From positions 62,001 to 126,000 of IMG/VR virus record IMGVR_UViG_3300031884_000002: a stretch of 64,000 bases of DNA; one strand, given 5' to 3'. Origin of the DNA: a virus. Under the pieces are notes generated by a model. The model searched no databases and was not told where the DNA came from. It saw nothing but the letters and a program-made list of their open reading frames with translations. Shown here piece by piece: positions 1 to 64,000 of the stretch (its first letter is position 1; each line of letters starts with the position of its first letter). The translations under genes were made by a program, and so were the position numbers.

Positions 1-22
1 TCTATAGATAAAATCTAAATTG

Positions 23-226
23 TCAATCATTATCGCCGCTATAATAGGCTTTCTGTTTTTTGATTATGTTAATTGGATACACACATTTCGGACAAGTTAT
101 TAAAGGTGTGTTTGACTCTACATCCCATGCTAAAATAGTCCATTTACTATAATGAATATCTTTAGCATCCATAAAACTCATTGCTTTATTACAGATATCA
201 CATTTAAGATGCCAATGATTAGCCAT
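23..226 (-). CDS. Small zinc-ribbon protein
   Basis: A 67-aa protein with two CxxC pairs (Cys9/Cys12 and Cys45/Cys48) that should bind one zinc ion as a ribbon. No family is recognised. Its ATG overlaps the stop of the upstream minus-strand reading frame by 8 nt, so it is probably translated by coupling. Small Cys4 proteins like this recur throughout the window. Confidence 0.7.
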   Translation of the reverse strand: MANHWHLKCDICNKAMSFMDAKDIHYSKWTILAWDVESNTPLITCPKCVYPINIIKKQKAYYSGDND

Positions 227-410
227 TATTAACTTGTTTTTCTAAATTATGATGAAACTTAAATGCTTCTTGTAATAATACAATCAAATGAAGAGTTTCA
301 TCCGATGTAAATTTAAGTTCAATTTCATCAAATCCTTCTCCAACTTTAAGTTTTATGCCGCCATTATATTTAATTTCTTTAAGATTTATAGCATCATATC
401 TATATTTTAT
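219..410 (-). CDS. Small hypothetical protein with no ATG start
   Basis: An open frame of about 63 codons with protein-like content (for example KVGEGFDEIELKF) ends at 219 and overlaps the next gene in the ATGGCTAA style seen elsewhere here. No ATG, GTG or TTG lies in frame between its stop and the preceding in-frame stop. The only candidate start is an ATA near 410, inside the end of the upstream membrane peptide. It may use a rare start, be coupled, or have lost its start. Confidence 0.4.
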   Translation of the reverse strand: MKYRYDAINLKEIKYNGGIKLKVGEGFDEIELKFTSDETLHLIVLLQEAFKFHHNLEKQVNNG

Positions 411-504
411 ATTGTGATTTTACTTCTATAGTAGATACGAGAAACATTACAGTTCCGGCAACAGACCACACTAACAACAATGCAATAATTATAAATTCTA
501 TCAT
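400..504 (-). CDS. Single-pass membrane peptide, 34 aa
   Basis: A 34-aa peptide dominated by one hydrophobic segment (residues 4-24, starting MIEFIIIALLLVWSVAG). Its ATG overlaps the stop of the SLOG gene by the ATGA arrangement at 501-504, which supports a real gene. Function unknown; small membrane peptides are common in phage early regions. Confidence 0.6.
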   Translation of the reverse strand: MIEFIIIALLLVWSVAGTVMFLVSTIEVKSQYKI

Positions 505-1115
505 ATTTTACATCCTTTATACATTTTCATTTCGTTAAGATTATAATGAAAACTAAAATCTGGTAATGATTTTTCTTTTATTCTATTTAAATACTTAGAA
601 ATTGTGTCAGCGGTGCCACCATCCTTTAAAGTTTCTTTATCTCCAAACGTCATTGCCAGAATATAATGAGACATTGACACGTTAGTATTTCTATTTTTAA
701 ACCCATGAACCACCGTAACATCGGCACCTTTATCTATTGCTTGTTGTATCTCTTTAATAGAGTTTTGTTTAGTTTCTTTTTCAAATTGACTATGATACCA
801 GTTTGCAGTATCCGCAACTGTTCCAAAATCACTATAATTATCTATATAAGTTCCATTCTCATATTCACACGGAAGAAATAATTTAAGATTAGGCATTCTA
901 TTATTAAGATATAATCTTACTGCTATCGAATCTGCGCCAGCCGCACCACCCGATACAAGCGTATTAAGTGGATATTTTTCTTTTAAATTTATATAATCTA
1001 TAAGTTTGTCTGCTACTCTATACATTTCATTATATAAATCAAGTGATAATTTATCATAATCATTATGACGAAATGCCGTTCCAACAATCGCAAGTGAATT
1101 TTCATCTTTTATCAT
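501..1115 (-). CDS. SLOG-family Rossmann protein (DprA/YspA-like)
   Basis: A 204-aa protein with an N-terminal strand LAIVGTAFR and the glycine-rich loop LVSGGAAGADSIA near residues 53-65, typical of the SLOG superfamily (DprA, YspA, TIR-associated ligand-binding SLOGs). These domains bind nucleotides or nucleotide-derived ligands. Known members include DNA-processing proteins and sensors in anti-phage systems, but nothing here shows which ligand is used. It is the first gene of an operon starting from the promoter at 1124-1151. Confidence 0.7.
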   Translation of the reverse strand: MIKDENSLAIVGTAFRHNDYDKLSLDLYNEMYRVADKLIDYINLKEKYPLNTLVSGGAAGADSIAVRLYLNNRMPNLKLFLPCEYENGTYIDNYSDFGTVADTANWYHSQFEKETKQNSIKEIQQAIDKGADVTVVHGFKNRNTNVSMSHYILAMTFGDKETLKDGGTADTISKYLNRIKEKSLPDFSFHYNLNEMKMYKGCKI

Positions 1116-1123
1116 ACTTCAAT

Positions 1124-1151
1124 AGTATATCAGAACATTTAGAAATGTCAA
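1124..1151 (-). promoter_or_regulatory. Sigma70-like promoter for the SLOG operon
   Basis: On the minus strand a -35 TTGACA (1146-1151) and -10 TATACT (1124-1129) are separated by 16 bp, just upstream of the ATG at 1115. The same box pair and spacer recur across the window. Confidence 0.7.
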
Positions 1152-1209
1152 TTGTTTTTATTCCAATTATAAATATGTTGTTATTTTTTGATTAAAATCA
1201 CTATATCTC

Positions 1210-1219
1210 TATATTTATA
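1210..1219 (+). promoter_or_regulatory. TATATTTATA element before a homing endonuclease
   Basis: TATATTTATA lies 4 nt before the ATG at 1224. The same decamer, or a one- or two-base variant, is found just before most free-standing homing endonucleases here. It resembles a -10-only phage promoter, implying a nearly leaderless mRNA. Confidence 0.5.
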
Positions 1220-1223
1220 ATGT

Positions 1224-2030
1224 ATGAAGACATCAAATATAAATTATAACGAACAACAAACTATCATTTCATATAGTAATAATGGAATGCTAGTAAATGA
1301 TATAGCAAATAAATTAAATAGAAATGAAAAATCTATAAGAAACATTCTTAATAAAAATAAAATTCCAATACACTTCAATGACAAAAGAATTAAAAAATGG
1401 AGCGAACAAAATATAACGACTCTTAAAAATATGGTCCAATCTAATATATCTCATAAACAAATAGCCATAAAATTAAATAGAGGGGTGGCTGCAATATCAA
1501 AAAAATTAAAAGAATTAAATTTAAATTCCAATTTTCTTTTAAAAATAGAAGAAAATAAATGTTTAAAGTCCCAAGGAAAGAAAAAATGTAATGAATGCCA
1601 ACAAATAAAGAATATAAAAGAATTTAAACATTGGTGTAGAAAATGTGAAAATTGCCGAAATTTAATATTACAAAATAGAATTGAAAAAATGTCTAAAAAT
1701 AATGATTTAAAATATATTTTGATGGAAAAATTAAAATGGAATAGATATAGAGTTAAAAAATATAAATTTGAATGTGACATTGACTTACAATTTTTAATAG
1801 AATTATATAATAAACAAAATGGAAAATGTTATTATTCAAATAGAGTAATGTCATTATCTACACATAATGAAAATTCTATTTCGATTGATAGAATAGATTC
1901 TACACAAGGTTATACTAAAAATAATGTTGTATTATGTTGTAATAGAGTAAATTTAATTAAAAACGATATGACAATAGAAAACTTTAAAAATATTATAATA
2001 GATTTATATAATAATATAAATAATTTTTAG
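1224..2030 (+). CDS. HNH homing endonuclease with N-terminal HTH repeats
   Basis: A 268-aa protein. The N-terminal third has two helix-turn-helix-like units (IANKLNRNEKSIRNILNKN; IAIKLNRGVAAISKKLKEL) for DNA recognition. A Cys4 cluster follows (residues about 118-142), then a C-terminal HNH-type nuclease with SIDRIDSTQGYTKNNVVLCC. The gene opposes its neighbours and sits alone behind a TATATTTATA element, as expected for an inserted mobile endonuclease. It ends 14 bp before the stop of the convergent membrane protein gene. Confidence 0.85.
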   Translation: MKTSNINYNEQQTIISYSNNGMLVNDIANKLNRNEKSIRNILNKNKIPIHFNDKRIKKWSEQNITTLKNMVQSNISHKQIAIKLNRGVAAISKKLKELNLNSNFLLKIEENKCLKSQGKKKCNECQQIKNIKEFKHWCRKCENCRNLILQNRIEKMSKNNDLKYILMEKLKWNRYRVKKYKFECDIDLQFLIELYNKQNGKCYYSNRVMSLSTHNENSISIDRIDSTQGYTKNNVVLCCNRVNLIKNDMTIENFKNIIIDLYNNINNF

Positions 2031-2044
2031 ATGGAAGTCAATGG

Positions 2045-2287
2045 TTATTTTTTAAACCAGTTACAAATAGAAGGGAATATGATATTGTATATTGGAGTTA
2101 TAATATACAATGTAAAAAGACACACCAAATATACAAAAAATACTATAGGACCAAGTATTAAACATAACAATGCTAATTTAAACTTATTTTTTACATTATC
2201 AGTTATATTTTCCCAAAATATTATGGCAATAACAAGTCCAATTATCATCCATAATGATAAAAAGTCAGATATAATAAAAGGTAACAT
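2045..2287 (-). CDS. Membrane protein, 80 aa
   Basis: An 80-aa protein with two hydrophobic segments (about residues 8-26 and 36-62) separated by a short basic stretch. It lies 8 nt downstream of the rIIB-like gene, probably in the same operon. In T4, rIIA and rIIB are membrane-associated, so this may be a partner, but that is inference. Confidence 0.6.
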   Translation of the reverse strand: MLPFIISDFLSLWMIIGLVIAIIFWENITDNVKNKFKLALLCLILGPIVFFVYLVCLFTLYIITPIYNIIFPSICNWFKK

Positions 2288-2295
2288 ATCAATAT

Positions 2296-3744
2296 TTAGT
2301 TAGCATTAAAAATATGAGTAGTATAACCAGCACGATAGCCAGCAATATATAATACATGATTATCACTATCGGCGGCATCAACATCACCTTCAAGGTATCG
2401 AGCCGGATTATTATCAATCATATCATTGGCACCGGCTACAAATCCTTCAACAAAATGATTATTATTACTATTTGGAACTCGTTGTAACACCATCTGCTGA
2501 ATAATATAACTAACCACTTGAGCGAAAGTTAATTCTTTATTATTTTCTACTTTTTCGGCTTCTGAATCAGAAATATCAATCTGAAATATTTCTTCCATTG
2601 CCATAAGTAATTCAACGCCATCCAATGAGTCAAGTCCGCATGAATGAATCTTATCAGTTAATTTAATTTCAGGATTAACTCCTAAATCTCCATATAACTG
2701 TTCATGTGTCAAATCCCTAATTTGAGACCATATATTTTCAATAAACAATAAAGGTCTCTTTTCCACCTTGGAAATATGTGCTTCAACGGGAATTGGAGAT
2801 TCAATCGGAAAATTAGTTGTTAATGCATCAATTTCTTCATTGGCTTTCTTTTCAATTTCACAAATACATTCATTGTCTATATTGATAGGAGAAGCACACT
2901 TGCTACAATGACAATTTTCCATTACAGAACCACATCCATCACAATAATCATCTCCAACTGGAGTAGAAGGAACCGTAGTGTTTTCATTATTAAATACCAA
3001 TGGAAGATAATTCTCCAATTCTCCAATTACTTTATATTTACAAATACGATGTTTTTGAAACTCACAGTCCCTTGGAACTGTAACAAAATCTACGGGGTCA
3101 ATTTCAACCAGAATGACTCGTTTTCCATATTCTCTGGCATATTCCAAAGAACCGGCGTGAAGTCCGGGACCACATTCAGTTAAATAATTGTCACATACAG
3201 ATGAACGTTCAACTTCAATCGTGGAGCCAATAGTATTAAGAATACGTCCCTTTTCATCCACTTTACCTTGTAAAACTACAGTTTCGAGATTTCCAGTAAT
3301 AGACCAATAATCTTCATTAACCCCCTTATATGCAATTACAAATCCAGCATCCGTCAAAGTCAATCCCAAATGTTCCATAAATTTATAAGATTCTTCGATT
3401 GCCCTTTGCGATGGATTTTTACGAAGACGTTCAATATAATTGGCAATTGGTTGATAAGGAAATCCCGATTTAAGAAATGCCATAACCCGTTGAGCATCAA
3501 ATGTATTAATATGCCGACCATTATAAGTTACACCGGCAGTATTAACTGAAAGTTTTCCATTTGAATATTCCTCAACAACAGTTTTCATAGAAATCAATCG
3601 TTCAAGCAATTCCTTATTTCCAGCCTTGAATGCGTCTCGCAATTCATTCCATTTTGGATGGTCTGATTTTGCCGTTAGAATCTGTTTCCCATTATCAATA
3701 ATGAGAGTCAATGTTTCGTTAATTAAACTGGATGCGGTAATCAT
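2296..3744 (-). CDS. rIIB: rIIB-like protein fused to an acyl carrier protein domain
   Basis: A 482-aa protein. Residues 1-250 match the rIIB-like family: an N-terminal region with YNGRHINTFDAQRVMAFL and a core with GVNEDYW, ECGPGLHAGSLEYA and ILVEIDPVDFVTVP. T4 rIIB is about 312 aa, so this one is longer. A cysteine cluster (Cys268 to Cys295) follows. Residues about 335-420 form an acyl-carrier-protein domain with CGLDSLDGVELLMAMEEIF; Ser373 in LDSLD is in the 4'-phosphopantetheine attachment position. The last 55 residues look like a phage tail-end domain (FVEGFVAGAND). It neighbours rIIA and has its own promoter at 3766-3793. Confidence 0.85.
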   Translation of the reverse strand: MITASSLINETLTLIIDNGKQILTAKSDHPKWNELRDAFKAGNKELLERLISMKTVVEEYSNGKLSVNTAGVTYNGRHINTFDAQRVMAFLKSGFPYQPIANYIERLRKNPSQRAIEESYKFMEHLGLTLTDAGFVIAYKGVNEDYWSITGNLETVVLQGKVDEKGRILNTIGSTIEVERSSVCDNYLTECGPGLHAGSLEYAREYGKRVILVEIDPVDFVTVPRDCEFQKHRICKYKVIGELENYLPLVFNNENTTVPSTPVGDDYCDGCGSVMENCHCSKCASPINIDNECICEIEKKANEEIDALTTNFPIESPIPVEAHISKVEKRPLLFIENIWSQIRDLTHEQLYGDLGVNPEIKLTDKIHSCGLDSLDGVELLMAMEEIFQIDISDSEAEKVENNKELTFAQVVSYIIQQMVLQRVPNSNNNHFVEGFVAGANDMIDNNPARYLEGDVDAADSDNHVLYIAGYRAGYTTHIFNAN

Positions 3745-3765
3745 ATTTTTGTTTTAAGTTTTCAA

Positions 3766-3793
3766 AGTATATAGGTTATAGATTAAATGTCAA
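3766..3793 (-). promoter_or_regulatory. Promoter for the rIIB-like gene
   Basis: Minus-strand TTGACA (3788-3793) and TATACT (3766-3771) with a 16-bp spacer, about 20 bp before the rIIB-like start. Confidence 0.7.
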
Positions 3794-3798
3794 GTATC

Positions 3799-4026
3799 TT
3801 ATTTAGGTATAACGGTTGCAGTATTGGCATCAGTATCAAACTCTATAGTAATATATTCACCATATCTTACCCATTTATCAGCAAACTCTTCAAGTTCATG
3901 TCTAACATCATCATATGCTTGATGACGCTCTTCATCATCGACAATATTTTGAGTAGCAGAACCAGCAGCATCAATCGCTGATTGATATACTGCATCCGGA
4001 CTTTTGAATGTAACTTTAAACTTCAT
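3799..4026 (-). CDS. Hypothetical protein, 75 aa
   Basis: A 75-aa acidic protein with a central helix (EERHQAYDDVRHELEEFADKW) and a C-terminal beta hairpin (YITIEFDTDANTATVIP). No family is recognised. It lies between rIIB and rIIA and has its own promoter at 4035-4062. Confidence 0.65.
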   Translation of the reverse strand: MKFKVTFKSPDAVYQSAIDAAGSATQNIVDDEERHQAYDDVRHELEEFADKWVRYGEYITIEFDTDANTATVIPK

Positions 4027-4034
4027 ATGTTCGT

Positions 4035-4062
4035 ATGATATAGGTTATAGATTAAATGTCAA
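4035..4062 (-). promoter_or_regulatory. Promoter for the 75-aa gene
   Basis: Minus-strand TTGACA (4057-4062) and TATCAT (4035-4040), 16-bp spacer. It overlaps the last bases of the upstream gene. Confidence 0.6.
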
Positions 4063-4268
4063 GTAGGAATTACTTTCACTCTGCATAATTTGGAATCGGG
4101 AAAATAAGTTTTCATATAAAACTCAGGAGTTACTTCATTTTTATAGTTGTCAAGTTTAGTATAAAACTTATCCCTTCCAAAATGATGAAAATCATATCTA
4201 CAATCTTTGTTATATTCTGTCAATGGATGAATAATCATCCATCCTTCAATATGTTCATCAGTATTCAT
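4059..4268 (-). CDS. Hypothetical protein, 69 aa
   Basis: A 69-aa protein rich in aromatic residues (GWMIIHPLTEYNKD, YDFHHFGRDKFY). No family recognised. It starts 18 nt after the rIIA stop and is probably co-transcribed with rIIA. Confidence 0.6.
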   Translation of the reverse strand: MNTDEHIEGWMIIHPLTEYNKDCRYDFHHFGRDKFYTKLDNYKNEVTPEFYMKTYFPDSKLCRVKVIPT

Positions 4269-4286
4269 AATTATAGTTTCTAAACA

Positions 4287-6665
4287 TTAAGCCGTAACTA
4301 ATTCTTCCGGTTGAATATCAACTAAATCAACTACATCGGTTTTAACTGTTTCCGTATATTCATTATATAAATCAATCGACTTGATATATTTTACAAAATT
4401 ATTACGACTAATTTCATTATTGAGTGAACCATTTCTCATATTATGCCAATTAATATAAGGATAGATTTTAATGATTTCATTTTTAATATCTTCAATATTA
4501 ACCGTTGGTTTAATTCCTTTAACAAAATTACACCAAATATAAAGTTGTTGAATAGCATCAATAAATCCAGTTGTATCTTTATTTTTATTAAGAGAAAAAG
4601 AAGTATTAAACAATTTAATCAATACATGATTATCACCTAATTCTTTAGTTAGAAGTTCAGCCTCTTCAATGTTAATAACCGAAGTATCGGCATATTGATT
4701 AACCAAATCTTGAGGATTAATATTGGATGATATACTTTCTACAATAAACTTATCCAGCGGCAACCAAGTTTTATTTTCAATAGCATTCTCAAACCATTTG
4801 GCACCAGCGGTAATACTATCAATAATATAAACCCTCTCAATATCCAAGTTCAATTTATCATTGATAGTTTTAATATATCCCATCACATCACTAACATAGA
4901 TTTCATTATCATTAAACTTGATTTTATTTCCACGAAAATAATTCTTACGTCCACGTTTACTTGGTGCTTTATATAGAAAATAAACGTCTTCATCAATATC
5001 TTTAAATGCAACATCGGACTCTTCAACCTCTTCCGATACAAAATCCATATATTCCATCTTACGAATAACCGAAGTCCAACTACCACCCGAACGAGTTCCT
5101 TTATTAGCAGAATACCAAACCTTGGCATCGGCCAACAAATCGGATAGATTTAGAGTCGGCACAGTATCAAAATTATATTCTTTATAGAATGCAGATTTAA
5201 TATTATTGGTTTCAAAGTTCAATACATGAATAATCTTATATTGATAATTTTTAGAAAATAACAAATACCGCATAACCATAGCCATTCCGCTTCTCTTATT
5301 GGTATCGTTAATAACAACTCCAACCTTATCGGATGCTGTAATTCCATTATAAACATTAGATTTGCATTTAAAAGTTTTAATCCGGTTCTTCTTGGGACGA
5401 TAAGTAGTCATTACTGGAGCATATGGATTATAATCTTTTCCATCAAGGTTGTCCGAAGATAATGCATTATCAAATCGATTAATATGTCTAAAAGAAGCAT
5501 CTGTAATTGGAATACCATTCCAAATAAGTTGTCCCTTCAACGTATCTTCCAATTTAGATAAATTACCAGCCAAGATTTTAATATTATCAATGGCAATACT
5601 GCCATCTTCCGTTTCAATCGGCAAACCACTTCCGAAAATAGAATTATATATTTTCTTTGCTTCCCAGATATTAAAAGCATTGGAAAACTTTTCCTGCACT
5701 GATTCCTTGATTTTGACAATAATATCTTCAATTTTAGAAATTAAAGCCTCCAATGTCAATTTGGAATATTCTAATGCCTCTCTCGAAGGAACAAATTCCA
5801 AATCACCCATTTTATATTTTAAAACTAAATCATTAGAATGAAGCAAATCCAATAAAGCACGGCTCTTACTATCAATCGGCAATTGGTTGGAAATTTTATT
5901 AAAATCCAAGGGGTAAGAAACGTTTCCCATGTAAGCCACCGCAACCGCAGCATATCCAGATTTGGGACGAATTTCCCAACCATCACCTTTCAAGGTGGCT
6001 GGAGTAGTCCTGAATTTATCAATTTGTAATTGATATTCATCATTCAGATTAACGAGTTGAGGAAGCATTTCCCAATATTTAAAATAATTAGCGGCTTCCT
6101 GATGAATATCATACATCATTTCACTTTTAATAGGAATACAAACTTCAATGCCGGTAGGTTCATCAGAAACAATACGAGCCATTTCATAAATTTGAGGAAG
6201 TTTAGTTTTATCTCCCTTAATAATTTGATAAATTGCCTTTTCTCCTTTATTCCAAGAAGTAACTGTCATAGAATCACTTACACATTGAAAAGATTTTGAT
6301 CCAAATCCCCACGAACCATTAAAATCATTGGAATTTCTACGTGTAGATGTTCCCATATTACAATAAATTTTAACAATTTCCTCGGCATTCAATCCAGCAC
6401 CAAAATCTCGGAATTTAAGTGTCAAATCATTATATACAGGCAATGTAACTATAAAATCAGAAATTGGCTTCTTGGCTTCAATATGAGCGTCAAAAGCATT
6501 GTTAGCATATTCCCTCACAACTGCCAATTCTTTCTTGGAATACATTTTATCAGATAGACAATCCATAATTCTGGCTCTCTCAGCAGCATCAAAATCAACT
6601 TGTCCAATAAGTTTTACACCGGAACCATTCGTTTCAATCGTCTGTTGTGTTTCGTTGGATATCAT
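4287..6665 (-). CDS. rIIA: rIIA-like GHKL ATPase
   Basis: A 792-aa protein, close to T4 rIIA (725 aa). The N-terminal GHKL ATP-binding fold is clear: N-box VREYANNAFDAH (residues 50-61), G1 box FRDFGAGL (85-92) and G2 box SWGFGSKSF (118-126). In T4, rIIA with rIIB protects infection from lambda RexAB exclusion and acts at the membrane; the biochemical role is unsettled. The C-terminal two thirds show no motif I recognise. A promoter lies directly upstream, next to the end of the CRISPR array. Confidence 0.9.
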   Translation of the reverse strand: MISNETQQTIETNGSGVKLIGQVDFDAAERARIMDCLSDKMYSKKELAVVREYANNAFDAHIEAKKPISDFIVTLPVYNDLTLKFRDFGAGLNAEEIVKIYCNMGTSTRRNSNDFNGSWGFGSKSFQCVSDSMTVTSWNKGEKAIYQIIKGDKTKLPQIYEMARIVSDEPTGIEVCIPIKSEMMYDIHQEAANYFKYWEMLPQLVNLNDEYQLQIDKFRTTPATLKGDGWEIRPKSGYAAVAVAYMGNVSYPLDFNKISNQLPIDSKSRALLDLLHSNDLVLKYKMGDLEFVPSREALEYSKLTLEALISKIEDIIVKIKESVQEKFSNAFNIWEAKKIYNSIFGSGLPIETEDGSIAIDNIKILAGNLSKLEDTLKGQLIWNGIPITDASFRHINRFDNALSSDNLDGKDYNPYAPVMTTYRPKKNRIKTFKCKSNVYNGITASDKVGVVINDTNKRSGMAMVMRYLLFSKNYQYKIIHVLNFETNNIKSAFYKEYNFDTVPTLNLSDLLADAKVWYSANKGTRSGGSWTSVIRKMEYMDFVSEEVEESDVAFKDIDEDVYFLYKAPSKRGRKNYFRGNKIKFNDNEIYVSDVMGYIKTINDKLNLDIERVYIIDSITAGAKWFENAIENKTWLPLDKFIVESISSNINPQDLVNQYADTSVINIEEAELLTKELGDNHVLIKLFNTSFSLNKNKDTTGFIDAIQQLYIWCNFVKGIKPTVNIEDIKNEIIKIYPYINWHNMRNGSLNNEISRNNFVKYIKSIDLYNEYTETVKTDVVDLVDIQPEELVTA

Positions 6666-6689
6666 AATTTAATAATTTGTTATGCTCCA

Positions 6690-6717
6690 AGAATATAGAT
6701 TTTAGATTAAAAGTCAA
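6690..6717 (-). promoter_or_regulatory. Promoter for rIIA
   Basis: Minus-strand TTGACT (6712-6717) and TATTCT (6690-6695) with a 16-bp spacer, 11 nt from the degenerate end of the CRISPR array. Confidence 0.65.
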
Positions 6718-6727
6718 TGAAAATATT

Positions 6728-7270
6728 TTCGATTTTTGTAATGTTACGTTTATTTATTTTGACTACCTTAATTAAGAATATTAACGAAGACATCGCCAAT
6801 CCCCCGAAATACTCAAAATATCCTTTATTTATTTTGACAGCGGCAATCGCAGAGCAACTGAATACCGATGGAGTCCCCGAAATACTAAAAATATCCTTTA
6901 TTTATTTTGACTCAATTGAAGAACTTGGTAATCCATAAAGATTTACACCCCGAAATACTCAAAATATCATTTATTTATTTTGACATTCGATATTTAAGGT
7001 CCTCAATATCAAGGTCATACCCGAAATACTCAAAATATCCTTTATTTATTTTGACATGATATGGGAGATTAAAAGTAATCTGGCTCCAGTTCCCGAAATA
7101 CTCAAAATATCCTTTATTTATTTTGACTTTATATTCCAGCCTAATGATTTTAATCGATCAATCCCGAAATACTCAAAATATCCTTTATTTATTTTGACCA
7201 ATTGCTCCATTCATATATTAATAAGGGAGTAGTACCCGAAATACTCAAAATATCCTTTATTTATTTTGAC
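6728..7270 (-). CRISPR. CRISPR array 1: seven 36-bp repeats plus a degenerate terminal repeat
   Basis: Seven repeats of 36 bp start at 6803, 6876, 6949, 7020, 7092, 7163 and 7235. Six unrelated spacers of 35-37 bp separate them. An eighth, degenerate copy (6728-6763) keeps only the last 15-16 bases and is followed by a 39-bp spacer. On the minus strand the repeat starts GTCAAAATAAATAAAGG and ends GAGTATTTCGGG; an internal 8-bp palindrome (TCAAAATA/TATTTTGA) can form a hairpin. Repeats at 6876 and 6949 carry single changes while those from 7020 onward are identical, so the low-coordinate end is the old, leader-distal end. That points to minus-strand transcription, the same strand as the neighbouring Cas12-like gene. 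Spacers mostly have an open reading frame, as expected for protospacers from genes. Confidence 0.92.
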
Positions 7271-7459
7271 AGCCTTCCCGTAAAGGGTTTATTGTCAACT
7301 ATTTAAAAGGCTTTCCACGAGCGGCTATATCAGAAAAGATATAACCTAACTCATGCTAGGCATGTCGGATGCCTAAATATTTGTCAAAGAACAACTTACA
7401 TCTTGCGAGCGGTTATGCGTAACTATCTCATCACCACACCGCTCGCAAGAAAAATTAAA
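7271..7459 (-). ncRNA. Structured RNA between the Cas12-like gene and array 1 (tracrRNA/leader candidate)
   Basis: This intergenic stretch abuts the first repeat and is far more structured than its surroundings. Visible stems: 7402-7412 with 7439-7449 (11 bp, CTTGCGAGCGG), 7357-7363 with 7369-7375 (7 bp), 7323-7331 with 7338-7346 (8 of 9 bp), 7271-7276 with 7307-7312 (6 bp) enclosing a CCC/GGG hairpin. GAGCGG at 7407-7412 has a second near-complementary partner (minus-strand CCGCTC near 7319-7324), so two alternative folds are possible. Position and structure fit a tracrRNA, scoutRNA or omega-RNA-like scaffold, but no long anti-repeat is visible in it. A leader that only drives array transcription is the alternative. 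Confidence 0.7.
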
Positions 7460-7608
7460 TTACCATCCTCTACGTTTATTTTGACTACAAAGTTTTTTAT
7501 AATTCAACTCTTCTTCATTGGTTAATCTCCAATATGTAGCCCCCTCTATTCGTTTTTCTCGATGTTTTTTTTCAACAAAGGAATGAGCGTCTCTAAGAAT
7601 ATTATTTT
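7460..7608 (-). other. Out-of-frame C-terminal extension of the Cas12-like gene (candidate RuvC-III)
   Basis: Directly after the stop at 7609-7611 the -1 frame stays open for about 50 codons and ends at 7460. It lacks an ATG and encodes a basic, helix-rich segment including NNILRDAHSFVEKKHREKR. DAHSF could be the D-A-x-A-type RuvC-III motif that the annotated protein lacks. Either a frameshift split the gene or ribosomes shift near the A-rich stretch at the stop. Its last codons contain GTCAAAATAAA, identical to the start of the array repeat. Confidence 0.5.
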
Positions 7609-8973
7609 TTATTTCTGTTTTATTTCTTCTGTGTCGCATAATGTAAACACCATACCTCGTGATTCAATGTTATTTTTTAAAGTAGATTTAAACTTGAACC
7701 AAGGGAATTCACCGGCTAATTTAAATCCTTTTGTTGTGTTTAGTACAATTTCATTACAACAAGTTCTTTCGGCGTGTTTACATAACATAGCTACAGTTTG
7801 TTTAATAAAAGCATCGGTTCTTTTTTCAAAATTGTTAGCGACAACTGCTGATTTGCTATTAAAACACGAAACATTCCCAGAACGACGTTCACATTTTCTA
7901 TCCTGTGAAAACCTATCAATATATTCTCTTCTTTTTTCTGACAAATGAACTCCATAATCCTCAGATAAAATTGATTGGAGTTCTTTTAATTTATTTTCTG
8001 GAATATGAGGATATAATTCTTTAACTGTATTAGCATCTAATACTTTGGATAATAATATCTTTTCCTCGGCTACCCATCTGTTAATATTATCTGCGTTATA
8101 CACTTGGAACTTTCTACCACCAACCCACATAGCAAGAAAAGTATCAGGGGCAGTAAATAACATCATTGTTCTATTATTTTTTTTGTCTAAAAGAGAACGT
8201 GGTTGTTTTACTACAATTTTAACTTTATAAGCAGCTTTTTGTTTGTTCCCATTATCATCTCGTTGAGTGATAGTATGATGATGAACTCCTCCTACTCGTT
8301 CACGAACAATCGCACAACTTCCCCATTTAGCATTTCCTTCCATTATTGCTTTCAAGTTTCCATGCTCTCTGCCAAAATTATCACCTCCCGCCAATCTTAA
8401 TTGAATTCTATTATTTATTCTTCCGCATCCAATTACAAATTCTATTACATAAGCAATAGACCCACAAGTATTTAACACTTTTATATCACAAGCCACAGAA
8501 GGTATTTCTAATGGTTGTCCTTCTTTATAGAAGGGTTGATTTTCCCGCCCAAGAAACACAAGCAACTTCTTTTTATTAAATAATTTAGTAATTTTATTCT
8601 GAAGAGTCGATGCGATTACTGATGATGGAATTAAAGGAAATAATTTCCGTGCTTCATTATAAATTTTCTTTTGTAGGGCATTATATTTTTCCTTAGATGG
8701 AGAAACATATTTTTCATCCAATCCACTTTTAACTGGTTCGCTCTTAAACAAGGATGATAACGCCCAATTATGAAACAAATCGTTTTGCTTAAATAATTCA
8801 TCTAATCGAGAATCAACTTCTTTCCATTCCATATTAAGAGGTTCTGCAATAGGTAGGGTAATGGAAAATACATTACTTACAGTATCCGCTGTAAACGCAT
8901 ATGGCTTGGGTTCCTGCCATAGCCAACCATCTCGAAGTTCGAGCAACCCTTTTTTATTTACTTCAAATTTCAT
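7609..8973 (-). CDS. Compact Cas12/TnpB-like effector with degenerate RuvC
   Basis: A 454-aa protein. Residues 60-140 resemble the helical region of compact type V effectors (FHNWALSSLF, ARKLFPLIPSSVIASTLQNK, VFLGRENQPFY). Residues 160-260 resemble the oligonucleotide-binding (WED) part (IQLRLAGGDN, AIMEGNAKWGSCAIVRE). RuvC-I may be at TAPDTFLAMWV (Asp277), without the usual glycine. RuvC-II reads EIVLNTTKGF: the catalytic Glu of the IVxED motif is Asn412. It is followed by FPWFKFKSTLKNNIESRG, the conserved helix of TnpB/Cas12, and stops before the zinc ribbon and RuvC-III. It is therefore probably nuclease-dead and could act as an RNA-guided DNA-binding repressor. Its ATG overlaps the phosphoesterase stop (ATGA). 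Array 1 follows downstream. Confidence 0.75.
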   Translation of the reverse strand: MKFEVNKKGLLELRDGWLWQEPKPYAFTADTVSNVFSITLPIAEPLNMEWKEVDSRLDELFKQNDLFHNWALSSLFKSEPVKSGLDEKYVSPSKEKYNALQKKIYNEARKLFPLIPSSVIASTLQNKITKLFNKKKLLVFLGRENQPFYKEGQPLEIPSVACDIKVLNTCGSIAYVIEFVIGCGRINNRIQLRLAGGDNFGREHGNLKAIMEGNAKWGSCAIVRERVGGVHHHTITQRDDNGNKQKAAYKVKIVVKQPRSLLDKKNNRTMMLFTAPDTFLAMWVGGRKFQVYNADNINRWVAEEKILLSKVLDANTVKELYPHIPENKLKELQSILSEDYGVHLSEKRREYIDRFSQDRKCERRSGNVSCFNSKSAVVANNFEKRTDAFIKQTVAMLCKHAERTCCNEIVLNTTKGFKLAGEFPWFKFKSTLKNNIESRGMVFTLCDTEEIKQK

Positions 8974-9860
8974 AACATTAAGGATTTAAGACCTTTATCG
9001 ATTTTATCCAATGGAATATAATCAACCGGACTACTATTAAAATTTACAATTGTTCCATTCGTAATATGATAAACATCAACTTGACTTAAATTTTTATAAG
9101 TTGAAATATATGCAAATCCGTGTTGCCATGCATTGGCACGCCCACCTTTAGTAGCAAATTCCGGAGAAAGATTACATAAACATCCAATCGACCACGACCA
9201 CATAATATCTTTATCTCCCGCTTCATTGATACGATTTCGTTTACTAAAATCTTTATAAGTAATAGCATGACTATCCGCATGAACAACTCTATGATTTTGC
9301 ATCATATATTGAGTTTCACTAAGTCCATTGCCATGCATAACATAGACATCTCCAACTTCATATATTGGACGAATAGAGCCTCCATTCCAAGGAATATAAG
9401 TTATATTAAGTTCTTTCCATATGGAACATTTACGAATACTTATACCATCTCCAAAACTTCGAAGCAAATCATTTTTTCTTAATTCAAATTCGGAACGATA
9501 TTCGTGATTACCTTCGATAAAAATAATTTCAGCATTGGGCACAAACTTACGAATAACACGGAGAAATTCTTTTCCCATATTAAGAGTTTCTTTCCACGCA
9601 GAAAAATGATATTCTCCATCGTCAGTCATAATCAATCCTCCCTTATTTATTTTAGCAGTCCATCCAGAGCACTGTTGATTATCAAACATATCTCCCATAA
9701 TAATAACTCTATCAGCACCATATTTTTTAATAATCTGCATCAATGGAGACAATGCAACTGGATCATGACGGCAATCTGGCAATTTAACCTTTCCATCTAC
9801 TAACAATGCTGCTTGAAGATGTAAATCTGGAATTGTAATTGTTGTCTCTAATTTATTCAT
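8970..9860 (-). CDS. Calcineurin-like metallophosphoesterase
   Basis: A 296-aa protein with the family's metal-binding motifs: IPDLHLQ (DxH), IIMGDMFDN (GDxxD), IEGNHEYR (GNHE) and VMHGNG. Such enzymes hydrolyse phosphodiesters or phosphomonoesters; substrate unknown. It is first in an operon from the promoter at 9870-9898, and its stop overlaps the Cas12-like start by 4 nt, so the two are co-transcribed and probably translationally coupled. Related phosphoesterases are common in large phages, so a role in the CRISPR system is only a possibility. Confidence 0.85.
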   Translation of the reverse strand: MNKLETTITIPDLHLQAALLVDGKVKLPDCRHDPVALSPLMQIIKKYGADRVIIMGDMFDNQQCSGWTAKINKGGLIMTDDGEYHFSAWKETLNMGKEFLRVIRKFVPNAEIIFIEGNHEYRSEFELRKNDLLRSFGDGISIRKCSIWKELNITYIPWNGGSIRPIYEVGDVYVMHGNGLSETQYMMQNHRVVHADSHAITYKDFSKRNRINEAGDKDIMWSWSIGCLCNLSPEFATKGGRANAWQHGFAYISTYKNLSQVDVYHITNGTIVNFNSSPVDYIPLDKIDKGLKSLML

Positions 9861-9869
9861 TATTGAAGG

Positions 9870-9898
9870 AGTATATCAGGTTAATAAAAAAATGTCAA
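9870..9898 (-). promoter_or_regulatory. Promoter for the phosphoesterase/Cas12-like/array unit
   Basis: Minus-strand TTGACA (9893-9898) and TATACT (9870-9875) with a 17-bp spacer, 10 bp before the ATG at 9860. No other clear promoter is seen before the array. Confidence 0.65.
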
Positions 9899-9902
9899 TA
9901 AT

Positions 9903-10094
9903 TTATTCGGGCACTATTTTAACGGTGACTTTTCCCGGTTGGGTAAGAAAACCTTCATTATGAAGATAATAAATAAAATCGGCACAGAACTCTTTTCGCT
10001 CATATCCTTCAAGTCCTAACATAGTCCAAGGATGATTACCATATATCGTAATTGCATTTCCATCTATTTTGAACTTTATATTGCGTAAGTTCAT
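9903..10094 (-). CDS. Hypothetical protein, 63 aa
   Basis: A 63-aa mixed alpha/beta protein (IKFKIDGNAITIYG ... GKVTVKIVPE). No family recognised. It starts immediately after the stop of the preceding gene, in the operon that begins at 11532. Confidence 0.6.
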   Translation of the reverse strand: MNLRNIKFKIDGNAITIYGNHPWTMLGLEGYERKEFCADFIYYLHNEGFLTQPGKVTVKIVPE

Positions 10095-10460
10095 TTATAT
10101 CTTAACAATATCCTCATAATGATTATTACATTCGGCCTCTTTAATATAACGTTTAGCGGTTCGGTGTCGAGATTCATCTGGAAACTTTCTAATTACAGAA
10201 TACAATAATTCATTATAATTGTCAAGTAAGTTTTTAACGCAACGATGACACATCCAATATTCTGTTTTATTAGGTTCTCCTAAGTTTAAACAACCTACAG
10301 TAGTCCATTTGCATACAGAACAAGTTGGATTTGTTTTATTACAGACTTCATTTATTAAATCAGTCGGTGTAACTTTATTCATATTTTTAAAGAAACGTTT
10401 AAAATCATCAACCTCTTCATCAATTGCATTGTTATCCAAATCGTTATATTTATAATTCAT
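10095..10460 (-). CDS. Zinc-binding hypothetical protein, 121 aa
   Basis: A 121-aa protein with an acidic N-terminus and a central cysteine set (CNKTNPTCSVCKW ... CHRCVKN) likely to bind zinc. Its ATG overlaps the upstream stop by ATGA. Function unknown. Confidence 0.65.
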   Translation of the reverse strand: MNYKYNDLDNNAIDEEVDDFKRFFKNMNKVTPTDLINEVCNKTNPTCSVCKWTTVGCLNLGEPNKTEYWMCHRCVKNLLDNYNELLYSVIRKFPDESRHRTAKRYIKEAECNNHYEDIVKI

Positions 10461-10849
10461 AATTTATTTTTTCTATCTTCTAAAATTGAATTAATAGCAG
10501 TTTTATAGATTTCTCCTAATTTTGGCTGTTTTAATATCATTTCCAAATGTTCGGTTTCACATTTACTGACTAATACATATTTAAATGGTCCATTACCATC
10601 TTTACCATATGTTCCCCACACTAATTTATTTTTAATAGTTTCTAATGAGTCGGTATCAGATAAGTTCCATTCTTCATATAATGAAGTATGTAAATCACCA
10701 CAACGACGAATATAAGAACAGCCACCGTCTGCTGCTATACTGGCACCATTGGCAAATGTATAAGAAACATAATCATGAGTATTACGAGAAAGGATAAAAA
10801 TATCCTCGTTTGGTTTCTCTAAAATCTTTATTGCATTTTGTATAATCAT
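10457..10849 (-). CDS. Hypothetical protein, 130 aa
   Basis: A 130-aa protein with a beta-rich N-terminal half (DIFILSRNTHDYVSYTFANG) and a helical C-terminus (LGEIYKTAINSILEDRKNK). No family recognised. It sits in a tight operon, 3 nt after the preceding stop. Confidence 0.6.
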   Translation of the reverse strand: MIIQNAIKILEKPNEDIFILSRNTHDYVSYTFANGASIAADGGCSYIRRCGDLHTSLYEEWNLSDTDSLETIKNKLVWGTYGKDGNGPFKYVLVSKCETEHLEMILKQPKLGEIYKTAINSILEDRKNKL

Positions 10850-10852
10850 AAT

Positions 10853-11068
10853 TTATTTATAAGTTTTCCATATAATTGGAAAACAAGGTATAAAACATAG
10901 ATACCAAGTGGTTTCCGTGGCATTTAATTCTACGATTTCGGTAAATGAATGATTGCTAGAATAACCGTGATTTTTTAACAAATCTCCACAATGGCAAGTT
11001 GGTTCGGATTTAACAGTTTTCCAGTATAATCCAATCCAACAATCCTGTTTAACAAATTGCATTTTCAT
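10853..11068 (-). CDS. Hypothetical protein, about 71 aa
   Basis: The likely start is the ATG at 11068 (MKMQFVKQDCW), 5 nt after the stop of the upstream gene, rather than an ATG 33 nt earlier inside that gene. Contains a Cys/His stretch (PTCHCGDLLKNHG). Function unknown. Confidence 0.6.
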   Translation of the reverse strand: MKMQFVKQDCWIGLYWKTVKSEPTCHCGDLLKNHGYSSNHSFTEIVELNATETTWYLCFIPCFPIIWKTYK

Positions 11069-11073
11069 ATTTC

Positions 11074-11532
11074 TTAATTCCAATAAGAATATAGTAACCA
11101 CTTGGGTTCTTCGGTGTATTTAATATTATATTTTTTACAAAAATCGGTAATTATAGTTGGGTCTTGTTTAGTTATTTCTTGCAATTCCAACGGATATCCA
11201 CGATTTGCCGTTTGTTCAGTTCCTCTAATTCCTATAATATACATAGGACATTCGTGATGACAATGAGTAAACACTTCAACCGGACATTTATTATTTTTTA
11301 CAATTTCACGTTGCTCGTCAAAATATTTATCAATTATTTCTTGGGAAGGACGAATACCATTTAAATATTCTCCATTTTCATCATAAATTTCGAAGGATGG
11401 TTTAAATTTCGAAACTTCACGTAAATACCATTCTTCAAAATCCCCATCAAAGGGTTCATTGTCCCACGGAAATTCAGTTCCTTCCTCAAAGGGAATTCCA
11501 TAACAAATATTAGCATCAGTTGATTGTCCCAT
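11074..11532 (-). CDS. Hypothetical protein, 152 aa
   Basis: A 152-aa acidic protein with no recognised family. Contains CPVEVFTHCHHECPMY, a Cys/His cluster that might bind metal. First gene of the operon from the promoter at 11542-11569. Confidence 0.6.
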   Translation of the reverse strand: MGQSTDANICYGIPFEEGTEFPWDNEPFDGDFEEWYLREVSKFKPSFEIYDENGEYLNGIRPSQEIIDKYFDEQREIVKNNKCPVEVFTHCHHECPMYIIGIRGTEQTANRGYPLELQEITKQDPTIITDFCKKYNIKYTEEPKWLLYSYWN

Positions 11533-11541
11533 AATTTTAAA

Positions 11542-11569
11542 AGTATATCAGAGTTTAGATTAAAGTCAA
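11542..11569 (-). promoter_or_regulatory. Promoter for the 9.9-11.5 kb operon
   Basis: Minus-strand TTGACT (11564-11569) and TATACT (11542-11547), 16-bp spacer. Confidence 0.65.
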
Positions 11570-11613
11570 TCAAAAAATATTTTCATTTTGTCTGACGTTT
11601 TTTGCTTTGACGT

Positions 11614-11623
11614 TATATTTATA
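11614..11623 (+). promoter_or_regulatory. TATATTTATA element before a GIY-YIG endonuclease
   Basis: TATATTTATA ends 4 nt before the ATG at 11628 and lies in a block of upstream sequence that is also conserved at 58480-58530 before the second GIY-YIG gene. Confidence 0.5.
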
Positions 11624-11627
11624 GTGT

Positions 11628-12812
11628 ATGAATGATGCATCAAAATTAAACCAAAGTCAAGAGAAAGAAGTTATATGGGAAGAAAGAAATTATACAGAAC
11701 CAGAGAAGAATTACTTGAACAGCAACGTGCCAGAGCAAAACGATATTACAACAAAAACAAACAAAGAATATCCGCTGTCAGAATGGCCAATTACTATAAA
11801 GCCAATAAAAAGCGGAATATACAAAATAATAAATAAAATTAATAATAAATATTATGTAGGAAGTGCTAAAAATATAAGAAACAGATGGAAAAAGCACTTT
11901 ACTGATCTAAATACAAATCGACATCCCAACTATCATTTGCAGAGCGCATATAATAAATATGGAAAAGATAGTTTTATTTTTACATTTATAGAAGAAGTCG
12001 AATCTAATAAAAAACTGTTATATAAAGTAGAATATAAATATTTAAGAATTGCTAAAAAAGAAAAACCAAATGTATATAATTTAAGGTTTAAACCGGCTGG
12101 AGGACCAACCGATACATATGGGCGATGGAAAATATCAGAATATAACAAAACAAGAGTATTTACGAAAGAAACAAGAGCAAAAATGTCGGCGGCATTAAAA
12201 AGAAGAAAAGTAACAAACGAAACACGACAAAAACTAAGTGATACTAATAAATTATATTATTCTATACCTGAAAACAGACAAAAACTCATAGAAATGAGTA
12301 AAAAAGTAAATCGGCAGAAAATAGGAATTAAAAATAGAGACAAAACTATATATAAATTTATAAATGTAAATACAGGAGAAATATTCGAAGGAATTAGATA
12401 TGATTTTAGAACAAAATATAACTTAAGGAAAAGCAGTGTTAATGGAGTTATTAAAAAACGAAGAAAGACAGTTAGTGGCTGGAGATTATTTGATAATTCA
12501 TATGTTCCAATTGTCGGAAAAAATAACAAATATAAAAATAAAGAAGAATCAAATTTTTCCAAACGCAAAATTAAAAATAGACCTTCAAAAGAGGAACTTC
12601 TCACAATGATATGGAATAAATCCACAATTCAAATAAGTAATGAGTTTTGCGTGAGCAAAGGAGCAATTAGAAAATGGTGTATAGGATACAATATACCACT
12701 TCCTCCTGTTGGTTATTGGATTAAATTAAAATATGGATATAAAGATGAATGTCTTAAAATAAAAGAAGAACAATTTAAAAAATTTAATCTTGTTTGTAAT
12801 TTTGATTTATAA
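11628..12812 (+). CDS. GIY-YIG homing endonuclease
   Basis: A GIY-YIG catalytic domain starts at SGIYKIINK (residue about 62) with NKYYVGSAKNIRNRW and the HLQSAYNKYGKDSF region. NUMOD3-like DNA-binding repeats follow (TRAKMSAALKRR, TRQKLSDTNK, NRQKLIEMSK) and a C-terminal HTH (IQISNEFCVSKGAIRKW). The first 60 residues are probably not native: that stretch is conserved in the MGRKK frame instead. Its 3' end overlaps the end of the convergent RNA ligase gene by 29 bp. Confidence 0.85.
   Translation: MNDASKLNQSQEKEVIWEERNYTEPEKNYLNSNVPEQNDITTKTNKEYPLSEWPITIKPIKSGIYKIINKINNKYYVGSAKNIRNRWKKHFTDLNTNRHPNYHLQSAYNKYGKDSFIFTFIEEVESNKKLLYKVEYKYLRIAKKEKPNVYNLRFKPAGGPTDTYGRWKISEYNKTRVFTKETRAKMSAALKRRKVTNETRQKLSDTNKLYYSIPENRQKLIEMSKKVNRQKIGIKNRDKTIYKFINVNTGEIFEGIRYDFRTKYNLRKSSVNGVIKKRRKTVSGWRLFDNSYVPIVGKNNKYKNKEESNFSKRKIKNRPSKEELLTMIWNKSTIQISNEFCVSKGAIRKWCIGYNIPLPPVGYWIKLKYGYKDECLKIKEEQFKKFNLVCNFDL
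11675..11836 (+). CDS. Basic MGRKK peptide overlapping the GIY-YIG gene in another frame
   Basis: A 53-codon frame starting MGRKKLYRTREELLEQQRAR, with YYNKNK-like basic helices. Compared with the copy at 58580, most differences are silent third-position changes in this frame and replacements in the GIY-YIG frame, so this frame is the one under selection. It ends where GIYKII begins, in the frame one base earlier. A purine-rich stretch (GAGAAAGAAG) precedes its ATG. It may be the true N-terminal DNA-binding part of the endonuclease, joined by a +1 shift. Confidence 0.6.
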   Translation: MGRKKLYRTREELLEQQRARAKRYYNKNKQRISAVRMANYYKANKKRNIQNNK

Positions 12813-13779
12813 TTTTCAAAGACCACGATTTTCCAATGCTATTAGAGTAAAATGGAATTATAGGACTTACAACAATTCCTTCGGCTGGTTTATTGTTGGG
12901 ATATAATTGTTTATCGGCGATTTGTCTAAAATATTCTACTGTATGAATGTTTTTATCAAAAACAAACCGGTCAATGAGCGGAACAATAGGAATGTTCAAT
13001 GTATTGCATAAAGTATTTAACTCATCCCAAGTATATAAATTACGAGTATCCAAATCTTTTGCTCTGAATATTCTAAGTTGCCGATCCTTTAATTCTAATC
13101 TGTTTCCATTCAATCCGGTGCCGATAGACTCTGCTTGAATAGCAATATTTTTATTTAATTGAATTAGTTTAGATTTAATATCATATTTATCAACCATTTG
13201 ATATGGAAATCCTTCTCCTTCTTTTAACTTCAGGCGACGACTACAAGCGTCAAATTCGGAATTATTGTAGATAAAAGTAGTGCTACTACCATCCATCTTT
13301 TGGGTTATAACTACTTCTTTACCATCTAATTCCAATAATGCTTCAGGATAACTTAATAAATTGAGTTCATCACTAATGGAAATTAGCGAAGATGGAAATC
13401 CACCTTTAGTTTCTCCATTATTTATAAAAGTCTCCGGTTTTTCATATTTCAATACTCCCAATATAGAAGTAACATCATCCCCAATATTATATTCTCCATT
13501 CGGGAGAATAGACAATGGTTGAACTAACCCGCTTGATGGAGTACCTTTGAACCGAGCATTCCAAACACGATATTTCTGCTTTTCCATGAATTTGAAATTT
13601 TCTGTTGGTGGCACAATACTATCAATCTCAATAAAAACTACCTTATCTCCATTTTTAAATTGTCCCTTGGACACCACAACCGGCCATTCTTTAATTTTAG
13701 CACATTCAAGGCGCAAAACTTCCGGATTTGGATGTGGTGTTATAGAGTGTATAGTTTCTATGTATGCTAATTTACTCAT
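12784..13779 (-). CDS. RNA ligase, DRB0094-like
   Basis: A 331-aa protein with an N-terminal OB-like domain (VVVSKGQFKNGDKVVFIEID) and a nucleotidyltransferase domain. Motif I is TQKMDGSS with Lys161 as the AMP acceptor. Motif IV EGIVVSP and motif V SLKIIN are visible. Length and order fit the DRB0094/Rnl5 group of ATP-dependent RNA ligases, which seal 3'-OH/5'-phosphate ends. In phages such ligases repair RNAs cut by host nucleases. It has its own promoter at 13789-13816. Confidence 0.85.
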   Translation of the reverse strand: MSKLAYIETIHSITPHPNPEVLRLECAKIKEWPVVVSKGQFKNGDKVVFIEIDSIVPPTENFKFMEKQKYRVWNARFKGTPSSGLVQPLSILPNGEYNIGDDVTSILGVLKYEKPETFINNGETKGGFPSSLISISDELNLLSYPEALLELDGKEVVITQKMDGSSTTFIYNNSEFDACSRRLKLKEGEGFPYQMVDKYDIKSKLIQLNKNIAIQAESIGTGLNGNRLELKDRQLRIFRAKDLDTRNLYTWDELNTLCNTLNIPIVPLIDRFVFDKNIHTVEYFRQIADKQLYPNNKPAEGIVVSPIIPFYSNSIGKSWSLKIINQNYKQD

Positions 13780-13788
13780 AATGGTTAA

Positions 13789-13816
13789 AGTATATAGGTA
13801 AAATCTAAAATGTCAA
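13789..13816 (-). promoter_or_regulatory. Promoter for the RNA ligase gene
   Basis: Minus-strand TTGACA (13811-13816) and TATACT (13789-13794), 16-bp spacer. Confidence 0.7.
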
Positions 13817-13818
13817 GG

Positions 13819-13845
13819 TCTATTTATTTTGAATATATAAATAGA
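13819..13845 (-). terminator. AT-rich dyad between operons
   Basis: TCTATTTAT (13819-13827) and ATAAATAGA (13837-13845) form a 9-bp inverted repeat just downstream of the gene ending at 13863. It could be a weak terminator; it lacks a strong U-tract, so this is tentative. Confidence 0.3.
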
Positions 13846-13862
13846 AACTATCGGTGAAAACA

Positions 13863-14102
13863 TTATAAAGTCGCAATAAGCTCTGGTTTAGTTCTAAAAA
13901 TACGAATCCCTAATTCCGACTCATAAAACCCACGATGATTAGAGTTTATAGTATAATCTATAATAAGCATTGGATGATTTGTGTTTTTTACAACATCTAT
14001 ATAATAATGAATTTGTATATCATGTATAGAGAATTTTTCTGGTTTATTATTTAACATCATCCAGATAGTATCTCCGATATTTAATTTAGTTTCAAATGTC
14101 AT
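13863..14102 (-). CDS. Hypothetical protein, 79 aa
   Basis: A 79-aa protein starting FETKLNIGDTIWMM, a barrel-like opening also seen at 37455 (FNLGDEVWIYG) and 39183 (YKIGNFVWYM). The three may be related small phage proteins. Function unknown. Confidence 0.6.
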   Translation of the reverse strand: MTFETKLNIGDTIWMMLNNKPEKFSIHDIQIHYYIDVVKNTNHPMLIIDYTINSNHRGFYESELGIRIFRTKPELIATL

Positions 14103-14107
14103 ATAGT

Positions 14108-14353
14108 TTATTCATACGGTCTATTATCTTTTAAATCTTCAGTTAAATAATCATATACTCTGTCTTTAAATACGGTGTCGCTCAATCCCCACTGTTCCGC
14201 TATGAACTTTATATCGATTGGAAGTGTATTATATATTTTATCCAATTGATTGTCAGTAGGTTCAGTATCATTGTTATGAGCGGTCAACGCATCAATAATA
14301 ACATCGTTGAATGCGTCTTGGTCTGATTCTGAATATTCTTTATATTTTTTCAT
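14108..14353 (-). CDS. Hypothetical acidic protein, 81 aa
   Basis: An 81-aa acidic, mostly helical protein (FNDVIIDALTAHNNDTEPTDNQ). Its ATG overlaps the CoaD-CoaE stop by ATGA, so it is co-translated with that enzyme. Function unknown. Confidence 0.6.
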   Translation of the reverse strand: MKKYKEYSESDQDAFNDVIIDALTAHNNDTEPTDNQLDKIYNTLPIDIKFIAEQWGLSDTVFKDRVYDYLTEDLKDNRPYE

Positions 14354-15537
14354 GATAATCCAATAGATTTAAAAAAGTTTTCCCTATGTAAAATGGAAAA
14401 TAATTCTAATTGTTTAGCATCTTTATTTTGTAAATCATAAATCGGTTGACCTTTTTCATTTTTAATTAAAACAATCTTACCATGTCCAGTATCTTCAATA
14501 GATTTCATTAAACTTCTAACTTTTTGATTATTATTGAATTGAGATTTTAGGCGTCTATTAACATCGGACCAGTTATTCTGATATCTTTCTAATAAACGCC
14601 GAATTAATTCATCGGTAGATGTATCTACAACAATCACATTATTATTACATAGATAATGCATATTACAATCTATAAGCAATGCTCCATTTAGAATAATAAG
14701 TCCTGTTTTACCAGCAATTTGCTTTCTAATTTCTCTAATCATTATAGGCTTATATAAATCTTGTATTTTTTTATTAAAAAAACAATCATTAAATATTGCT
14801 TCCTGTAAATCTAATTTTATAATTTTAAAATATTCAGTCTTATTTTTATCGGATAACATTTCCATCACGGTTTTACGCATATCCATTACTTCAATATTTT
14901 CCTTAAATGTATCGCCATATGTTAAATTATATGCAATTTTATCCATATCTATATGAGTAACTGGTAAATTAGAATACCCATCAATCAATAACTGAGTTAT
15001 ATAAGATTTACCACAACCAATGGTGCCGGTAACTCCGATAATATATTGTTGATTTATTTTAATTTCCAATAATTGCTTGGCCGATAAAGAAACATAATCC
15101 CTAACATCGCCATTGTATTTAATCAATTCTTTGGCGGCTGATGAACTAATTTTAGCATCAATCGGATTAGAAAATAAAACACAAGTATCAACTCCGTTTT
15201 CCTGTGCCACCGTTACTTCGTGTAACATTCGTTCATATTCCGTATCTTTAATATCCCGAATACCTTTAATAATAGTAACAATACCTTTGGAACGAGCATA
15301 ATCGCTAACTAATTGATTATCAGGGAGAACATCAACTTCAAACTCGGTTGATAATAAAGAAGGCAGAGCACTATAAATAAGTCCAATCCGTTCTTCAATA
15401 TTAAATGTATATTTTTTAGCAGGATTATTCGCCACTAAAACAACCACCTTGTCAAACATTTTTAGTGCTCGCTTAACAATGTTGGCGTGTCCCTCGTGAA
15501 AACAATCAAAACTTCCAGCGTAAATACAAGATTTCAT
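14350..15537 (-). CDS. coaDE: Bifunctional CoaD-CoaE: phosphopantetheine adenylyltransferase fused to dephospho-CoA kinase
   Basis: A 395-aa protein. Residues 1-155 are a CoaD-type nucleotidyltransferase: YAGSFDCFHEGHANI (HxGH class), VIIKGIRD-like IIKGIRDIKDTEYE and KISSSAAKEL. Residues about 163-395 are a CoaE-type P-loop kinase: GVTGTIGCGKSYIT and HIDMDKIAY. Together they would catalyse the last two steps of coenzyme A synthesis. The two enzymes are normally separate in bacteria; the fusion parallels eukaryotic COASY in order. It is notable beside an ACP-bearing rIIB. Confidence 0.85.
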   Translation of the reverse strand: MKSCIYAGSFDCFHEGHANIVKRALKMFDKVVVLVANNPAKKYTFNIEERIGLIYSALPSLLSTEFEVDVLPDNQLVSDYARSKGIVTIIKGIRDIKDTEYERMLHEVTVAQENGVDTCVLFSNPIDAKISSSAAKELIKYNGDVRDYVSLSAKQLLEIKINQQYIIGVTGTIGCGKSYITQLLIDGYSNLPVTHIDMDKIAYNLTYGDTFKENIEVMDMRKTVMEMLSDKNKTEYFKIIKLDLQEAIFNDCFFNKKIQDLYKPIMIREIRKQIAGKTGLIILNGALLIDCNMHYLCNNNVIVVDTSTDELIRRLLERYQNNWSDVNRRLKSQFNNNQKVRSLMKSIEDTGHGKIVLIKNEKGQPIYDLQNKDAKQLELFSILHRENFFKSIGLS

Positions 15538-15689
15538 AAATTTACAATTATTCCATTTTTACTTTTAACAAATGATATCAATGTTTCTTTGGAACCAGTC
15601 GATACAAAAGAATAAAATATAAACCAAGATTGGCGATATAATAGGTATATATCATGTACTTCATCATATGCTTTAATTTTATATTTCAT
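15534..15689 (-). CDS. Hypothetical protein, 51 aa
   Basis: A 51-aa protein (MKYKIKAYDEVHDIYLLYRQ) whose stop overlaps the CoaD-CoaE start by ATGA. Probable translational coupling. No family recognised. Confidence 0.6.
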   Translation of the reverse strand: MKYKIKAYDEVHDIYLLYRQSWFIFYSFVSTGSKETLISFVKSKNGIIVNL

Positions 15690-15690
15690 A

Positions 15691-16173
15691 TTATTTAATT
15701 GTAGATTTATACCAATAATAAATATTGGTCTTAGTTAATTCATTTCCATATACAGTCATGCTATATTCAAGTAATTTATGAAAAAAATCAACCGCAATAT
15801 AATTCATATCAAATAGGTTACAAGACTCAATAAAACGAGTCATTCTTTTATGGTTATGATTTCCTGCCGTTGCCCAAAAACGTGGTCCAGCAATCATGGG
15901 TTGATTAACATCCCAAAACTCCACCATCAATTTAATAGCATTATTAAATCGAAGAGAAAAATCCTCCCTACTTGCTAAGTAATCTACTGTATAGTCATCC
16001 AATACAGGAGAACCTTCAACACACTGACTTGGTGTATATGTTGGAAAAATCCATTGGATATAATCATGAGTATTTTCCAATTCTCCATTGGACATTAACA
16101 TAATATCTCCAAATGTTTTACCAGAATTATTAGTTCCGTTGCCTATATAAAATTCAATTAAAGCATTATTCAT
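15691..16173 (-). CDS. Opioid-growth-factor-receptor-like (OGFr_N) domain protein
   Basis: The start is most likely ATG 16173 (MNNALIEFYIGNG), which overlaps the upstream stop by ATGA. The 160-aa product shows the OGFr conserved-region pattern: MSNGELENTHDYIQWIFP followed by a helical segment FNNAIKLMVEFW. OGFr-like domains occur in eukaryotes and scattered bacteria and phages; their molecular function is not known. No catalytic motif is visible. Confidence 0.6.
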   Translation of the reverse strand: MNNALIEFYIGNGTNNSGKTFGDIMLMSNGELENTHDYIQWIFPTYTPSQCVEGSPVLDDYTVDYLASREDFSLRFNNAIKLMVEFWDVNQPMIAGPRFWATAGNHNHKRMTRFIESCNLFDMNYIAVDFFHKLLEYSMTVYGNELTKTNIYYWYKSTIK

Positions 16174-16613
16174 AAATATTTTAAAGCAAAGTAATTTATA
16201 GTTAAATGTAATAAGTTGTCGGTGATAATATAGAGCCAAATGGTTATACAGAATAATCTACGTTGTTGTAATACATTATCAAAATAAACTTCACCTTTCT
16301 TAGAATTGATTGGACTGTCATCAAAATACCCAGTCGTATCACAATTTCCGAATGAAGGATATTGAAACTTGGGATTGATATGATTTTTTAACCAGATAAG
16401 TCTTCTAACTATAATGGGAAATCTATCAATAATAAAATGGGTGCCGCCAATAACCAACAATGCTTTCCAAGAAAAAGTTAAAAACAAGAATAAAGAAGTA
16501 TAAATCAAAACATGAACCAAGCATGGCATAGTCTTTTTAGACTTATTCATTGCCATCCAATCCGATTGTCCGATTATATAATCTCCAAAGCCGTGTATAA
16601 TTAGTTGTAACAT
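16170..16613 (-). CDS. DUF3307-like membrane protein
   Basis: A 147-aa integral membrane protein with HGFGDYIIGQSDWMAMNKSKK near the start, the signature of DUF3307 proteins (H-x-x-x-D ... Q-x-D-W-M-A), and three or four hydrophobic segments (about residues 34-55, 58-75, 118-140). Function of the family is unknown. Confidence 0.65.
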   Translation of the reverse strand: MLQLIIHGFGDYIIGQSDWMAMNKSKKTMPCLVHVLIYTSLFLFLTFSWKALLVIGGTHFIIDRFPIIVRRLIWLKNHINPKFQYPSFGNCDTTGYFDDSPINSKKGEVYFDNVLQQRRLFCITIWLYIITDNLLHLTINYFALKYL

Positions 16614-16630
16614 AGTATGAATATATCAGA

Positions 16631-17125
16631 TTATATCAAATTTGTCAATCTAAATTTTGTGGCTTCATCATAACAATAATTATGATCCCAATGACATGCA
16701 TTATTCTCATGAAGAACTAATAATTCACATTGAGATAACCCATATGATATTGATAATATCGTTCCATCAATATCATTCTGAGTAATGCAGATTACATCAT
16801 CATTCATAAGACATATTATTTCAACTCTATCCATTATACTATTAAATTTGACTTTAGAATAATCAAATTTATTATTGTGAATTCGATTTGCTCGTTTGAT
16901 AAATTCATCAACTGATAATTTAAGTTTATTATATCCACATCTGGGACAATTCGTTCCGGCTAAATGTGAATTCGGAGTCTGTTTAAATGTTCCGTGTAGA
17001 GGACATATTATAATTCCTTTTATAGATGATTTAATATAAATAAATTTTGAATAGTCATATTTATCATTATGAACTTTATTTGCTTTAATAACAAAGTTAG
17101 AAGTATTTGTTACTTTATTTTTCAT
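16631..17125 (-). CDS. DUF723-like protein, possibly a homing endonuclease remnant
   Basis: A 164-aa protein with two copies of the unit HxxKYDYSK...I.CPLHGTFKQTPN.HL.G.NCPRCG; the second copy (HNNKFDYSK) loses the pattern after VEIICLM. These treble-clef-type units are typical of DUF723 proteins found with phage homing endonucleases. The broken second unit suggests truncation or decay. It is preceded by a pseudoknot-forming RNA whose last stem ends 1 nt before the ATG. Confidence 0.6.
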   Translation of the reverse strand: MKNKVTNTSNFVIKANKVHNDKYDYSKFIYIKSSIKGIIICPLHGTFKQTPNSHLAGTNCPRCGYNKLKLSVDEFIKRANRIHNNKFDYSKVKFNSIMDRVEIICLMNDDVICITQNDIDGTILSISYGLSQCELLVLHENNACHWDHNYCYDEATKFRLTNLI

Positions 17126-17126
17126 A

Positions 17127-17216
17127 CTATCTGTGCCTTTAATTAAAAAACAAGCAAATGTATTCTATACCGTTTAGACTATTGTTGGCACAGATAGGGG
17201 TATGTAGCGAATACAT
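17127..17216 (-). ncRNA. Pseudoknot RNA element upstream of the DUF723-like gene
   Basis: Two perfect helices interleave: 17127-17137 with 17187-17197 (11 bp, CTATCTGTGCC/GGCACAGATAG) and 17158-17165 with 17209-17216 (8 bp, ATGTATTC/GAATACAT). A third, 5-bp pairing (17167-17171 with 17199-17203) extends the second helix. The crossing order makes an H-type pseudoknot. On the minus strand the final helix strand ends 1 nt before the ATG at 17125, so folding could control translation. It matches no riboswitch class I can recall. A mobile-element end is an alternative. Confidence 0.65.
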
Positions 17217-17229
17217 ATAATGAAATCAT

Positions 17230-17682
17230 TCAATTTATATCAAAAAAATCAAACTTTTCTCTCGGCACTTTATAAAAATATTCTCCATATTTCACAAATT
17301 TATTACTTGACTCTTTTAAATGTTCGTCTCCCATATATTTACTAACTATTTTACCTTTAATAATACCAATTCGAGAGTAGTTTTTTGATAATATCACATA
17401 ATCAGTTTTTCCATCTAATAGAAACTTTTTTTTGCGTTCGGCTATATTGACTAATTCGTAGTCAAACTCAACACTTTTCCATGCTAATCTATGTTCCACC
17501 TCTACACTATACTTTCCACATTTGGATATTAAATCCACGCCATACCGTGATTTATTATCTTCCAAAATAATACCTAATTTGTCTTTATAATATTCTTTAA
17601 CGACTTCTCGTGATTTTGGGTCATGGGCGGCATGTAATGCTTTACTGAACTTTTTTTGTTTTCCGAATGTAGTTTTTTCCAT
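17230..17682 (-). CDS. Possible PD-(D/E)XK-like nuclease, 150 aa
   Basis: A 150-aa protein with an order of residues reminiscent of PD-(D/E)XK enzymes: SRYGVDLISK then KYSVEVEHRLAW. The expected E-x-K is E-x-E-H, so activity is doubtful. The rest is basic with a beta-rich middle (TDYVILSKNYSRIGIIKGK). Low confidence in function, good confidence in the gene. Confidence 0.5.
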   Translation of the reverse strand: MEKTTFGKQKKFSKALHAAHDPKSREVVKEYYKDKLGIILEDNKSRYGVDLISKCGKYSVEVEHRLAWKSVEFDYELVNIAERKKKFLLDGKTDYVILSKNYSRIGIIKGKIVSKYMGDEHLKESSNKFVKYGEYFYKVPREKFDFFDIN

Positions 17683-17685
17683 ATT

Positions 17686-18198
17686 TTATATATCTTTTCC
17701 TTCTATGATTTTGAACTTGTTTTTCTTTAACTCTTTCAATGCTGAATTGTGAGTTCCGCCATATTCATAATAATCAGTGTCGGGAACCTTTATGAATTTA
17801 GAGGGGATTGGTCCATTATATAATCGATACCAATATATATTAGACATTCCATAAAACTTTTCTCGATTATGAATAATTGCTATTCTTACAATATCAGTTG
17901 AAAAATTACATTCGTGCCATTTATTATTAGGTTCTTTTTTACATATAGAACACAATGAATCAGGTAAACGTTTATATATACAATCGTGCTCGTATAATTT
18001 ATTTGTCTTCACTCCGCACATCGGACAGTAATAAACATATTTTGGAGTTTTGCATTTATGCTTAGGAACTAATTTATGAGTTTCTCCACAATCGGGGCAA
18101 GTTGGATTTCCAATTATTATAGTTTTACATTTATGGTCGCTACAATAGTTAAAATCTTCTCCACACTTATCACAATAATTAGTAAATGAACCAGTCAT
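17686..18198 (-). CDS. Multi-zinc-ribbon protein, 170 aa
   Basis: A 170-aa protein built from four consecutive CxxC...H/C units (YCDKCGEDF, CPDCGETHK, YCPMCGVKT, LCSICKKEP), each followed by an H-x-C or H-E-C. The C-terminal 60 residues are a different domain (YWYRLYNGPIPSKF). Probably a nucleic-acid or protein-binding zinc protein; exact role unknown. Confidence 0.65.
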   Translation of the reverse strand: MTGSFTNYCDKCGEDFNYCSDHKCKTIIIGNPTCPDCGETHKLVPKHKCKTPKYVYYCPMCGVKTNKLYEHDCIYKRLPDSLCSICKKEPNNKWHECNFSTDIVRIAIIHNREKFYGMSNIYWYRLYNGPIPSKFIKVPDTDYYEYGGTHNSALKELKKNKFKIIEGKDI

Positions 18199-18205
18199 AT
18201 GTAAT

Positions 18206-18475
18206 TTAGGCTTTATTTAACTTTGCATTAGGATAACATTTTTGACACATAAATATTTTTTTCTGTTTGTTATCAACTCCGATATAACCTTTACCAAAAC
18301 ATTTCTTACAATTATTCTTGGGAGCATGAGGAACATTAACTTTAATATCCTTAGTTCCAATTACTAATGGTGGCATAATTTTACCGGCTGCTGTTGATTT
18401 TAATTCATAAACAGGCTTAGGTACATTTTGGTTAGGTTGGGCTGGTTTAGGTATGTATTCAATTGGTTCGCTCAT
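18206..18475 (-). CDS. Zinc-ribbon protein with proline-rich N-terminus
   Basis: Starting at MSEPIEYIPKPAQPNQ (ATG 18475; an ATG 9 nt upstream is also possible). The N-terminal half is proline-rich and the C-terminal half holds a DnaJ-like ribbon (CKKCFGKGYIG ... CQKCYP). Directly upstream is a 13-bp dyad. Confidence 0.6.
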   Translation of the reverse strand: MSEPIEYIPKPAQPNQNVPKPVYELKSTAAGKIMPPLVIGTKDIKVNVPHAPKNNCKKCFGKGYIGVDNKQKKIFMCQKCYPNAKLNKA

Positions 18476-18485
18476 ATAAATCAAA

Positions 18486-18521
18486 AATCGCTAATATACT
18501 TTATATTATATATTAGCGATT
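18486..18521 (-). promoter_or_regulatory. 13-bp inverted repeat in the 18.5-kb intergenic region
   Basis: AATCGCTAATATA (18486-18498) and its exact reverse complement (18509-18521) flank a 10-nt loop, just before the ATG at 18475/18484. On the minus strand the second arm runs into TTTTT, so it may be an intrinsic terminator or attenuator; with TTGTCA beside it, a repressor operator over a promoter is the other reading. Confidence 0.5.
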
Positions 18522-18546
18522 GACAAAAGACAACTTTTTATATTTG

Positions 18547-19011
18547 TTATTTAAACTTTACATATTTTAATTCTTCATTAGTAAGTTTGGAAGTTATCAA
18601 TTTCCTCATTTCTTCTTTTTTTAATTTCAAAACGTCTCGTTTAAGTTTATTATTTTCTTTTTCTTTTTGTTCGTCCAATTTAAACTGTTGAACTTTACGT
18701 TTAAACTCTTCTTCATAATCTTCCCAGAGCCATCTAATAGGTATTTCATATCTATATGGTTCAGGTAGTTTAAACTCTCCACTAAATCTAATATAATCAT
18801 ATTCATTATATTTTTTAGGGTCAAACCAACCATCTCCTCCCATATCACCCGAATCAGCACAATTATCATAATCCCACCATTTTAATTTGATAGAAATATA
18901 TCTAAGTATATCTCCAAATCTATCAGATACAATACGGATAATAGCATCATATTCACGTTCAGTAATATCATCAGACCGCAATAACAAATATTGTTCTTTA
19001 GTAATTTTCAT
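18547..19011 (-). CDS. Hypothetical protein, 154 aa
   Basis: A 154-aa protein with a helical N-terminus, a central acidic/glycine stretch (ADSGDMGGDGWFDPKKY) and a long charged coiled-coil C-terminus (EFKRKVQQFKLDEQKEKENN). No family recognised. Its ATG overlaps the stop of the upstream HNH gene by ATGA. Confidence 0.6.
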   Translation of the reverse strand: MKITKEQYLLLRSDDITEREYDAIIRIVSDRFGDILRYISIKLKWWDYDNCADSGDMGGDGWFDPKKYNEYDYIRFSGEFKLPEPYRYEIPIRWLWEDYEEEFKRKVQQFKLDEQKEKENNKLKRDVLKLKKEEMRKLITSKLTNEELKYVKFK

Positions 19012-19607
19012 AATTTTTTATTATAATATTTTCGTCTATCATTTAATAAAACTTCCGATTCGTTATACCGATCTTTACAAAATAAAACTACTTTTTTACA
19101 AATAGAAACAAAATACTTTTCATCAAATATATTTTTAATTCTATTAACATCTTTATGTATCCACTGAATATTATTAGCAGTATAATCTTTATTGGAGTCA
19201 ATTCTATCTAATGATGCAGTCCATTCTTTATCTGTTCCATAAGCAGGAAATCTAATATCCATACCCGTTAAATTACACTTTTTCCCCTGTTTAATAAATA
19301 TTTCATATGCTAATTTTTTACTTATATTTAATTTTAAATTTCGTTTAGTGGCTCCGGTTTTAATTCTATTCCATACTTGGTCTGGCAAACCATCTGGGTA
19401 AATATCTTTTTTATGGCGGGCACAATATCCACACTGTTTACTATAACCTTTTGTTAAATAACAGGTAGGAACAGAAGAAGTTCTTCCACACTTACATTCA
19501 CATAACCAATATCTATCATGACTTCTTTTTTTATTAGTATTTAATTTTAAAACCTTCCAATTATTAAAAATTTTTCCAGTTAATTCATATTTTGGTGTTA
19601 ATTTCAT
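19008..19607 (-). CDS. HNH homing endonuclease
   Basis: The start is probably ATG 19607 (MKLTPKYELTGKIF), because a TATATTTATA element lies 4-13 nt upstream; a longer ATG at 19634 would contain that element. The N-terminal part is a zinc module (WLCECKCGRTSSVPTCYL ... CGYCARHK). The C-terminal part is HNH-like (CNLTGMDIRF, ASLDRIDSNKDYTANNIQW). Unlike most endonucleases here it lies in the same direction as its neighbours. Confidence 0.8.
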   Translation of the reverse strand: MKLTPKYELTGKIFNNWKVLKLNTNKKRSHDRYWLCECKCGRTSSVPTCYLTKGYSKQCGYCARHKKDIYPDGLPDQVWNRIKTGATKRNLKLNISKKLAYEIFIKQGKKCNLTGMDIRFPAYGTDKEWTASLDRIDSNKDYTANNIQWIHKDVNRIKNIFDEKYFVSICKKVVLFCKDRYNESEVLLNDRRKYYNKKL

Positions 19608-19610
19608 ATC

Positions 19611-19620
19611 TATAAATATA
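19611..19620 (-). promoter_or_regulatory. TATATTTATA element before the HNH gene
   Basis: Minus-strand TATATTTATA, 3 nt before the proposed ATG at 19607. Same arrangement as at the plus-strand endonucleases. Confidence 0.45.
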
Positions 19621-19667
19621 AACTCATTATACAAAAAAACATAATTTTAAATGTATAATGACATATA

Positions 19668-20309
19668 TTAATGATGATCAGCTTTAAATATTTGTTTTTT
19701 ATCGGCACACTTTTCAATTTCTCTAAACGAAATTGGAGTAGCCCATACATCCCATCCACAATCAATTTGCTTCATTCGCAAATCAGTCGGCAAAGTTAAA
19801 TCACAATTTCCGTGGCTATGTGATACTAATGATACGGCACCATTTGACATTTTATCAAATACATAATAAGGATAATGATTACATATAAACAATTTTCCAT
19901 TCCATATTAAATTGATATAATCACCTAAATATAAAATTTTATTTAACCATTCATATCCTACTACTTCATATCCAAATTTCTCAATACAATGATTATAATA
20001 TTCCTTTTCCCATGAATTATTATGATTACCTCGAATAAACCATAATTTAGGATTTATTCTTCCTATTAAATTATAAAATTTATCAATAGGAGTATTTAGA
20101 CAAAAATCTCCTAATATTAAAAGAGTATCCATAGGCTTACATGTAGTGTTTATTTTATCCAAAATGCCAGAAGTCATTTCATCTGCGGAATTATATCCCC
20201 GAGATTTCCAAATTGGAACTTCCCATCTTGGATCGTGGTTTAAATGAGGACAACCAGTAACGAATAAATTGCCATCATCTCCATCTTTAAATGTTAATGT
20301 TTTAATCAT
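19668..20309 (-). CDS. Metallophosphoesterase, second copy type
   Basis: A 213-aa protein with calcineurin-like motifs: FVTGCPHLNHDPR (modified DxH), LLILGDFCLN (GD), WFIRGNHNNSW (GNH) and CNHYPYYVFD. Family members in phages are often annotated as phosphohydrolases of unknown substrate. It is distinct in sequence from the enzyme at 8970-9860. First of a run of small minus-strand genes in reverse order. Confidence 0.75.
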   Translation of the reverse strand: MIKTLTFKDGDDGNLFVTGCPHLNHDPRWEVPIWKSRGYNSADEMTSGILDKINTTCKPMDTLLILGDFCLNTPIDKFYNLIGRINPKLWFIRGNHNNSWEKEYYNHCIEKFGYEVVGYEWLNKILYLGDYINLIWNGKLFICNHYPYYVFDKMSNGAVSLVSHSHGNCDLTLPTDLRMKQIDCGWDVWATPISFREIEKCADKKQIFKADHH

Positions 20310-20315
20310 ATCTCT

Positions 20316-20459
20316 TTAATTATTGTATCCATTATGATACGCTTTATGCTTATATCGGTCTTTGTTTTTATTAAAAGGATTATTATAACCCCTGTTTAAT
20401 CGTTTATCATTCATTCCCTTACTCCACGCCTTACAAATCGCTTCTGATTCTTTACTCAT
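20316..20459 (-). CDS. Small basic protein, ribosome-modulation-factor-like
   Basis: A 47-aa basic protein (AWSKGMNDKRLNRGYNNPF ... KAYHNGYNN). The pattern W..G.....R..NP........Y..GY loosely resembles RMF-type proteins, which hibernate ribosomes. A similar pattern is at 37003-37188. Its ATG overlaps the upstream stop by ATGA. Function is a guess. Confidence 0.45.
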   Translation of the reverse strand: MSKESEAICKAWSKGMNDKRLNRGYNNPFNKNKDRYKHKAYHNGYNN

Positions 20460-20662
20460 AATTGATGTTTAATCTCGTCACGAATGGCATCAGAAACATT
20501 ATAATCATATGGATGTTCATGATGTTTAACAATTTTTAATGTTTCTTTTTTACATGCATCCCATGCCGTTTCCCAAATATATTTTGAGTCCATATTATAT
20601 GTAGGATTATCTAATTTGATTATCCATTTAGAATATGCTTTATCTAATTTTGATTTTTTCAT
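20456..20662 (-). CDS. Member of a small paralogous family (MKxSKxxKW)
   Basis: A 68-aa protein (MKKSKLDKAYSKWI ... ETAWDACKKETLKIVKHHE). The order of features is shared with the genes at 21760 and 21970: MK(K/Q)SK start, aromatic basic helix, AW(D/N)A helix, then HED/EHP and a C-terminal helix. Local gene duplication is likely. Function unknown. Confidence 0.6.
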   Translation of the reverse strand: MKKSKLDKAYSKWIIKLDNPTYNMDSKYIWETAWDACKKETLKIVKHHEHPYDYNVSDAIRDEIKHQL

Positions 20663-20663
20663 A

Positions 20664-20828
20664 TTATTTAGTATGTTTTATATTTCCACACATTTCACAT
20701 TGTAAATAGTAACGAGTTCCTTTTACTCTATCCATCACATCTACAAGATTAGTAATTTCAATTATTTTCCATTTGTGCTCGCATATATGCCAATTACCAG
20801 TAAATAAAAACTTTAATATTCTATACAT
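20664..20828 (-). CDS. Small zinc-binding protein, 54 aa
   Basis: A 54-aa protein with CEHKW near residue 16 and YYLQCEMCGNIKHTK at the end; H/C residues could bind zinc. Too short for confident assignment, but it fits the packed operon exactly. Confidence 0.55.
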   Translation of the reverse strand: MYRILKFLFTGNWHICEHKWKIIEITNLVDVMDRVKGTRYYLQCEMCGNIKHTK

Positions 20829-20832
20829 AACA

Positions 20833-20940
20833 TTATTCTAAATAATCATCTCGAAACTTAAGTAATTCTTCCAATGAGTTAATTTCTACAATATTTTCAC
20901 TATTATATCTATCTGATGCTTTGTTAATTATAAACTTCAT
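20833..20940 (-). CDS. Small hypothetical protein, 35 aa
   Basis: A 35-aa frame (MKFIINKASDRYNSENIVEI) between two packed genes, 4 nt before the next start. No family recognised. Confidence 0.45.
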   Translation of the reverse strand: MKFIINKASDRYNSENIVEINSLEELLKFRDDYLE

Positions 20941-20944
20941 AATA

Positions 20945-21262
20945 TTATTCTTTAATATGGTTATATACCCCGTTTGCCTTCTTTTTCCATTTTCGTTTTT
21001 TATTTATTTCCAGTTTTTGAATACAAAACTCAAGTAAATCATCCATCGTCCAACCTTTTCTCCAAGCGGCATCTAATAACAATAACATACAATCCGCCCA
21101 TTCCATTGTATCGGCTGGATTTTCGATTAATTCCACCACTTCTTCTTGTAAGTGTAGTAATGGAGCAATACAAGTCCTTTCTGATGGAGTGCCAAATGTT
21201 TCATTAGAAAACTTGGTTCTATCTTCTATAAACTTATTAAACTTTTTTAAATCGGTTAACAT
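20945..21262 (-). CDS. MazG-like / DUF550 dNTP pyrophosphohydrolase
   Basis: A 105-aa protein: FSNETFGTPSER, APLLHLQEEVVELIE, MEWADCMLLLLDAAWRKGW and INKKRKW fit the DUF550/MazG-like family (conserved E-E-x-x-E and E/D-x-x-D metal-binding helices). Members in phages hydrolyse dATP or dGTP to monophosphates, feeding thymidylate synthesis. ThyA, DHFR and dCMP deaminase are also in the window. Confidence 0.75.
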   Translation of the reverse strand: MLTDLKKFNKFIEDRTKFSNETFGTPSERTCIAPLLHLQEEVVELIENPADTMEWADCMLLLLDAAWRKGWTMDDLLEFCIQKLEINKKRKWKKKANGVYNHIKE

Positions 21263-21265
21263 ATT

Positions 21266-21433
21266 TTAATCAAACGTTTTATGAATTATACAATAAAATA
21301 TTCCAAGTAACATAGAAACAAATCCTGCCGCTTCTATTGCTTCTGTAGATTTCATTCTGATCGAAACTGCTCCACATACTATCCAAATTATAGTAATAAT
21401 AAACAACCAAGGATTAGTTAAAAATAAGTTCAT
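21266..21433 (-). CDS. Membrane protein, 55 aa
   Basis: A 55-aa protein with two hydrophobic helices (WLFIITIIWIVCGAVSI and AAGFVSMLLGIFYCIIH). Its ATG overlaps the upstream stop by ATGA. Function unknown. Confidence 0.6.
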   Translation of the reverse strand: MNLFLTNPWLFIITIIWIVCGAVSIRMKSTEAIEAAGFVSMLLGIFYCIIHKTFD

Positions 21434-21756
21434 AATTTATTACAGTAGTTATTACTTCCAAATAGTTTATCAAATAAACCAGTTTTTCCAAACACATCAT
21501 CGAATATAGGTAAAATATTATCTTTAAGTAAAATTGGTTTCACTACAGAACATTTTAAATTACAAAATGGACAAGTAAGATTGACTTTATCACTAATAGA
21601 ATAATATTCAGTGCGTGTCAAGTTTAAAAAACTTAAATCTTTTGATTCTAATTGAAATATGCATTGACAATTAGGACACCTGAATTGGTTGGTAGTCCAC
21701 CAAGTTTCAAGTTCTGATTTTGGATTTTTGGCAATTCCATCTTTAATAATTTTCAT
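21430..21756 (-). CDS. Zinc-ribbon protein, 108 aa
   Basis: A 108-aa protein with paired CxxC motifs (FRCPNCQCIF and LTCPFCNLKC) forming a zinc ribbon, followed by a variable tail. Function unknown. Confidence 0.6.
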   Translation of the reverse strand: MKIIKDGIAKNPKSELETWWTTNQFRCPNCQCIFQLESKDLSFLNLTRTEYYSISDKVNLTCPFCNLKCSVVKPILLKDNILPIFDDVFGKTGLFDKLFGSNNYCNKL

Positions 21757-21759
21757 AAT

Positions 21760-21966
21760 TTATTTTTCTATCATTTTCAAAATATCTTCTTTTAAATAAG
21801 AAATATCTTCATGCTGCCAATCTCCTTTAAATATATTATCCCTATATCTAATAAGTCCAAGAACCGATAAGCAAGCGGCATTCCAAGCATCTTTTACTTC
21901 GGGAGTATCTGAATAATAGTTCTCATAATATTTATCCTTCCATTTCTCATATTTCGATTTTTTCAT
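21760..21966 (-). CDS. Paralogue of the MKxSKxxKW family
   Basis: A 68-aa protein (MKKSKYEKWKDKYYENYY ... VKDAWNAACLSVLGLI ... WQHEDISYLKEDILKMIEK). It is a tandem neighbour of the 71-aa paralogue at 21970 and ends with nearly the same residues. Confidence 0.65.
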   Translation of the reverse strand: MKKSKYEKWKDKYYENYYSDTPEVKDAWNAACLSVLGLIRYRDNIFKGDWQHEDISYLKEDILKMIEK

Positions 21967-21969
21967 AAT

Positions 21970-22185
21970 TTATTTTTCTATCAAGTTTTCAATGTTATAT
22001 TCAATTATATCTAAATCTTCATGTTGAGGAAATCCTCGACATACTTTCATTACAGATTTAATCTCTTTTAACGCAGCTTCTATGGCAGCGTTCCAAGCAT
22101 ATTGGGATACGGGTAAATCTTGGGTATGTCCCAAGGGAGTAGTGAAAAATTTTTCACTCCATTTCTTATATTTCGACTGTTTCAT
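21970..22185 (-). CDS. Paralogue of the MKxSKxxKW family
   Basis: A 71-aa protein (MKQSKYKKWSEKFFTT ... YAWNAAIEAALKEI ... PQHEDLDIIEYNIENLIEK). Shares AWNAA and QHEDxxxI with the gene at 21760, showing tandem duplication. Confidence 0.65.
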   Translation of the reverse strand: MKQSKYKKWSEKFFTTPLGHTQDLPVSQYAWNAAIEAALKEIKSVMKVCRGFPQHEDLDIIEYNIENLIEK

Positions 22186-22187
22186 AA

Positions 22188-22349
22188 TTATTTAGCATAT
22201 TCCGAAAGAATATCGGATATTTGTTGACTAATTTCGTTTGGCACTTCATCTTCTAATTTCAAATCAGGAAAAGTGTCATTTACTATTAACAACATATATT
22301 CTGGATATACATCGTCTAATTCAAGATATATCTGGTCTATTAACGTCAT
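22188..22349 (-). CDS. Small acidic protein, 53 aa
   Basis: A 53-aa acidic protein (MTLIDQIYLELDDVYPEYML) directly behind the promoter at 22356-22383, whose -10 box is 6 bp from the ATG. First gene of the operon running down to 19.7 kb. Function unknown. Confidence 0.6.
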   Translation of the reverse strand: MTLIDQIYLELDDVYPEYMLLIVNDTFPDLKLEDEVPNEISQQISDILSEYAK

Positions 22350-22355
22350 ATCCAA

Positions 22356-22383
22356 AGTATATCAGGAATAGATTAAATGTCAA
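22356..22383 (-). promoter_or_regulatory. Promoter for the 19.7-22.3 kb operon
   Basis: Minus-strand TTGACA (22378-22383) and TATACT (22356-22361), 16-bp spacer. Confidence 0.7.
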
Positions 22384-22838
22384 GCTTTTACATACCACGA
22401 TGGAATATTACCAGATTTCCACTTAGCAAACGTCTTATCTTTAATATAAAACGTTTGATATGCAGTAACATAATCATTGTGTTTATATTCATCTGGCATA
22501 CATTGGAAATGAGAAGTTTGTGGTAAATTAGGTAAATTTATGGCTGAATAATTATTCAATATCCATGCCAATACTGCTTGTGATTTATGTATTCTATTAT
22601 ATCGTTTAGAATATTCATTAAATATTTCTCTACAATGTTCTATCAACCAATCATAATTTTTAATAGTTTCTCTTGTCCATTTAGAACAGGGATGATTATA
22701 ATGAGTTCTTTTATATGGAGCCACATCAAATGCATTACATAACATTTGACACGATTCCATTCCCATTTTAACTATATGTTTATCACATAGTTCTTGTGCC
22801 GCAATAATCGGAGATACGTTTACCGCAAATATATTCAT
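22380..22838 (-). CDS. Pyrimidine-dimer glycosylase-like phage protein
   Basis: A 152-aa protein starting MNIFAVNVSPIIAAQELCDKH, then HYNHPCSKWTRETIKNYDWL, MPDEYKHNDYVTAYQTFYI and FAKWKSGNIPSWY. This pattern is a conserved phage/bacterial family often labelled pyrimidine dimer DNA glycosylase (DenV-related). The DenV catalytic Thr2 is not obvious, so enzymatic activity is uncertain. Its own promoter is at 22846-22873. Confidence 0.6.
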   Translation of the reverse strand: MNIFAVNVSPIIAAQELCDKHIVKMGMESCQMLCNAFDVAPYKRTHYNHPCSKWTRETIKNYDWLIEHCREIFNEYSKRYNRIHKSQAVLAWILNNYSAINLPNLPQTSHFQCMPDEYKHNDYVTAYQTFYIKDKTFAKWKSGNIPSWYVKA

Positions 22839-22845
22839 TTTTCAA

Positions 22846-22873
22846 ATTTTAACAGTTATACTCATAAAGTCAA
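22846..22873 (-). promoter_or_regulatory. Promoter for the 152-aa gene
   Basis: Minus-strand TTGACT (22868-22873) and TAAAAT (22846-22851), 16-bp spacer. Confidence 0.55.
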
Positions 22874-22916
22874 GTAAATATTTTTGGAGTTTTTTCGGTG
22901 TTTTATTATTTTCAAT

Positions 22917-22926
22917 GATATTTATA
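22917..22926 (+). promoter_or_regulatory. GATATTTATA element before the MGRKK/HNH pair
   Basis: A one-base variant of the TATATTTATA element ends directly before the ATG at 22927. Confidence 0.45.
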
Positions 22927-23076
22927 ATGTATATGGGAAGAAAAAAAATATACATTACAGAGTCCGATAAGATTGCCGCTGCCAGAAAATGGAGAATGAA
23001 TTATTATTGGAAAAACCAAAAAAAAGAGCAAAAACGAAATCTTAAAAACTATTATGAAAGAAAAAGAACCAACTAA
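22927..23076 (+). CDS. Basic MGRKK peptide preceding an HNH endonuclease
   Basis: A 49-aa frame (MYMGRKKIYITESDKIAAA ... NYYWKNQKK ... NYYERKRTN). It is a clear relative of the peptides at 11675 and 58580: GRKK start and two YY basic helices. Its last 23 nt overlap the start of the HNH gene, which lies in the +1 frame, the same offset seen at the two GIY-YIG genes. Confidence 0.6.
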   Translation: MYMGRKKIYITESDKIAAARKWRMNYYWKNQKKEQKRNLKNYYERKRTN

Positions 23077-23851
23077 TTATTATAAAAGTTGTCCTAAATG
23101 TAATAAAATAATTTATTATAAACATCCTCAAACGTTACAAAATTCAATACAACATAATTGGAATTGTAGGAAATGTGTATTATTGGAAAGACGAGGACTA
23201 TACACAGAACAAGAAGAACAATTTTTAATAGATAATTATTCTAAACTGGGAAGAGACGAATGTGCTAAACGATTAAACAGAACTACATTTTCAATAGGAG
23301 TAAAAACCAGTAAAATGGGACTTATTATGACCCCACAGCCAAAAGATCCAATAAATAACCAAATATGTGGAAGATGTAATGTAGAATTAAACAAATCACA
23401 TTTTACAAAAGATAAACGACGAATAAATAAAATAGGTATTATGTGTAAAAAATGCATGTGGAAAGATAGACAACGACCCGATAAAAAATTAAACAAAAAG
23501 AAATATGATTTTAAATATAAACACATTAAAAAGAAAAGTCCAATTTTTAAATTAAGATGTAAAGTCAAAAAACGAATAATGGCAGCAATAAAATCCTCAA
23601 AACTTAAAAAGAGACATTCGATCATAGAATTATTGGGATGTTCTATTATAGATTTCCAAAAATATTTACAATCACAATTTAACTCAGGTATGACGTGGGA
23701 AAATTATGGTTTTCGAGGATGGCATATGGATCATAAAATACCATTATCATCCGCAAAAACACAAGAGGAACTCGAAAAACTATTTCATTATACAAATATA
23801 CAACCTCTATGGTGGTATGATAATTTAAGTAAAAAAAATAAAATATTATAA
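23054..23851 (+). CDS. HNH endonuclease with zinc and HTH modules
   Basis: A 265-aa protein. Zinc modules (CPKCNKIIY ... CRKCVLLE; CGRCNVEL ... CKKCMWKD) flank a short HTH (CAKRLNRTTFSIGVKTSKMGL). The C-terminal domain contains GCSIIDFQKYLQSQFNSGMTW, GWHMDHKIPLSSA and NIQPLWWYDNLSK, the same nuclease type as the gene at 41338 (WHIDHIKP ... NLQPLWAKDN). It converges on and overlaps the gene ending at 23846 by 6 nt. Confidence 0.85.
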   Translation: MKEKEPTNYYKSCPKCNKIIYYKHPQTLQNSIQHNWNCRKCVLLERRGLYTEQEEQFLIDNYSKLGRDECAKRLNRTTFSIGVKTSKMGLIMTPQPKDPINNQICGRCNVELNKSHFTKDKRRINKIGIMCKKCMWKDRQRPDKKLNKKKYDFKYKHIKKKSPIFKLRCKVKKRIMAAIKSSKLKKRHSIIELLGCSIIDFQKYLQSQFNSGMTWENYGFRGWHMDHKIPLSSAKTQEELEKLFHYTNIQPLWWYDNLSKKNKIL

Positions 23852-24229
23852 ATTATTCTTAAAATTAAGAAGTGTGCAGTGAAACCCCCAAAAATTAGTA
23901 TCTATAATTTTCATCATATTTTTAATTTCCATTGCCTCTTCACATTTAACATTCATCCATACATTCTTTTTAGAAATAGTAATATTAGTAGGGTCATACT
24001 CAAACTCTATTCGTTTACCTTCCAAGTGTTTAATAGGGGAGATATCAATGTTTTTACCATGAATGTCAGGTAGATAAATAGAAATGTGTGCGCCATGCGC
24101 CGGAAGCTGAGATTTAACAGTATTCCAATTATACAGTTGAAATAATCGTTGATAATAACGAACAATGTCGTAAGAACAAATTATTCTTACGCCTTTCTCA
24201 ATCTGTAGTTTTCCTATGGATTTAAACAC
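23846..24229 (-). CDS. 2H-phosphoesterase-like protein
   Basis: A 127-aa protein with two short motifs in the right order for a 2H phosphoesterase: HGAHISIYLP (H-x-S, middle) and WGFHCTLLNF (H-x-T, end). Enzymes with these paired motifs open 2',3'-cyclic phosphates or ligate/process RNA ends. An RNA ligase and a cyclic-phosphate receiver-domain protein are in the same window, so RNA repair is plausible. The evidence is two motifs only. Confidence 0.5.
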   Translation of the reverse strand: MFKSIGKLQIEKGVRIICSYDIVRYYQRLFQLYNWNTVKSQLPAHGAHISIYLPDIHGKNIDISPIKHLEGKRIEFEYDPTNITISKKNVWMNVKCEEAMEIKNMMKIIDTNFWGFHCTLLNFKNNL

Positions 24230-24235
24230 AATCTA

Positions 24236-24263
24236 AGTATATCGAAGTATATTTAGAAGTCAA
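24236..24263 (-). promoter_or_regulatory. Promoter for the 2H-like gene
   Basis: Minus-strand TTGACT (24258-24263) and TATACT (24236-24241), 16-bp spacer. It directly follows the end of the structured RNA at 24270. Confidence 0.65.
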
Positions 24264-24269
24264 TAAAAA

Positions 24270-24510
24270 TTGAATGATGGTTAGCCGATATTCTATAATT
24301 ATGACTGACATTTATCTCATTATTGCTAATGGAAGTGTGCTAACAACTTCTGCTCCAACCTGTCCGCATAAGGAAACCGGCACCTTTGGACTTTTAGGAT
24401 TGCTACTTCCGTGGTATTGGCGAGTAATCTCTCCCACGTTAGGTTTGGTAGTATCGAACTTCTTCTAATTGAAGGCTTTACTTCAACCAGCGTCAATCTC
24501 CATCATTCAA
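24270..24510 (-). ncRNA. Free-standing structured RNA of about 240 nt
   Basis: This 290-bp gap has much higher G+C than its surroundings. On the minus strand it starts TTGAATGATGG and ends with the exact complement CCATCATTCAA, an 11-bp closing stem (24270-24280 with 24500-24510) followed by TTTTTATTG, as in an intrinsic terminator. A promoter-like pair at 24517-24544 would start transcription right at the stem. Internal hairpins include 24469-24474 with 24481-24486 and 24410-24414 with 24434-24438. Paired ends resemble tmRNA, 6S or RNase P layout, but no known family is recognised. All minus frames are open for 40-50 codons, so a decayed coding fragment is the alternative. Confidence 0.6.
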
Positions 24511-24516
24511 CTATAA

Positions 24517-24544
24517 ATATATCATTTTTTATAGTAAATGTCAA
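24517..24544 (-). promoter_or_regulatory. Promoter candidate for the 240-nt RNA
   Basis: Minus-strand TTGACA (24539-24544) and ATATAT (24517-24522), 16-bp spacer, overlapping the end of the upstream gene. Transcription would begin near 24510. Confidence 0.5.
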
Positions 24545-24860
24545 GTGCTTTTGTGGCAAATCCAATTGCTTCTATTTTTGACATCCAACCGGCTTCAAAT
24601 GTTGTTCCATAATCTTCAATATAATTAAATAATCTCGTATTTGAAAAGTTTAAATTATCAAAATAATCAGTTTCATTATTCCATACTCCCATAGACCATG
24701 AAGACCCTCTGGCTCTAAAATAATACCATTTTCCATCCTTCAATGTTCCTTCTATTTGAACGGGACAATAACCTTGAGGCATTTCTAATTTATAAGGATT
24801 TTGAAACTTCCATACAAACCAAGTTTTCCATCTATCTATATAATTATTCAATTTTTTCAT
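24522..24860 (-). CDS. Conserved phage-type hypothetical protein, 112 aa
   Basis: Best start is ATG 24860 (MKKLNNYIDRWKTW), inside the last codons of the upstream gene; a longer ATG at 24956 would overlap that gene by over 100 nt. The core MPQGYCPVQIEGTLKDGKW-YYFRARGSSWSMG resembles a widespread phage protein of unknown function. Confidence 0.6.
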   Translation of the reverse strand: MKKLNNYIDRWKTWFVWKFQNPYKLEMPQGYCPVQIEGTLKDGKWYYFRARGSSWSMGVWNNETDYFDNLNFSNTRLFNYIEDYGTTFEAGWMSKIEAIGFATKALDIYYKK

Positions 24861-25128
24861 ATGTTCCACTTGATATTTCTTTTTTAATAGAACGTCCAAA
24901 TAAATATCTAATCCAATAAGTTCCATTGGAAGTTTCAACTTTATAAACTCTTGCATTTTCTATAATCCAATAAGGACCAGTACAAACAGTTCTATATTCA
25001 ATAGAATTGATACTTATTTTATTATTTTCGGCCCATTTATGAATATCGGTATTATCACCATAATAGATAACAACAACCCAAATGATACATAACACAATAA
25101 AAGATACTAGTATAAATCCAGATTTCAT
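24844..25128 (-). CDS. Membrane-anchored protein, 94 aa
   Basis: An N-terminal transmembrane helix (FILVSFIVLCIIWVVVIYYG, residues 5-24) followed by a soluble beta-rich domain (YWIIENARVYKVETSNGTYW). Function unknown. Confidence 0.6.
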   Translation of the reverse strand: MKSGFILVSFIVLCIIWVVVIYYGDNTDIHKWAENNKISINSIEYRTVCTGPYWIIENARVYKVETSNGTYWIRYLFGRSIKKEISSGTYEKIE

Positions 25129-25154
25129 TTATTCATTTCCTTCTCTGGATCACG

Positions 25155-25355
25155 TTACCAATTCCAAAACTCACAATTTTTCATAGGAACATAATTATAA
25201 ATCATATCAAATATTAGTTTGGCATCATCTATTGCTTTTCTTTTTTTAATAGAATCTCCATAAATAATATCTTCCAATAAACTTTTCAGTTCATCTCGTT
25301 CTTGTCTCAATTCAGATATAATCCGGTCCTTTGATGGTAATTCAATTTCTTTCAT
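25155..25355 (-). CDS. Hypothetical protein, 66 aa
   Basis: A 66-aa charged helical protein (LRQERDELKSLLEDIIYGD). No family recognised; in operon order with its neighbours. Confidence 0.55.
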   Translation of the reverse strand: MKEIELPSKDRIISELRQERDELKSLLEDIIYGDSIKKRKAIDDAKLIFDMIYNYVPMKNCEFWNW

Positions 25356-25356
25356 A

Positions 25357-25485
25357 TTAAGTAAATAAATATTTTAAATGCGTGAATATTTGATATGTTA
25401 AAGCAGCCATCATTATCAACATTGCCAATGAAACTATACATAACATAGGAATCAATACTAAATAAACAAAACATTTCATAATCAT
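25357..25485 (-). CDS. Membrane peptide, 42 aa
   Basis: A 42-aa peptide with one long hydrophobic segment (CFVYLVLIPMLCIVSLAMLI). Starts at ATG 25485 or 25479. Sits directly upstream of the 66-aa gene; promoter-like TTGACA lies near 25516. Confidence 0.5.
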   Translation of the reverse strand: MIMKCFVYLVLIPMLCIVSLAMLIMMAALTYQIFTHLKYLFT

Positions 25486-25515
25486 ACTTCAACTATATAG
25501 ATTACATTCTATTTG

Positions 25516-25971
25516 TCAAGTGTTTTTAACAAAACGTTTTACTCTTGCCTTTTGCCACCATTTTAAAACCTTACCGGCATATTTTGGTTCACTGCTACTG
25601 GCAGATTGAGGAATAACATTTTTAACTTTTAATGTATCCTCAACTTGTTGAAAATCCAAATATCCTAATTTTACAAATAAAGTAGGCTCTAATAACCATC
25701 CTTCATTCGTCACATTTACATCAAAAACTCCTTCTGGTTTTGATGCCATTACTTGTTCTTTTGTTTTATAAACTGTAAATACTTCTCCCAGTGCATAGGG
25801 AACAGCCGTAATACATTGTTCTATGGTTGGAGACACACATATTCTGGCTCCTAATGGTTCAGATGGAGTTCTATTAAATCCAGCTTCAAAATCTCTTGGT
25901 ATTAGAAGTTCTTCTTCTTTTTCAAGAGTAGTTGAAATATGATACCAATGCCGCTTTTTTGAATATAGCAT
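25516..25971 (-). CDS. Hypothetical protein, 151 aa, possibly ADP-ribosyltransferase-fold
   Basis: A 151-aa protein. WYHISTT near the start, GARICVSPTIEQCITAV and EVFTVYKTK resemble the strand-loop-strand order of RES/ART-like or Tpt1-like small domains (histidine, then arginine-serine). I cannot assign it firmly. It begins the operon that runs to 24522. Confidence 0.45.
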   Translation of the reverse strand: MLYSKKRHWYHISTTLEKEEELLIPRDFEAGFNRTPSEPLGARICVSPTIEQCITAVPYALGEVFTVYKTKEQVMASKPEGVFDVNVTNEGWLLEPTLFVKLGYLDFQQVEDTLKVKNVIPQSASSSEPKYAGKVLKWWQKARVKRFVKNT

Positions 25972-25979
25972 AATTCATA

Positions 25980-26207
25980 TTAACCCGCATTAAATGATTT
26001 TAATACAACTCCAGATTTAGCATCTGGCATAGCAGTTCCAATTAAAGTTGCTTTAATATTATTAGGAGTAGTCCAACTCCAACGTATCACGCTATGATAG
26101 GTTATTTCTATTTTTTTAGCATCCTCTTCATTTTCTGCAATTACAACTGTGGCATCATAATCATCATAACTCCATTTATCAGTTCGTTCAAGTAAATATA
26201 TATTCAT
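25980..26207 (-). CDS. Hypothetical protein, 75 aa
   Basis: A 75-aa protein (MNIYLLERTDKWSYDDYDATVVIAENEEDAKKI): a beta-alpha-beta layout common among short phage proteins. No function assigned. Confidence 0.55.
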   Translation of the reverse strand: MNIYLLERTDKWSYDDYDATVVIAENEEDAKKIEITYHSVIRWSWTTPNNIKATLIGTAMPDAKSGVVLKSFNAG

Positions 26208-26211
26208 AGTT

Positions 26212-26508
26212 TTACATTTTATATACTTCTAATTTCTTTTTAGATTTTATCACTTTTTGTATTTCTTTAATATTGGAAAATATCCAGTTTTTAGAATTAA
26301 CAGCATACTCCACTGAAGGATATACTCTATTCAAACTTCCTTCTAACCATTGACAATATATTTGTAATGCGTGTTTAGCCTTGTTACCAGTAACATTCCA
26401 ATCCACTTTTCCATTTAGTTGAACTAAACACATATTAGTTATCTGGGTAGGTGTCTGCTGTAACTCAACGTCAACTCCACCACTTCGACAATGTAAGTTC
26501 ATACTCAT
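26212..26508 (-). CDS. Hypothetical protein, 98 aa
   Basis: A 98-aa protein (MSMNLHCRSGGVDVELQQTP ... YPSVEYAVNSKNWIFSN). No family recognised. Confidence 0.55.
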   Translation of the reverse strand: MSMNLHCRSGGVDVELQQTPTQITNMCLVQLNGKVDWNVTGNKAKHALQIYCQWLEGSLNRVYPSVEYAVNSKNWIFSNIKEIQKVIKSKKKLEVYKM

Positions 26509-26511
26509 AAT

Positions 26512-26724
26512 TTATTTTCCAATTTTAGAAGTTTCTTTAACAATCAAACCTCCAATAGAATTACATATGATATTATCCGGTATATTATTATTTTTAGCAT
26601 CGTTTAATATGACTAATAAATCACATACCAATGATAATCTTCCGACTTTATAACCTTCGTCATATCCAATTTCATATTTGGAACGGTTATCTTGCCAATC
26701 TGCTCCTCCTGATGGATTACTCAT
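26512..26724 (-). CDS. Hypothetical protein, 70 aa
   Basis: A 70-aa protein containing YEIGYDEGYKVGRLSLVCDL, a short repeat-like helix. Overlaps the upstream stop by ATGA. Confidence 0.55.
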   Translation of the reverse strand: MSNPSGGADWQDNRSKYEIGYDEGYKVGRLSLVCDLLVILNDAKNNNIPDNIICNSIGGLIVKETSKIGK

Positions 26725-26921
26725 AATTGTTTATTAAATACTTTATCTATTTCATCAGATGCTTCTTTTAAGAGAATTATTGCTGCACTAACATAAGAAG
26801 TCACGCCATCTCTATTAGAAGGATGACATATTTGTTCGTTACACAGCATTTTGGCAATCATATACACTTCATATGGACTTGGTTTATTTGTTTGTTCTAT
26901 ATTATGGATTTGATTATTCAT
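26721..26921 (-). CDS. Hypothetical protein, 66 aa
   Basis: A 66-aa helical protein (PSPYEVYMIAKMLCNEQICH). Overlaps the upstream small gene by ATGA. Confidence 0.55.
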   Translation of the reverse strand: MNNQIHNIEQTNKPSPYEVYMIAKMLCNEQICHPSNRDGVTSYVSAAIILLKEASDEIDKVFNKQL

Positions 26922-27052
26922 AATTGTTTTTTAACTATAATATTTGGAATCTCACATCCGGCCTCAATTCTATGTCTAATTTCTTTTACCATAGCATCAA
27001 AAAACTCAAGCCGAAGCCTAATTTTTTCTTTTTTAGATAATTTACGATTCAT
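26918..27052 (-). CDS. Small basic protein, 44 aa
   Basis: A 44-aa basic helical protein (MNRKLSKKEKIRLRLEFFDA) located 3 nt after the ligase stop and overlapping the next gene by ATGA. Function unknown. Confidence 0.55.
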   Translation of the reverse strand: MNRKLSKKEKIRLRLEFFDAMVKEIRHRIEAGCEIPNIIVKKQL

Positions 27053-27055
27053 ATA

Positions 27056-29002
27056 TTACAACATTTTCAACAACTCGTTCTGATCAATAATTTTTATACC
27101 ATTCTTCTTGGCTTTAATTGTTTTGGATGATTGACTATTTGGATCGGCTACTACCAAATAATCGATAGATTTAGAAAACGTGTCCGAATATCCATTTCCC
27201 GATTGTTCAATCAATTTATGATAATATTCTTTTTTCTCTGGGAAAGTTCCAGACAAAACAAAAATCAATGCTCCATCTTTAAGGGTAGATTTAGTGCTGG
27301 CAGAAATACTCAATCCATTCTTAATGAAACGAAGAATGTAATCTTTTTTCTTGATTAGTTCATCATTTATATTGGATGCTACATTTGGAAGAGATGATTC
27401 ATTAGCATATTTAATCAACGTGACGCCATCCAACCAATTAGTTAAAGAATCCATTTTACCCTTTAGGGATTCAATAACAATCGCTACACGCCTCTTTCCA
27501 AGAGAAGTTATTCCTAAACTTCCTAAAAATTCATTCAATGGAAGTTTTCTTTTTTTCTCAATTTCTTCAATCAATTTCACAGCACGTTTTTCTCCAAATC
27601 GGGTTCCTTTATCAAGGATTAAATCGGCCAATTCATTTTCTTTATTTTTCAATAAATATAAATCTGCTGCCGATTCAATAAGTTTATTCTTTAATAATGC
27701 TTCAATTACCGATGTCCCAATTCCTTGGATATCCGTCGATTTTACAAACTTTTCCACTTTGCCAACAATCTGTGCGTCACAATCTGAATTTACACAATAA
27801 ATATTGACACTATCATCCCCATTTACATTAGACCTTTTTTCTAATTTTCCATTACAAATGGGACAATGTGTAGGAGTTATAATTTTAATTCTATTTTTTG
27901 CCGGTTTTAAAACTTGACTTATATTTGGAATGATATCATTACATTTTATAATTTCAATTTCATCATTGATATATAAATCAAGACGTTCAATTTCATCATA
28001 ATTATGAAGAGTTGGACTTTCAATAGTAGCTCCACCAATTTGACAAGGAGCAATGGTTGCTACAGGACAAATCTGACCTGAAGCCCCCACTTGAACCTTT
28101 ACGGCTAAAAGTTTAGATGTTGCTTTTTCTGCTTTAAACTTTATAGCAATAGAAGATTTTGGTCTGTTGTTAGAATCTCCTAATTTAGATTGAAGTTCAA
28201 TTGAATTAGCACAACAAATAATACCATCCAACCAATAATTTATTTTAGGTCTAATAATTGCTGTTTTTTCATACCACTCCCACACTTCATCCAAAGTTCC
28301 GACAAAATGTTCTACGACATTAAATCCTAGTTCTTTTAATTTTTTAAAAGCCTCTTCTTCGGTATTTCCGATGGGATTTCCATTTATATCATATAATTTA
28401 AAAGCATAAAAAGTCAAATGTTCGGAATCTTCTCCCGATTTTCGTCGAGCAAGGGAAGTCAAATTACGAGGATTCGACGATTTATTAGAATCAACCTTAT
28501 CCCAATCATCAACATTCAATACAATTTCTCCACGAACAAACCCACTAAAATTATGATTCGTAGATTTAGGAATACCTTTAAACAACAATGCGTTTTGAAA
28601 TAACCGTTCTCCAATTATTCCATCTCCTCTGCTTACGGCATCTACCAATTTATCATTTTTAAAAGTAAGACTTATAGACATTCCATCCATTTTATGGCTT
28701 GCTATAAACTTTTCATTTTTAGAAACTCCGGATTTTAATAAATTATTTTTAATCCAATTATCAAACTCTACACGGTCAACTGCCTTATCCTGTGAACCCA
28801 TTGGTATTTCATGTTTTACTTTTGATAAAATCGTGCCGCCAACATCAAATCCAACTCTTTTCAAGCGAATATCATTGGGATTTAATTTTTTTAATTCATC
28901 AATCCATCCATCATATACACTATCATCTACGATTGCTACACCAATCGTATAATAGGCGTAAGCCGCCTTATCTATTTTCTTCTGTAATTCTAACAATGTC
29001 AT
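27056..29002 (-). CDS. ligA: NAD-dependent DNA ligase
   Basis: A 648-aa protein, close to bacterial LigA (about 670 aa). Domain Ia region AAYAYYTIGVAIVDDSVYD (NAD+ binding), adenylation motif ASHKMDGMSISL with the KxDG lysine near residue 113, SRGDGIIGERLFQNA, OB fold, zinc finger CPICNGKLEK...CVNSDCDAQ, helix-hairpin-helix repeats (STDIQGIGTSVIEALL) and a C-terminal BRCT domain (FVLSGTFPEKKEYYHKLI). It seals DNA nicks using NAD+. Phage NAD synthesis genes elsewhere in the window fit this need. Confidence 0.93.
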   Translation of the reverse strand: MTLLELQKKIDKAAYAYYTIGVAIVDDSVYDGWIDELKKLNPNDIRLKRVGFDVGGTILSKVKHEIPMGSQDKAVDRVEFDNWIKNNLLKSGVSKNEKFIASHKMDGMSISLTFKNDKLVDAVSRGDGIIGERLFQNALLFKGIPKSTNHNFSGFVRGEIVLNVDDWDKVDSNKSSNPRNLTSLARRKSGEDSEHLTFYAFKLYDINGNPIGNTEEEAFKKLKELGFNVVEHFVGTLDEVWEWYEKTAIIRPKINYWLDGIICCANSIELQSKLGDSNNRPKSSIAIKFKAEKATSKLLAVKVQVGASGQICPVATIAPCQIGGATIESPTLHNYDEIERLDLYINDEIEIIKCNDIIPNISQVLKPAKNRIKIITPTHCPICNGKLEKRSNVNGDDSVNIYCVNSDCDAQIVGKVEKFVKSTDIQGIGTSVIEALLKNKLIESAADLYLLKNKENELADLILDKGTRFGEKRAVKLIEEIEKKRKLPLNEFLGSLGITSLGKRRVAIVIESLKGKMDSLTNWLDGVTLIKYANESSLPNVASNINDELIKKKDYILRFIKNGLSISASTKSTLKDGALIFVLSGTFPEKKEYYHKLIEQSGNGYSDTFSKSIDYLVVADPNSQSSKTIKAKKNGIKIIDQNELLKML

Positions 29003-29011
29003 AATGCTATG

Positions 29012-29039
29012 AGTATAGCGATATAGTTTTAAAAGTCAA
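29012..29039 (-). promoter_or_regulatory. Promoter for ligA
   Basis: Minus-strand TTGACT (29034-29039) and TATACT (29012-29017), 16-bp spacer. Confidence 0.7.
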
Positions 29040-29244
29040 GAGTTAAAAATATTGTCACTTTTTTGTTCTTTTTTAATTTCCATACATTATGATAAATGTA
29101 AATAAAAATGATTTCATATTATTATTTTTTATATTCTAAAACTTCTACATTAGCATTTTCAAAATTTTCAAAATACCCATGCCAAGTTCCAGTATAAACA
29201 TCTTCGATTATTCCGCTTGATAATTTAACTTTTATAATGTTATT

Positions 29245-30250
29245 ATAAAATTAAAGAATTATTTCCAACTCTCCCATCTCAATTTATTATAAAAATGGAG
29301 CAAGATGTTATTTCAACGTATAAATCCATAAAATCTAATAAACATAAACTGGAGTTTCCGGCTATTAAAAAATCATTATCCATTCAACTTGACAAGCGTA
29401 TCTATAAGTGGATAGACAGGAACCATATAAAAATCACCACTCTAAATAAACAAGCAATCTGTTCTTTTAATGCTTATAATAAATTAAAAGAGATGGACTT
29501 TTCTAAATTAAAAGACCCAAAATTGTTTTATAAAAATAAACAATTTTACTTGTCCTTGATATTTGATGATAATAAACAATTTACTGATAATAACAAAGTA
29601 TTAGGAATTGACTTAGGATTAAAACGAATAGCAACATTAAGCAATGGAATTATATTCAAAGGAAACGAGTTTAACAAACATAAACGTAAAATTAGATGGA
29701 ATAAACGTAAATTACAATCCAAGAAAAATAATTCTCATTCTGCTCGTAAAAAATTAAAATCATTAAGAAGAAAAGAAACCAATTTTAGTAAAAATTACAT
29801 ACATAATTTAACAAAAAATATAATTATAAATAATAAAGAAAATATTTTAGTAATCGAAGATTTAAGTAAAATTAAAGTTAAGAACAAAGGAAAGAGATTT
29901 AACAATCGGTTAAGTCAATTACCATTTTTTAATTTTAGAACCATACTAACATACAAGGCACAACTATATGGAAAAATAGTTGAAACGGTTAACCCTGCTT
30001 ACACCAGTCAAATAGACCATAGAGGATTGACAAGTGGAACACGTAGAGGATGTAGATATTATGGTTCAGACGGAACAATGTTAGATGCCGATGTAAATGC
30101 GGCACTAAATATTGGAAATCGGTATAAAGATAATAAATCTTTAACCAAACACTCCATTTCGTGCTGTAAAGTACTTGATGGACAGGTGAACGTCAACTCA
30201 CCAATCGTCTCTATCAGTCAGAGGCAAGCACCGACCCTTTAGGGTCGTGT
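29245..30250 (+). mobile_element. Truncated IS605-type tnpB element
   Basis: Coding similarity to TnpB runs straight to the left junction (KELFPTLPSQFIIK in frame before the ATG), so about 60 N-terminal residues and the left end are missing. The right end has the hairpin CGACCCT-TT-AGGGTCG (30232-30247). GTTATT is present at both junctions (29239-29244, 30251-30256). The right end is similar to that of the tnpB at 46660 (CAAGCACC...CCCTTTAGGG), so they belong to one family. Confidence 0.75.
29295..30242 (+). CDS. tnpB: TnpB-like protein, 5'-truncated
   Basis: A 315-aa protein with an intact RuvC: GIDLGLKRIATL (RuvC-I Asp), LVIEDLSKIK (RuvC-II Glu) and DADVNAALNIGNRY (RuvC-III Asp). The zinc ribbon is replaced by TSQIDHRGLTSGTRRGC, as in the TnpB at 46660. 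The N-terminal part matches that protein only from its residue about 68, so the RNA/DNA-binding N-terminus is lost and RNA-guided cleavage is unlikely. The 3' part plus flank would encode the omega RNA. Confidence 0.8.
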   Translation: MEQDVISTYKSIKSNKHKLEFPAIKKSLSIQLDKRIYKWIDRNHIKITTLNKQAICSFNAYNKLKEMDFSKLKDPKLFYKNKQFYLSLIFDDNKQFTDNNKVLGIDLGLKRIATLSNGIIFKGNEFNKHKRKIRWNKRKLQSKKNNSHSARKKLKSLRRKETNFSKNYIHNLTKNIIINNKENILVIEDLSKIKVKNKGKRFNNRLSQLPFFNFRTILTYKAQLYGKIVETVNPAYTSQIDHRGLTSGTRRGCRYYGSDGTMLDADVNAALNIGNRYKDNKSLTKHSISCCKVLDGQVNVNSPIVSISQRQAPTL

Positions 30251-30297
30251 GTTATTGACCAAATAGTTATATGTTTTAATGTTAGATATTTTCATGT

Positions 30298-30618
30298 TTA
30301 ATATATTACTTTCATCTGTATCCAATCGGGTGCCGTATCAAACCAATCTTTATTATTAGTTATCATAATATCTTCTTGATTGTCTCCCCAGTGAATATTA
30401 TTATCTATAATTTTAATTTCAGAAGGAAACTTTAATTTACTATTATATTCCTTAACCAATGGTAAAATGTCAGTAACCCTGTAATAACGAGAATACCACA
30501 AAGCATCGCCGTCACCTCCAGCCGAAGCACATTCATTATATAATAAATCAATGAGTTTCATCAAATGTTCTCGACTACTCATTTTATTTATATCACAATA
30601 ATTTTGTTTAATTTCCAT
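30298..30618 (-). CDS. Hypothetical protein, 106 aa
   Basis: A 106-aa acidic protein (LMKLIDLLYNECASAGGDGDALW ... WFDTAPDWIQMKVIY). No family recognised. It overlaps the upstream zinc-protein gene by 11 nt. Confidence 0.6.
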   Translation of the reverse strand: MEIKQNYCDINKMSSREHLMKLIDLLYNECASAGGDGDALWYSRYYRVTDILPLVKEYNSKLKFPSEIKIIDNNIHWGDNQEDIMITNNKDWFDTAPDWIQMKVIY

Positions 30619-30823
30619 ATTTTGTTAAGTCATCATCGAACGTCATATCATATAACAGTTCTTCAAGTTTGTCAATCCTCTTTTTTAGAGGTAATTTCTT
30701 CAATGCTTTTAAATACGATTTCTTATGTTCTGATTTTTGTTTATTTTCACATAAGCCACATTTACCATTATAATGAGCGGTGATTTGCTTACAACTATTA
30801 CAATGTGATTCGTCGTATAACAT
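30608..30823 (-). CDS. Small zinc protein, 71 aa
   Basis: A 71-aa protein with an N-terminal Cys4 set (CNSCKQITAHYNGKCGLC) followed by a basic helix (KKSYLKALKKLPLKKRID). Function unknown. Confidence 0.6.
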   Translation of the reverse strand: MLYDESHCNSCKQITAHYNGKCGLCENKQKSEHKKSYLKALKKLPLKKRIDKLEELLYDMTFDDDLTKYGN

Positions 30824-30828
30824 ATAAT

Positions 30829-31116
30829 TTAATCATATATAGTGCTTAGTATATATCTATCTATTTTATCCAATTTTGGAGTTACTTGAAGTTTATGAAA
30901 ATAATTTTGAGTTTTATATTTAGTTGCTTTCTCTCCTTTAATTACCACAAACCCTAAGTTTTTCCATTCATCCCAAGTATGCCAATCTTTAAAATTGGAA
31001 TTATCAGGAGTTGCAATTTTGCCTGTAGTATAATACATATTACTATATCGCAACCTCATATTTGATTGGATTGCTACACTTATAATTTGTGGCTTTACCG
31101 ATATATTTAATTGCAT
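30829..31116 (-). CDS. Hypothetical protein, 95 aa, with ArdC-like segment
   Basis: A 95-aa protein. WHTWDEWKNLGFVVIKGEKATKY resembles the W..W..LG..V.KGEKA stretch of ArdC-type single-strand DNA-binding domains. The rest is too short for assignment. Low confidence in relationship. Confidence 0.5.
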   Translation of the reverse strand: MQLNISVKPQIISVAIQSNMRLRYSNMYYTTGKIATPDNSNFKDWHTWDEWKNLGFVVIKGEKATKYKTQNYFHKLQVTPKLDKIDRYILSTIYD

Positions 31117-31228
31117 TCATAATTTTATTCTCAATTATACCAAATATCCGACAAACCTCAACTTTTTATATTTTAGCACCATGTCATTTTTTATTTCATT
31201 TGTAATTTCTGAATACTATTTATATAGT

Positions 31229-31930
31229 ATGAGAACAAAAATTATAGGAATTTATAAATTAACATCACCATCAGGAAAAAGTTATATTGGTCAAAGTAGA
31301 GATATTATCATGCGGTTTCGTGGTCATAAATCAGACACGAAAAGAAAACATCAAAAATTATACTATGGTATTAGAAAATATGGATATGAAAATTTTACCA
31401 AAGAAATTTTAGAAGAATGTTCAATGGATGTATTGGATAAAAGAGAAGTTTACTGGATTGATTATTACGACTCCATTAATAATGGTTACAATTGTGATGT
31501 TGGTGGACAAATTCATAAAGCATTTAGTGCGGAACACATAGAAAAAATAAGACAAGCAGCCATAAAGCAAAATGCCGAAGGTAGGGGAGCACCAACTATA
31601 GAATTTTACATTGATGATGTCCTTTACAAATCTATAAGTGATGCTAGTAAAAAATTAGGTATACCTCATAAAACAGTTCATAACAGATTAAATTCTCCAA
31701 ATTTAAAATATGCTAATTATAGATATGCCGATGTAAGTAAAATACCAAATAGGGAACTTCGGGTGTGGCAATCAAAAACAGCAATGGTAAACGGTATAAT
31801 ATATAATTCTGCTTCTGATGCGTCCATAAAAACCGGAATAAATTTTTGCACATTATGCAGATGGCTACGAAATAATACCAATAATTGTTATTATATTGCA
31901 ACCGGAGCAGTTAAAACAGGACCACTTTGA
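31229..31930 (+). CDS. GIY-YIG homing endonuclease next to thyA
   Basis: Start chosen at ATG 31229 (MRTKIIGIYKLTSPSGKSYIGQ), right after TACTATTTATA; an upstream in-frame ATG at 31181 is less likely. The GIY-YIG domain occupies residues 5-85 with the arginine helix SRDIIMRFRGHK. Two NUMOD1-like segments follow (SISDASKKLGIPHKTVHNRL; NSASDASIKTGINFCTLCRWL). Its 3' end overlaps the end of the convergent thymidylate synthase gene by 40 bp. Confidence 0.85.
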   Translation: MRTKIIGIYKLTSPSGKSYIGQSRDIIMRFRGHKSDTKRKHQKLYYGIRKYGYENFTKEILEECSMDVLDKREVYWIDYYDSINNGYNCDVGGQIHKAFSAEHIEKIRQAAIKQNAEGRGAPTIEFYIDDVLYKSISDASKKLGIPHKTVHNRLNSPNLKYANYRYADVSKIPNRELRVWQSKTAMVNGIIYNSASDASIKTGINFCTLCRWLRNNTNNCYYIATGAVKTGPL

Positions 31931-32760
31931 TAATTGATAAGTTCTGTATCAACATATTCCCAATCAAATATAGAAGTGAATTTCTCGGTTTTTATAGTTG
32001 GCAATTTATAAATAGGGCGAGTTAGCAATTCTCTTACTTGAGTTAAATGATTTGCATATAAATGAACATCCCACAAAAATCCAACTAGTTTACCTTCTTT
32101 TAAGCTGGATTCTTTTGCAAGTAAGTGTAAGAGAAGACCATAGCTGCTTGCGTTTGCGGGAAAACCCAAAAAAGTATCCACCGAACGTTGTGTCCAAGCA
32201 AGATTTAATTCACCATCAATTACAGATAATCTAAATCCATCGTGACACGGCGGCAAACTCATATAGTTTAATGCCAATGGATTCCACGCAGATACAATCA
32301 TTCTTCTATCCATTGGATTTTTCTTTAATGTATCAACAACATTTTGCAACTGGTCAATTCCATTCTCCATGCTCCAATCAGAATGGGGGTCATGAAAATC
32401 CCTCCACTGGGTTCCATATATTAATCCCAAATCATCTTCTGCCGCCATCTTCACTTTGGTTGCGTCATCATTACCATATGGAACTCGGCTCGGGTTGCAC
32501 CATCCATCCCAATAATGACATCCCCTGTCTTGGAGCCATTTTTTACTTCTTAATCCTTTGATGAAGAATTCCAGTTCTACTTTAGTAGATTTGAATGGTA
32601 ATTTCCGACTCGTCAATAAAGGAAACCCCTCAGCCATATCATGCTCGAACATAAACCCCGCAATGGTAAGACAATCAACTCCTGTGCGATTGCCTTTCCA
32701 TTTACCTTCGGTTAGTATCTTATTTAATAATCTAAAATATTCTTTATCTGTATTATTCAT
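31891..32760 (-). CDS. thyA: Thymidylate synthase
   Basis: A 289-aa protein with GNRTGVDCLTIAGFMFEHD, FPLLTSRKLPFKS, YGTQWRDF, DRRMIVSAWNP, the catalytic cysteine in LPPCHDGFRLSV, and RSVDTFLGFPANASSYGLLLHLLA. Converts dUMP to dTMP using methylene-THF. The residue after PCH differs from the common xxxQF, but the rest is complete. DHFR follows the usual phage pairing and lies 12 nt upstream in the operon. Confidence 0.95.
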   Translation of the reverse strand: MNNTDKEYFRLLNKILTEGKWKGNRTGVDCLTIAGFMFEHDMAEGFPLLTSRKLPFKSTKVELEFFIKGLRSKKWLQDRGCHYWDGWCNPSRVPYGNDDATKVKMAAEDDLGLIYGTQWRDFHDPHSDWSMENGIDQLQNVVDTLKKNPMDRRMIVSAWNPLALNYMSLPPCHDGFRLSVIDGELNLAWTQRSVDTFLGFPANASSYGLLLHLLAKESSLKEGKLVGFLWDVHLYANHLTQVRELLTRPIYKLPTIKTEKFTSIFDWEYVDTELINYQSGPVLTAPVAI

Positions 32761-32772
32761 AGTTTTTATTTT

Positions 32773-33249
32773 TTAATGTAATTCTCTTTCATAATATCTT
32801 ATAACTTTAGCATTGTCAAACTCTTTTATTATTTCTTGTTTATTAAATAAATGTTCGAACTCAAACATAAATGTATCTCCTTCATATTCTTTATCTATCA
32901 GAGTAACATAAAACTCTTTAATATCAGGCATACATAACTTATATGTATCTCTGCCACCGGCTACAATAGAATCTTGAGGTATAATATTCAGTTTAGAAGT
33001 AGGAATGTAATGATACATAGTAGAAGTTTCACATATAGCACCGGCACCTTCTTTTATAGAGTTGGATAATACCCATATAGTTCTATTTTTTAGAGCCGGA
33101 AGTTTCTCATATGTTTTTCTTCCAATTACAATAGATTTATTTAAAGTAAACTCTTTAAACCATTTAAAATCTTCTTTTATTGGACTCCATGGTAATTTTC
33201 CATCTTTACCTATACACCGATTTTTAGACATCGCCATTATCGCTAACAT
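32773..33249 (-). CDS. folA: Dihydrofolate reductase
   Basis: A 158-aa protein: LAIMAMSKNRCIGKDGKLPW, WFKEFTLNKSIVIGRKTYEKLP, IVAGGRDTYKLCM and YVTLIDKEYEGDTFMF fit DHFR. It regenerates THF used by the adjacent thymidylate synthase. Confidence 0.93.
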   Translation of the reverse strand: MLAIMAMSKNRCIGKDGKLPWSPIKEDFKWFKEFTLNKSIVIGRKTYEKLPALKNRTIWVLSNSIKEGAGAICETSTMYHYIPTSKLNIIPQDSIVAGGRDTYKLCMPDIKEFYVTLIDKEYEGDTFMFEFEHLFNKQEIIKEFDNAKVIRYYERELH

Positions 33250-33252
33250 AAA

Positions 33253-33654
33253 TTATTTAAAACTTTCTTCTAATCCACTAATTTCATCCGTTGCATAATG
33301 ACTATCTAATTCTTGTAAATAATTATATTTAGGAGTATTATGTATTTCATCAGTTATTTGATTTCTAATATTAACTGCTTCTTTTAAGACGGAATCTATA
33401 AAGTGTTGGTCGGGAGGTTGTCCTATCCAGCAAGTTCTTACATTGCGTCTTCCTAAAATCTGATTTCGAGCACAATAACTCGATGATAAAAACCAATGAA
33501 TATAACCATCATTGGAATTAAAATCTCTATCTATATATGGACTTATATTATAAAACATAACCACTTTATCAGTATGACCGGCATTAACTCCTTGTATATA
33601 TTTCCATGCTTTGGCTAATGCTTCTTTGGCAGTGTAATATTTATTATCATTCAT
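33253..33654 (-). CDS. Hypothetical protein, 133 aa
   Basis: A 133-aa protein (YYTAKEALAKAWKYIQGVNA ... HWFLSSSYCARNQILGRRNV). No family recognised. Same operon as thyA and folA. Confidence 0.6.
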   Translation of the reverse strand: MNDNKYYTAKEALAKAWKYIQGVNAGHTDKVVMFYNISPYIDRDFNSNDGYIHWFLSSSYCARNQILGRRNVRTCWIGQPPDQHFIDSVLKEAVNIRNQITDEIHNTPKYNYLQELDSHYATDEISGLEESFK

Positions 33655-33665
33655 AATTTTTATAT

Positions 33666-33845
33666 TTAGATATATTCATTAAGTGACGTTTTCTGTTCTT
33701 TAGTTAACGGTTTCATTACACAATTTTTTTCGTGGTCTGGTTCTGAACTCTTAATTACATTTTTTCCACACCAGTAACACTCATATTCGGTTACTTTTTG
33801 CGCTTCAATTAGACGTTGTTTTAATTTATCAAGGTTTATAGGCAT
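33666..33845 (-). CDS. Small zinc-finger protein, 59 aa
   Basis: A 59-aa protein with one C-x2-C-x12-H-x4-C finger (CYWCGKNVIKSSEPDHEKNC). Start at ATG 33845, overlapping the stop of the upstream 49-aa gene. Function unknown. Confidence 0.6.
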   Translation of the reverse strand: MPINLDKLKQRLIEAQKVTEYECYWCGKNVIKSSEPDHEKNCVMKPLTKEQKTSLNEYI

Positions 33846-33985
33846 AAATTATTTTTAGGTGTTAAGTCTATATAAACGTGTTTTTCTTCAGTATAATGTG
33901 AATTATCACACCACCAAATCCAAGGATTATCCATATCTTGGGTCATTTGTTGAAAACACAAAGGACAATATTGTTGATTATCCAT
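33836..33985 (-). CDS. Small zinc protein, 49 aa
   Basis: A 49-aa protein (MDNQQYCPLCFQQMTQDMDN ... WWCDNSHYTEEKHVY); one CxxC and a C...H could bind zinc. Overlaps neighbours by 8-10 nt on both sides. Confidence 0.55.
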   Translation of the reverse strand: MDNQQYCPLCFQQMTQDMDNPWIWWCDNSHYTEEKHVYIDLTPKNNLCL

Positions 33986-34445
33986 TTTTCAAATAGGGAT
34001 AAATTGCTTTTTGCTGTATATCTCCACCGGTTTCTTCGATTGGATAAAATTTATCTTTCTCTAAGGTTATAGTTTGGTCTCTGTCAGTCATTATACCAAG
34101 TTTTCCATTCCGTTCAACTAATTTTATTTCGACTATGCCAACGCTTAATAAGGTATTCCATATTTTTCGTAATTCTTCATCAACTGGCATATAAGGAGGA
34201 GAATACCATAATTCTTCCATATGAGGTTTTTCTATATGATTATCCAATTCATCAAATAATCCCGTATTACTCCGTTTTTTAATACGAGCAGCATCGTCCG
34301 AAGTAAATGGCTCTATAAAAACTAAATCTTTTTTATCTTTAAAGTTAAAATTAGATGAAGTTCCATCAAATAATCCTGTCTTACTCCATTTTTTAATTAA
34401 TCGTATGGATAATTCTTCGTTAGTTTCATTATTATTTTCGTTCAT
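33978..34445 (-). CDS. Hypothetical protein with internal duplication, 155 aa
   Basis: A 155-aa protein in which IKKWSKTGLFDG (residues 17-28) and IKKRSNTGLFDE (residues 55-66) repeat. The C-terminal part (WNTLLSVGIVEIKLVERNGKL) is different. Function unknown. Confidence 0.6.
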   Translation of the reverse strand: MNENNNETNEELSIRLIKKWSKTGLFDGTSSNFNFKDKKDLVFIEPFTSDDAARIKKRSNTGLFDELDNHIEKPHMEELWYSPPYMPVDEELRKIWNTLLSVGIVEIKLVERNGKLGIMTDRDQTITLEKDKFYPIEETGGDIQQKAIYPYLKNG

Positions 34446-34909
34446 AAATGGTTATATTTACATAATTCCGTGCCAGTTCTAAGAAATACAAATTGGTTAT
34501 AAAATGTTGGATATTTATCAAATGAAACATATATACAATAGATATGTTTTCTATTTAAAGTAAAACGTGCATATTTAACACAGTTATCAACAAACTCTTC
34601 ATTGAAGTTAGATTTATCAATAGTATCTATTCTGCCGCACAATTCTCTATTAAAACTAGCCTTAACAACTTGAGGAATATCATTCACTCCCATATAATTA
34701 ACATATCGTCTATGTGTCATATTGTATTTATTAACAATGTCTATAGATGGAAATATTTCCAACGTAGTATCTTTTAAAATTGTGCCGTGATGATTAAATC
34801 CTTTTTCATACCAGTGATACTCGGATGGAATTACAGGATTAGAATAAGTTGATACTACAGTTCCAATTATTCCTAATCCTAACAGTTTCGTAAATGTTCT
34901 TCTATTCAT
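34442..34909 (-). CDS. Exported protein with twin-arginine-like signal
   Basis: Starting at ATG 34909, which overlaps the upstream stop by ATGA. The N-terminus MNRRTFTKLLGLGIIGTVVS has the RR-x-F-x-K pattern and short hydrophobic core of a Tat signal peptide, unusual in a phage early region. The mature part (about 135 aa) has no recognised domain (HRRYVNYMGVNDIPQVVKAS). Confidence 0.6.
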   Translation of the reverse strand: MNRRTFTKLLGLGIIGTVVSTYSNPVIPSEYHWYEKGFNHHGTILKDTTLEIFPSIDIVNKYNMTHRRYVNYMGVNDIPQVVKASFNRELCGRIDTIDKSNFNEEFVDNCVKYARFTLNRKHIYCIYVSFDKYPTFYNQFVFLRTGTELCKYNHL

Positions 34910-35088
34910 AAAGTTCCGTTCCATGTTCTATCTTCCATTTTAAACATACGTAATAATTCATTAGCATATTTTTTTGCATTTTTAATATCTTTTAATTTCC
35001 ATTTAATTCTATTAAATCTAATTGTGCCGCCTTTTAATATGGAAATATAAGCACCTTCTTGTAAGAATTGTAATTCTTTATTACTCAA
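34906..35088 (-). CDS. Hypothetical protein, 60 aa
   Basis: A 60-aa basic protein (FNRIKWKLKDIKNAKKYANE). No family recognised. Confidence 0.5.
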   Translation of the reverse strand: MSNKELQFLQEGAYISILKGGTIRFNRIKWKLKDIKNAKKYANELLRMFKMEDRTWNGTL

Positions 35089-35132
35089 TTTACTCTTGGA
35101 TATTTGAGCGTCATAATTTTCATTTTCAATTT

Positions 35133-35495
35133 CTAACCGACACCAAAAGTTTTTCCATTCAATCGATATAACATATCCTCTGGTTTCAAATTTTGATTAT
35201 CAAATAATTGACTATAAATTTTATCTCTAAAATGGTCTAATATTTTAGTTTCATTATCTTTTACAATTTTAAATGCTATATGATATGCTTCTGTTTTTAA
35301 TAATTGTCGTTTTAACTTTTTTCTAATGGGAGACATATCAATAAACTCACTCATTCTTGGAGATTTATATTTAAAATCACATTCCTCATTTCCATTGGAA
35401 TATTCTTCTTCAAACTGCCATCCGTTATTTTCAAACTCTTCAATAACTTTAATTTGGGACGGAGTAAATTTAAAACAGTTAAACACAGTTTTCAT
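35133..35495 (-). CDS. Hypothetical protein, paralogue pair member 1
   Basis: A 120-aa protein sharing FTPxQxKxxxxFxxxGWxFEEEYS, NGNEECDFKYKSPRM and FRDKxYxQxxDN with the next gene upstream (35495-35851). The pair is a tandem duplication. Function unknown. Confidence 0.65.
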   Translation of the reverse strand: MKTVFNCFKFTPSQIKVIEEFENNGWQFEEEYSNGNEECDFKYKSPRMSEFIDMSPIRKKLKRQLLKTEAYHIAFKIVKDNETKILDHFRDKIYSQLFDNQNLKPEDMLYRLNGKTFGVG

Positions 35496-35851
35496 TATAT
35501 GATATTTTTAATATCTTCAGCCTTTAACGCCGGATTATCAAGTGCTTGTTTATAAAATTTATCTCTATAATATTTCAATATATACTCTTCATTGGAATTA
35601 ACAAAATCAAAAGCAAACGCCCAAGCCTCTCCTTCTAATAACTGATGTGCTCCTTTAAACTGATCTCCATATGACATATATAAAGTTTTAAACTTTTTCA
35701 TTCTTGGAGATTTATATTTAAAATCACATTCCTCATTTCCATTATGATGATTGGTCGAATATTCTTCTTCAAATACCCATCCTCTATCATCGAACTTTTT
35801 TAAAATCTTAAGTTGTTTAGGTGTAAATACAAAGTAATTAAAGTTAATCAT
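35495..35851 (-). CDS. Hypothetical protein, paralogue pair member 2
   Basis: A 118-aa protein (MINFNYFVFTPKQLKILKKF ... NGNEECDFKYKSPRM). Its stop shares a base with the start of its paralogue. Confidence 0.65.
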   Translation of the reverse strand: MINFNYFVFTPKQLKILKKFDDRGWVFEEEYSTNHHNGNEECDFKYKSPRMKKFKTLYMSYGDQFKGAHQLLEGEAWAFAFDFVNSNEEYILKYYRDKFYKQALDNPALKAEDIKNII

Positions 35852-36284
35852 ATTCTATTTCTCCATTATCTTTTAGTTTAAACGATATTGTATTATGTTT
35901 AGGTTTAAATCCAAGTATTTCTTCTCCGGTCTCCGGGTCAATTCCATATTTAGGCCAATGTTTTTTATATTTATCGGCTTCTTTATTCAATTCTTCATCA
36001 ATATTTAATCCATTAACTTTAGCCCATAAACCTGTCAAAATAAGACCCGATACATCATCACCGTGGCAAAATAATTTAAATCTATTCCGTATATCTTTAC
36101 TCAATGGAGTATCTTGTTCCCACAACGACCAATTATTCCGTAAATACATCCCCATTGTAAAATGAACTCCACTCTGATTTTCTGCTTTAATATATTCAAT
36201 ATCTTTAGTCTCTAATAAACTATATAGATAATCAATGGCTTCATTTAATGTTACCGGAACAAAATCTTCATTTATAGGTTTCAT
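35844..36284 (-). CDS. Hypothetical protein, 146 aa
   Basis: A 146-aa protein (FVPVTLNEAIDYLYSLLETK ... RFKLFCHGDDVSGLILTGLW). The pattern of short helices and HGDD is seen in a phage family of unknown role. No assignment. Confidence 0.55.
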   Translation of the reverse strand: MKPINEDFVPVTLNEAIDYLYSLLETKDIEYIKAENQSGVHFTMGMYLRNNWSLWEQDTPLSKDIRNRFKLFCHGDDVSGLILTGLWAKVNGLNIDEELNKEADKYKKHWPKYGIDPETGEEILGFKPKHNTISFKLKDNGEIEYD

Positions 36285-36287
36285 ATT

Positions 36288-37010
36288 TTAAAAATTATCA
36301 GTAGTTTTCCATAAATCTTCAAACTTCAATGGTGGTGTTTTAGATATTATTTCATCATAGTCCTCTTGCGTTATTTTAACAACATTGTCTTGTGAAAATG
36401 ATTTATAATCATTGAAAATACCATATTCCGCCCAAATAGACAATTCGTAAATACATACCGTTCGTTCATCTTTAAGATAAGGTGGTTCATAATCATAATC
36501 TTCCCCATACGAAGACCAACCATGTGCTCCACCCGAAACATAAGTTCCAGTTTTTACATATTTTTTAGATACTACTCTGCCGACCTTATTTAATAATTCC
36601 GGTTCAAGTTTAGTATGAATTGTTCTTTCTCTGCCGCCCCATCCTTTGGCTCTTAATAATAATCGAGCAAATGACATTTCAAGTTCAGATACATCCTTTT
36701 CTTTACCTGTTAAAAAATAACTTTTAACGGTATTAAATCCGGCAGATATTATCAATTCATTTAATAATTTACGTTGTTCTGGTGTAATGTGATTATCTAA
36801 AATATCTTGAGTAGTAAGCGGATATCCAGCCCTAATAAATGTTTCTGGGTTGAGTATTTCTACATAATCACCAACTCTAATAACTTCATTTTTAGGTTTT
36901 TTTACTTTAACCAATTCCCACGGACTTGGACTTTTTTCACATTTACACTTCTTTAAAATCATATCAACAATTGACTTACAACGTCGGCATTTCCATATTT
37001 GATTATTCAT
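36288..37010 (-). CDS. Hypothetical protein with zinc ribbon, 240 aa
   Basis: A 240-aa protein with an N-terminal Cys4 ribbon (WKCRRCKSIVDMILKKCKCE), a barrel-like stretch (VIRVGDYVEILNPETFIRAG) and a C-terminal region with LRAKGWGGRERTIHT. Function unknown. Confidence 0.6.
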   Translation of the reverse strand: MNNQIWKCRRCKSIVDMILKKCKCEKSPSPWELVKVKKPKNEVIRVGDYVEILNPETFIRAGYPLTTQDILDNHITPEQRKLLNELIISAGFNTVKSYFLTGKEKDVSELEMSFARLLLRAKGWGGRERTIHTKLEPELLNKVGRVVSKKYVKTGTYVSGGAHGWSSYGEDYDYEPPYLKDERTVCIYELSIWAEYGIFNDYKSFSQDNVVKITQEDYDEIISKTPPLKFEDLWKTTDNF

Positions 37011-37188
37011 AATCTTTGGGTATCATTCCTCTAATTTCGGTTTGAGTTTCGGTTATTCTTCCATCAAACCATCCGTCTTGCCAATGAGAATATTCAGATG
37101 AAAATGGAGTGTATGGATTAACGCTACTATCATAATTATGCCAAGCGGCTTTCCAGCCTTCATTATATATTTCATTTCTAGGTTTCAT
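37003..37188 (-). CDS. Ribosome-modulation-factor-like small protein
   Basis: A 61-aa protein (NEGWKAAWHNYDSSVNPYTP ... HWQDGWFDGR). The layout G.KA...........NPY......W..GW..G matches RMF-type proteins that dimerise ribosomes. A less clear copy is at 20316. Family membership is by pattern only. Confidence 0.5.
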   Translation of the reverse strand: MKPRNEIYNEGWKAAWHNYDSSVNPYTPFSSEYSHWQDGWFDGRITETQTEIRGMIPKDYE

Positions 37189-37194
37189 TTTAGT

Positions 37195-37458
37195 TTAATC
37201 CAATCCCTTCCATAATTCAGGATCGGGATGTAGTTCTTTACAACGATCAACGAATGCTTTTCGGTTTGGTAAATGACTTTTACCTGCTAATGTAGCAGTC
37301 ACAATTCCAAGTTTAATATCCAAATCAATAATACAATCGGGATTGGTCCATACAAAAAACATATTATTCAACAACCACCAATCACCCACCGTCATCAAAT
37401 CATCAATAAGGTTCCATATCGAATCGAGTTGAGAATCGGTCATTATATTAGATTTCAT
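37195..37458 (-). CDS. Hypothetical protein, 87 aa
   Basis: An 87-aa protein (DSQLDSIWNLIDDLMTVGDW ... GKSHLPNRKAFVDRC). No family recognised. Its start overlaps the upstream gene by ATGA. Confidence 0.6.
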   Translation of the reverse strand: MKSNIMTDSQLDSIWNLIDDLMTVGDWWLLNNMFFVWTNPDCIIDLDIKLGIVTATLAGKSHLPNRKAFVDRCKELHPDPELWKGLD

Positions 37459-37784
37459 AATCTCGAATTTATTTCACTACATTTTTTTAAGATTTCAGAT
37501 TTATTATACGTTATATCAGTTTCATTACACATATACCCATGATCGTAATTTGTAGTTGTAAGTTTCATTCCCCGAAATTCTTTAGTTCTGGCTTTTAATC
37601 TATCTGGTCGTTTAATACCATATCTATAATGAATTTTATTATCCGTCCACCATTTTTCTTGTTCTATTCTCCATATTTCCATTTTTACAGGTAAATAATA
37701 TGAATTAGGATGCTGAGTTCCGGCATATCGAACAGTCAGTCCATAGATCCATACTTCATCTCCCAAATTAAATTTAGTTTTCAT
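37455..37784 (-). CDS. Hypothetical protein, 109 aa
   Basis: A 109-aa basic protein opening with KFNLGDEVWIYGLTVRY, an SH3-like barrel start also present in genes at 13863 and 39183. Function unknown. Confidence 0.6.
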   Translation of the reverse strand: MKTKFNLGDEVWIYGLTVRYAGTQHPNSYYLPVKMEIWRIEQEKWWTDNKIHYRYGIKRPDRLKARTKEFRGMKLTTTNYDHGYMCNETDITYNKSEILKKCSEINSRL

Positions 37785-38073
37785 TTTTTATTTTCGATAG
37801 ATTTTCTTGTTTAATATCTTCTAATTTTCTAAATTGACGAGAATCAAATGCGGTTTCTGTTCCGGTTGGGATATAGATTACAGGACATCCTATAAGTTGT
37901 AATCCCGCATATCCAGTATCAGTGTTATACACCACATTTTTAATTACATACACTGCATTTTCAATAGGAAATCCATCAGGATATGAAAATATAGTTGTAT
38001 CTATATATCCATAATTAGGCAAGTTTTGCCCTGTATTTGCTATACATACTACTTTATCAGATATATTAAACAT
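37774..38073 (-). CDS. Hypothetical protein, 99 aa
   Basis: A 99-aa protein (MFNISDKVVCIANTGQNLP ... YAGLQLIGCPVIYIPTG). The opening again looks like a small beta barrel. Overlaps the CinA-NMNAT gene end by 8 nt. Confidence 0.6.
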   Translation of the reverse strand: MFNISDKVVCIANTGQNLPNYGYIDTTIFSYPDGFPIENAVYVIKNVVYNTDTGYAGLQLIGCPVIYIPTGTETAFDSRQFRKLEDIKQENLSKIKNEN

Positions 38074-39178
38074 TCTTATTCCTCAATTCAGTCGATGATA
38101 TCGGCATATTAAAATTAGCCGCTTCATCTGATTTAATCATTAAATGACTGTATCTATCATCAATTTTAATCCCATTACGACCAAATACTAAAAACTTAAC
38201 ATTTTTACGAGTAAAAAAGTATTCTAAATCATCAACTGGAATGCCATATTTATCATCAAACACTCTAATAAACGTATCGGCACCCATTACAAATGTTATT
38301 TCACATTTAGGATTGTGTTTTTTAATTATATTTATTTTATCTATAACCAAAGAAGCATTAGTAATAATATATGTATTATCAGCAATAGAGTCCAATCTAT
38401 TTTTTATGTCAATTAAATCTATCGTTCCTTTATCTGCGTTTTTAATAGATAATTCAAGTAATACTGGATAATTTAATATTTTTTCAGATAATTCCTTAAT
38501 TTTACGATGCCCTTCGTGATAAGGATTAAAACTTCCTCCAAAAACAGCAATTCTTTCAATGTTGGATATTGATATATTGGAATAATAACCAATCTCTCCT
38601 TTAACTAATGAATATAATTTACCAGCATGTGCTATCTTTAATTCTCCAGTCATGCCCTTATCATCCACATAATTATATTCCCAAATATAATCATCTCCAC
38701 TCATAGAGTCAACAACTTTATTTAACAAATACAATATTCTATCGGATATGTATAAATCTTCTTCTACTCTTGTCATTACACCATACGGAATTGTAATTTT
38801 AAGACATACCGTAAAATAACTGATATGTATGGCAATATTAACTTTATGTAGTCGTCCAACTCGTTCTCCGTCAAAAGCAATAGAACTGGCGGCACCAATA
38901 CCAATAGATTTATCGATATCAATACCGGCAATACGACACTGCTGATATGATGCCAATGCTAATTTACGAGCGGCTAATGGACTGGAATATTCATCTATTT
39001 TAGTTCCTATAAAATTATCAAATATAGTTCTATCATACGGAACAATACATCCAACTATAGTTTTGGATGCTCCGCTAATTTTACAGTAATCCGCAATAAA
39101 TGATTGTCCTCCACCTGATATAGCAACAAATGCCTTGTAAGGAGAGTCGTTAATTTTATTTACAATTCCTTTATCCAT
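38066..39178 (-). CDS. CinA-like domain fused to NMN adenylyltransferase
   Basis: A 370-aa protein. Residues 10-185 resemble the CinA C-terminal (PncC) domain: VAISGGGQSFIADYCKISGA, IVGCIVPYDRTIFDNF, GIGAASSIAFDG. Residues about 208-370 are a NadD/NMNAT-type nucleotidyltransferase: IAVFGGSFNPYHEGHRKI (GSFNPxHxGH), TFVMGADTFIRVFD and ISSTELRNK (SST-x-x-R). The second half would make NAD+ from NMN; the first half could deamidate NMN. NAD+ is used by LigA and the PARP-like protein in this window. Confidence 0.8.
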   Translation of the reverse strand: MDKGIVNKINDSPYKAFVAISGGGQSFIADYCKISGASKTIVGCIVPYDRTIFDNFIGTKIDEYSSPLAARKLALASYQQCRIAGIDIDKSIGIGAASSIAFDGERVGRLHKVNIAIHISYFTVCLKITIPYGVMTRVEEDLYISDRILYLLNKVVDSMSGDDYIWEYNYVDDKGMTGELKIAHAGKLYSLVKGEIGYYSNISISNIERIAVFGGSFNPYHEGHRKIKELSEKILNYPVLLELSIKNADKGTIDLIDIKNRLDSIADNTYIITNASLVIDKINIIKKHNPKCEITFVMGADTFIRVFDDKYGIPVDDLEYFFTRKNVKFLVFGRNGIKIDDRYSHLMIKSDEAANFNMPISSTELRNKNV

Positions 39179-39182
39179 AATT

Positions 39183-39425
39183 TTATAATAAACTTTCGAC
39201 TAATTCTTTTTTAGAGTTGAAAATCTCCGATTCTTTATAAGAATCATTTCCAATTTTATATTCAACACTACAAAGTATTTTTGGTTTATTACTATACTCC
39301 TCTAATTTAGCATTATACATAAATGCTGGATAATAAACAACTACGATTTTTTCTATTTGGGCCGATGATGGTGTATTATTTTTCATATACCATACAAAAT
39401 TGCCAATTTTATATTTTGTTTTCAT
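39183..39425 (-). CDS. Hypothetical protein, 80 aa
   Basis: An 80-aa protein (KTKYKIGNFVWYMKNNTPSS) with a barrel-like start similar to those at 13863 and 37455, and a C-terminus SxKELVESLL similar to the 13863 protein (TKPELIATL). Probably paralogous. Confidence 0.6.
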   Translation of the reverse strand: MKTKYKIGNFVWYMKNNTPSSAQIEKIVVVYYPAFMYNAKLEEYSNKPKILCSVEYKIGNDSYKESEIFNSKKELVESLL

Positions 39426-39428
39426 ATA

Positions 39429-40097
39429 TCAATTTAAACTGGTAACTGTATATTCCGGTCTAATACCTTTATTCATATCAACAGACCCATCGGAATTGAG
39501 CCTAACATATCCAATATCATTTTTCATTTTAATGAATTGTTTAATAGCAATCTTCTCTCCCAATGTAGAAGCAGCCGATTGAACCAATTGTCCAATAGTA
39601 ATCTTATCATCCTTGACAAACTTTTGATTCATCAGACAATAATCAGATATATATTTTCCAATTTTACCCTCTATAATTTTATCAATAATATTTCCCGGTT
39701 TATTTTTATTAGTGGAAAATACATCCTGTTTAATATGGTTAATTTCTTCCGGTTTAATTTCATCTTTACTTATAGAAGTAGGAGTAATTGGAGTGGAACA
39801 TATATGCATACAAATGTCCTTGGCTAAATTGACAAATGTTTCATTTTTTGCCACGAAATCAGTTTGACAAGCCAATACAATCATTGCGCCAACTTTGTGA
39901 TTATGAATGTAAGAATATACAATGCCAGCATTGGCTACTCGGTTTGCCATATCAGTAGTATCGGTTTGCTTTTCTTTAATTAGAAAATCTATTGCTTTTT
40001 CTACATCTCCACCGGAGGTTTCCAATGCAACATTGATTTTATTATAAGGAGACATTGTAATGTCTCGGATATGTTTAATTTTTTCTGGTTGTGTCAT
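39429..40097 (-). CDS. tsf: Elongation factor Ts
   Basis: A 222-aa protein. N-terminal UBA-like domain KIHVALETSGGDVEKAIDFL-type (observed: INVALETSGGDVEKAIDFLI), then core signatures NAGIVYSYIHNHKVGAMIVL, QTDFVAKNETFVNLAKDIC and the second core region with QKFVKDDKITIGQLVQ. Compared with about 280 aa in E. coli EF-Ts it is compact. EF-Ts recycles EF-Tu-GDP. EF-Tu is not in this window, so it probably acts on the host factor. Overlaps the upstream gene by ATGA. Confidence 0.9.
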   Translation of the reverse strand: MTQPEKIKHIRDITMSPYNKINVALETSGGDVEKAIDFLIKEKQTDTTDMANRVANAGIVYSYIHNHKVGAMIVLACQTDFVAKNETFVNLAKDICMHICSTPITPTSISKDEIKPEEINHIKQDVFSTNKNKPGNIIDKIIEGKIGKYISDYCLMNQKFVKDDKITIGQLVQSAASTLGEKIAIKQFIKMKNDIGYVRLNSDGSVDMNKGIRPEYTVTSLN

Positions 40098-40423
40098 AAA
40101 TCGTTAATATTCTGAGTTAATGCCCATTGTATGGAATCTTTGGTATTTAATACCATTCTCCAACCGGTTTTAGTTTTACATAAATGGGTATTCTTAACAA
40201 ATACTGGAGGAAGTATATCAGATTTTTTCTTCAAGTCAAGATATTCCGATTCTAAAAAATTGATATAGGCATTAAACTTTGCTTCTCTGTCTAATTTGGA
40301 TATTTTCTCACAATTTCCATTGGCACATTTAGATTCTGTATCATCTATATCTTTAAACAAAACAGTTCTATTATTACAATGTTCGCATACCAACCATAAT
40401 ATGAATGGTATTTTATTTTTCAT
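40094..40423 (-). CDS. Zinc-binding hypothetical protein, 109 aa
   Basis: A 109-aa protein with CEHCNNRTVLF and CANGNCEK (zinc ribbon) near the N-terminus; remainder basic. Function unknown. Confidence 0.6.
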   Translation of the reverse strand: MKNKIPFILWLVCEHCNNRTVLFKDIDDTESKCANGNCEKISKLDREAKFNAYINFLESEYLDLKKKSDILPPVFVKNTHLCKTKTGWRMVLNTKDSIQWALTQNINDL

Positions 40424-41255
40424 TTAATTTATATTCCATTTCGACAATTTCATTGACTCGTTTAACTATATCTTTCTTATTAGTTTGATATAGACCAGCC
40501 GATGAAAATGAAGTTAATTCTAAAAGCCAACAGTTGCCATCGGCATCTTCTGCGATATCAATGCAAAATATAGAGTCGGGATAATATCCAACTTTTAATA
40601 TTTCTTTACATTTTTCAGTTGCTTTGGGCGGCACACTTGGAATATAAGTTCGCTTTCCTTGATATTGGTAAGTCGATGCCGCAATTATTTCTCCTCCATT
40701 GTATTTACTACATACTAAACGATATTCCCCTGTAATTTGTTTAGGTGTAGATATAATCATTATATCGTTATCAATTGCACTGCTGGCAATAGAGTTTTCC
40801 CAGAATCTATCAAAATCCTGCATATCTATTAGTTGAGCCTGAAATGTTTTTTCGCCACTATCAGGCCGGATAAAAATCAATGCTTCTTTTCCAAATGTTC
40901 TATAGAAATAGAACTTATCTTCCTTTAAGTTTTTAAGAGTAGTAAACGCATTCGTATCATTGAATAAATGTTTTTGAAAATACGGATAGTATTTACTACA
41001 TAAATAATTATTCCAATTATTATAAGCAATAGGAAAACAACCTCTGGGTAAACGACTCGCTATATTTTTAGTCATTTGAATTGAACCTTGAACTATAACA
41101 CAATCATTCTCTTCAAATCCAGCCGGATTAAAGTCAAAATGATTATGCCGTCCAATGACAAAACAATATCGTCCAGATTCTTTAATAGCAGAAATTAAAT
41201 CATTATAATCTTCGCTATCAGTAAAGTTTTCTATAATATATTTCACTTTTTTCAT
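40413..41255 (-). CDS. ATP-grasp enzyme, R2K-clade-like
   Basis: Start set at ATG 41255 (MKKVKYIIENFTDSEDY); an ATG 36 nt upstream adds only a hydrophobic stretch. The 280-aa product has ATP-grasp features: FGKEALIFIRPDSGEKTF (ATP-binding), ITGEYRLVCSKYNGGEIIAAS and FCIDIAEDADGNCWLLELTSF (metal-binding E/D-x-E). This fits the R2K clade found in phages, which may join amino acids or peptides. Substrate unknown. A weak promoter (TTGACT 41286-41291, 16-bp spacer, TTACAC) lies upstream. Confidence 0.7.
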   Translation of the reverse strand: MKKVKYIIENFTDSEDYNDLISAIKESGRYCFVIGRHNHFDFNPAGFEENDCVIVQGSIQMTKNIASRLPRGCFPIAYNNWNNYLCSKYYPYFQKHLFNDTNAFTTLKNLKEDKFYFYRTFGKEALIFIRPDSGEKTFQAQLIDMQDFDRFWENSIASSAIDNDIMIISTPKQITGEYRLVCSKYNGGEIIAASTYQYQGKRTYIPSVPPKATEKCKEILKVGYYPDSIFCIDIAEDADGNCWLLELTSFSSAGLYQTNKKDIVKRVNEIVEMEYKLNEK

Positions 41256-41321
41256 TATTATTAGTGTAATAAAAAATATGATACAAGTCAAGTAAAATTA
41301 TCAATACTTCCTATTTTGTTT

Positions 41322-41331
41322 TATATTTATA
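41322..41331 (+). promoter_or_regulatory. TATATTTATA element before the HNH gene
   Basis: Perfect decamer, 6 nt before the ATG at 41338. Confidence 0.5.
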
Positions 41332-41337
41332 TAATAT

Positions 41338-41973
41338 ATGAAAATATGTAAATTATGTCAAGTAAACCAACTCAAATCCAATTTTTACAAAGGACATTTA
41401 AAATGTAAATCTTGTTGTATTAAAACCCAGAAAATATGGGCCAATTCTCATAGAGATTTAACAAGAAAATATTTTAAAAAATTTAAAACAAACAATCCAA
41501 TTAGATATAAAAAACAACAACAAAAATATATAAATAAAAATAGAAAAATATTATCAGAAAAAAGTTGTATATGGAGAAAAAATAATAGACCTCGGTGGAA
41601 TAAATATATAAAACAATATAAAAAAGAAAATATAAATTATAGATTAAGCGAATTATTAAGAAGTAGAATATATAGTGCTCTTAAAGGAATAACAAAATCA
41701 AAGTCAACTATCCAGTTACTTGGTTGTACGTATGATGAATTCAAACATCATTTAGAATCTAAATTTTTAGACGGTATGAATTGGGATAATTATGGTAAAT
41801 GGCATATAGATCATATAAAACCATGTGCTTTGTTTAATTTATCTAAAAAAGAAGAACAATTAAAATGTTTTAATTATAAAAATTTACAACCACTATGGGC
41901 TAAAGATAATTTAAAAAAACATACAAAATATACACCACAAATGTTTAATCATAACCAATATCCATGTTCATAA
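41338..41973 (+). CDS. HNH homing endonuclease
   Basis: A 211-aa protein. N-terminal zinc module (CKLCQVNQLKSNF ... LKCKSCC), a long basic helical linker, and a C-terminal nuclease with LGCTYDEFKHHLESKF, NYGKWHIDHIKPCALF and NLQPLWAKDN. Related in its nuclease domain to the gene at 23054. It overlaps the 3' end of a small convergent gene. Confidence 0.85.
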   Translation: MKICKLCQVNQLKSNFYKGHLKCKSCCIKTQKIWANSHRDLTRKYFKKFKTNNPIRYKKQQQKYINKNRKILSEKSCIWRKNNRPRWNKYIKQYKKENINYRLSELLRSRIYSALKGITKSKSTIQLLGCTYDEFKHHLESKFLDGMNWDNYGKWHIDHIKPCALFNLSKKEEQLKCFNYKNLQPLWAKDNLKKHTKYTPQMFNHNQYPCS

Positions 41974-42129
41974 TGGGCAGCATCATTACAAGCATAAATC
42001 CATCCACAACTCCAAGTATCATATCCAACATTCATATTCTTCAGTTTCGTATGTATATGGATTTTCTGTAGAAGTAAGTCCACAACAATATGAGTTATAT
42101 CCATCCTCAAATATAGAATCATCGTTCAT
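41949..42129 (-). pseudogene. Small gene with an apparent frameshift
   Basis: ATG 42129 opens MNDDSIFEDGYNSYCCGLTS and stops after 36 codons, but the +1 frame continues as NVGYDTWSCGWIYACNDAAH and stops at 41949. Together they read as one 60-65-aa Trp/Cys-rich protein. Either a one-base frameshift or two overlapping peptides. The end overlaps the HNH gene. Confidence 0.45.
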
Positions 42130-42730
42130 TTAATTTCTTTTTTAAATCTTCGACAGTATATAGATGTTTGTCTTGTTTGTCAATCCATTTCACAGATTCA
42201 GTTAAAGTTTTCTCCAACTTTTTACCATCCGTTTTAACTTGCTTATTAGTAAATCCCCAGAATGTTAATTCGTATAATATTTCTGCCACTTGACCTTCCA
42301 GTGACAGATTTTTTACTTTATTTATAATGGGAGTATCAATATATTTATTCCAATCTGCCGGTCCAATTGAAAAAAACTTATTATATTTATCTAAATTACA
42401 ATTATAATGTCCTTGAGGAAGTGGCTCTCCACCCCACGGTTTCAATCCTTTATTTGGTTTCTCATAATTATGATTTAATAGACATACTTCAATATAATTT
42501 TCATAAGTTCCAAATGATTTAGCCGATTTAACGCATATTGACATTTCATCGGGTTTATTATGTTTAAGCGTAAGTAATTCATTAACTACTTTACTATATG
42601 CGGAAGTAATCTGTTTTAGTGTATGTCGGTCACATTTATAAGCATAACTTTTTTCTTTTTTATAAAGATATTCATATACTCCATTTTTTCCATTTAAATG
42701 GACTATTTTAAATAAATCTCTCAGAGTCAT
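42119..42730 (-). CDS. Hypothetical protein, 203 aa
   Basis: A 203-aa protein (MTLRDLFKIVHLNGKNGVYE ... ILYELTFWGFTNKQVKTDGK). The order of a helical N-terminus and a C-terminal LYELTFWGF is shared by phage proteins of unknown role. No function assigned. Confidence 0.6.
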   Translation of the reverse strand: MTLRDLFKIVHLNGKNGVYEYLYKKEKSYAYKCDRHTLKQITSAYSKVVNELLTLKHNKPDEMSICVKSAKSFGTYENYIEVCLLNHNYEKPNKGLKPWGGEPLPQGHYNCNLDKYNKFFSIGPADWNKYIDTPIINKVKNLSLEGQVAEILYELTFWGFTNKQVKTDGKKLEKTLTESVKWIDKQDKHLYTVEDLKKKLNER

Positions 42731-42936
42731 ATATTTACCTCCGGTGCAATTTCTAAATATTCATAGTTAATATGGTCGGGTTCCATACGAGCAAACCTTC
42801 GATTACAATATTTACCAAAGTTCACCAATGCATCTTTTTCATGTTTTCCATGAATCAGACATGAAACTCCCTCTTGGGAGTATCCTGATATACCTCGAAC
42901 TTTAACGCTAACTTTTGCTTTAATATAGAATAACAT
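42727..42936 (-). CDS. Hypothetical protein, 69 aa
   Basis: A 69-aa protein (MLFYIKAKVSVKVRGISGYS ... HGKHEKDALVNFGKYC). Overlaps the next gene by ATGA. Confidence 0.55.
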   Translation of the reverse strand: MLFYIKAKVSVKVRGISGYSQEGVSCLIHGKHEKDALVNFGKYCNRRFARMEPDHINYEYLEIAPEVNI

Positions 42937-42945
42937 AATTTTAAT

Positions 42946-43314
42946 TTAAGACATTGTGGTTGATGGAATTAACTCTGCGATTTTTCTAAGATTTTCCAAA
43001 CTTACATTTTTACTGTTCCTGCCATATTCAAATGATTTCCAAATAACACTACATAATTTAGCTGATTCTACTTCATCCAACCATTCTTGTTCGGATGCGT
43101 ATAACACATAATCCACACAATAATCAGTCTTTTGACTCCAATTTTCTAATATGTATTGAGTTTCAAACACATACTGTCCCCGTGTTTCAGCCGTGAAATA
43201 TTTATTACCCACTTTGGTAACTACTACGGGAGTAAGAACTTGTGGAGAATTTCGGGCGGCATTTCCGGTATTCAATCGGAATAATTGCTGTCCTATGACT
43301 GGTTTTGGTCTCAT
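42946..43314 (-). CDS. Hypothetical protein, 122 aa
   Basis: A 122-aa protein with a barrel-like N-terminus (VIGQQLFRLNTGNAARN; VVVTKVGNKYFTAET) and a helical C-terminus. First gene of the operon starting at 43323-43350. Confidence 0.6.
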   Translation of the reverse strand: MRPKPVIGQQLFRLNTGNAARNSPQVLTPVVVTKVGNKYFTAETRGQYVFETQYILENWSQKTDYCVDYVLYASEQEWLDEVESAKLCSVIWKSFEYGRNSKNVSLENLRKIAELIPSTTMS

Positions 43315-43322
43315 ATTTCAAA

Positions 43323-43350
43323 AGTATATCAGGTTATATCTGATTGTCAA
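43323..43350 (-). promoter_or_regulatory. Promoter for the 122-aa gene
   Basis: Minus-strand TTGACA (43345-43350) and TATACT (43323-43328), 16-bp spacer. The -35 box is inside the 20-bp sequence repeated at 46612. Confidence 0.7.
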
Positions 43351-43360
43351 GGTATTCTTT
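43341..43360 (+). repeat. 20-bp direct repeat, left copy
   Basis: TGATTGTCAAGGTATTCTTT occurs here and, identically, at 46612-46631. The two copies bracket the two-gene cassette 43387-46614. Confidence 0.8.
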
Positions 43361-43373
43361 CGAATTGGTAAGT

Positions 43374-43383
43374 TATATTTATA
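43374..43383 (+). promoter_or_regulatory. TATATTTATA element before the cassette
   Basis: Perfect decamer 3 nt before the ATG at 43387, the same arrangement as for the homing endonucleases, although this gene is not one. Confidence 0.5.
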
Positions 43384-43386
43384 AAT

Positions 43387-43989
43387 ATGATAAAAGAACA
43401 TCACATAGTTAATATGGATATGGATAAAGCTTTCGATATTTTTCAGAAAAGTTATACCAAATCAACCGGAAAAAGTTGGGATAAAGATAAGTTTATCGAT
43501 AGAGCTATAGACTGGGAGTTTTATGGTGATGATAATGGATTTGTAGCACTCCGAAAACAAAAAAGTGATTTGGTTAAATTAGTTGGTGCCGCTGGAAGTT
43601 TAAAATCTGTATATAAAGGTATGCAAGATATTAAACATTTATATAGTAGTAAAATGGTATGGGGACTCGTATCAAGAGATATTAGCAGTCAATTGGAAAA
43701 ACTTGGATTTTATGTATTTAGATTAAAAGGAGGGCTGTCTGATAAAATGATGATATTTTTTATAAAAAATACAATTCCATCATCCGTACTGGGCGGGGCA
43801 ACTATCAATGGTATTGATAAAGATGGAAGTCTTAATTTAACATATGGTGATGTGGGGTCAGTTGATAAAGTATTGATTGGAAATAAAGGATATTTTCAAT
43901 TCCTCATTAACAGTATTCAAAACAACGGCAAAATCCCAGATATGATTAAAAACAAATTAATTGCCGCAATCAATAATATAATTCAATAA
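43387..43989 (+). CDS. GNAT-like acetyltransferase (tentative)
   Basis: A 200-aa protein. FVALRKQKSDLVKLVGAAGS, YKGMQDIKHLYSSKMVWGLV and SSQLEKLGFYVF follow the order of GNAT strands (substrate strand, CoA loop, end-of-domain EKLGF), as in phage acetyltransferase-like proteins. The classical Q/RxxGxG/A loop is not clear. It lies 3 nt before the 873-aa gene and is probably co-transcribed. Confidence 0.45.
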   Translation: MIKEHHIVNMDMDKAFDIFQKSYTKSTGKSWDKDKFIDRAIDWEFYGDDNGFVALRKQKSDLVKLVGAAGSLKSVYKGMQDIKHLYSSKMVWGLVSRDISSQLEKLGFYVFRLKGGLSDKMMIFFIKNTIPSSVLGGATINGIDKDGSLNLTYGDVGSVDKVLIGNKGYFQFLINSIQNNGKIPDMIKNKLIAAINNIIQ

Positions 43990-43992
43990 TCT

Positions 43993-46614
43993 ATGATTAA
44001 GCTAATTGACCTTATAGTTGAAAGAAGAAGTCATCCCAAGTTAAATCCGAAAACCTCAGTGGCGTCTCAAATATTAGAGTTTTCAAAACAAGACGATTTG
44101 TTTGTATCATTTACTGCAATTGCCAAAATCGGAATAAATCCAAAAAGTAACTATGATACTCCTCTTGGACTGTATTGTTATCCACTTAAAACCGCATCGA
44201 ACTATTATACTAAAAATAATAAATTAGGAATTGATTTTCCATTTGCATCGGAACATCCATATCTATATGTTCTTAAAAAAAATGAAGGCATTCGAGAACT
44301 TAATATAACTACATATACCAAAGAACAAGGAAATCAAGACATAGATAAATTAATAAGTGTATATTCACATTTTTTTGAGCCGGATGCATTACAAATCCTT
44401 AAAGCTTCATGTAGTCGAAATACGAAATTTTCCAGAGAGCAGATTGGAGAGTTTTGGTATTTTTGTAAAAAACTGTCGGAAATGATTGCTCAAATTAAAA
44501 ATACAAAACCGACCATTATATGGAACATATTATTATATAAGAATCTTGGATATGATTTGGTTATAGATGAAGGAAGAGGAGTTATACATGGAAATGAAAA
44601 ATGTCAAGCATTCTTTACAAATAAAAGAGCATTCAGCGTTTATAGAGTGTTGGATAATCCATATTCCGAAGAAAAATCAGTAAGACGTAAACATATTAAT
44701 TACCAAGCATTAACTAAAAATATTAAAAATCTTAAACAATATATAGAATATAAAAAAGACGAATTAAGTTATAATGATATTACAAATATACTACACTGTG
44801 TTCAAAACTCTCCTCAAGTTGTACATTATTTAGCCGCAAATATCCCATTAACAGAATCTAATATAGATAGTCTTTTTAATAGAACTCAAGATAAACAGGG
44901 ACTTATTGATATTTTACTTAATCGAGATATTCCGCTTACAGATTATAATATAACTGTATTATTATCCAATTCTCCAGACCTAGAAAAAACGCTGGAAATA
45001 TTATTAAATAAAAATATTCAATTTGATGATGATATTGTAGAACGTCTATTGCGGGCTGCAACTGATAAAATAAAAATGGTTAATATTTTATTTGATAAAA
45101 ATATTCAATTAACTAGTAATATAGTGGGGTCGATGCTTACTATAGTTCCAGATAAGAAATATATAGTTCATATGTTATTAAATAAAGATATTCCTCTGGA
45201 TGATATTACCATTCATAATTTATTATCACACTCCCCCGATAAAAAAGATGTAGCAGAGTTTTTATTAAACGTAAAAGGAGTTTTACCAAATGCTATATTT
45301 ACTTCTGACAATATAGAATATATGTTAAAAACGGTAATGGATAAACAACAAGTTGTAGATTATTTATTAAGTAAAAATATAGAATTAGATATGGAAAGTA
45401 TAATAAAATTAATTATAAATGCTCCAAATAAACAACAGATAGGAGATTATATAACAAATAAAGATATTATATTATCACAGTATTGCATACAATCCTCAAT
45501 ATATGATTCGGATGATAAAGAATCAGTAATCAATATGTTTCTGAAATGTGGAATGCCGCAAGATAAAATATTTACAAACGATGTGATAAACCATATTATA
45601 ATCACAGCAAATAATAAAAAACATTCAATTGATTGGTTGTTAAGTCATAATATTGGATTGGATGAAAGTAATATTATTAATATTTTAAGATATTCGGTTA
45701 ATAAACAAGCATCGATTGAGTATATATTAAACAATTATGAAATGACAAAGACGGTAATAGATTATTTATTAGTAGAATCTCCCAACCAATTGGATACGCT
45801 TGATGCTTTACTTAGTAAGAATATTCAATTATCTCCAACTTCTATAAATATTATTTATCAAGCATCAAACGATAAAATAAAAACATTAGAAAATCTATTG
45901 AGTAGAAATGTTCCACTAAAACCTGATAATATATACTATCTATTACATAATTTTCCCAATTCTATGCAAATTTCAGATTATATAATAAATAATGTTACAT
46001 TGAATGGTGAAATTATAAGTTCAATAATTAAATATACTCCGAATAAACTTAAAACGATAGAGACATTACGAAATAAAGGAATTGATATAAATAAATTATC
46101 AACCCCAATAGACACAAATATATTTATAACGGCTGTAAATAAACAAGAAAACCTAGACGCATTATTAAAATCGGGAATGTCAATAAATACTATATTTAGC
46201 GATGAAAACGTAGAAGAATTATTAAATAATTCATATAATAGGGATGATTTGGTTGAATTTTTATTAAACAATAATGTACCTCTAACTTCTAACAATGTTA
46301 GTAACTTAATCAGGTATTCCTCTCATAGTCAAAAACCAAAAACAGTCTATATTTTACTTAATCGAGATATTCCACTTGAAGACCCTAAAGTTGTAAGTTA
46401 TATAGTAAACCATGCCCCAAATAAAGTAAAAACGTTAGACATGTTATTAGACAAAAATATAAAAATATCAAAAGACCAAATAGACGACTTATTTGCATAT
46501 TCGACTTGCTCAGAAACTAACGAGCTTATAAAGTATTTTAAATTTAATGATTTACCTCTTCCAACCGGATATATAGACGAACGACTCCATATATATAAAG
46601 AATATTATAGTTGA
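43993..46614 (+). CDS. Large protein: phage ART-like N-domain plus helical repeats
   Basis: An 873-aa protein. Residues 1-230 resemble a domain common in large phages and thought to be ADP-ribosyltransferase-like (ASEHPYLYVLKKNEG; IWNILLYKNLGYDLVIDEGR; GVIHGNEKCQAFF). Residues about 250-860 are some 17 degenerate repeats of about 34 aa with the core hxxLLNKNIPLxxxNIxxLLxxSPDK, predicted as paired helices in a solenoid similar in spirit to ankyrin or PPR arrays. The repeats should bind a partner; the N-domain may modify it. Possibly a virion-injected effector. Confidence 0.6.
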   Translation: MIKLIDLIVERRSHPKLNPKTSVASQILEFSKQDDLFVSFTAIAKIGINPKSNYDTPLGLYCYPLKTASNYYTKNNKLGIDFPFASEHPYLYVLKKNEGIRELNITTYTKEQGNQDIDKLISVYSHFFEPDALQILKASCSRNTKFSREQIGEFWYFCKKLSEMIAQIKNTKPTIIWNILLYKNLGYDLVIDEGRGVIHGNEKCQAFFTNKRAFSVYRVLDNPYSEEKSVRRKHINYQALTKNIKNLKQYIEYKKDELSYNDITNILHCVQNSPQVVHYLAANIPLTESNIDSLFNRTQDKQGLIDILLNRDIPLTDYNITVLLSNSPDLEKTLEILLNKNIQFDDDIVERLLRAATDKIKMVNILFDKNIQLTSNIVGSMLTIVPDKKYIVHMLLNKDIPLDDITIHNLLSHSPDKKDVAEFLLNVKGVLPNAIFTSDNIEYMLKTVMDKQQVVDYLLSKNIELDMESIIKLIINAPNKQQIGDYITNKDIILSQYCIQSSIYDSDDKESVINMFLKCGMPQDKIFTNDVINHIIITANNKKHSIDWLLSHNIGLDESNIINILRYSVNKQASIEYILNNYEMTKTVIDYLLVESPNQLDTLDALLSKNIQLSPTSINIIYQASNDKIKTLENLLSRNVPLKPDNIYYLLHNFPNSMQISDYIINNVTLNGEIISSIIKYTPNKLKTIETLRNKGIDINKLSTPIDTNIFITAVNKQENLDALLKSGMSINTIFSDENVEELLNNSYNRDDLVEFLLNNNVPLTSNNVSNLIRYSSHSQKPKTVYILLNRDIPLEDPKVVSYIVNHAPNKVKTLDMLLDKNIKISKDQIDDLFAYSTCSETNELIKYFKFNDLPLPTGYIDERLHIYKEYYS

Positions 46615-46631
46615 TTGTCAAGGTATTCTTT
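46612..46631 (+). repeat. 20-bp direct repeat, right copy
   Basis: Identical to 43341-43360. It overlaps the stop region of the 873-aa gene and lies just before the IS605-type element. Confidence 0.8.
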
Positions 46632-46659
46632 AATTGTCTCTAAGTCAACAACACCTACC

Positions 46660-47799
46660 CTAAAGGGATAGGTGCTTGAACGGCCCCGAGGAGCGGGACT
46701 TATATTCGTATGGCGTATTGACTGACGCCTGCCCATAAGTCAGATTTGTGGTCTGTGATACGGGATGTTTGGACATTTTTCCAATGTTGATAGCAGCATT
46801 GATGTCCGAGTCATATATCATTCCATTTACTTTAGAGTAAAATCTACAACCTCTTCTTTCACCTTCGACTTTACCCGTTACCGAGTCTCGTTGTGATGTA
46901 TAGGAAGGGCAAACAAACAGAACAGTTTTACCTTGGTTCTGTGCCTTATAGGTTATTACTCTACGGAGTTCAAACATTGGAACTTGTGATATACTTCTTT
47001 TATTTTGGTATTTGTGTTTCTTTCTTTTTATGCTCTTGAGGTTTTCAAGACAAATTGTATCGGCTTCCGTTCGGAGAACGGCATTGGAAATTAGATGGGT
47101 TTGGTTCTTGTTCTTGTTTCGTTCTTTTCTTCGTAACGAATAACGAAGTTTCCTACGGGCACTCTTCGTTCCCTTGGATTTGAGTTTGTCTTTCAAGTAT
47201 CTCAATCTTCGTTTTTCACCGTTGAACTTCTTATCAATAATAAGTCGCCCATCCGAACAAGCAGCACTCCTACGGATGCCGATGTCCACTCCTAATGCCA
47301 ATCGTTGTTTGAGTTTTTCAACTTTGTTTTCAAAAGAGAAAGCGATACATACTTTATCATTATCCACATATATTAGAGGGTCTTGGTATGCGTATTTTTC
47401 CATCAACTCTTTCAGTCGTGGATAGACAACAAACTTGAAGGTCTGTCGTTTTCCTGTGGTCGTGATGCGAATAGAAAACTTATCTGGGATTGAGTAAAGT
47501 CGTTTATCCAATCTCATTGAGAGGTTCTTTTTTACAATGAGAGTTTTCTTATGCTTATTGGATTTCGCAGACCGATAGGAAGCAAGAACTTCTTGTTCTG
47601 CTTTGATTATTACTTGGGATGGGATTTCTGGATTTGACTTACGAACATTTTTATACACTTTGGAGTGAAGAACTACAAGAGAGTTCTTTGTTTCTGGTAG
47701 TTGTTCCTTGGAAGCAAGGTTGAATACAAACCTTTCGTATTCAAGCAACTTTTTCAGTTCTTGACAATCTCCTAAAAGTGTGGTATTGTAACTCAACAT
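46660..47799 (-). CDS. tnpB: TnpB RNA-guided nuclease
   Basis: A 379-aa protein with LALGVDIGIRRSAACSDG (RuvC-I Asp), TICLENLKSIKRKKHK (RuvC-II Glu) and IYDSDINAAINIGK (RuvC-III Asp), so all three catalytic residues are present. The CxxC zinc ribbon is replaced by TSQRDSVTGKVEGERRGC. TnpB cuts DNA guided by an omega RNA from the element end, here the 3' region near 46650-46760. The ATG overlaps the stop of the upstream HNH gene by 7 nt. Confidence 0.88.
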   Translation of the reverse strand: MLSYNTTLLGDCQELKKLLEYERFVFNLASKEQLPETKNSLVVLHSKVYKNVRKSNPEIPSQVIIKAEQEVLASYRSAKSNKHKKTLIVKKNLSMRLDKRLYSIPDKFSIRITTTGKRQTFKFVVYPRLKELMEKYAYQDPLIYVDNDKVCIAFSFENKVEKLKQRLALGVDIGIRRSAACSDGRLIIDKKFNGEKRRLRYLKDKLKSKGTKSARRKLRYSLRRKERNKNKNQTHLISNAVLRTEADTICLENLKSIKRKKHKYQNKRSISQVPMFELRRVITYKAQNQGKTVLFVCPSYTSQRDSVTGKVEGERRGCRFYSKVNGMIYDSDINAAINIGKMSKHPVSQTTNLTYGQASVNTPYEYKSRSSGPFKHLSL

Positions 47800-48278
47800 A
47801 GTTTTAGATTTTTGGATATTTTTTGTATTCGTGAAAGGAATTCGTTATCATCAAAATATGATTTTAACATATTACATCCCTTACAGCAAACTACACAGTT
47901 TTCTTTTGTATAACCAATTTTATTATTTTTCCTATCTAAATTATAAGCACAGGTGGCACCTACCTTTCGATATGGTTCCCATTTAACTAATTCCCCACAA
48001 TAATGACAATTGGAAATTTTTGTTAATTCAAGAAATTCATCAAAAGTTAAATCTACAATAATATTTTTCGTTCTATGTTTTTGAGAATTTAGAAGAAAAT
48101 TATATAAGGAACGAAAGGGAGGCAAATGCCGTTGTTTATTTCTCATTGTTTCTCTTGTTTTTTCGGTCAATATTTCAATTTCTCCGTTTTTATAAAGAAT
48201 ACAAAAACAATCACGACACCAATTAGACCGCACGTCTTTTTCTTTTCCACATTTACAAAAATTTCTCTTGTGTTTCAT
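47793..48278 (-). CDS. HNH endonuclease inside the IS605-type element
   Basis: A 161-aa protein with an N-terminal Cys4 module (FCKCGKEKDVRSNWCRDC) and an HNH domain (SNCHYCGELVKWEP ... YNLDRKNNKIGYTKENCVVCC). It overlaps tnpB by 7 nt and is co-transcribed with it. Such a gene is not part of a standard IS605 and may be a hitch-hiking homing endonuclease. Confidence 0.8.
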   Translation of the reverse strand: MKHKRNFCKCGKEKDVRSNWCRDCFCILYKNGEIEILTEKTRETMRNKQRHLPPFRSLYNFLLNSQKHRTKNIIVDLTFDEFLELTKISNCHYCGELVKWEPYRKVGATCAYNLDRKNNKIGYTKENCVVCCKGCNMLKSYFDDNEFLSRIQKISKNLKLC

Positions 48279-48302
48279 ATTAGTCTTCTATATATATACA
48301 AG

Positions 48303-48482
48303 ATGAAAACAAAAACACCAAATTATATTAAGAAATCTCAAAAAATGTGGATAGAACGAAAATTGAAAGATGGTTGGAAAAGATTCTCGGTTATTCAACC
48401 ACCCGAAATAATTGAAAAACTGAAACGATATCAAAAAGAACTATATGCCGAGTATAAAATAAATAAACTCGATTATCTTTGA
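48303..48482 (+). CDS. Small basic protein, 59 aa
   Basis: Start at ATG 48303 (MKTKTPNYIKKSQKMWIERK). FSVIQPPEIIEKLKRYQKEL resembles a ribbon-helix-helix unit, so it may be a small DNA-binding repressor. Uncertain. Confidence 0.5.
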   Translation: MKTKTPNYIKKSQKMWIERKLKDGWKRFSVIQPPEIIEKLKRYQKELYAEYKINKLDYL

Positions 48483-48514
48483 CATTTTTATTTTTCGTGT
48501 TATACTTCTCCATT

Positions 48515-48889
48515 ATGAGTGATTTCAAAGTAATAGAAAAAGCGTTTCCGAGCAGAGAACCTGAAAGTGGTATTCCACCAGAAACAAGATGGATTATTGT
48601 TGATGCCAACGACAAACTTTTGGATGATGCTGGTGGTTATGGATACAAAACCAAACAGAATGCTTTGAAAGCGGGTTGGTATAAGTTTCAAGGTGGTAAA
48701 AACAAGATTGACGAAATCAAATCGTGGTGGAAACAGAATAAAGCATTCTCACGAAGATTGAATAGATTTCAGGAAGATAACTTCAAAGAGATTGCTTACA
48801 ACCAAATCAACTTTGAAGAAGAGACAGTCAAAATTGCCAAAGAAATGAACATTGACGGGTTTGAAGTAAAGTTTTTGAAGTATTTATGA
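48515..48889 (+). CDS. Hypothetical cargo protein, 124 aa
   Basis: Start at ATG 48515 (MSDFKVIEKAFPSREPESG). Contains WIIVDANDKLLDDAGGYGYK and a helical C-terminus. Its stop overlaps tnpA by ATGA, so it is co-translated with the transposase. Function unknown. Confidence 0.6.
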   Translation: MSDFKVIEKAFPSREPESGIPPETRWIIVDANDKLLDDAGGYGYKTKQNALKAGWYKFQGGKNKIDEIKSWWKQNKAFSRRLNRFQEDNFKEIAYNQINFEEETVKIAKEMNIDGFEVKFLKYL

Positions 48890-49269
48890 GCCATAGCAAG
48901 TATCTGCTCCAATTCCATTTAGTTTTTTCAACTAAATATCGTAAAAAGATATTGTCGGGAGCATTGAGTGATGACTTGAAGCAGATTATGTATGATATTG
49001 CTAATGAGAAGGATATTATCATCAAAGCAATGGAGACGGACGATGACCACATACACCTAATGGTTGACTATCCTCCTACAAAGTCGGTATTAGAAATGAT
49101 GAATAACTTCAAGTCCATTTCAACATTTAGAATATACAAAAAACATAGAGCATTTCTCAAAGGGCATTATTGGAAGGAAAATACTCTATTCTCTGATGGA
49201 TACTTCGTTTGTTCCATTGGGGAAGCATCTCCAGAAACAATCAAAAAATACATACAAACTCAGGGATAA
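48886..49269 (+). CDS. tnpA: IS200/IS605 Y1 transposase TnpA
   Basis: A 127-aa protein: LLQFHLVFSTKYRKKILSG, the HUH motif in DDDHIHLMVDY, and the catalytic tyrosine in SPETIKKYIQTQG. Y1 transposases move single-stranded DNA at short end hairpins, which are visible on both sides. Length is slightly short of the usual 130-150 aa. Confidence 0.88.
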   Translation: MSHSKYLLQFHLVFSTKYRKKILSGALSDDLKQIMYDIANEKDIIIKAMETDDDHIHLMVDYPPTKSVLEMMNNFKSISTFRIYKKHRAFLKGHYWKENTLFSDGYFVCSIGEASPETIKKYIQTQG

Positions 49270-49387
49270 GTTATCGTTGCTCCTCCCCTACCCTAAAGGG
49301 ATAGGGGTTTCCGCAACGATAGATAATATGAAATGTACTAAAGTTTTAGGGTTGACAAATAGAAAATAATCTATAAACTGTGGCAAT

Positions 49388-49720
49388 ATGAAAGATAAAG
49401 AACCAATTTACATGAAGTATTTTACGTATAACTTTTTACTTATGTTGTTAGAAAAAGAATTGGAAGACGCACACAAGTTATATTTAAAAGCACATGATAT
49501 GATTGGAGAACTTGAAGTTAAAGAAGATTTATATGGATTTCCAGTAACTCGAACTTATGACCCTCATAAAGATAAACGAGCAAGCGACCAATTATATATA
49601 TCATTTCAAGCCAGAACAAAGGTTATAAATGATATGAAAAAACAATTAGGGTTTGCATATTCAAAAGCGGCACATCCTAATATGATTAAAGAGAAAGGAT
49701 TTTTTCCTACTTATGAATAA
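49388..49720 (+). CDS. Hypothetical helical protein, 110 aa
   Basis: A 110-aa mostly helical protein (LMLLEKELEDAHKLYLKAHD). A promoter-like TTGACA (49352-49357) and TAAACT (49374-49379) precede it. Function unknown. Confidence 0.6.
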   Translation: MKDKEPIYMKYFTYNFLLMLLEKELEDAHKLYLKAHDMIGELEVKEDLYGFPVTRTYDPHKDKRASDQLYISFQARTKVINDMKKQLGFAYSKAAHPNMIKEKGFFPTYE

Positions 49721-49946
49721 GCGACGAATATTTAGCGACGAATATATTGATAAAGAAATTGCTAAAATTGATGCCATACATGAACGTTCTAATGTAATTT
49801 GTAATTACCCTAACTGCTTAATAGATGGTCTTCTTTCTTTTCAGAAAAAAGAAATAGATGAATATATTAAACATAGAGTTGATGTTTCGTATGTTGATGG
49901 ATTTTGGGCTGGATGGTCTTTGAGAGACGGATATAAATATGAATAA
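49713..49946 (+). CDS. Hypothetical protein, 77 aa
   Basis: A 77-aa protein (IFSDEYIDKEIAKIDAIHER ... YVDGFWAGWSLRDGYKYE). The end GFWAGW..R.G is a weak RMF-like pattern. Overlaps both neighbours by 8 nt. Confidence 0.55.
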   Translation: MNKRRIFSDEYIDKEIAKIDAIHERSNVICNYPNCLIDGLLSFQKKEIDEYIKHRVDVSYVDGFWAGWSLRDGYKYE

Positions 49947-50424
49947 TTATAGCGATAAAATATTAGAAATAGCGACGAAAGCGCACGACGGTCAATATAG
50001 AAAATATGGATGTCGTTTACCATATATAACTCATCCGATTGCAGTTGCAAATATTTCAGAGGAAATCTTAAAAAACGAACTTAAAAGTTCAATTATGCTG
50101 GAATCTGAAATAAATGAAAATATTGAAATTATTCGCAGTATTGCATATCTTCACGATACAATTGAAGACACGAATCTTACAGAATTAGAATTGATTCGTG
50201 ATATTCAGCCGCTTACTTCACATTATCAATTTATAGTTAATAATGTAATGTATTTAACAAAATCAAATAAAGATTTTGATTTATTTATTTATTTGGATAA
50301 TATTAAATCTAACCTATTTTCCAGAATAGTTAAACTGGCGGATTTACAACATAATATGTCCGATTTGAAAGTTCAAAAGAAATTAGATTATTATAAACTT
50401 GTTAGATTTTATTTAAATAATTAA
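49939..50424 (+). CDS. MESH1/SpoT-type HD hydrolase of (p)ppGpp
   Basis: A 161-aa protein with the order of motifs of small alarmone hydrolases: ATKAHDGQYRKYG, YITHPIAVANI, IAYLHDTIEDTNLTELEL (HD) and VKLADLQHNMSDLK. Metal-binding His, His-Asp and Asp are in place. These enzymes split ppGpp to GDP and pyrophosphate, and could keep the host from mounting a stringent response. A general HD nucleotidase is possible. Confidence 0.8.
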   Translation: MNNYSDKILEIATKAHDGQYRKYGCRLPYITHPIAVANISEEILKNELKSSIMLESEINENIEIIRSIAYLHDTIEDTNLTELELIRDIQPLTSHYQFIVNNVMYLTKSNKDFDLFIYLDNIKSNLFSRIVKLADLQHNMSDLKVQKKLDYYKLVRFYLNN

Positions 50425-50429
50425 AATGA

Positions 50430-50681
50430 ATGTGATTAAATCCACATTTGCTTCTTTAATGACACACCAGTGATGGAGTAATATATACGATGAAGGGTGA
50501 AGTGTTAGATGATAAACAAATTATTATTTAATGACACAAATATGGTTTATATGTAAGTCCATAATTATCAAATGTGTTAGATGATAAACAAATTATTATT
50601 TAATGACACAACGTAAACGGAACCGTCAGGCGACAGCAACACCGAGTGTTAGATGATAAACAAATTATTATTTAATGACAC
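50430..50681 (-). CRISPR. CRISPR array 2: three 36-bp repeats plus a degenerate repeat
   Basis: Identical 36-bp repeats begin at 50502, 50574 and 50646. A degenerate copy (50430-50465) keeps TTTAATGACAC at its end. All three spacers (50466-50501, 50538-50573, 50610-50645) are exactly 36 bp and unrelated. On the plus strand the repeat starts GTGTTAGATGATAAAC and ends TATTTAATGACAC. As in array 1 the worn copy is at the low-coordinate end. No cas gene is adjacent and the repeat is unrelated in sequence to array 1. Confidence 0.85.
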
Positions 50682-50703
50682 AAAGAGAAGTGTGATTTTG
50701 ATA

Positions 50704-50731
50704 TTGACAATCAATCAGATTAGGATATAAT
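50704..50731 (+). promoter_or_regulatory. Promoter for the 85-aa gene
   Basis: TTGACA (50704-50709) and TATAAT (50726-50731), 16-bp spacer. Because the -10 box covers the ATG at 50730, translation must start later (50742). Confidence 0.75.
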
Positions 50732-50741
50732 GTTAAACATT

Positions 50742-50999
50742 ATGAATATACATCTCCTTATAGGACAACGAAAAGAAAAATATGACGGAGAATATGCTCC
50801 TGAAGTATTGGAAGCGATGGATGAATATGGGTATAATGAAAATCCATTTTGTTGGTTAAATGAAAAATTAAAAGAATACCAAGATACTAATGAGTTTGAA
50901 GCAGTTAAAATCATAACTATTATGGTGCCGCATTCGGAAATTATGAAACAACTAATACCAAATGACAAACCAATTACTGCGGCAATAGTTAATCCTTGA
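50742..50999 (+). CDS. Hypothetical protein, 85 aa
   Basis: Start at ATG 50742 (MNIHLLIGQRKEKYDGEYAP). Mixed alpha/beta protein with EFEAVKIITIMVPHSEI. Function unknown; next to array 2 but not Cas-like. Confidence 0.6.
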   Translation: MNIHLLIGQRKEKYDGEYAPEVLEAMDEYGYNENPFCWLNEKLKEYQDTNEFEAVKIITIMVPHSEIMKQLIPNDKPITAAIVNP

Positions 51000-51023
51000 C
51001 ATTTTATAAAACTCCTATATACT
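50996..51023 (+). promoter_or_regulatory. Promoter for the 70-aa membrane protein
   Basis: TTGACA (50996-51001) and TATACT (51018-51023), 16-bp spacer. Confidence 0.75.
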
Positions 51024-51032
51024 TCTATTACT

Positions 51033-51245
51033 ATGAAAAAACTAAGTGCGATTATTTACTCTATATTCTGTATAGCCGTGGCAATGGTAGGTTATAACAT
51101 TAACGTTGCGGCAAATAGTAACTGGCCATTATTCTGGTCGATTATGGATTATATTTTCACTCCTATTACTATTGCTAAATGGATGATTTGTCAACAACTC
51201 AACATATCCATAATCAAACATACCTTTGCGTTTTTCTTCAATTAA
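51033..51245 (+). CDS. Membrane protein, 70 aa
   Basis: A 70-aa protein with two hydrophobic segments (LSAIIYSIFCIAVAMVGYNI and FWSIMDYIFTPITIAKWMI). Function unknown. Confidence 0.6.
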   Translation: MKKLSAIIYSIFCIAVAMVGYNINVAANSNWPLFWSIMDYIFTPITIAKWMICQQLNISIIKHTFAFFFN

Positions 51246-51253
51246 ACTTCTCC

Positions 51254-51281
51254 TTGACTTCAATTCTATAATCACTATAAT
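51254..51281 (+). promoter_or_regulatory. Promoter for the 45-aa gene and PARP-like gene
   Basis: TTGACT (51254-51259) and TATAAT (51276-51281), 16-bp spacer. Confidence 0.75.
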
Positions 51282-51287
51282 GTGGTT

Positions 51288-51425
51288 ATGACAAAAAAAA
51301 TAAAATTAAAGTTTAAAGGAAATAGATTTTCACAAGCATTTGAGTTTTTACGCAATTCATTACAAATCCTTTTTACTGGTAAAACTTCAATTGAAGTTAA
51401 CTTAGAATTAACAAAAAATATATAA
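51288..51425 (+). CDS. Small basic protein, 45 aa
   Basis: A 45-aa protein (MTKKIKLKFKGNRFSQAFEF ... IEVNLELTKNI). It ends 4 nt before the PARP-like start and shares its promoter. Function unknown. Confidence 0.55.
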   Translation: MTKKIKLKFKGNRFSQAFEFLRNSLQILFTGKTSIEVNLELTKNI

Positions 51426-51429
51426 TACT

Positions 51430-52704
51430 ATGAGTAACTTAATTAAAGAAGCGAGATTGATCTTTTTGGAGCAAAACGACGAAACTAATTCGTATAAATG
51501 GTGGAATGCTCAACTATATGATGATGGAAAAGTAAAAATTCAATATGCGAGGGTCGGTGCGGAGCACCCTCAAAGCGGAGAATGGGATGGTGGCGAGAAA
51601 TATTTTAACAAGAAAGTGTCTGAAAAATTAAAAAAAGGCTATGTAGAACAAAAAACCATTGGGTCGGCAACTGCTTCATCCACTCCATCAGTTACGGTGA
51701 AAAACTCCGATTTATTAGAAATTGCCAAGAAACAAATTATTAAAACTTCCAATCCAATTCTTGAGCGTTTAATTAAACGCTTGGTAGATTCTAATATTCA
51801 TAAGATTACCAGTAGCACTCAAATTACATATAATTCAACTACTGGATTATTTAGTACACCACTCGGATTAATCGATAAATATGGAATAGATGAGGCCCGT
51901 TTAATATTAGCCGACATATCAACTTTAGTAAATCAAAACAGGTTTAATAATGAATTTAATAAACTAGTATTTAAATATCTTACTATAATACCTCAAAGTT
52001 TAGGTATGAAAAAAATCCAGCCAATAACTATAATTCCTAATAATGAGGCTTTACAAGAACAATTAGACATCTTAGATTCTTTAAGTGCGTCATATCAAGC
52101 ACTTCAACCAACTTCTCAATCTTTACCGCAAAATCAGACAACAGAGGAAGTATTTAAAGTTAATTTAGATATATTAAATGATAATAATGAAAGATCTAGG
52201 CTTAATAATTTTTTTGAAAAATCAAAGAAGTCAATGCATGGATATGATAATATTAGAGTAAAGGAAATGTATAAAGTTGATATTAACACAATGACTTCAA
52301 ACTTTTTACACACTGATCCAAACATAGTGGAAACCTTCCACGGAAGTTCAATGGCAAACGTTCTTTCAATATTGAAAAGTGGATTAAAAATTAATCCTCC
52401 ATCTACAGCAGCCATAGCCGGAAAATTATTCGATAATGGAATTTATGGGTCGGTTAATAGTACAAAAAGTTTAGGATATTGTTTAAACAAATGGTCTCAA
52501 GGTGGAGTAGGTGATGCAGCATTTTTATTTATATGCTCATTCGCAATGGGTAAAACATATACCACTACGGCATATGGATGTAAACGTCCGACTAATTATG
52601 ATAGTATTTGGGCCAAGGCTTCTTCAAATAGATTGAAAAACGATGAATTAATTGTTTATTCTGAAAATAGAGTAAAAATCAATTATTTATTAGAGTGTAA
52701 ATAA
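51430..52704 (+). CDS. PARP1-like poly(ADP-ribose) polymerase with WGR domain
   Basis: A 424-aa protein in the PARP1 domain order. Residues 10-73 are a WGR-type domain (WWNAQLYDDGKVKIQYARVG; the W-G of WGR is Y-A). Residues about 88-230 match the helical regulatory domain (TGLFSTPLGLIDKYGIDEAR). Residues about 275-424 are the catalytic domain: FHGSSMANVLSILKSGLKI with the NAD-binding His, AGKLFDNGIYGSVNSTKSLGYC with the Tyr, and NDELIVYSENRVKINYLLE with the catalytic Glu, so the H-Y-E triad is present. It would transfer ADP-ribose from NAD+, possibly on sensing DNA breaks. PARPs are rare in bacteria and phages. Confidence 0.85.
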   Translation: MSNLIKEARLIFLEQNDETNSYKWWNAQLYDDGKVKIQYARVGAEHPQSGEWDGGEKYFNKKVSEKLKKGYVEQKTIGSATASSTPSVTVKNSDLLEIAKKQIIKTSNPILERLIKRLVDSNIHKITSSTQITYNSTTGLFSTPLGLIDKYGIDEARLILADISTLVNQNRFNNEFNKLVFKYLTIIPQSLGMKKIQPITIIPNNEALQEQLDILDSLSASYQALQPTSQSLPQNQTTEEVFKVNLDILNDNNERSRLNNFFEKSKKSMHGYDNIRVKEMYKVDINTMTSNFLHTDPNIVETFHGSSMANVLSILKSGLKINPPSTAAIAGKLFDNGIYGSVNSTKSLGYCLNKWSQGGVGDAAFLFICSFAMGKTYTTTAYGCKRPTNYDSIWAKASSNRLKNDELIVYSENRVKINYLLECK

Positions 52705-52727
52705 TTAGAATTATTCGTCAAGTGTTA

Positions 52728-52737
52728 GATATTTATA
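52728..52737 (+). promoter_or_regulatory. GATATTTATA element before the LAGLIDADG gene
   Basis: Variant of the endonuclease-associated decamer, 25 nt before the ATG at 52763. Confidence 0.4.
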
Positions 52738-52762
52738 GTTAGAATATTAACCATTGAAGGAT

Positions 52763-53614
52763 ATGAATAAAAAACAATTTACTAAAGATACATCACCATT
52801 TCCATTATTAAATAATAAAGAATGGCTATATCAGAAATATTTAGTTGAAAAATTAAATACAGAAAAAATTGCCAAGTTAGTAGGCTGTGCGAACGGAGCA
52901 ACGATTAGTAGAAATCTTAAAAAATTTAATATTCCGATGCGAAGTTATAGTGAACGTAAACGCAATGCTAATGTTAATTATTTAAAACTAAATATGCCAG
53001 TAATCAATGGATCTCTTCTAGGAGATGCGTTTATTACTAAACAACGTATAAAAAATGGAAGTTGTGGAATATCCAAACGAAATATCCATTATAATCATCT
53101 ATTATATTTTGCCTCTAAAATATTGACAAAAATCCCAGAATCAAGAATTTTTGGTCCATATGAATCTTCTACAAACCTAACTCCAAATGGAAAGCCAGTA
53201 TATTTTCTAAATACATTTAAATTACCAGAAATAGCCGAATTGCGAAATAAATGGTATCCGAATGGAATCAAGATTATACCGAAAGATATTGTTTTAACAA
53301 AGGAAAGTTTATTACATTGGTTTTTGGATGATGGATATTCATATTTTTACAAACAGCGGTACAAAACAACCGAGTATAAATATACACGAGTATTTTTTTG
53401 CACAAATAATTTTACAAAAAAAGATTTAGAATGGTTATGTGTAAAATTAAAGAACGAATTTAATCTTAAATTTACACTATCAAAGAAAGGAATTCGAAAA
53501 GATGGAACTCAGTCATATTTATTAAAACTAAGTGATACTCAAGTAGAAGAATTTTTTAAACTTATAGGGAAATGTCCCGTAAAAGAGTTAGAATATAAAT
53601 GGAAAATTGTTTAA
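52763..53614 (+). CDS. LAGLIDADG homing endonuclease
   Basis: Start at ATG 52763 (MNKKQFTKDTSPFPLLNN). An N-terminal HTH (KIAKLVGCANGATISRNLKK) precedes two LAGLIDADG-type helices: INGSLLGDAFIT and LLHWFLDDGYS. The C-terminal half includes FTKKDLEWLCVKLKNEF and LKLSDTQVEEFFKLIG, as in the LAGLIDADG_2 family. A monomeric DNA endonuclease; behaves as an inserted gene between promoters. Confidence 0.85.
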   Translation: MNKKQFTKDTSPFPLLNNKEWLYQKYLVEKLNTEKIAKLVGCANGATISRNLKKFNIPMRSYSERKRNANVNYLKLNMPVINGSLLGDAFITKQRIKNGSCGISKRNIHYNHLLYFASKILTKIPESRIFGPYESSTNLTPNGKPVYFLNTFKLPEIAELRNKWYPNGIKIIPKDIVLTKESLLHWFLDDGYSYFYKQRYKTTEYKYTRVFFCTNNFTKKDLEWLCVKLKNEFNLKFTLSKKGIRKDGTQSYLLKLSDTQVEEFFKLIGKCPVKELEYKWKIV

Positions 53615-53617
53615 TAC

Positions 53618-53645
53618 TTGACTTTTTATAAATCTTCGATATACT
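53618..53645 (+). promoter_or_regulatory. Promoter for the 53.6-54.9 kb operon
   Basis: TTGACT (53618-53623) and TATACT (53640-53645), 16-bp spacer. Confidence 0.75.
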
Positions 53646-53651
53646 CATAAG

Positions 53652-53906
53652 ATGAAAATACAAGTTACTCGAACATTTGAGCCGATTACTAAAATAGTAG
53701 AGGATTGTCACGAATGTCCCTATTTTTGGAAAGATAATGACGGACAAATGACACTGCAAATGTGCGCCCATCCTAAGTTTGGAACGGGTGGATATGATAA
53801 TGTTATTCCGGACCTTAGAAGGCAATGGGAGAAAGATTATAAAAATAAAATATCAAATAGATGTCCGTATCGAATACTTCAATCTACACTAATGATAGCA
53901 AGTTAA
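53652..53906 (+). CDS. Small zinc-binding protein, 84 aa
   Basis: An 84-aa protein with cysteines spaced CHECPYF ... CAHP ... CPYR, probably one zinc site. Function unknown. Confidence 0.6.
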   Translation: MKIQVTRTFEPITKIVEDCHECPYFWKDNDGQMTLQMCAHPKFGTGGYDNVIPDLRRQWEKDYKNKISNRCPYRILQSTLMIAS

Positions 53907-53910
53907 AATT

Positions 53911-54141
53911 ATGAAATCTATTTATGATAAACTATATCGTGGACCTATCTTTAAAAGATGGTTCCGCAATTGGTATGTTTTAGAAAAGGGAAAGGGATAT
54001 AGTACCAATTATACATATGGTAATTGGTATGATGCTACTTTTAATGAGGGCTGTGTATTTGGTCCTTTTTGGAGTGAAAATAGTGTAAAATGTGCCGCAA
54101 TGGAAGCAAATAACCAAAATTATCACAGTATGTTTTCATAA
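53911..54141 (+). CDS. Hypothetical protein, 76 aa
   Basis: A 76-aa aromatic-rich protein (FKRWFRNWYVLEKGKGYSTN; FGPFWSENSVKCAAMEANNQ). No family recognised. Confidence 0.6.
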   Translation: MKSIYDKLYRGPIFKRWFRNWYVLEKGKGYSTNYTYGNWYDATFNEGCVFGPFWSENSVKCAAMEANNQNYHSMFS

Positions 54142-54143
54142 TT

Positions 54144-54236
54144 ATGAAATGTTTATTTGGACATAAATTAGGAAAAATAGACGGCGACTTCCAATATTGT
54201 ATTAAATGTGGAGAAAAAAGAGTAAAATGGATATGA
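54144..54236 (+). CDS. Tiny zinc-knuckle protein, 30 aa
   Basis: A 30-aa protein MKCLFGHKLGKIDGDFQYCIKCG...: Cys/His at the start and CxxC near the end fit a single zinc site, as in DUF1660-type phage peptides. Stop overlaps the next gene by ATGA. Confidence 0.55.
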   Translation: MKCLFGHKLGKIDGDFQYCIKCGEKRVKWI

Positions 54237-54448
54237 AATCATTCAATGAATATTTTAAGGGTAAAATCGATATTTATTTCGACGAGGCTATTATAAATGA
54301 AGAAATATATAATAAACTTCGTGCTGAGTTTATATCACAAGGAATATCAATGGCAGCATCAACGGTTGCTTTAAGTGGATTGGAGTTTCCATATGCTATT
54401 CGTGACGCATTACAATTAGAAATAAATGAGTTAAAAAACAAATTATGA
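54233..54448 (+). CDS. Hypothetical protein, 71 aa
   Basis: Start at ATG 54233 (MKSFNEYFKGKIDIYFDEAI), overlapping the previous stop by ATGA. Helical; function unknown. Confidence 0.6.
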   Translation: MKSFNEYFKGKIDIYFDEAIINEEIYNKLRAEFISQGISMAASTVALSGLEFPYAIRDALQLEINELKNKL

Positions 54449-54921
54449 GTACAAGTTATAATACTTATGTTGGACCTTATATCAAAATATATAATCCTGA
54501 GTTATACACCACGATTGTTATTAAAGGATGTGCTTGGAATAAATGTGAAAAATATAAAATATTGTCACATAGCAATTATTGTTCTATGTGTGGAAATCCT
54601 ATCATTGAAGTGGAAGTTCCATCTATAACAAAAAAGATTAAACTTAATGTATATACCGAATTAAATGAAAAACTATATAATCCATATACAGAATATTCTC
54701 CTAAACATTTAAAAGATTATGATATTTATATTCCAAATATCAAAGGATATGGATACCATCCTACAGACGAAACTTATGAGTTTGAAATGATTGATGGTGA
54801 TATTCATAATGTATTATGTAATTTTAATATGTCAATGGAAGATGAAATCATCATATTAAAAAAGAAGTTTGGAATACCAAATGTCAAAACTCAATATGGC
54901 GTACTTGGATATTTAACTTGA
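54445..54921 (+). CDS. Hypothetical zinc protein, 158 aa
   Basis: A 158-aa protein with CAWNKCEKYKI ... YCSMCGNPI (zinc ribbon) and a C-terminal domain with EFEMIDGDIHNVLC. Overlaps its neighbour by ATGA. Function unknown. Confidence 0.6.
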   Translation: MSTSYNTYVGPYIKIYNPELYTTIVIKGCAWNKCEKYKILSHSNYCSMCGNPIIEVEVPSITKKIKLNVYTELNEKLYNPYTEYSPKHLKDYDIYIPNIKGYGYHPTDETYEFEMIDGDIHNVLCNFNMSMEDEIIILKKKFGIPNVKTQYGVLGYLT

Positions 54922-54945
54922 CTTCCAATCTATCATCTATATACT
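54918..54945 (+). promoter_or_regulatory. Promoter for the 204-aa gene
   Basis: TTGACT (54918-54923) and TATACT (54940-54945), 16-bp spacer, with a short A-rich leader before the ATG at 54978. Confidence 0.75.
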
Positions 54946-54977
54946 TCTTAACGTAACAATTAACAAATAATAAAATT

Positions 54978-55592
54978 ATGTGTGATAAAAACTCAAATCT
55001 AAACAAGGCAATCTTGACTCAAGTTCAAGAGTTTGCCAATAACTCAACCACGTTCTCAATCCACGATACTACTGTGGCATTGCGAAATAAGGCAAATGCT
55101 GGCAATCTTAATCTGCCAGAGTTTGAAAATCAAATTGGACAATATAAATATAACATTCCTCATAAGTCGGTGAAAACTGCATTTTTGGAATTGTTGTCCG
55201 ATGGCATTTTCGCCGAAATTGGACTTGATGTTAGTAGCCAATACAACGGAGTATATAATGAATACACCGCTACTGTGACTACTCCTACCCAACCTCCAGT
55301 CTCCATCGTAAGTTCGCCTGTGGCAAATGTTACAATTACAAATCCTCCTTTTACACCTACATCTCAATCGGTTACGGTAAATAAGAAATCCAAACAAGAA
55401 GTAGAATCTAAGGTGTCTAATTATTTGGATAGTCATACAGGGAAACAAGTTTCTATCGAACAAATCCGTGCCGCCATCAAATGTAATGGCTGGACTTGTG
55501 CCGAAATCTTGGATATTGTTAAAACTCAATATCCTAATAATACCCAACTCGGAACGAATTATTATCCTTCTAAGGAATTGGTTGTTGCTTAA
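54978..55592 (+). CDS. Hypothetical protein with two HTH-like domains, 204 aa
   Basis: A 204-aa protein. Residues 1-85 and 135-204 each look like a winged-helix-type fold (FSIHDTTVALRNKANAGNLN; KQVSIEQIRAAIKCNGWTCAEI), joined by a Pro/Thr/Val-rich linker (TPTQPPVSIVSSPVANV). Codon and base use are less AT-rich than neighbours. Possibly a regulator; no family identified. Confidence 0.5.
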   Translation: MCDKNSNLNKAILTQVQEFANNSTTFSIHDTTVALRNKANAGNLNLPEFENQIGQYKYNIPHKSVKTAFLELLSDGIFAEIGLDVSSQYNGVYNEYTATVTTPTQPPVSIVSSPVANVTITNPPFTPTSQSVTVNKKSKQEVESKVSNYLDSHTGKQVSIEQIRAAIKCNGWTCAEILDIVKTQYPNNTQLGTNYYPSKELVVA

Positions 55593-55593
55593 T

Positions 55594-55758
55594 ATGGAAA
55601 ACTCCACATTAAAAGACATAGCCATCATCGTCCCAGCAGAGTTTATTGATGATTTCTATAAAGTAATTGAAAGTGGGCTTGAACGAGCCAAACTTACAGG
55701 AGATGTTAGGAAGTCATTAAAAGAATGGTGGGAAGTTGAACGATGTTTCATTAAATAA
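55594..55758 (+). CDS. Small acidic protein, 54 aa
   Basis: Start at ATG 55594 (MENSTLKDIAIIVPAEFIDD). Amphipathic helices follow. It ends just before the IS605-type tnpB element. Function unknown. Confidence 0.55.
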   Translation: MENSTLKDIAIIVPAEFIDDFYKVIESGLERAKLTGDVRKSLKEWWEVERCFIK

Positions 55759-55774
55759 CAAAAGAAAAGAGGCT

Positions 55775-57030
55775 GTGAATGCTCCCAACCTCTAAAGAGG
55801 TTGGGCTTCTATCCTAACTTGCGTTAGAAAAAGAGTCCATTCCGACTCTTAAAATATTTCTTGCAGCATTCAAATCCCTACCAATGTTAAGATTACAAAT
55901 AGGACATTTGTGTTGTCTTTCTGACAACTCTTTCTTAACAATGGTTCCGCATCCCGAGCATATTTGGGTCGTGTATCGTGGGTCAACATTTACTACTTCA
56001 CAGCCAGCTTCTACCGCTTTACTATGGAGCATTTGTCTAAATGCTGCCCAACCCGAGTCCAATATGCTTCTATTCAACGCTCGCCAATTGTCATTCAACA
56101 TTTGGCTTGGTCGAATATCTTCCACACAAATATGAGAATACTCGTTCACTAGTTTCTTGCTCAACTTGTGTAGGAAATCTTTTCGTTGGTTCTTCACTCT
56201 ACAATGGAGTTTAACCAATTCTCTCTTGGTCTTTATCTTCGTCTTGTCATCCTTCGGTTTAAGTTTCAGTTTGGAATACTTACCTTGGACTTTGGAAAGT
56301 TTCTCCTGTGATTGTTTAAGAAAATGAGGATTAGGAATAGTGGTTCCATCCGAACAGGTCACAAAGTCAATACATCCAACATCAATCCCAACTGCTCGTT
56401 TCCATTTTCGTTTTTCAATCTTCACTTCAACTTCACACGAGAAAATAGCATACCAATGTGTGCCTTCACGCTTAATGGTCAAGGTCTTTACCTTGCCTTC
56501 CATTGGTCGGTGGAAGTTAATACGAACGTCTCCAATCTTGGACATCCACATTTTCTTCTTTCCTATCTTAAATCCTGTCTGTGGAAAGGTGAAGGAGTCA
56601 TACCGGTCATAGGACTTAAAGCGTGGGAAACCTGCTTTTCCACTCTTATCCTTCAATCTGCGGAAGAACCCAAGATAGGCAAGGTCAAGTCGGGCAGATA
56701 CGTTTTGGAGGACTTGCGAATGGACTGGAGTTTTCAGTTCCATATCCTTAATTATTTTACAACAATCAAAGTGAGTTAAAGTTTTCTTGGTCTTCTTGTA
56801 GTGGTCGTTTCGCTTCTCAAGGAGTTGGTTATAAACGTAGCGACAAGTATTCAGCGTCTCTTGGAGACGGATAGCACTGCCTCCTTTGGGAGACAATTTG
56901 AACTTGTAATTGCGTTTTACTTTCATTCTATAACATACATATCATCCACTTTAAGGAAAATGTTATTTTATTTCTGTTTCCTTAATATGGTCGTCATTCA
57001 TCCCCTTGGCTAAAGCCGAAGGGGCTTTCT
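55775..57030 (-). mobile_element. IS1341-type tnpB-only element
   Basis: A single tnpB gene bounded by hairpins: 55784-55805 (CCCAACCTCT/AGAGGTTGGG, 10 bp) at its 3' side and 57002-57024 (CCCCTTGGC/GCCGAAGGGG) at its 5' side. No tnpA is nearby, so it would need one in trans. The G+C is clearly higher than that of the surrounding phage DNA, suggesting recent arrival. Confidence 0.75.
55814..56926 (-). CDS. tnpB: TnpB RNA-guided nuclease, full length
   Basis: A 370-aa protein with the complete TnpB layout: N-terminal HTH_OrfB_IS605 domain (YKFKLSPKGGSAIRLQETLN), RuvC-I AVGIDVGCIDFVT, RuvC-II ICVEDIRPSQM, zinc ribbon CSGCGTIVKK...CPICNLNIG and RuvC-III GRDLNAARNIL. All catalytic residues are present, in contrast to the Cas12-like protein at 7609. 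It belongs to a different TnpB branch from the two other copies, which lack the zinc ribbon. Confidence 0.9.
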   Translation of the reverse strand: MKVKRNYKFKLSPKGGSAIRLQETLNTCRYVYNQLLEKRNDHYKKTKKTLTHFDCCKIIKDMELKTPVHSQVLQNVSARLDLAYLGFFRRLKDKSGKAGFPRFKSYDRYDSFTFPQTGFKIGKKKMWMSKIGDVRINFHRPMEGKVKTLTIKREGTHWYAIFSCEVEVKIEKRKWKRAVGIDVGCIDFVTCSDGTTIPNPHFLKQSQEKLSKVQGKYSKLKLKPKDDKTKIKTKRELVKLHCRVKNQRKDFLHKLSKKLVNEYSHICVEDIRPSQMLNDNWRALNRSILDSGWAAFRQMLHSKAVEAGCEVVNVDPRYTTQICSGCGTIVKKELSERQHKCPICNLNIGRDLNAARNILRVGMDSFSNAS

Positions 57031-57079
57031 GACTCCAAAAATGTAAATACTATGGCTTGAGAATATTTATGTTAATAAT

Positions 57080-57301
57080 TTATTCAACAAACTTATCAAC
57101 AAAGGTTAAACATTTATTTTTCCATTCTTCTACATCGGAAAAATCTGGCCCAAACCGTGCTCCATATGATATACTCGTAGGTTCATTGTATAATTCTACA
57201 TTATCTTTCTGAATAATAAGCCTTCCGCTATATCCATCTCCTTCCGAGATAACCATAATATCATATTTATTATCTATTTTATTTTTCCAAATTGTATTCA
57301 T
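57080..57301 (-). CDS. Hypothetical protein, 73 aa
   Basis: A 73-aa beta-rich protein (KYDIMVISEGDGYSGRLIIQ). No family recognised. Confidence 0.55.
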   Translation of the reverse strand: MNTIWKNKIDNKYDIMVISEGDGYSGRLIIQKDNVELYNEPTSISYGARFGPDFSDVEEWKNKCLTFVDKFVE

Positions 57302-57304
57302 AAT

Positions 57305-57760
57305 CTATTTTACAATTCCATATTCACGTTCAATTCTATTAATTGTAGAATCACATCCACGATTAATTGCTTCAAATGCCCAATATTCTAAAACCTCATC
57401 TGGTAATACGGGATATAACACCGATAATCTTTTTTCTATATCATCTAATGTAGATTTAAGAACAGTATCTCTAATTTTATTATATTCATTAACCTGATAT
57501 TGAAGTTTTAACTTCCATTCATCTCTTAATGATGGAGAGGTTCTGGCTACAATAGTGCCTTCCGTATATTTAGCAATACTCAATAGTATATCATCACTTG
57601 ATATAAAAATATTCTGCTTATCACATACTCTTCTATTTTTTACAATAACATTTCCATCTATTACTATATCAGAAATGCTATGTAATGTTTTATCAGATGC
57701 GGCTTCATTGTGAATTTTTGGATCGTAATTATAATTATGTATAAAATAAAATGTATTCAT
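57305..57760 (-). CDS. Hypothetical protein, 151 aa
   Basis: A 151-aa protein with an N-terminal alpha/beta part (MNTFYFIHNYNYDPKIHNEA) and a helical C-terminus (LEYWAFEAINRGCDSTINRI). No family recognised. Confidence 0.6.
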   Translation of the reverse strand: MNTFYFIHNYNYDPKIHNEAASDKTLHSISDIVIDGNVIVKNRRVCDKQNIFISSDDILLSIAKYTEGTIVARTSPSLRDEWKLKLQYQVNEYNKIRDTVLKSTLDDIEKRLSVLYPVLPDEVLEYWAFEAINRGCDSTINRIEREYGIVK

Positions 57761-57762
57761 AT

Positions 57763-57978
57763 TTAATCTCCATCAACTATAGTAGTTTGTTGTTTTGCTT
57801 TAAATCCTACACATTTTCCAGTATCATCAATTTTACAAAGAGAAGGGACCGAACACTTCAATTCTTTATTGAAGAAGCATCCGGTTGCCCTACAGTCAAT
57901 CTCTTCATAATCTCTACTCACCCAAGGATGATGGTAAGAATTATCTCCCTGTCTTCCCATTAAATGGCAAGTATCCAT
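57763..57978 (-). CDS. Cysteine-rich small protein, 71 aa
   Basis: A 71-aa protein with five cysteines in the C-terminal half (CRATGCFFNKELKCSVPSLC ... KCVGF), likely metal-binding. Function unknown. Confidence 0.6.
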   Translation of the reverse strand: MDTCHLMGRQGDNSYHHPWVSRDYEEIDCRATGCFFNKELKCSVPSLCKIDDTGKCVGFKAKQQTTIVDGD

Positions 57979-57983
57979 AATAA

Positions 57984-58418
57984 TTAAAACTGTTTACCAT
58001 TGATTGGAATGGTTTGAACTGACTCCTTAGTGCGAATTTTTATTCCGTGTTCCTTTAGTGATTTGGGCTTAATTAATTGAAACAATTCTCCAAGATTAGT
58101 AATTTTATTTTTCTTTTTCTTAGTTAATTCATTCTGAGTTTTAGCCGCATCTCTAAGTCTCTGAAGAACCGTTTCTGCCGGAGTTCCCTCTTTATAGGTT
58201 ACAACAAAGGCATCAAATTCATCTTTAATCTTACCTTCTGGATCGTTAATAAATACAAGATGATTATAGAGTAACTTAGGCAATTTATTAGCTTCTTTTT
58301 CCTCTGCTTCCTCAACAGCTACCGCTTCAAGGTCTTTAATAATTGCTAATATAGTAGGTTCATCTACATTGCGTTCAGTTAATGTTAATTTAATTTGTTC
58401 TATGTCGAATTTTGCCAT
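57984..58418 (-). CDS. Hypothetical helical protein, 144 aa
   Basis: A 144-aa charged helical protein (LEAVAVEEAEEKEANKLPKL; LQRLRDAAKTQNELTKKKKN). First gene of its operon, from the promoter at 58448-58475. Function unknown. Confidence 0.6.
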   Translation of the reverse strand: MAKFDIEQIKLTLTERNVDEPTILAIIKDLEAVAVEEAEEKEANKLPKLLYNHLVFINDPEGKIKDEFDAFVVTYKEGTPAETVLQRLRDAAKTQNELTKKKKNKITNLGELFQLIKPKSLKEHGIKIRTKESVQTIPINGKQF

Positions 58419-58447
58419 ATATTTTTATTAATTTTTAATTATGTTAA

Positions 58448-58475
58448 AGTATAACAGAAATATTAAAAATGTCAA
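58448..58475 (-). promoter_or_regulatory. Promoter for the 57.1-58.4 kb operon
   Basis: Minus-strand TTGACA (58470-58475) and TATACT (58448-58453), 16-bp spacer. Confidence 0.7.
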
Positions 58476-58517
58476 TAAAAATATTTTCATTTTATATGAC
58501 GTTTTTTAATATGACAT

Positions 58518-58527
58518 TATATTTATA
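58518..58527 (+). promoter_or_regulatory. TATATTTATA element before a GIY-YIG endonuclease
   Basis: Perfect decamer 5 nt before the ATG at 58533, in a context conserved with 11614-11623. Confidence 0.5.
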
Positions 58528-58532
58528 CTCGT

Positions 58533-59483
58533 ATGAATGATACATCAAAATTAAACCAAAGTCAAGAGAAAGAAAAAATATGGGAAGAAAAAAGTTATAT
58601 AGAACCAGAGAAGAATTACTCGAACAGCAACGTGCCAGAGGAAATAGATACTATAATAAACACAAAAGAAAAATCAATATTAAAAATATGCGACGATACT
58701 ATAACAAAAAAAAGTGGAATATACAAAATAATAAATAAAACAAATAACAAATACTATATAGGAAGTGCTAAAAATATTAGAATTAGAATTAAATATGGTC
58801 ATTTATGGGCACTAAAATCTAAAAAACACAGAAACAGACATCTTCAAAGAGCATGGAACAAATTTGGAGAAGATAATTTTTATATAATGATTATAGAATA
58901 TGTTCCTATAGAATTATTAAAAATTGTAGAACAAAGATATTTAGATATAGCAAAATCAGAAATAGATAATGTATATAACATACAGTTTATAGCCGATAGA
59001 TTAGAAGTAACTGATTATATGCGAGAATGTGTTAGAGCATCAAATAAAAACAGAGTATGGACAAAGGAATCTCGTAAAAAATTAAGCAAAGTTCATACTG
59101 GGTATAGACATACAGATGAAGCCAAACAAAAAATGAGCGATGCCAATAGAGGTAAAATTATTTCTTTGGAACATAGATTAGCAGTTGGAATTGCGACAAG
59201 AGAACGGATCAAAAAATATGGATCTCCAATGAAAGGAACTCACATGTCCAAGGAAACAAAACAAAAACTTAGTAAATCAAGAACTGGAAAATATAGAGGG
59301 AAGGAAAATCACGCATTTGATAATACTATTTATAATTTTATCCATAACAAAACTGGCGAAATATTTGTAGGAACTAGACACGAATTAAAATTAAAAGCAA
59401 ATCTTTGTATTGATAGTTTATATAAACTAATAAATAATAAAATATTTACTTCCAAAGGTTGGGCATTAATATATCCTATTTAA
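58533..59483 (+). CDS. GIY-YIG homing endonuclease
   Basis: A 316-aa reading frame with the GIY-YIG domain from SGIYKIINKTNNKYYIGSAK (residue about 60) to about 140, and NUMOD3-like repeats (SRKKLSKVHTGYRHTDEAKQ; KMSDANRGK; TKQKLSKSRTGKYRG). Closest relative in the window is the gene at 11628, including an N-terminal stretch that is better conserved in the MGRKK frame. Overlaps the 3' end of the convergent dCMP deaminase gene by 8 nt. Confidence 0.85.
   Translation: MNDTSKLNQSQEKEKIWEEKSYIEPEKNYSNSNVPEEIDTIINTKEKSILKICDDTITKKSGIYKIINKTNNKYYIGSAKNIRIRIKYGHLWALKSKKHRNRHLQRAWNKFGEDNFYIMIIEYVPIELLKIVEQRYLDIAKSEIDNVYNIQFIADRLEVTDYMRECVRASNKNRVWTKESRKKLSKVHTGYRHTDEAKQKMSDANRGKIISLEHRLAVGIATRERIKKYGSPMKGTHMSKETKQKLSKSRTGKYRGKENHAFDNTIYNFIHNKTGEIFVGTRHELKLKANLCIDSLYKLINNKIFTSKGWALIYPI
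58580..58738 (+). CDS. Basic MGRKK peptide overlapping the second GIY-YIG gene
   Basis: A 52-aa frame (MGRKKLYRTREELLEQQRAR ... RYYNKHKRK ... RRYYNKKKW). The first 20 residues are identical to the copy at 11675 although the DNA differs at silent positions. It ends where GIYKII begins in the +1 frame, after a run of eight A at 58706-58713. Confidence 0.6.
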   Translation: MGRKKLYRTREELLEQQRARGNRYYNKHKRKINIKNMRRYYNKKKWNIQNNK

Positions 59484-59901
59484 TATTCATCTGTATTAGT
59501 TCAATGTTCCATTCTTTAGCAAGTTGCTTGGTAAGTTCATTGGGGTATTTTTCCATCTCTTCACAATAATATACTTTCGATATTTGTTTATAACCAATAA
59601 TTTTAATACATTCGGGACAAGGTAAATGAGTAACTGCTAAAAACTCAACTTCATATGGTAATATTCTATTTAATACATTGGCTTCTCCGTGAACTACTCG
59701 TTTTCTTCGTTCATCTCTATCTGACCAATCTATATCATGTTTAGGTAATGCTCCATTATATCCCAATGCAAAATCATTTCCATTCTTTTTTAAAGCACAT
59801 GCACCTACTTGAACGTAAGGGTCTTCACTTCTATATTTGGCAATATCATATGCCAGACGCAGACAAGTTTCTTCCCAAGATAATCGGGGTCTTCCATTCA
59901 T
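59476..59901 (-). CDS. Deoxycytidylate (dCMP) deaminase
   Basis: A 141-aa protein with VQVGACALKKNG, VVHGEANVLNRI (zinc ligand His and catalytic Glu) and THLPCPECIKII (PCxxC zinc ligands). Converts dCMP to dUMP, the substrate of the thymidylate synthase at 31.9-32.8 kb. Its start overlaps the upstream stop by ATGA. Confidence 0.9.
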   Translation of the reverse strand: MNGRPRLSWEETCLRLAYDIAKYRSEDPYVQVGACALKKNGNDFALGYNGALPKHDIDWSDRDERRKRVVHGEANVLNRILPYEVEFLAVTHLPCPECIKIIGYKQISKVYYCEEMEKYPNELTKQLAKEWNIELIQMNIK

Positions 59902-60350
59902 ATAATTTCTTCAATAGTAATTTTATATTTTTTAGTCGTATTAAAAGGTAGTAATCCATAATATTTCATTTCCACAAATCCTTTTTCTCCATACCCAGAA
60001 ATTAAAGTATTAGGACTATGTACAATATCAAAATAATATAACCCCGTATAAAAAAAAGGTTCTTCAGTAGAAGGTATATTATGAGAAACTGAAGTTAGCA
60101 TAATGTCAAATGATACTGGTTTAAACACAATAGGATGTTCTATTGGTATTTCTTTATACATTGGTTCTAATTTAGATATAACTTTATCATATGGAACATA
60201 TTCTATAGTATTAACATTAGAAATAACATTTACCAAAAAATGTTTATTATCATTTCCGGTATTAGTATCGCCTATAATTCCTTTGCGTTTTATACCCAAA
60301 ATACTATTGTATTCTATACTATCGTTTATTTTTAATTCATTTATTTTCAT
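59898..60350 (-). CDS. Hypothetical protein, 150 aa
   Basis: A 150-aa beta-rich protein (KINELKINDSIEYNSILGIK ... TGLYYFDIVHSPNTLISGYG). No family recognised. Confidence 0.6.
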   Translation of the reverse strand: MKINELKINDSIEYNSILGIKRKGIIGDTNTGNDNKHFLVNVISNVNTIEYVPYDKVISKLEPMYKEIPIEHPIVFKPVSFDIMLTSVSHNIPSTEEPFFYTGLYYFDIVHSPNTLISGYGEKGFVEMKYYGLLPFNTTKKYKITIEEII

Positions 60351-60357
60351 AATATTG

Positions 60358-60852
60358 TCAAGTCCAGAGTATATTCCTATGAGTTACTAACCAAATCATG
60401 TATTCAGTATCAGTATCATATATCAATTTTTCCAGCCGATTGGTTTCTCCATATAATTCTTCATATTTTTTCTTGGCGTCATCAGGATTATTATATTGAA
60501 GAGGAAATCCTTTGGATATATCAAATGGAGGATATGAGTCATCTAATTTTTTCTGCATTTCGGCTCTGCCGGTTTTAGCCCAATTATATATTTTAATAAT
60601 TGCTTCTTTTTCAGATTTAAGATTATCCCATCCTATTACATTTAAAGCATCTTCGCCTTCAATATAATCAATTATACCGGCAAATAAAACATTCTCATAA
60701 ATTGTGTCAAGATCTAACCATCTATTACTTATTGACTTCTTAACCCACTTATTTCTAGGGTTAAGCCAACACCTAATTCCATATGATATATCTCGATAGA
60801 AATAAGGACATAAAATAGTATATTTATCTTGTAATTTATTCCAGAGTTTCAT
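60358..60852 (-). CDS. Conserved large-phage protein, 164 aa
   Basis: A 164-aa protein. GIRCWLNPRNKWVKKSISNRW and FAGIIDYIEGEDALNVIGW match a protein family widespread in large phages (WLNPRxKW ... VEEE), function unknown. A small C-terminal helical part follows (EELYGETNRLEKLIYDTDTE). Confidence 0.65.
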   Translation of the reverse strand: MKLWNKLQDKYTILCPYFYRDISYGIRCWLNPRNKWVKKSISNRWLDLDTIYENVLFAGIIDYIEGEDALNVIGWDNLKSEKEAIIKIYNWAKTGRAEMQKKLDDSYPPFDISKGFPLQYNNPDDAKKKYEELYGETNRLEKLIYDTDTEYMIWLVTHRNILWT

Positions 60853-61304
60853 TTTAATCGTTTCAGTAATTCTTGTTTTAATTCTAATACTTTATTATCA
60901 TATATTCTAAATCCACCTGAATTATTACAGGCATCTTTCGCAGAATAATCTACCCATCTTGTATATAAATCTAATAATTGTTCGTTAGTTACCAATTCGT
61001 TGACTACCCGCTTTATACCATTATAACCCATGGATTTTTGGAATATTCTATCACTTTTAATCTTTTTCTGTCTTTTTAAGTTTTCTAATGCCAAATCCTT
61101 CATCACTTCAATTGGAAGTTCGTATTTTTTACATCGGTGAGGAGCATCATTATCATTTACTAAAATCCATTTAGTTTTATATTTTCCCCATCGGACATGA
61201 GTAGTTCCACATCCTTTACATTTAGGATTTTCAATATAGTGGGGATATGAATAATAATCATCAACCCACATACTATCTGCGTCCATATCGGCTATATCAC
61301 CCAT
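60849..61304 (-). CDS. Hypothetical zinc protein, 151 aa
   Basis: A 151-aa protein with NPKCKGCGTTHVRWG and APHRCKKYELP (possible zinc ribbon) and a helical C-terminus (ELVTNEQLLDLYTRWVDYSA). Overlaps its neighbour by ATGA. Own promoter upstream. Confidence 0.6.
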   Translation of the reverse strand: MGDIADMDADSMWVDDYYSYPHYIENPKCKGCGTTHVRWGKYKTKWILVNDNDAPHRCKKYELPIEVMKDLALENLKRQKKIKSDRIFQKSMGYNGIKRVVNELVTNEQLLDLYTRWVDYSAKDACNNSGGFRIYDNKVLELKQELLKRLK

Positions 61305-61310
61305 TTTTTA

Positions 61311-61338
61311 AGTTTAACATATTTGACTCAAATGTCAA
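61311..61338 (-). promoter_or_regulatory. Promoter for the 59.5-61.3 kb operon
   Basis: Minus-strand TTGACA (61333-61338) and TAAACT (61311-61316), 16-bp spacer. Confidence 0.65.
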
Positions 61339-61344
61339 TTTAAT

Positions 61345-61372
61345 TTGACATGTAGATTAAACCTGCTATATT
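61345..61372 (+). promoter_or_regulatory. Promoter for the 72-aa gene
   Basis: TTGACA (61345-61350) and TATATT (61367-61372), 16-bp spacer. Back to back with the minus-strand promoter. Confidence 0.7.
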
Positions 61373-61378
61373 GAGAAT

Positions 61379-61597
61379 ATGAAATTAACCGGCAAACTTT
61401 TAGAAAAATATTTGGAGAATCCAAATGGAATGGACGAAGAAGTGAGAGAAGCATTGAAATTGCCAGATAATAGATATTATTCCATTGTTACATGGAGTAT
61501 AAATGAAGCATCAATTGGAAATGTATATGTGTCTAGGGTAGAACGAGTTGTTAAAAATAAAAAAGTTTCAAAATCAGACCAGAAAAGTAATCCTTGA
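61379..61597 (+). CDS. Hypothetical protein, 72 aa
   Basis: A 72-aa protein (MKLTGKLLEKYLENPNGMDE), with a basic tail. No family recognised. Confidence 0.55.
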   Translation: MKLTGKLLEKYLENPNGMDEEVREALKLPDNRYYSIVTWSINEASIGNVYVSRVERVVKNKKVSKSDQKSNP

Positions 61598-61621
61598 CTT
61601 ACAATCTTAAAACTGTATAAT
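61594..61621 (+). promoter_or_regulatory. Promoter for the DUF551-like gene
   Basis: TTGACT (61594-61599) and TATAAT (61616-61621), 16-bp spacer. Confidence 0.7.
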
Positions 61622-61629
61622 ATGTGGCT

Positions 61630-61842
61630 ATGTGGAAAAGAATAATAACCGATATGCCGCCTGAAAATACAAGAATTATTATATCAGATGGAGCAACCAT
61701 TGCCATTTGCCGTTATATATTGGGAAATGAGTGTATTCATTGGTTGTTTGATTCTGAATCATTTTCAGACATTAAAATAATTTATTGGATGGAATTGCCA
61801 AAACTTCCACCTGAAATTAAACAAATATCGGCGGAAATATAA
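61630..61842 (+). CDS. DUF551-like protein, 70 aa
   Basis: Start at ATG 61630 (MWKRIITDMPPENTRIIISD). W...I.DMPPEN..I and IIYWMELPKLPPE follow the DUF551 pattern found in many phages. Function unknown. Confidence 0.65.
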   Translation: MWKRIITDMPPENTRIIISDGATIAICRYILGNECIHWLFDSESFSDIKIIYWMELPKLPPEIKQISAEI

Positions 61843-61845
61843 TTT

Positions 61846-62328
61846 ATGTATAACCTAATTAGCACTACTAAACCAAATGCAAAAAAAGAATATGATTGTA
61901 TTTGGTGTTCTGAAAAAATCCTAAAAGGAGAACAACACGTAAAAGAAGTCGGTGAATATCAAGGAGATTTTCAAAGTAATCGCTGGCACCAAGAATGTCA
62001 TAACGCCGCTCAATTATATTTCGAGGAAAGTAATGAAAATGAGTTCACTCCACATAATAATGAACGTGGTTCAAAAAAAGAAAAAATCCTAGATGTAAAA
62101 CCAGTATATATAAATAAAATGATAGATAGATTGACTAAAATCGTATCATTTGAAATGAATCCTAATGAATCTAAAAGATATTTCAATTTAGTAGATAGAC
62201 ATAGAGCAGTTTGTAACGCATATTCATTTAAAATATTATTCTCACCAAATGGAATAGGAACCGGAGTTCAAATTATTTGTGGAACTTGTGATGTTAAATG
62301 GGATATAACCGATTATGATAGTTGGTAA
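61846..62328 (+). CDS. Zinc-binding protein, 160 aa
   Basis: A 160-aa protein with KEYDCIWCSEKILKGEQHVK and SNRWHQECHNAAQ, a C2-HC zinc module common in phage proteins. The C-terminal half is separate (IICGTCDVKWDITDY). Function unknown. Confidence 0.6.
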   Translation: MYNLISTTKPNAKKEYDCIWCSEKILKGEQHVKEVGEYQGDFQSNRWHQECHNAAQLYFEESNENEFTPHNNERGSKKEKILDVKPVYINKMIDRLTKIVSFEMNPNESKRYFNLVDRHRAVCNAYSFKILFSPNGIGTGVQIICGTCDVKWDITDYDSW

Positions 62329-62331
62329 TTT

Positions 62332-62511
62332 ATGAATATTGAAACCATAAAAATAAGCGATGACGTTTCAATTGAAATATGTCATGGACACTGGACCAAA
62401 ATAATATACGAAATACCAGAAGATTACGAAGACCAAAGTTGTGAGTTTCCAATTTCAATTGAAGAACTTAGAATTTTAAAAAAATATTTAAACTCCAGAA
62501 CCGATTTATGA
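62332..62511 (+). CDS. Hypothetical protein, 59 aa
   Basis: A 59-aa acidic protein (MNIETIKISDDVSIEICHGH ... SIEELRILKKYLNSRTDL). Its stop overlaps the next start by ATGA. It contains the 15-nt match to a CRISPR spacer discussed under rejected items. Confidence 0.55.
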   Translation: MNIETIKISDDVSIEICHGHWTKIIYEIPEDYEDQSCEFPISIEELRILKKYLNSRTDL

Positions 62512-62879
62512 AATTAGTATTAACATACGATATATCGGACCACTGTACTTATTCATATCCAAATCATATTCCATTTGAATATGAATCAAAAGAAAAGGCG
62601 GAATATGATTTATATGAAGAGTGGCAACGAATTGGAAGAGAATTAGTCATGTATTCCAAATGGGAAGAAAAGTGTCCCAGCACATCTTCTAAACAAGAAA
62701 AATGGAAAGCGTGGGATAAAATGAAACCCAACGTTAATTTAAATATTAAATTGGGAACAATTAAAGAATTGGACGTTAATGATTTTACAATATATCAATC
62801 TTTGTCCAATAAACCACGAGAATACAATGAGCCAAAAATCATGACCTTGGATGAATGGTTTAATTATTATAAAGAATAA
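62508..62879 (+). CDS. Hypothetical protein, 123 aa
   Basis: A 123-aa protein (MKLVLTYDISDHCTYSYPNH ... EWQRIGRELVMYSKW). No family recognised. Confidence 0.6.
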   Translation: MKLVLTYDISDHCTYSYPNHIPFEYESKEKAEYDLYEEWQRIGRELVMYSKWEEKCPSTSSKQEKWKAWDKMKPNVNLNIKLGTIKELDVNDFTIYQSLSNKPREYNEPKIMTLDEWFNYYKE

Positions 62880-62880
62880 T

Positions 62881-63111
62881 ATGACAGAAAAAGATACAAA
62901 CTCGGTAATTGAATTATTACAAATGGCAATATGTCCTAATTGCGATGGTAATGGAATTATCCAAACTCAATCTCGACAATATGTAACACGAGAGATGGCA
63001 CTAGATTGCGGATGTCCCGATATGGAAGGTTCAGTATTTAATGATAATGAATACGACCAATGCCAATGGTGCGATGAACGTAGGATGTTAATAAACAAAT
63101 ATAAAATATGA
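62881..63111 (+). CDS. Zinc protein with DnaJ-like cysteines, 76 aa
   Basis: Start at ATG 62881 (MTEKDTNSVIELLQMAICPN). CPNCDGNG, CGC and CQWCDER give a zinc module similar to a DnaJ cysteine repeat. Function unknown. Confidence 0.6.
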   Translation: MTEKDTNSVIELLQMAICPNCDGNGIIQTQSRQYVTREMALDCGCPDMEGSVFNDNEYDQCQWCDERRMLINKYKI

Positions 63112-63130
63112 ATTATTTTAGATTTGATCC

Positions 63131-63140
63131 TATATTTATA
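63131..63140 (+). promoter_or_regulatory. TATATTTATA element before the receiver-domain gene
   Basis: Perfect decamer 7 nt before the ATG at 63148; this gene is not an endonuclease, so the element is a more general promoter. Confidence 0.45.
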
Positions 63141-63147
63141 AAACTAT

Positions 63148-63546
63148 ATGAAGAAAAAAATTAATTTATTTTTAGATGATGAACGTCTTCCAAGACATGT
63201 ATATTGGATAGAATTACCATTGGTGGAATGGACCATTGTTAGAACTTATAATGAGTTTGTAAATGCTGTTTTAAATAACAATATTAATATCGTTAGTTTT
63301 GATCATGACCTTTGTATGGAACATTATCAAGAATATCATAGAGCCAATGATACTGATAAAAATATAAATTATAATAACATTAAAGAAAAAACCGGATATC
63401 ATGCCGCTATATTTATGGCAGAATATTGTATTGAAAACAAATTAAAATTACCAGAATATTATATTCATAGTATGAATTATATGGGAAAACAAAATATTCT
63501 ATCCGTTTTAACTTCGGCTCAAAAAGTCATTGACAATAATCTATAA
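63148..63546 (+). CDS. Cyclic-phosphate processing receiver-domain protein
   Basis: A 132-aa protein opening with NLFLDDERLPRHVYW, then WTIVRTYNEFVNAV, NINIVSFDHDLCMEHYQEYH and YYIHSMNYMGKQNI. This is the pattern of the cyclic-phosphate processing receiver-domain (cpRD) family, a REC-like fold without phosphorelay function, linked by context to RNA end repair. An RNA ligase is in the same genome window. Confidence 0.7.
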   Translation: MKKKINLFLDDERLPRHVYWIELPLVEWTIVRTYNEFVNAVLNNNINIVSFDHDLCMEHYQEYHRANDTDKNINYNNIKEKTGYHAAIFMAEYCIENKLKLPEYYIHSMNYMGKQNILSVLTSAQKVIDNNL

Positions 63547-63557
63547 CCTGATATACT
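63530..63557 (+). promoter_or_regulatory. Promoter for the 84-aa membrane protein and lipoprotein
   Basis: TTGACA (63530-63535) and TATACT (63552-63557), 16-bp spacer. Confidence 0.75.
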
Positions 63558-63566
63558 CCGTTCATT

Positions 63567-63821
63567 ATGAAATTACGAATTATGCTTAGTGCAATAACTG
63601 TGTTTTTATCTTTAACACTTGATAAAACAATTAACTTCTTCTATTCTCCTATTACTGGACTTGCCACTGCTAATAGTTTAAATGATAGCGTAGGTAATTA
63701 TGGATGGGCTAAGTTTGTCCGTGATGGTGAAATTAACGATTTAATCTGGTGGTCTTGTGCTGTGATTTTATCTATTATTTGGATACAATTTATGATTAAA
63801 TATAATAAACAAAATAATTAA
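63567..63821 (+). CDS. Membrane protein, 84 aa
   Basis: An 84-aa protein with an N-terminal hydrophobic stretch (IMLSAITVFLSLTL) and a second helix near the end (LIWWSCAVILSIIWIQFMI). Lies 6 nt before the lipoprotein gene; probably its partner. Confidence 0.6.
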   Translation: MKLRIMLSAITVFLSLTLDKTINFFYSPITGLATANSLNDSVGNYGWAKFVRDGEINDLIWWSCAVILSIIWIQFMIKYNKQNN

Positions 63822-63827
63822 CAATTT

Positions 63828-64000
63828 ATGAAAAAACAACTACTCATCGGGCTGCTTGCTATTGGCATTGCAGCGACACTAACTGGATGTGGACCTGCTA
63901 AAGTTCAAACTCCTAAAGAAATTAAACCAAATGAAACTTGCTGGGTAATTCCACTTGATACATTGAGTCAATCAGGACAAGCAAAGTTTAATTCGGTTGA
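63828..64000 (+). CDS. SPFH/band-7-type lipoprotein, 5' part only
   Basis: The gene runs off the window. The start MKKQLLIGLLAIGIAATLTG-C is a lipoprotein signal peptide with lipobox LTGC. The following text (IKPNETCWVIPLDTLSQSGQ, AKFNS) matches the beginning of SPFH domain lipoproteins in large phages. Such proteins form membrane ring assemblies; a role in infected-cell membrane integrity is inferred. Family call rests on about 35 residues. Confidence 0.6.
   Translation, partial: MKKQLLIGLLAIGIAATLTGCGPAKVQTPKEIKPNETCWVIPLDTLSQSGQAKFNSV

What the first reader, a model, noticed from the sequence alone, without database searches (positions are those of the whole stretch)
51430..52704. PARP1-like enzyme with WGR and regulatory domains encoded by a phage
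Domain order WGR, helical regulatory domain, catalytic domain with H-Y-E triad is that of DNA-damage-activated PARPs. It could modify host proteins or DNA ends, or counter NAD-depleting defence systems.
Basis: partly seen in the sequence, partly recalled or inferred. Interest (0 to 1): 0.86.

Follow-up and report, generated by a model that had tools for sequence, protein, structure and literature searches.

The report
Phage DNA-break-sensing PARP-like enzyme
A giant bacteriophage carries an intact gene for an enzyme built like the human DNA-damage sensors PARP2/3; such phage enzymes have been noted before but, as far as found here, never tested, and they prove common and in one large lineage paired with the matching 'eraser' enzyme.

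Summary
ORF 51430-52704 (+, 424 aa) in a 353,772-base virus record encodes a WGR-HD-ART protein: Pfam PARP 7.6e-21, PARP_reg 2.5e-9, WGR sub-threshold (0.015). AlphaFold2 gives pLDDT 86, and the best PDB folds are PARP1/PARP2 bound to DNA breaks. The H-Y-E triad is H304-Y339-E406.

It is not unique. Full-length homologues occur in XacN1, Stenotrophomonas, Klebsiella and Cellulophaga phages; I collected 99 distinct phage PARPs, and the triad is invariant in all 98 aligned. Phage PARPs were reported in 2014 and 2021, so this is a new, divergent member of a known, uncharacterised family. It has Y-A-R for W-G-R, and Tyr for the Asn that couples DNA binding to catalysis in PARP2.

Apparently new is the context. 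In one large phage clade a TARG1-type macrodomain (ADP-ribose eraser) lies immediately upstream in 30 of 37 loci while other neighbours shuffle; DNA ligases lie near 44 of 99. The window's phage encodes a macrodomain, two ARH-type hydrolases, NADAR, a NadV-type gene and LigA, none next to the PARP.

Best reading: a DNA-break-triggered, reversible ADP-ribosylation system of large phages. Activity and target are untested.

The parts
51430..52704 (+). phage PARP (WGR-HD-ART), 424 aa
51439..51654 (+). WGR domain (aa about 4-75), with N20-S-Y22-K23 and Y39-A40-R41
   Evidence: Pfam WGR E 0.015 over aa 12-75; family profile alignment to PARP2; model strands E4-12, E23-30, E34-41, E48-53 and helix 55-68
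51712..52104 (+). helical regulatory domain (aa about 95-225)
   Evidence: PARP_reg E 2.5e-9, aa 131-220; helices 95-103, 109-129, 150-168, 174-186, 205-225 in the model
52153..52701 (+). ADP-ribosyltransferase catalytic domain (aa about 242-424)
   Evidence: PARP E 7.6e-21, best stretch aa 254-399
52339..52341 (+). catalytic His304 (HGS motif)
   Evidence: invariant in 98 of 98
52444..52446 (+). catalytic Tyr339 (GIY motif)
   Evidence: invariant in 98 of 98
52645..52647 (+). catalytic Glu406 (NDE motif)
   Evidence: invariant in 98 of 98
27056..29002 (-). NAD-dependent DNA ligase (LigA) of the same phage; possible functional partner, not linked

Best explanation
The gene encodes an active ADP-ribosyltransferase of the DNA-dependent PARP type (PARP2/PARP3 architecture). 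The inferred mechanism: the WGR domain docks on a 5'-phosphorylated nick or break, the contact displaces the helical domain from the NAD site, and the ART domain then transfers ADP-ribose from NAD+ to itself, to repair proteins at the lesion, or to the DNA end. The mark is removed by an ADP-ribose hydrolase: in one large phage clade a TARG1-type macrodomain encoded immediately upstream, in this phage probably its unlinked macrodomain or ARH genes. The likely purpose is management of breaks in phage DNA (protecting ends, timing ligation). Shown: intact gene, fold class, triad, relatives, gene linkages. Inferred: catalytic activity, DNA-break activation (less sure here because of Tyr22 and Ala40), target, and purpose.
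For: Three-domain architecture by Pfam, family profile and fold. Invariant H-Y-E in 98 of 98 relatives. WGR residues that contact DNA or signal in PARP2 are nearly invariant in the family: N127-equivalent 94/98, N129 95/98, K130 96/98, R153 97/98 (PARP2 roles from PMC8190142). Macrodomain gene immediately upstream in 30 of 37 loci of one clade, while no other neighbour position shares a family in more than 28%; TARG1 homologues lie within 400 nt of the PARP in 34 loci, most overlapping or within 15 nt, and the neighbour's best PDB match is human TARG1, E 7.5e-20. DNA ligase genes within about 9 kb in 44 of 99 loci and 13 of 41 PARP clusters. PARP3 mono-ADP-ribosylates DNA ends, and TARG1, ARH3, PARG and MACROD2 remove the mark (PMC5725667). 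The same phage carries a macrodomain, two ARH-type genes, NADAR, a NadV-type gene and LigA.
Against: No activity of any phage PARP was reported in the papers found. The window protein has Tyr at the PARP2 Asn129 position, where N129A abolishes activity (PMC8190142), and lacks the glycine of the WGR motif, so its DNA coupling may be weakened or rewired. Eraser linkage is concentrated in one clade: a macrodomain lies near the PARP in only 5 of 41 clusters within 9 kb. In the window's own genome the macrodomain lies about 52 kb away and the ligase about 22 kb away. Ligase proximity may only reflect clustering of replication genes.
Confidence: 0.5

Rival explanations
1. Host take-over enzyme in the manner of T4 Alt/ModA: it ADP-ribosylates host RNA polymerase, translation or other proteins to redirect the cell, and the WGR domain only positions it on DNA.
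For: This is close to the interpretation given for phage ARTs, including the XacN1 PARP, by PMC7824862, which also reports that ARTs are commonest in jumbo phages without their own RNA polymerase.
Against: T4-type take-over enzymes are not known (general knowledge) to be paired with an eraser or built with a DNA-break sensor and an autoinhibitory domain; the tight TARG1 pairing in relatives and conserved WGR contact residues fit a triggered, reversible reaction better.
Confidence: 0.2
2. Conflict enzyme: a broken-DNA alarm. Breaks made in phage or competitor DNA by nucleases switch it on, and it then modifies the nuclease or the invader's DNA ends, or lowers NAD to stop a superinfecting phage; the macrodomain acts as antidote in the manner of DarTG.
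For: Two-gene writer-eraser arrangement in relatives and weak similarity of the macrodomain to DarG models; patchy distribution with phage and bacterial PARPs interleaved; PMC9503650 reports a few phage-encoded ART toxin-antitoxin pairs.
Against: The writer is a PARP, not a DarT; the macrodomain is closer to TARG1 (7.5e-20) than to the bacterial macrodomain proteins it hits in the PDB and falls far below the NCBIfam DarG cut-off (45.8 against 250 bits); most PARP clusters have no linked eraser, unlike an obligate toxin-antitoxin pair.
Confidence: 0.18
3. A decaying or repurposed copy: catalysis or DNA-dependence has been lost in this particular phage.
For: Unusual substitutions at WGR positions (Tyr22, Ala40), WGR below the Pfam cut-off, and HGSS where most members have HG[ST]R.
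Against: Open frame, all catalytic residues and K346/Y350 retained, well-folded model; the relative L013 (58% identity) shares Tyr22 and is also intact.
Confidence: 0.12

Closest known systems
Human PARP2 / PARP3 (DNA-dependent ARTs)
   Same: WGR-HD-ART order, H-Y-E triad, WGR Lys/Arg contact residues; best full-length profile match is PARP2, E 1.2e-49
   Different: no long basic N-terminus; Y-A-R instead of W-G-R; Tyr at the Asn129 position; about 17-20% identity in the fold alignments
Phage PARPs: XacN1 BBA65562.1, Klebsiella FBKp34, Cellulophaga phi4:1
   Same: same architecture and similar length; about 25-32% identity over most of the length
   Different: neighbour genes differ; the phi4:1 PARP sits two genes from a DNA ligase; the window phage has a homing-endonuclease gene directly downstream
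Bacterial WGR-PARPs (Herpetosiphon, C. difficile CD160)
   Same: WGR-HD-ART, mostly Y-G-R motif (PMC5966428); Herpetosiphon PARP is DNA-dependent (PMC4245714); interleaved with phage PARPs in the tree
   Different: mostly bacterial genes; the window's four-member clade holds only phage sequences
DarTG
   Same: idea of an ADP-ribosyltransferase paired with a TARG1-related macrodomain (in relatives, not in the window)
   Different: writer is a PARP rather than DarT; separate small TARG1-type gene rather than DarG; no pairing in the window

Membership tests
DNA-dependent PARP (PARP1-3 type) | ART domain with H-Y-E triad | tested here: met
DNA-dependent PARP (PARP1-3 type) | helical regulatory (autoinhibitory) domain | tested here: met
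   PARP_reg above its cut-off; helices in the model
DNA-dependent PARP (PARP1-3 type) | WGR domain with the DNA-contact residues | tested here: inconclusive
   fold and family profile say yes; Lys and Arg kept; Trp is Tyr, Gly is Ala, Asn129 equivalent is Tyr; Pfam below cut-off
DNA-dependent PARP (PARP1-3 type) | NAD+-dependent ADP-ribosylation activated by DNA breaks | not testable with these tools
   needs a biochemical assay
PARP1 in the strict sense | zinc fingers and BRCT domain | tested here: not met
   only PARP, PARP_reg and a weak WGR found
Phage WGR-PARP family (PHROG 23333 and relatives) | full-length homology to phage WGR-HD-ART proteins | tested here: met
DarTG toxin-antitoxin | DarT writer next to a DarG macrodomain | tested here: not met
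   writer is a PARP; no macrodomain beside it in the window; relatives' macrodomain far below the DarG cut-off

The most novel reading that the evidence does not exclude
Large phages encode a self-contained, reversible ADP-ribosylation circuit for DNA breaks, with a PARP2/3-like sensor-writer and a TARG1/ARH-type eraser, often near a DNA ligase, that marks DNA ends or repair proteins to control when phage breaks are degraded or sealed: a bacterial-virus counterpart of the eukaryotic PARP-TARG1 strand-break response.
Probability: 0.35. Interest if true: 0.8.

Novelty: new member of a known kind. Interest (0 to 1): 0.5.

Why it matters
PARP signalling at DNA breaks is studied almost wholly in eukaryotes. 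A widespread phage family with the same three domains and invariant catalytic residues, in one clade paired with a TARG1-type eraser, would give a minimal and genetically simple model of reversible DNA-break ADP-ribosylation, and cultured phages that carry the gene already exist. It would also add a new type of ADP-ribosylation to the phage-bacterium conflict.

Tried and rejected
A single-protein scan of viral contigs with the window protein found no relative, and two alignments were too diverse for that tool; subsets worked. 'Only a WGR regulator' was rejected: a full ART domain is present. 'Chance ORF' was rejected. PARP1 in the strict sense was rejected for lack of zinc fingers and BRCT. 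DarTG membership was rejected. A PARG-type eraser in the own genome was not found, but the control genomes also rang nothing, so absence is not shown. No ATP-dependent DNA ligase was found in the own genome. The macrodomain linkage first looked like 44 of 99 separate cases; clustering showed that most come from one clade, so it is reported as such. Distances between catalytic residues in the AlphaFold2 model could not be measured because coordinates are not exposed. The tree was a quick search without bootstraps, so deep branches, including the place of the human PARPs, are not relied on.

Full report
What is there. The ORF at 51430-52704 (+) is intact and 424 aa long. The window is bases 62001-126000 of a 353,772-base virus record. 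Pfam finds PARP (7.6e-21) and PARP_reg (2.5e-9) above their cut-offs and WGR below its own (0.015). The protein matches PHROG 23333 over its full length (2.4e-46). phmmer against the PDB finds PARP1, PARP2, PARP3 and PARP4. A profile of 46 family members aligns end to end with human PARP2, WGR included (1.2e-49). AlphaFold2 gives mean pLDDT 86 and pTM 0.79 with the expected WGR strands, helical domain and ART fold; Foldseek's best hits are human PARP1 and PARP2 in complex with DNA breaks (1.2e-23 for the first). The large rmsd (about 7 A) in these full-length matches is what a different placement of domains would give.

The active site. H304, Y339 and E406 align with the PARP1 triad and are the same in all 98 aligned family members, as are K346 and Y350. 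An intact H-Y-E triad does not settle mono- versus poly-ADP-ribosylation, because PARP3 and PARP4 also have it (general knowledge).

The WGR domain and its oddities. In PARP2, Lys130 and Trp151 help coordinate the 5'-phosphorylated end, Arg153 and Asn127 link DNA to the regulatory domain, and N129A is inactive (PMC8190142). The family keeps these positions: N 94/98, N 95/98, K 96/98, R 97/98; the Trp is usually Tyr (73), sometimes Trp (16) or Phe (8), as reported for bacterial PARPs (PMC5966428). The window protein keeps N20, K23 and R41 but has Tyr22 for Asn129 (with L013, one of two in 98) and Ala40 for the Gly of the motif (one of 98). So DNA binding is plausible, but the coupling of DNA to catalysis may be altered here.

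The family. tblastn found 15 of 50,697 phage records: Xanthomonas phage XacN1, Stenotrophomonas CM1 and RAS14, three Klebsiella phages, the Cellulophaga phi4:1 and phi17:2 groups and two uncultured huge phages; a second query found the same 15. With IMG/VR scans I collected 99 unique PARPs from 133 loci, the window and the cultured phages included. A scan of GTDB genomes gave 80 loci of WGR-PARPs in Cyanobacteria, Actinobacteria, Bacteroidota, Bacillota and others. In a quick tree phage and bacterial PARPs interleave (starred branches force at least 8 label changes for phage), so the gene has moved repeatedly; the window PARP sits in a four-member phage clade with L013, L014 and L065.

Neighbourhoods. 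Clustering neighbour genes showed that the commonest partner is a macrodomain gene (44 loci), whose representative has human TARG1/C6orf130 as its best PDB match (7.5e-20). TARG1 homologues lie within 400 nt of the PARP in 34 loci, two of them from bacterial genome contigs, most overlapping or within 15 nt on the same strand. This is mainly one clade of 37 loci (lowest pairwise identity 47%): 30 of 37 have it immediately upstream, while the most shared family at any other position reaches 28%; among 8 representatives at 70% identity it is 6 of 8. So the pair stays together while the surroundings change. It is not general: a macrodomain lies within 9 kb in 5 of 41 PARP clusters, and any eraser tested in 7. 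DNA ligases (ATP or NAD type) lie within about 9 kb in 44 of 99 loci and 13 of 41 clusters, which may partly reflect replication gene clusters. In the window's own clade, L014 has a macrodomain-like gene 253 bases upstream, an ARH-like gene 2.8 kb downstream and an ATP ligase 3.7 kb upstream (the macrodomain-like gene matches human TARG1 at 3.3e-5, but not Pfam; the ligase is confirmed).

The window's phage. It encodes a macrodomain at record position 61123-61470, LigA at window 27056-29002, NADAR at 279422-279862, a NadV-type gene at 281008-281748 and two ARH-type genes near 5 and 9 kb. So the writer, several candidate erasers and NAD salvage are all in one genome, but not in one operon. The PARP lies in a stretch rich in mobile elements.

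Mechanism. PARP2 and PARP3 are activated by 5'-phosphorylated breaks (PMC4081085; PMC8190142), PARP3 is a nick sensor (PMC4992063), and PARP3 can mono-ADP-ribosylate DNA ends, reversed by TARG1, ARH3, PARG and MACROD2 (PMC5725667). A phage WGR-HD-ART enzyme, in one clade paired with a TARG1-type eraser and often near a ligase, fits a break-triggered reversible mark on phage DNA or repair proteins. What is shown here is sequence, fold, conservation and linkage; activity, activation and target are inferred. Host take-over (PMC7824862) and a conflict role are the main rivals.

Novelty. Perina et al. 2014 (PMC4245714) listed PARPs in Cellulophaga phage phi4:1 and Aeromonas phage Aeh1; PMC7824862 (2021) named the XacN1 PARP and suggested chains of ADP-ribose; PMC9503650 (2022) counts the PARP family among the commonest viral ARTs. 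None of the passages I read describes the PARP-TARG1 pairing or the ligase linkage, but most subscription papers are not in the library. The window gene is therefore a new, divergent member of a known kind; the cassette in its relatives is the fresher observation.

Noticed in passing
window 52754-53614 (+): LAGLIDADG_2 homing endonuclease gene (TTG start) 50 bases after the PARP stop codon.
   Followed up: partly
window 46660-47799 (-), 55814-56926 (-), 29295-30242 (+), 48886-49269 (+): TnpB/OrfB-type genes and one IS200-like Y1 transposase (the 29295 ORF judged by eye only).
   Followed up: partly
window 58533-59483 (+) and 11628-12812 (+): GIY-YIG/NUMOD3 homing-endonuclease-like genes that share an N-terminal stretch; only the first was run through Pfam.
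   Followed up: no
window 14350-15537 (-) and 2296-3744 (-): Fused nucleotidyltransferase (CoaD-like) and dephospho-CoA kinase, plus a protein with a phosphopantetheine attachment site: the phage may make CoA to load an acyl-carrier-like domain.
   Followed up: no
window 38066-39178 (-): Nucleotidyltransferase (NadD-like by eye) with an unassigned N-terminal half; may join the NadV-type gene in NAD salvage.
   Followed up: no
window 54978-55592 (+) and L014:9607-10236: Related genes, the window one with weak BrxL_N similarity, 2.3 kb and 0.3 kb downstream of the PARP in the two phages.
   Followed up: partly
window 43993-46614 (+): 873-aa protein with many degenerate repeats; only a sub-threshold ankyrin match.
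   Followed up: no
window 51288-51425 (+): A possible 45-codon ORF ending 4 bases before the PARP start codon; read by eye from the sequence.
   Followed up: no
L201:5519-5944 and L203:5536-5970: TARG1 homologues overlapping or 22 bases from WGR-PARPs in Clostridium and Ruminococcus MAG contigs; could be phage contigs binned with bacteria.
   Followed up: no
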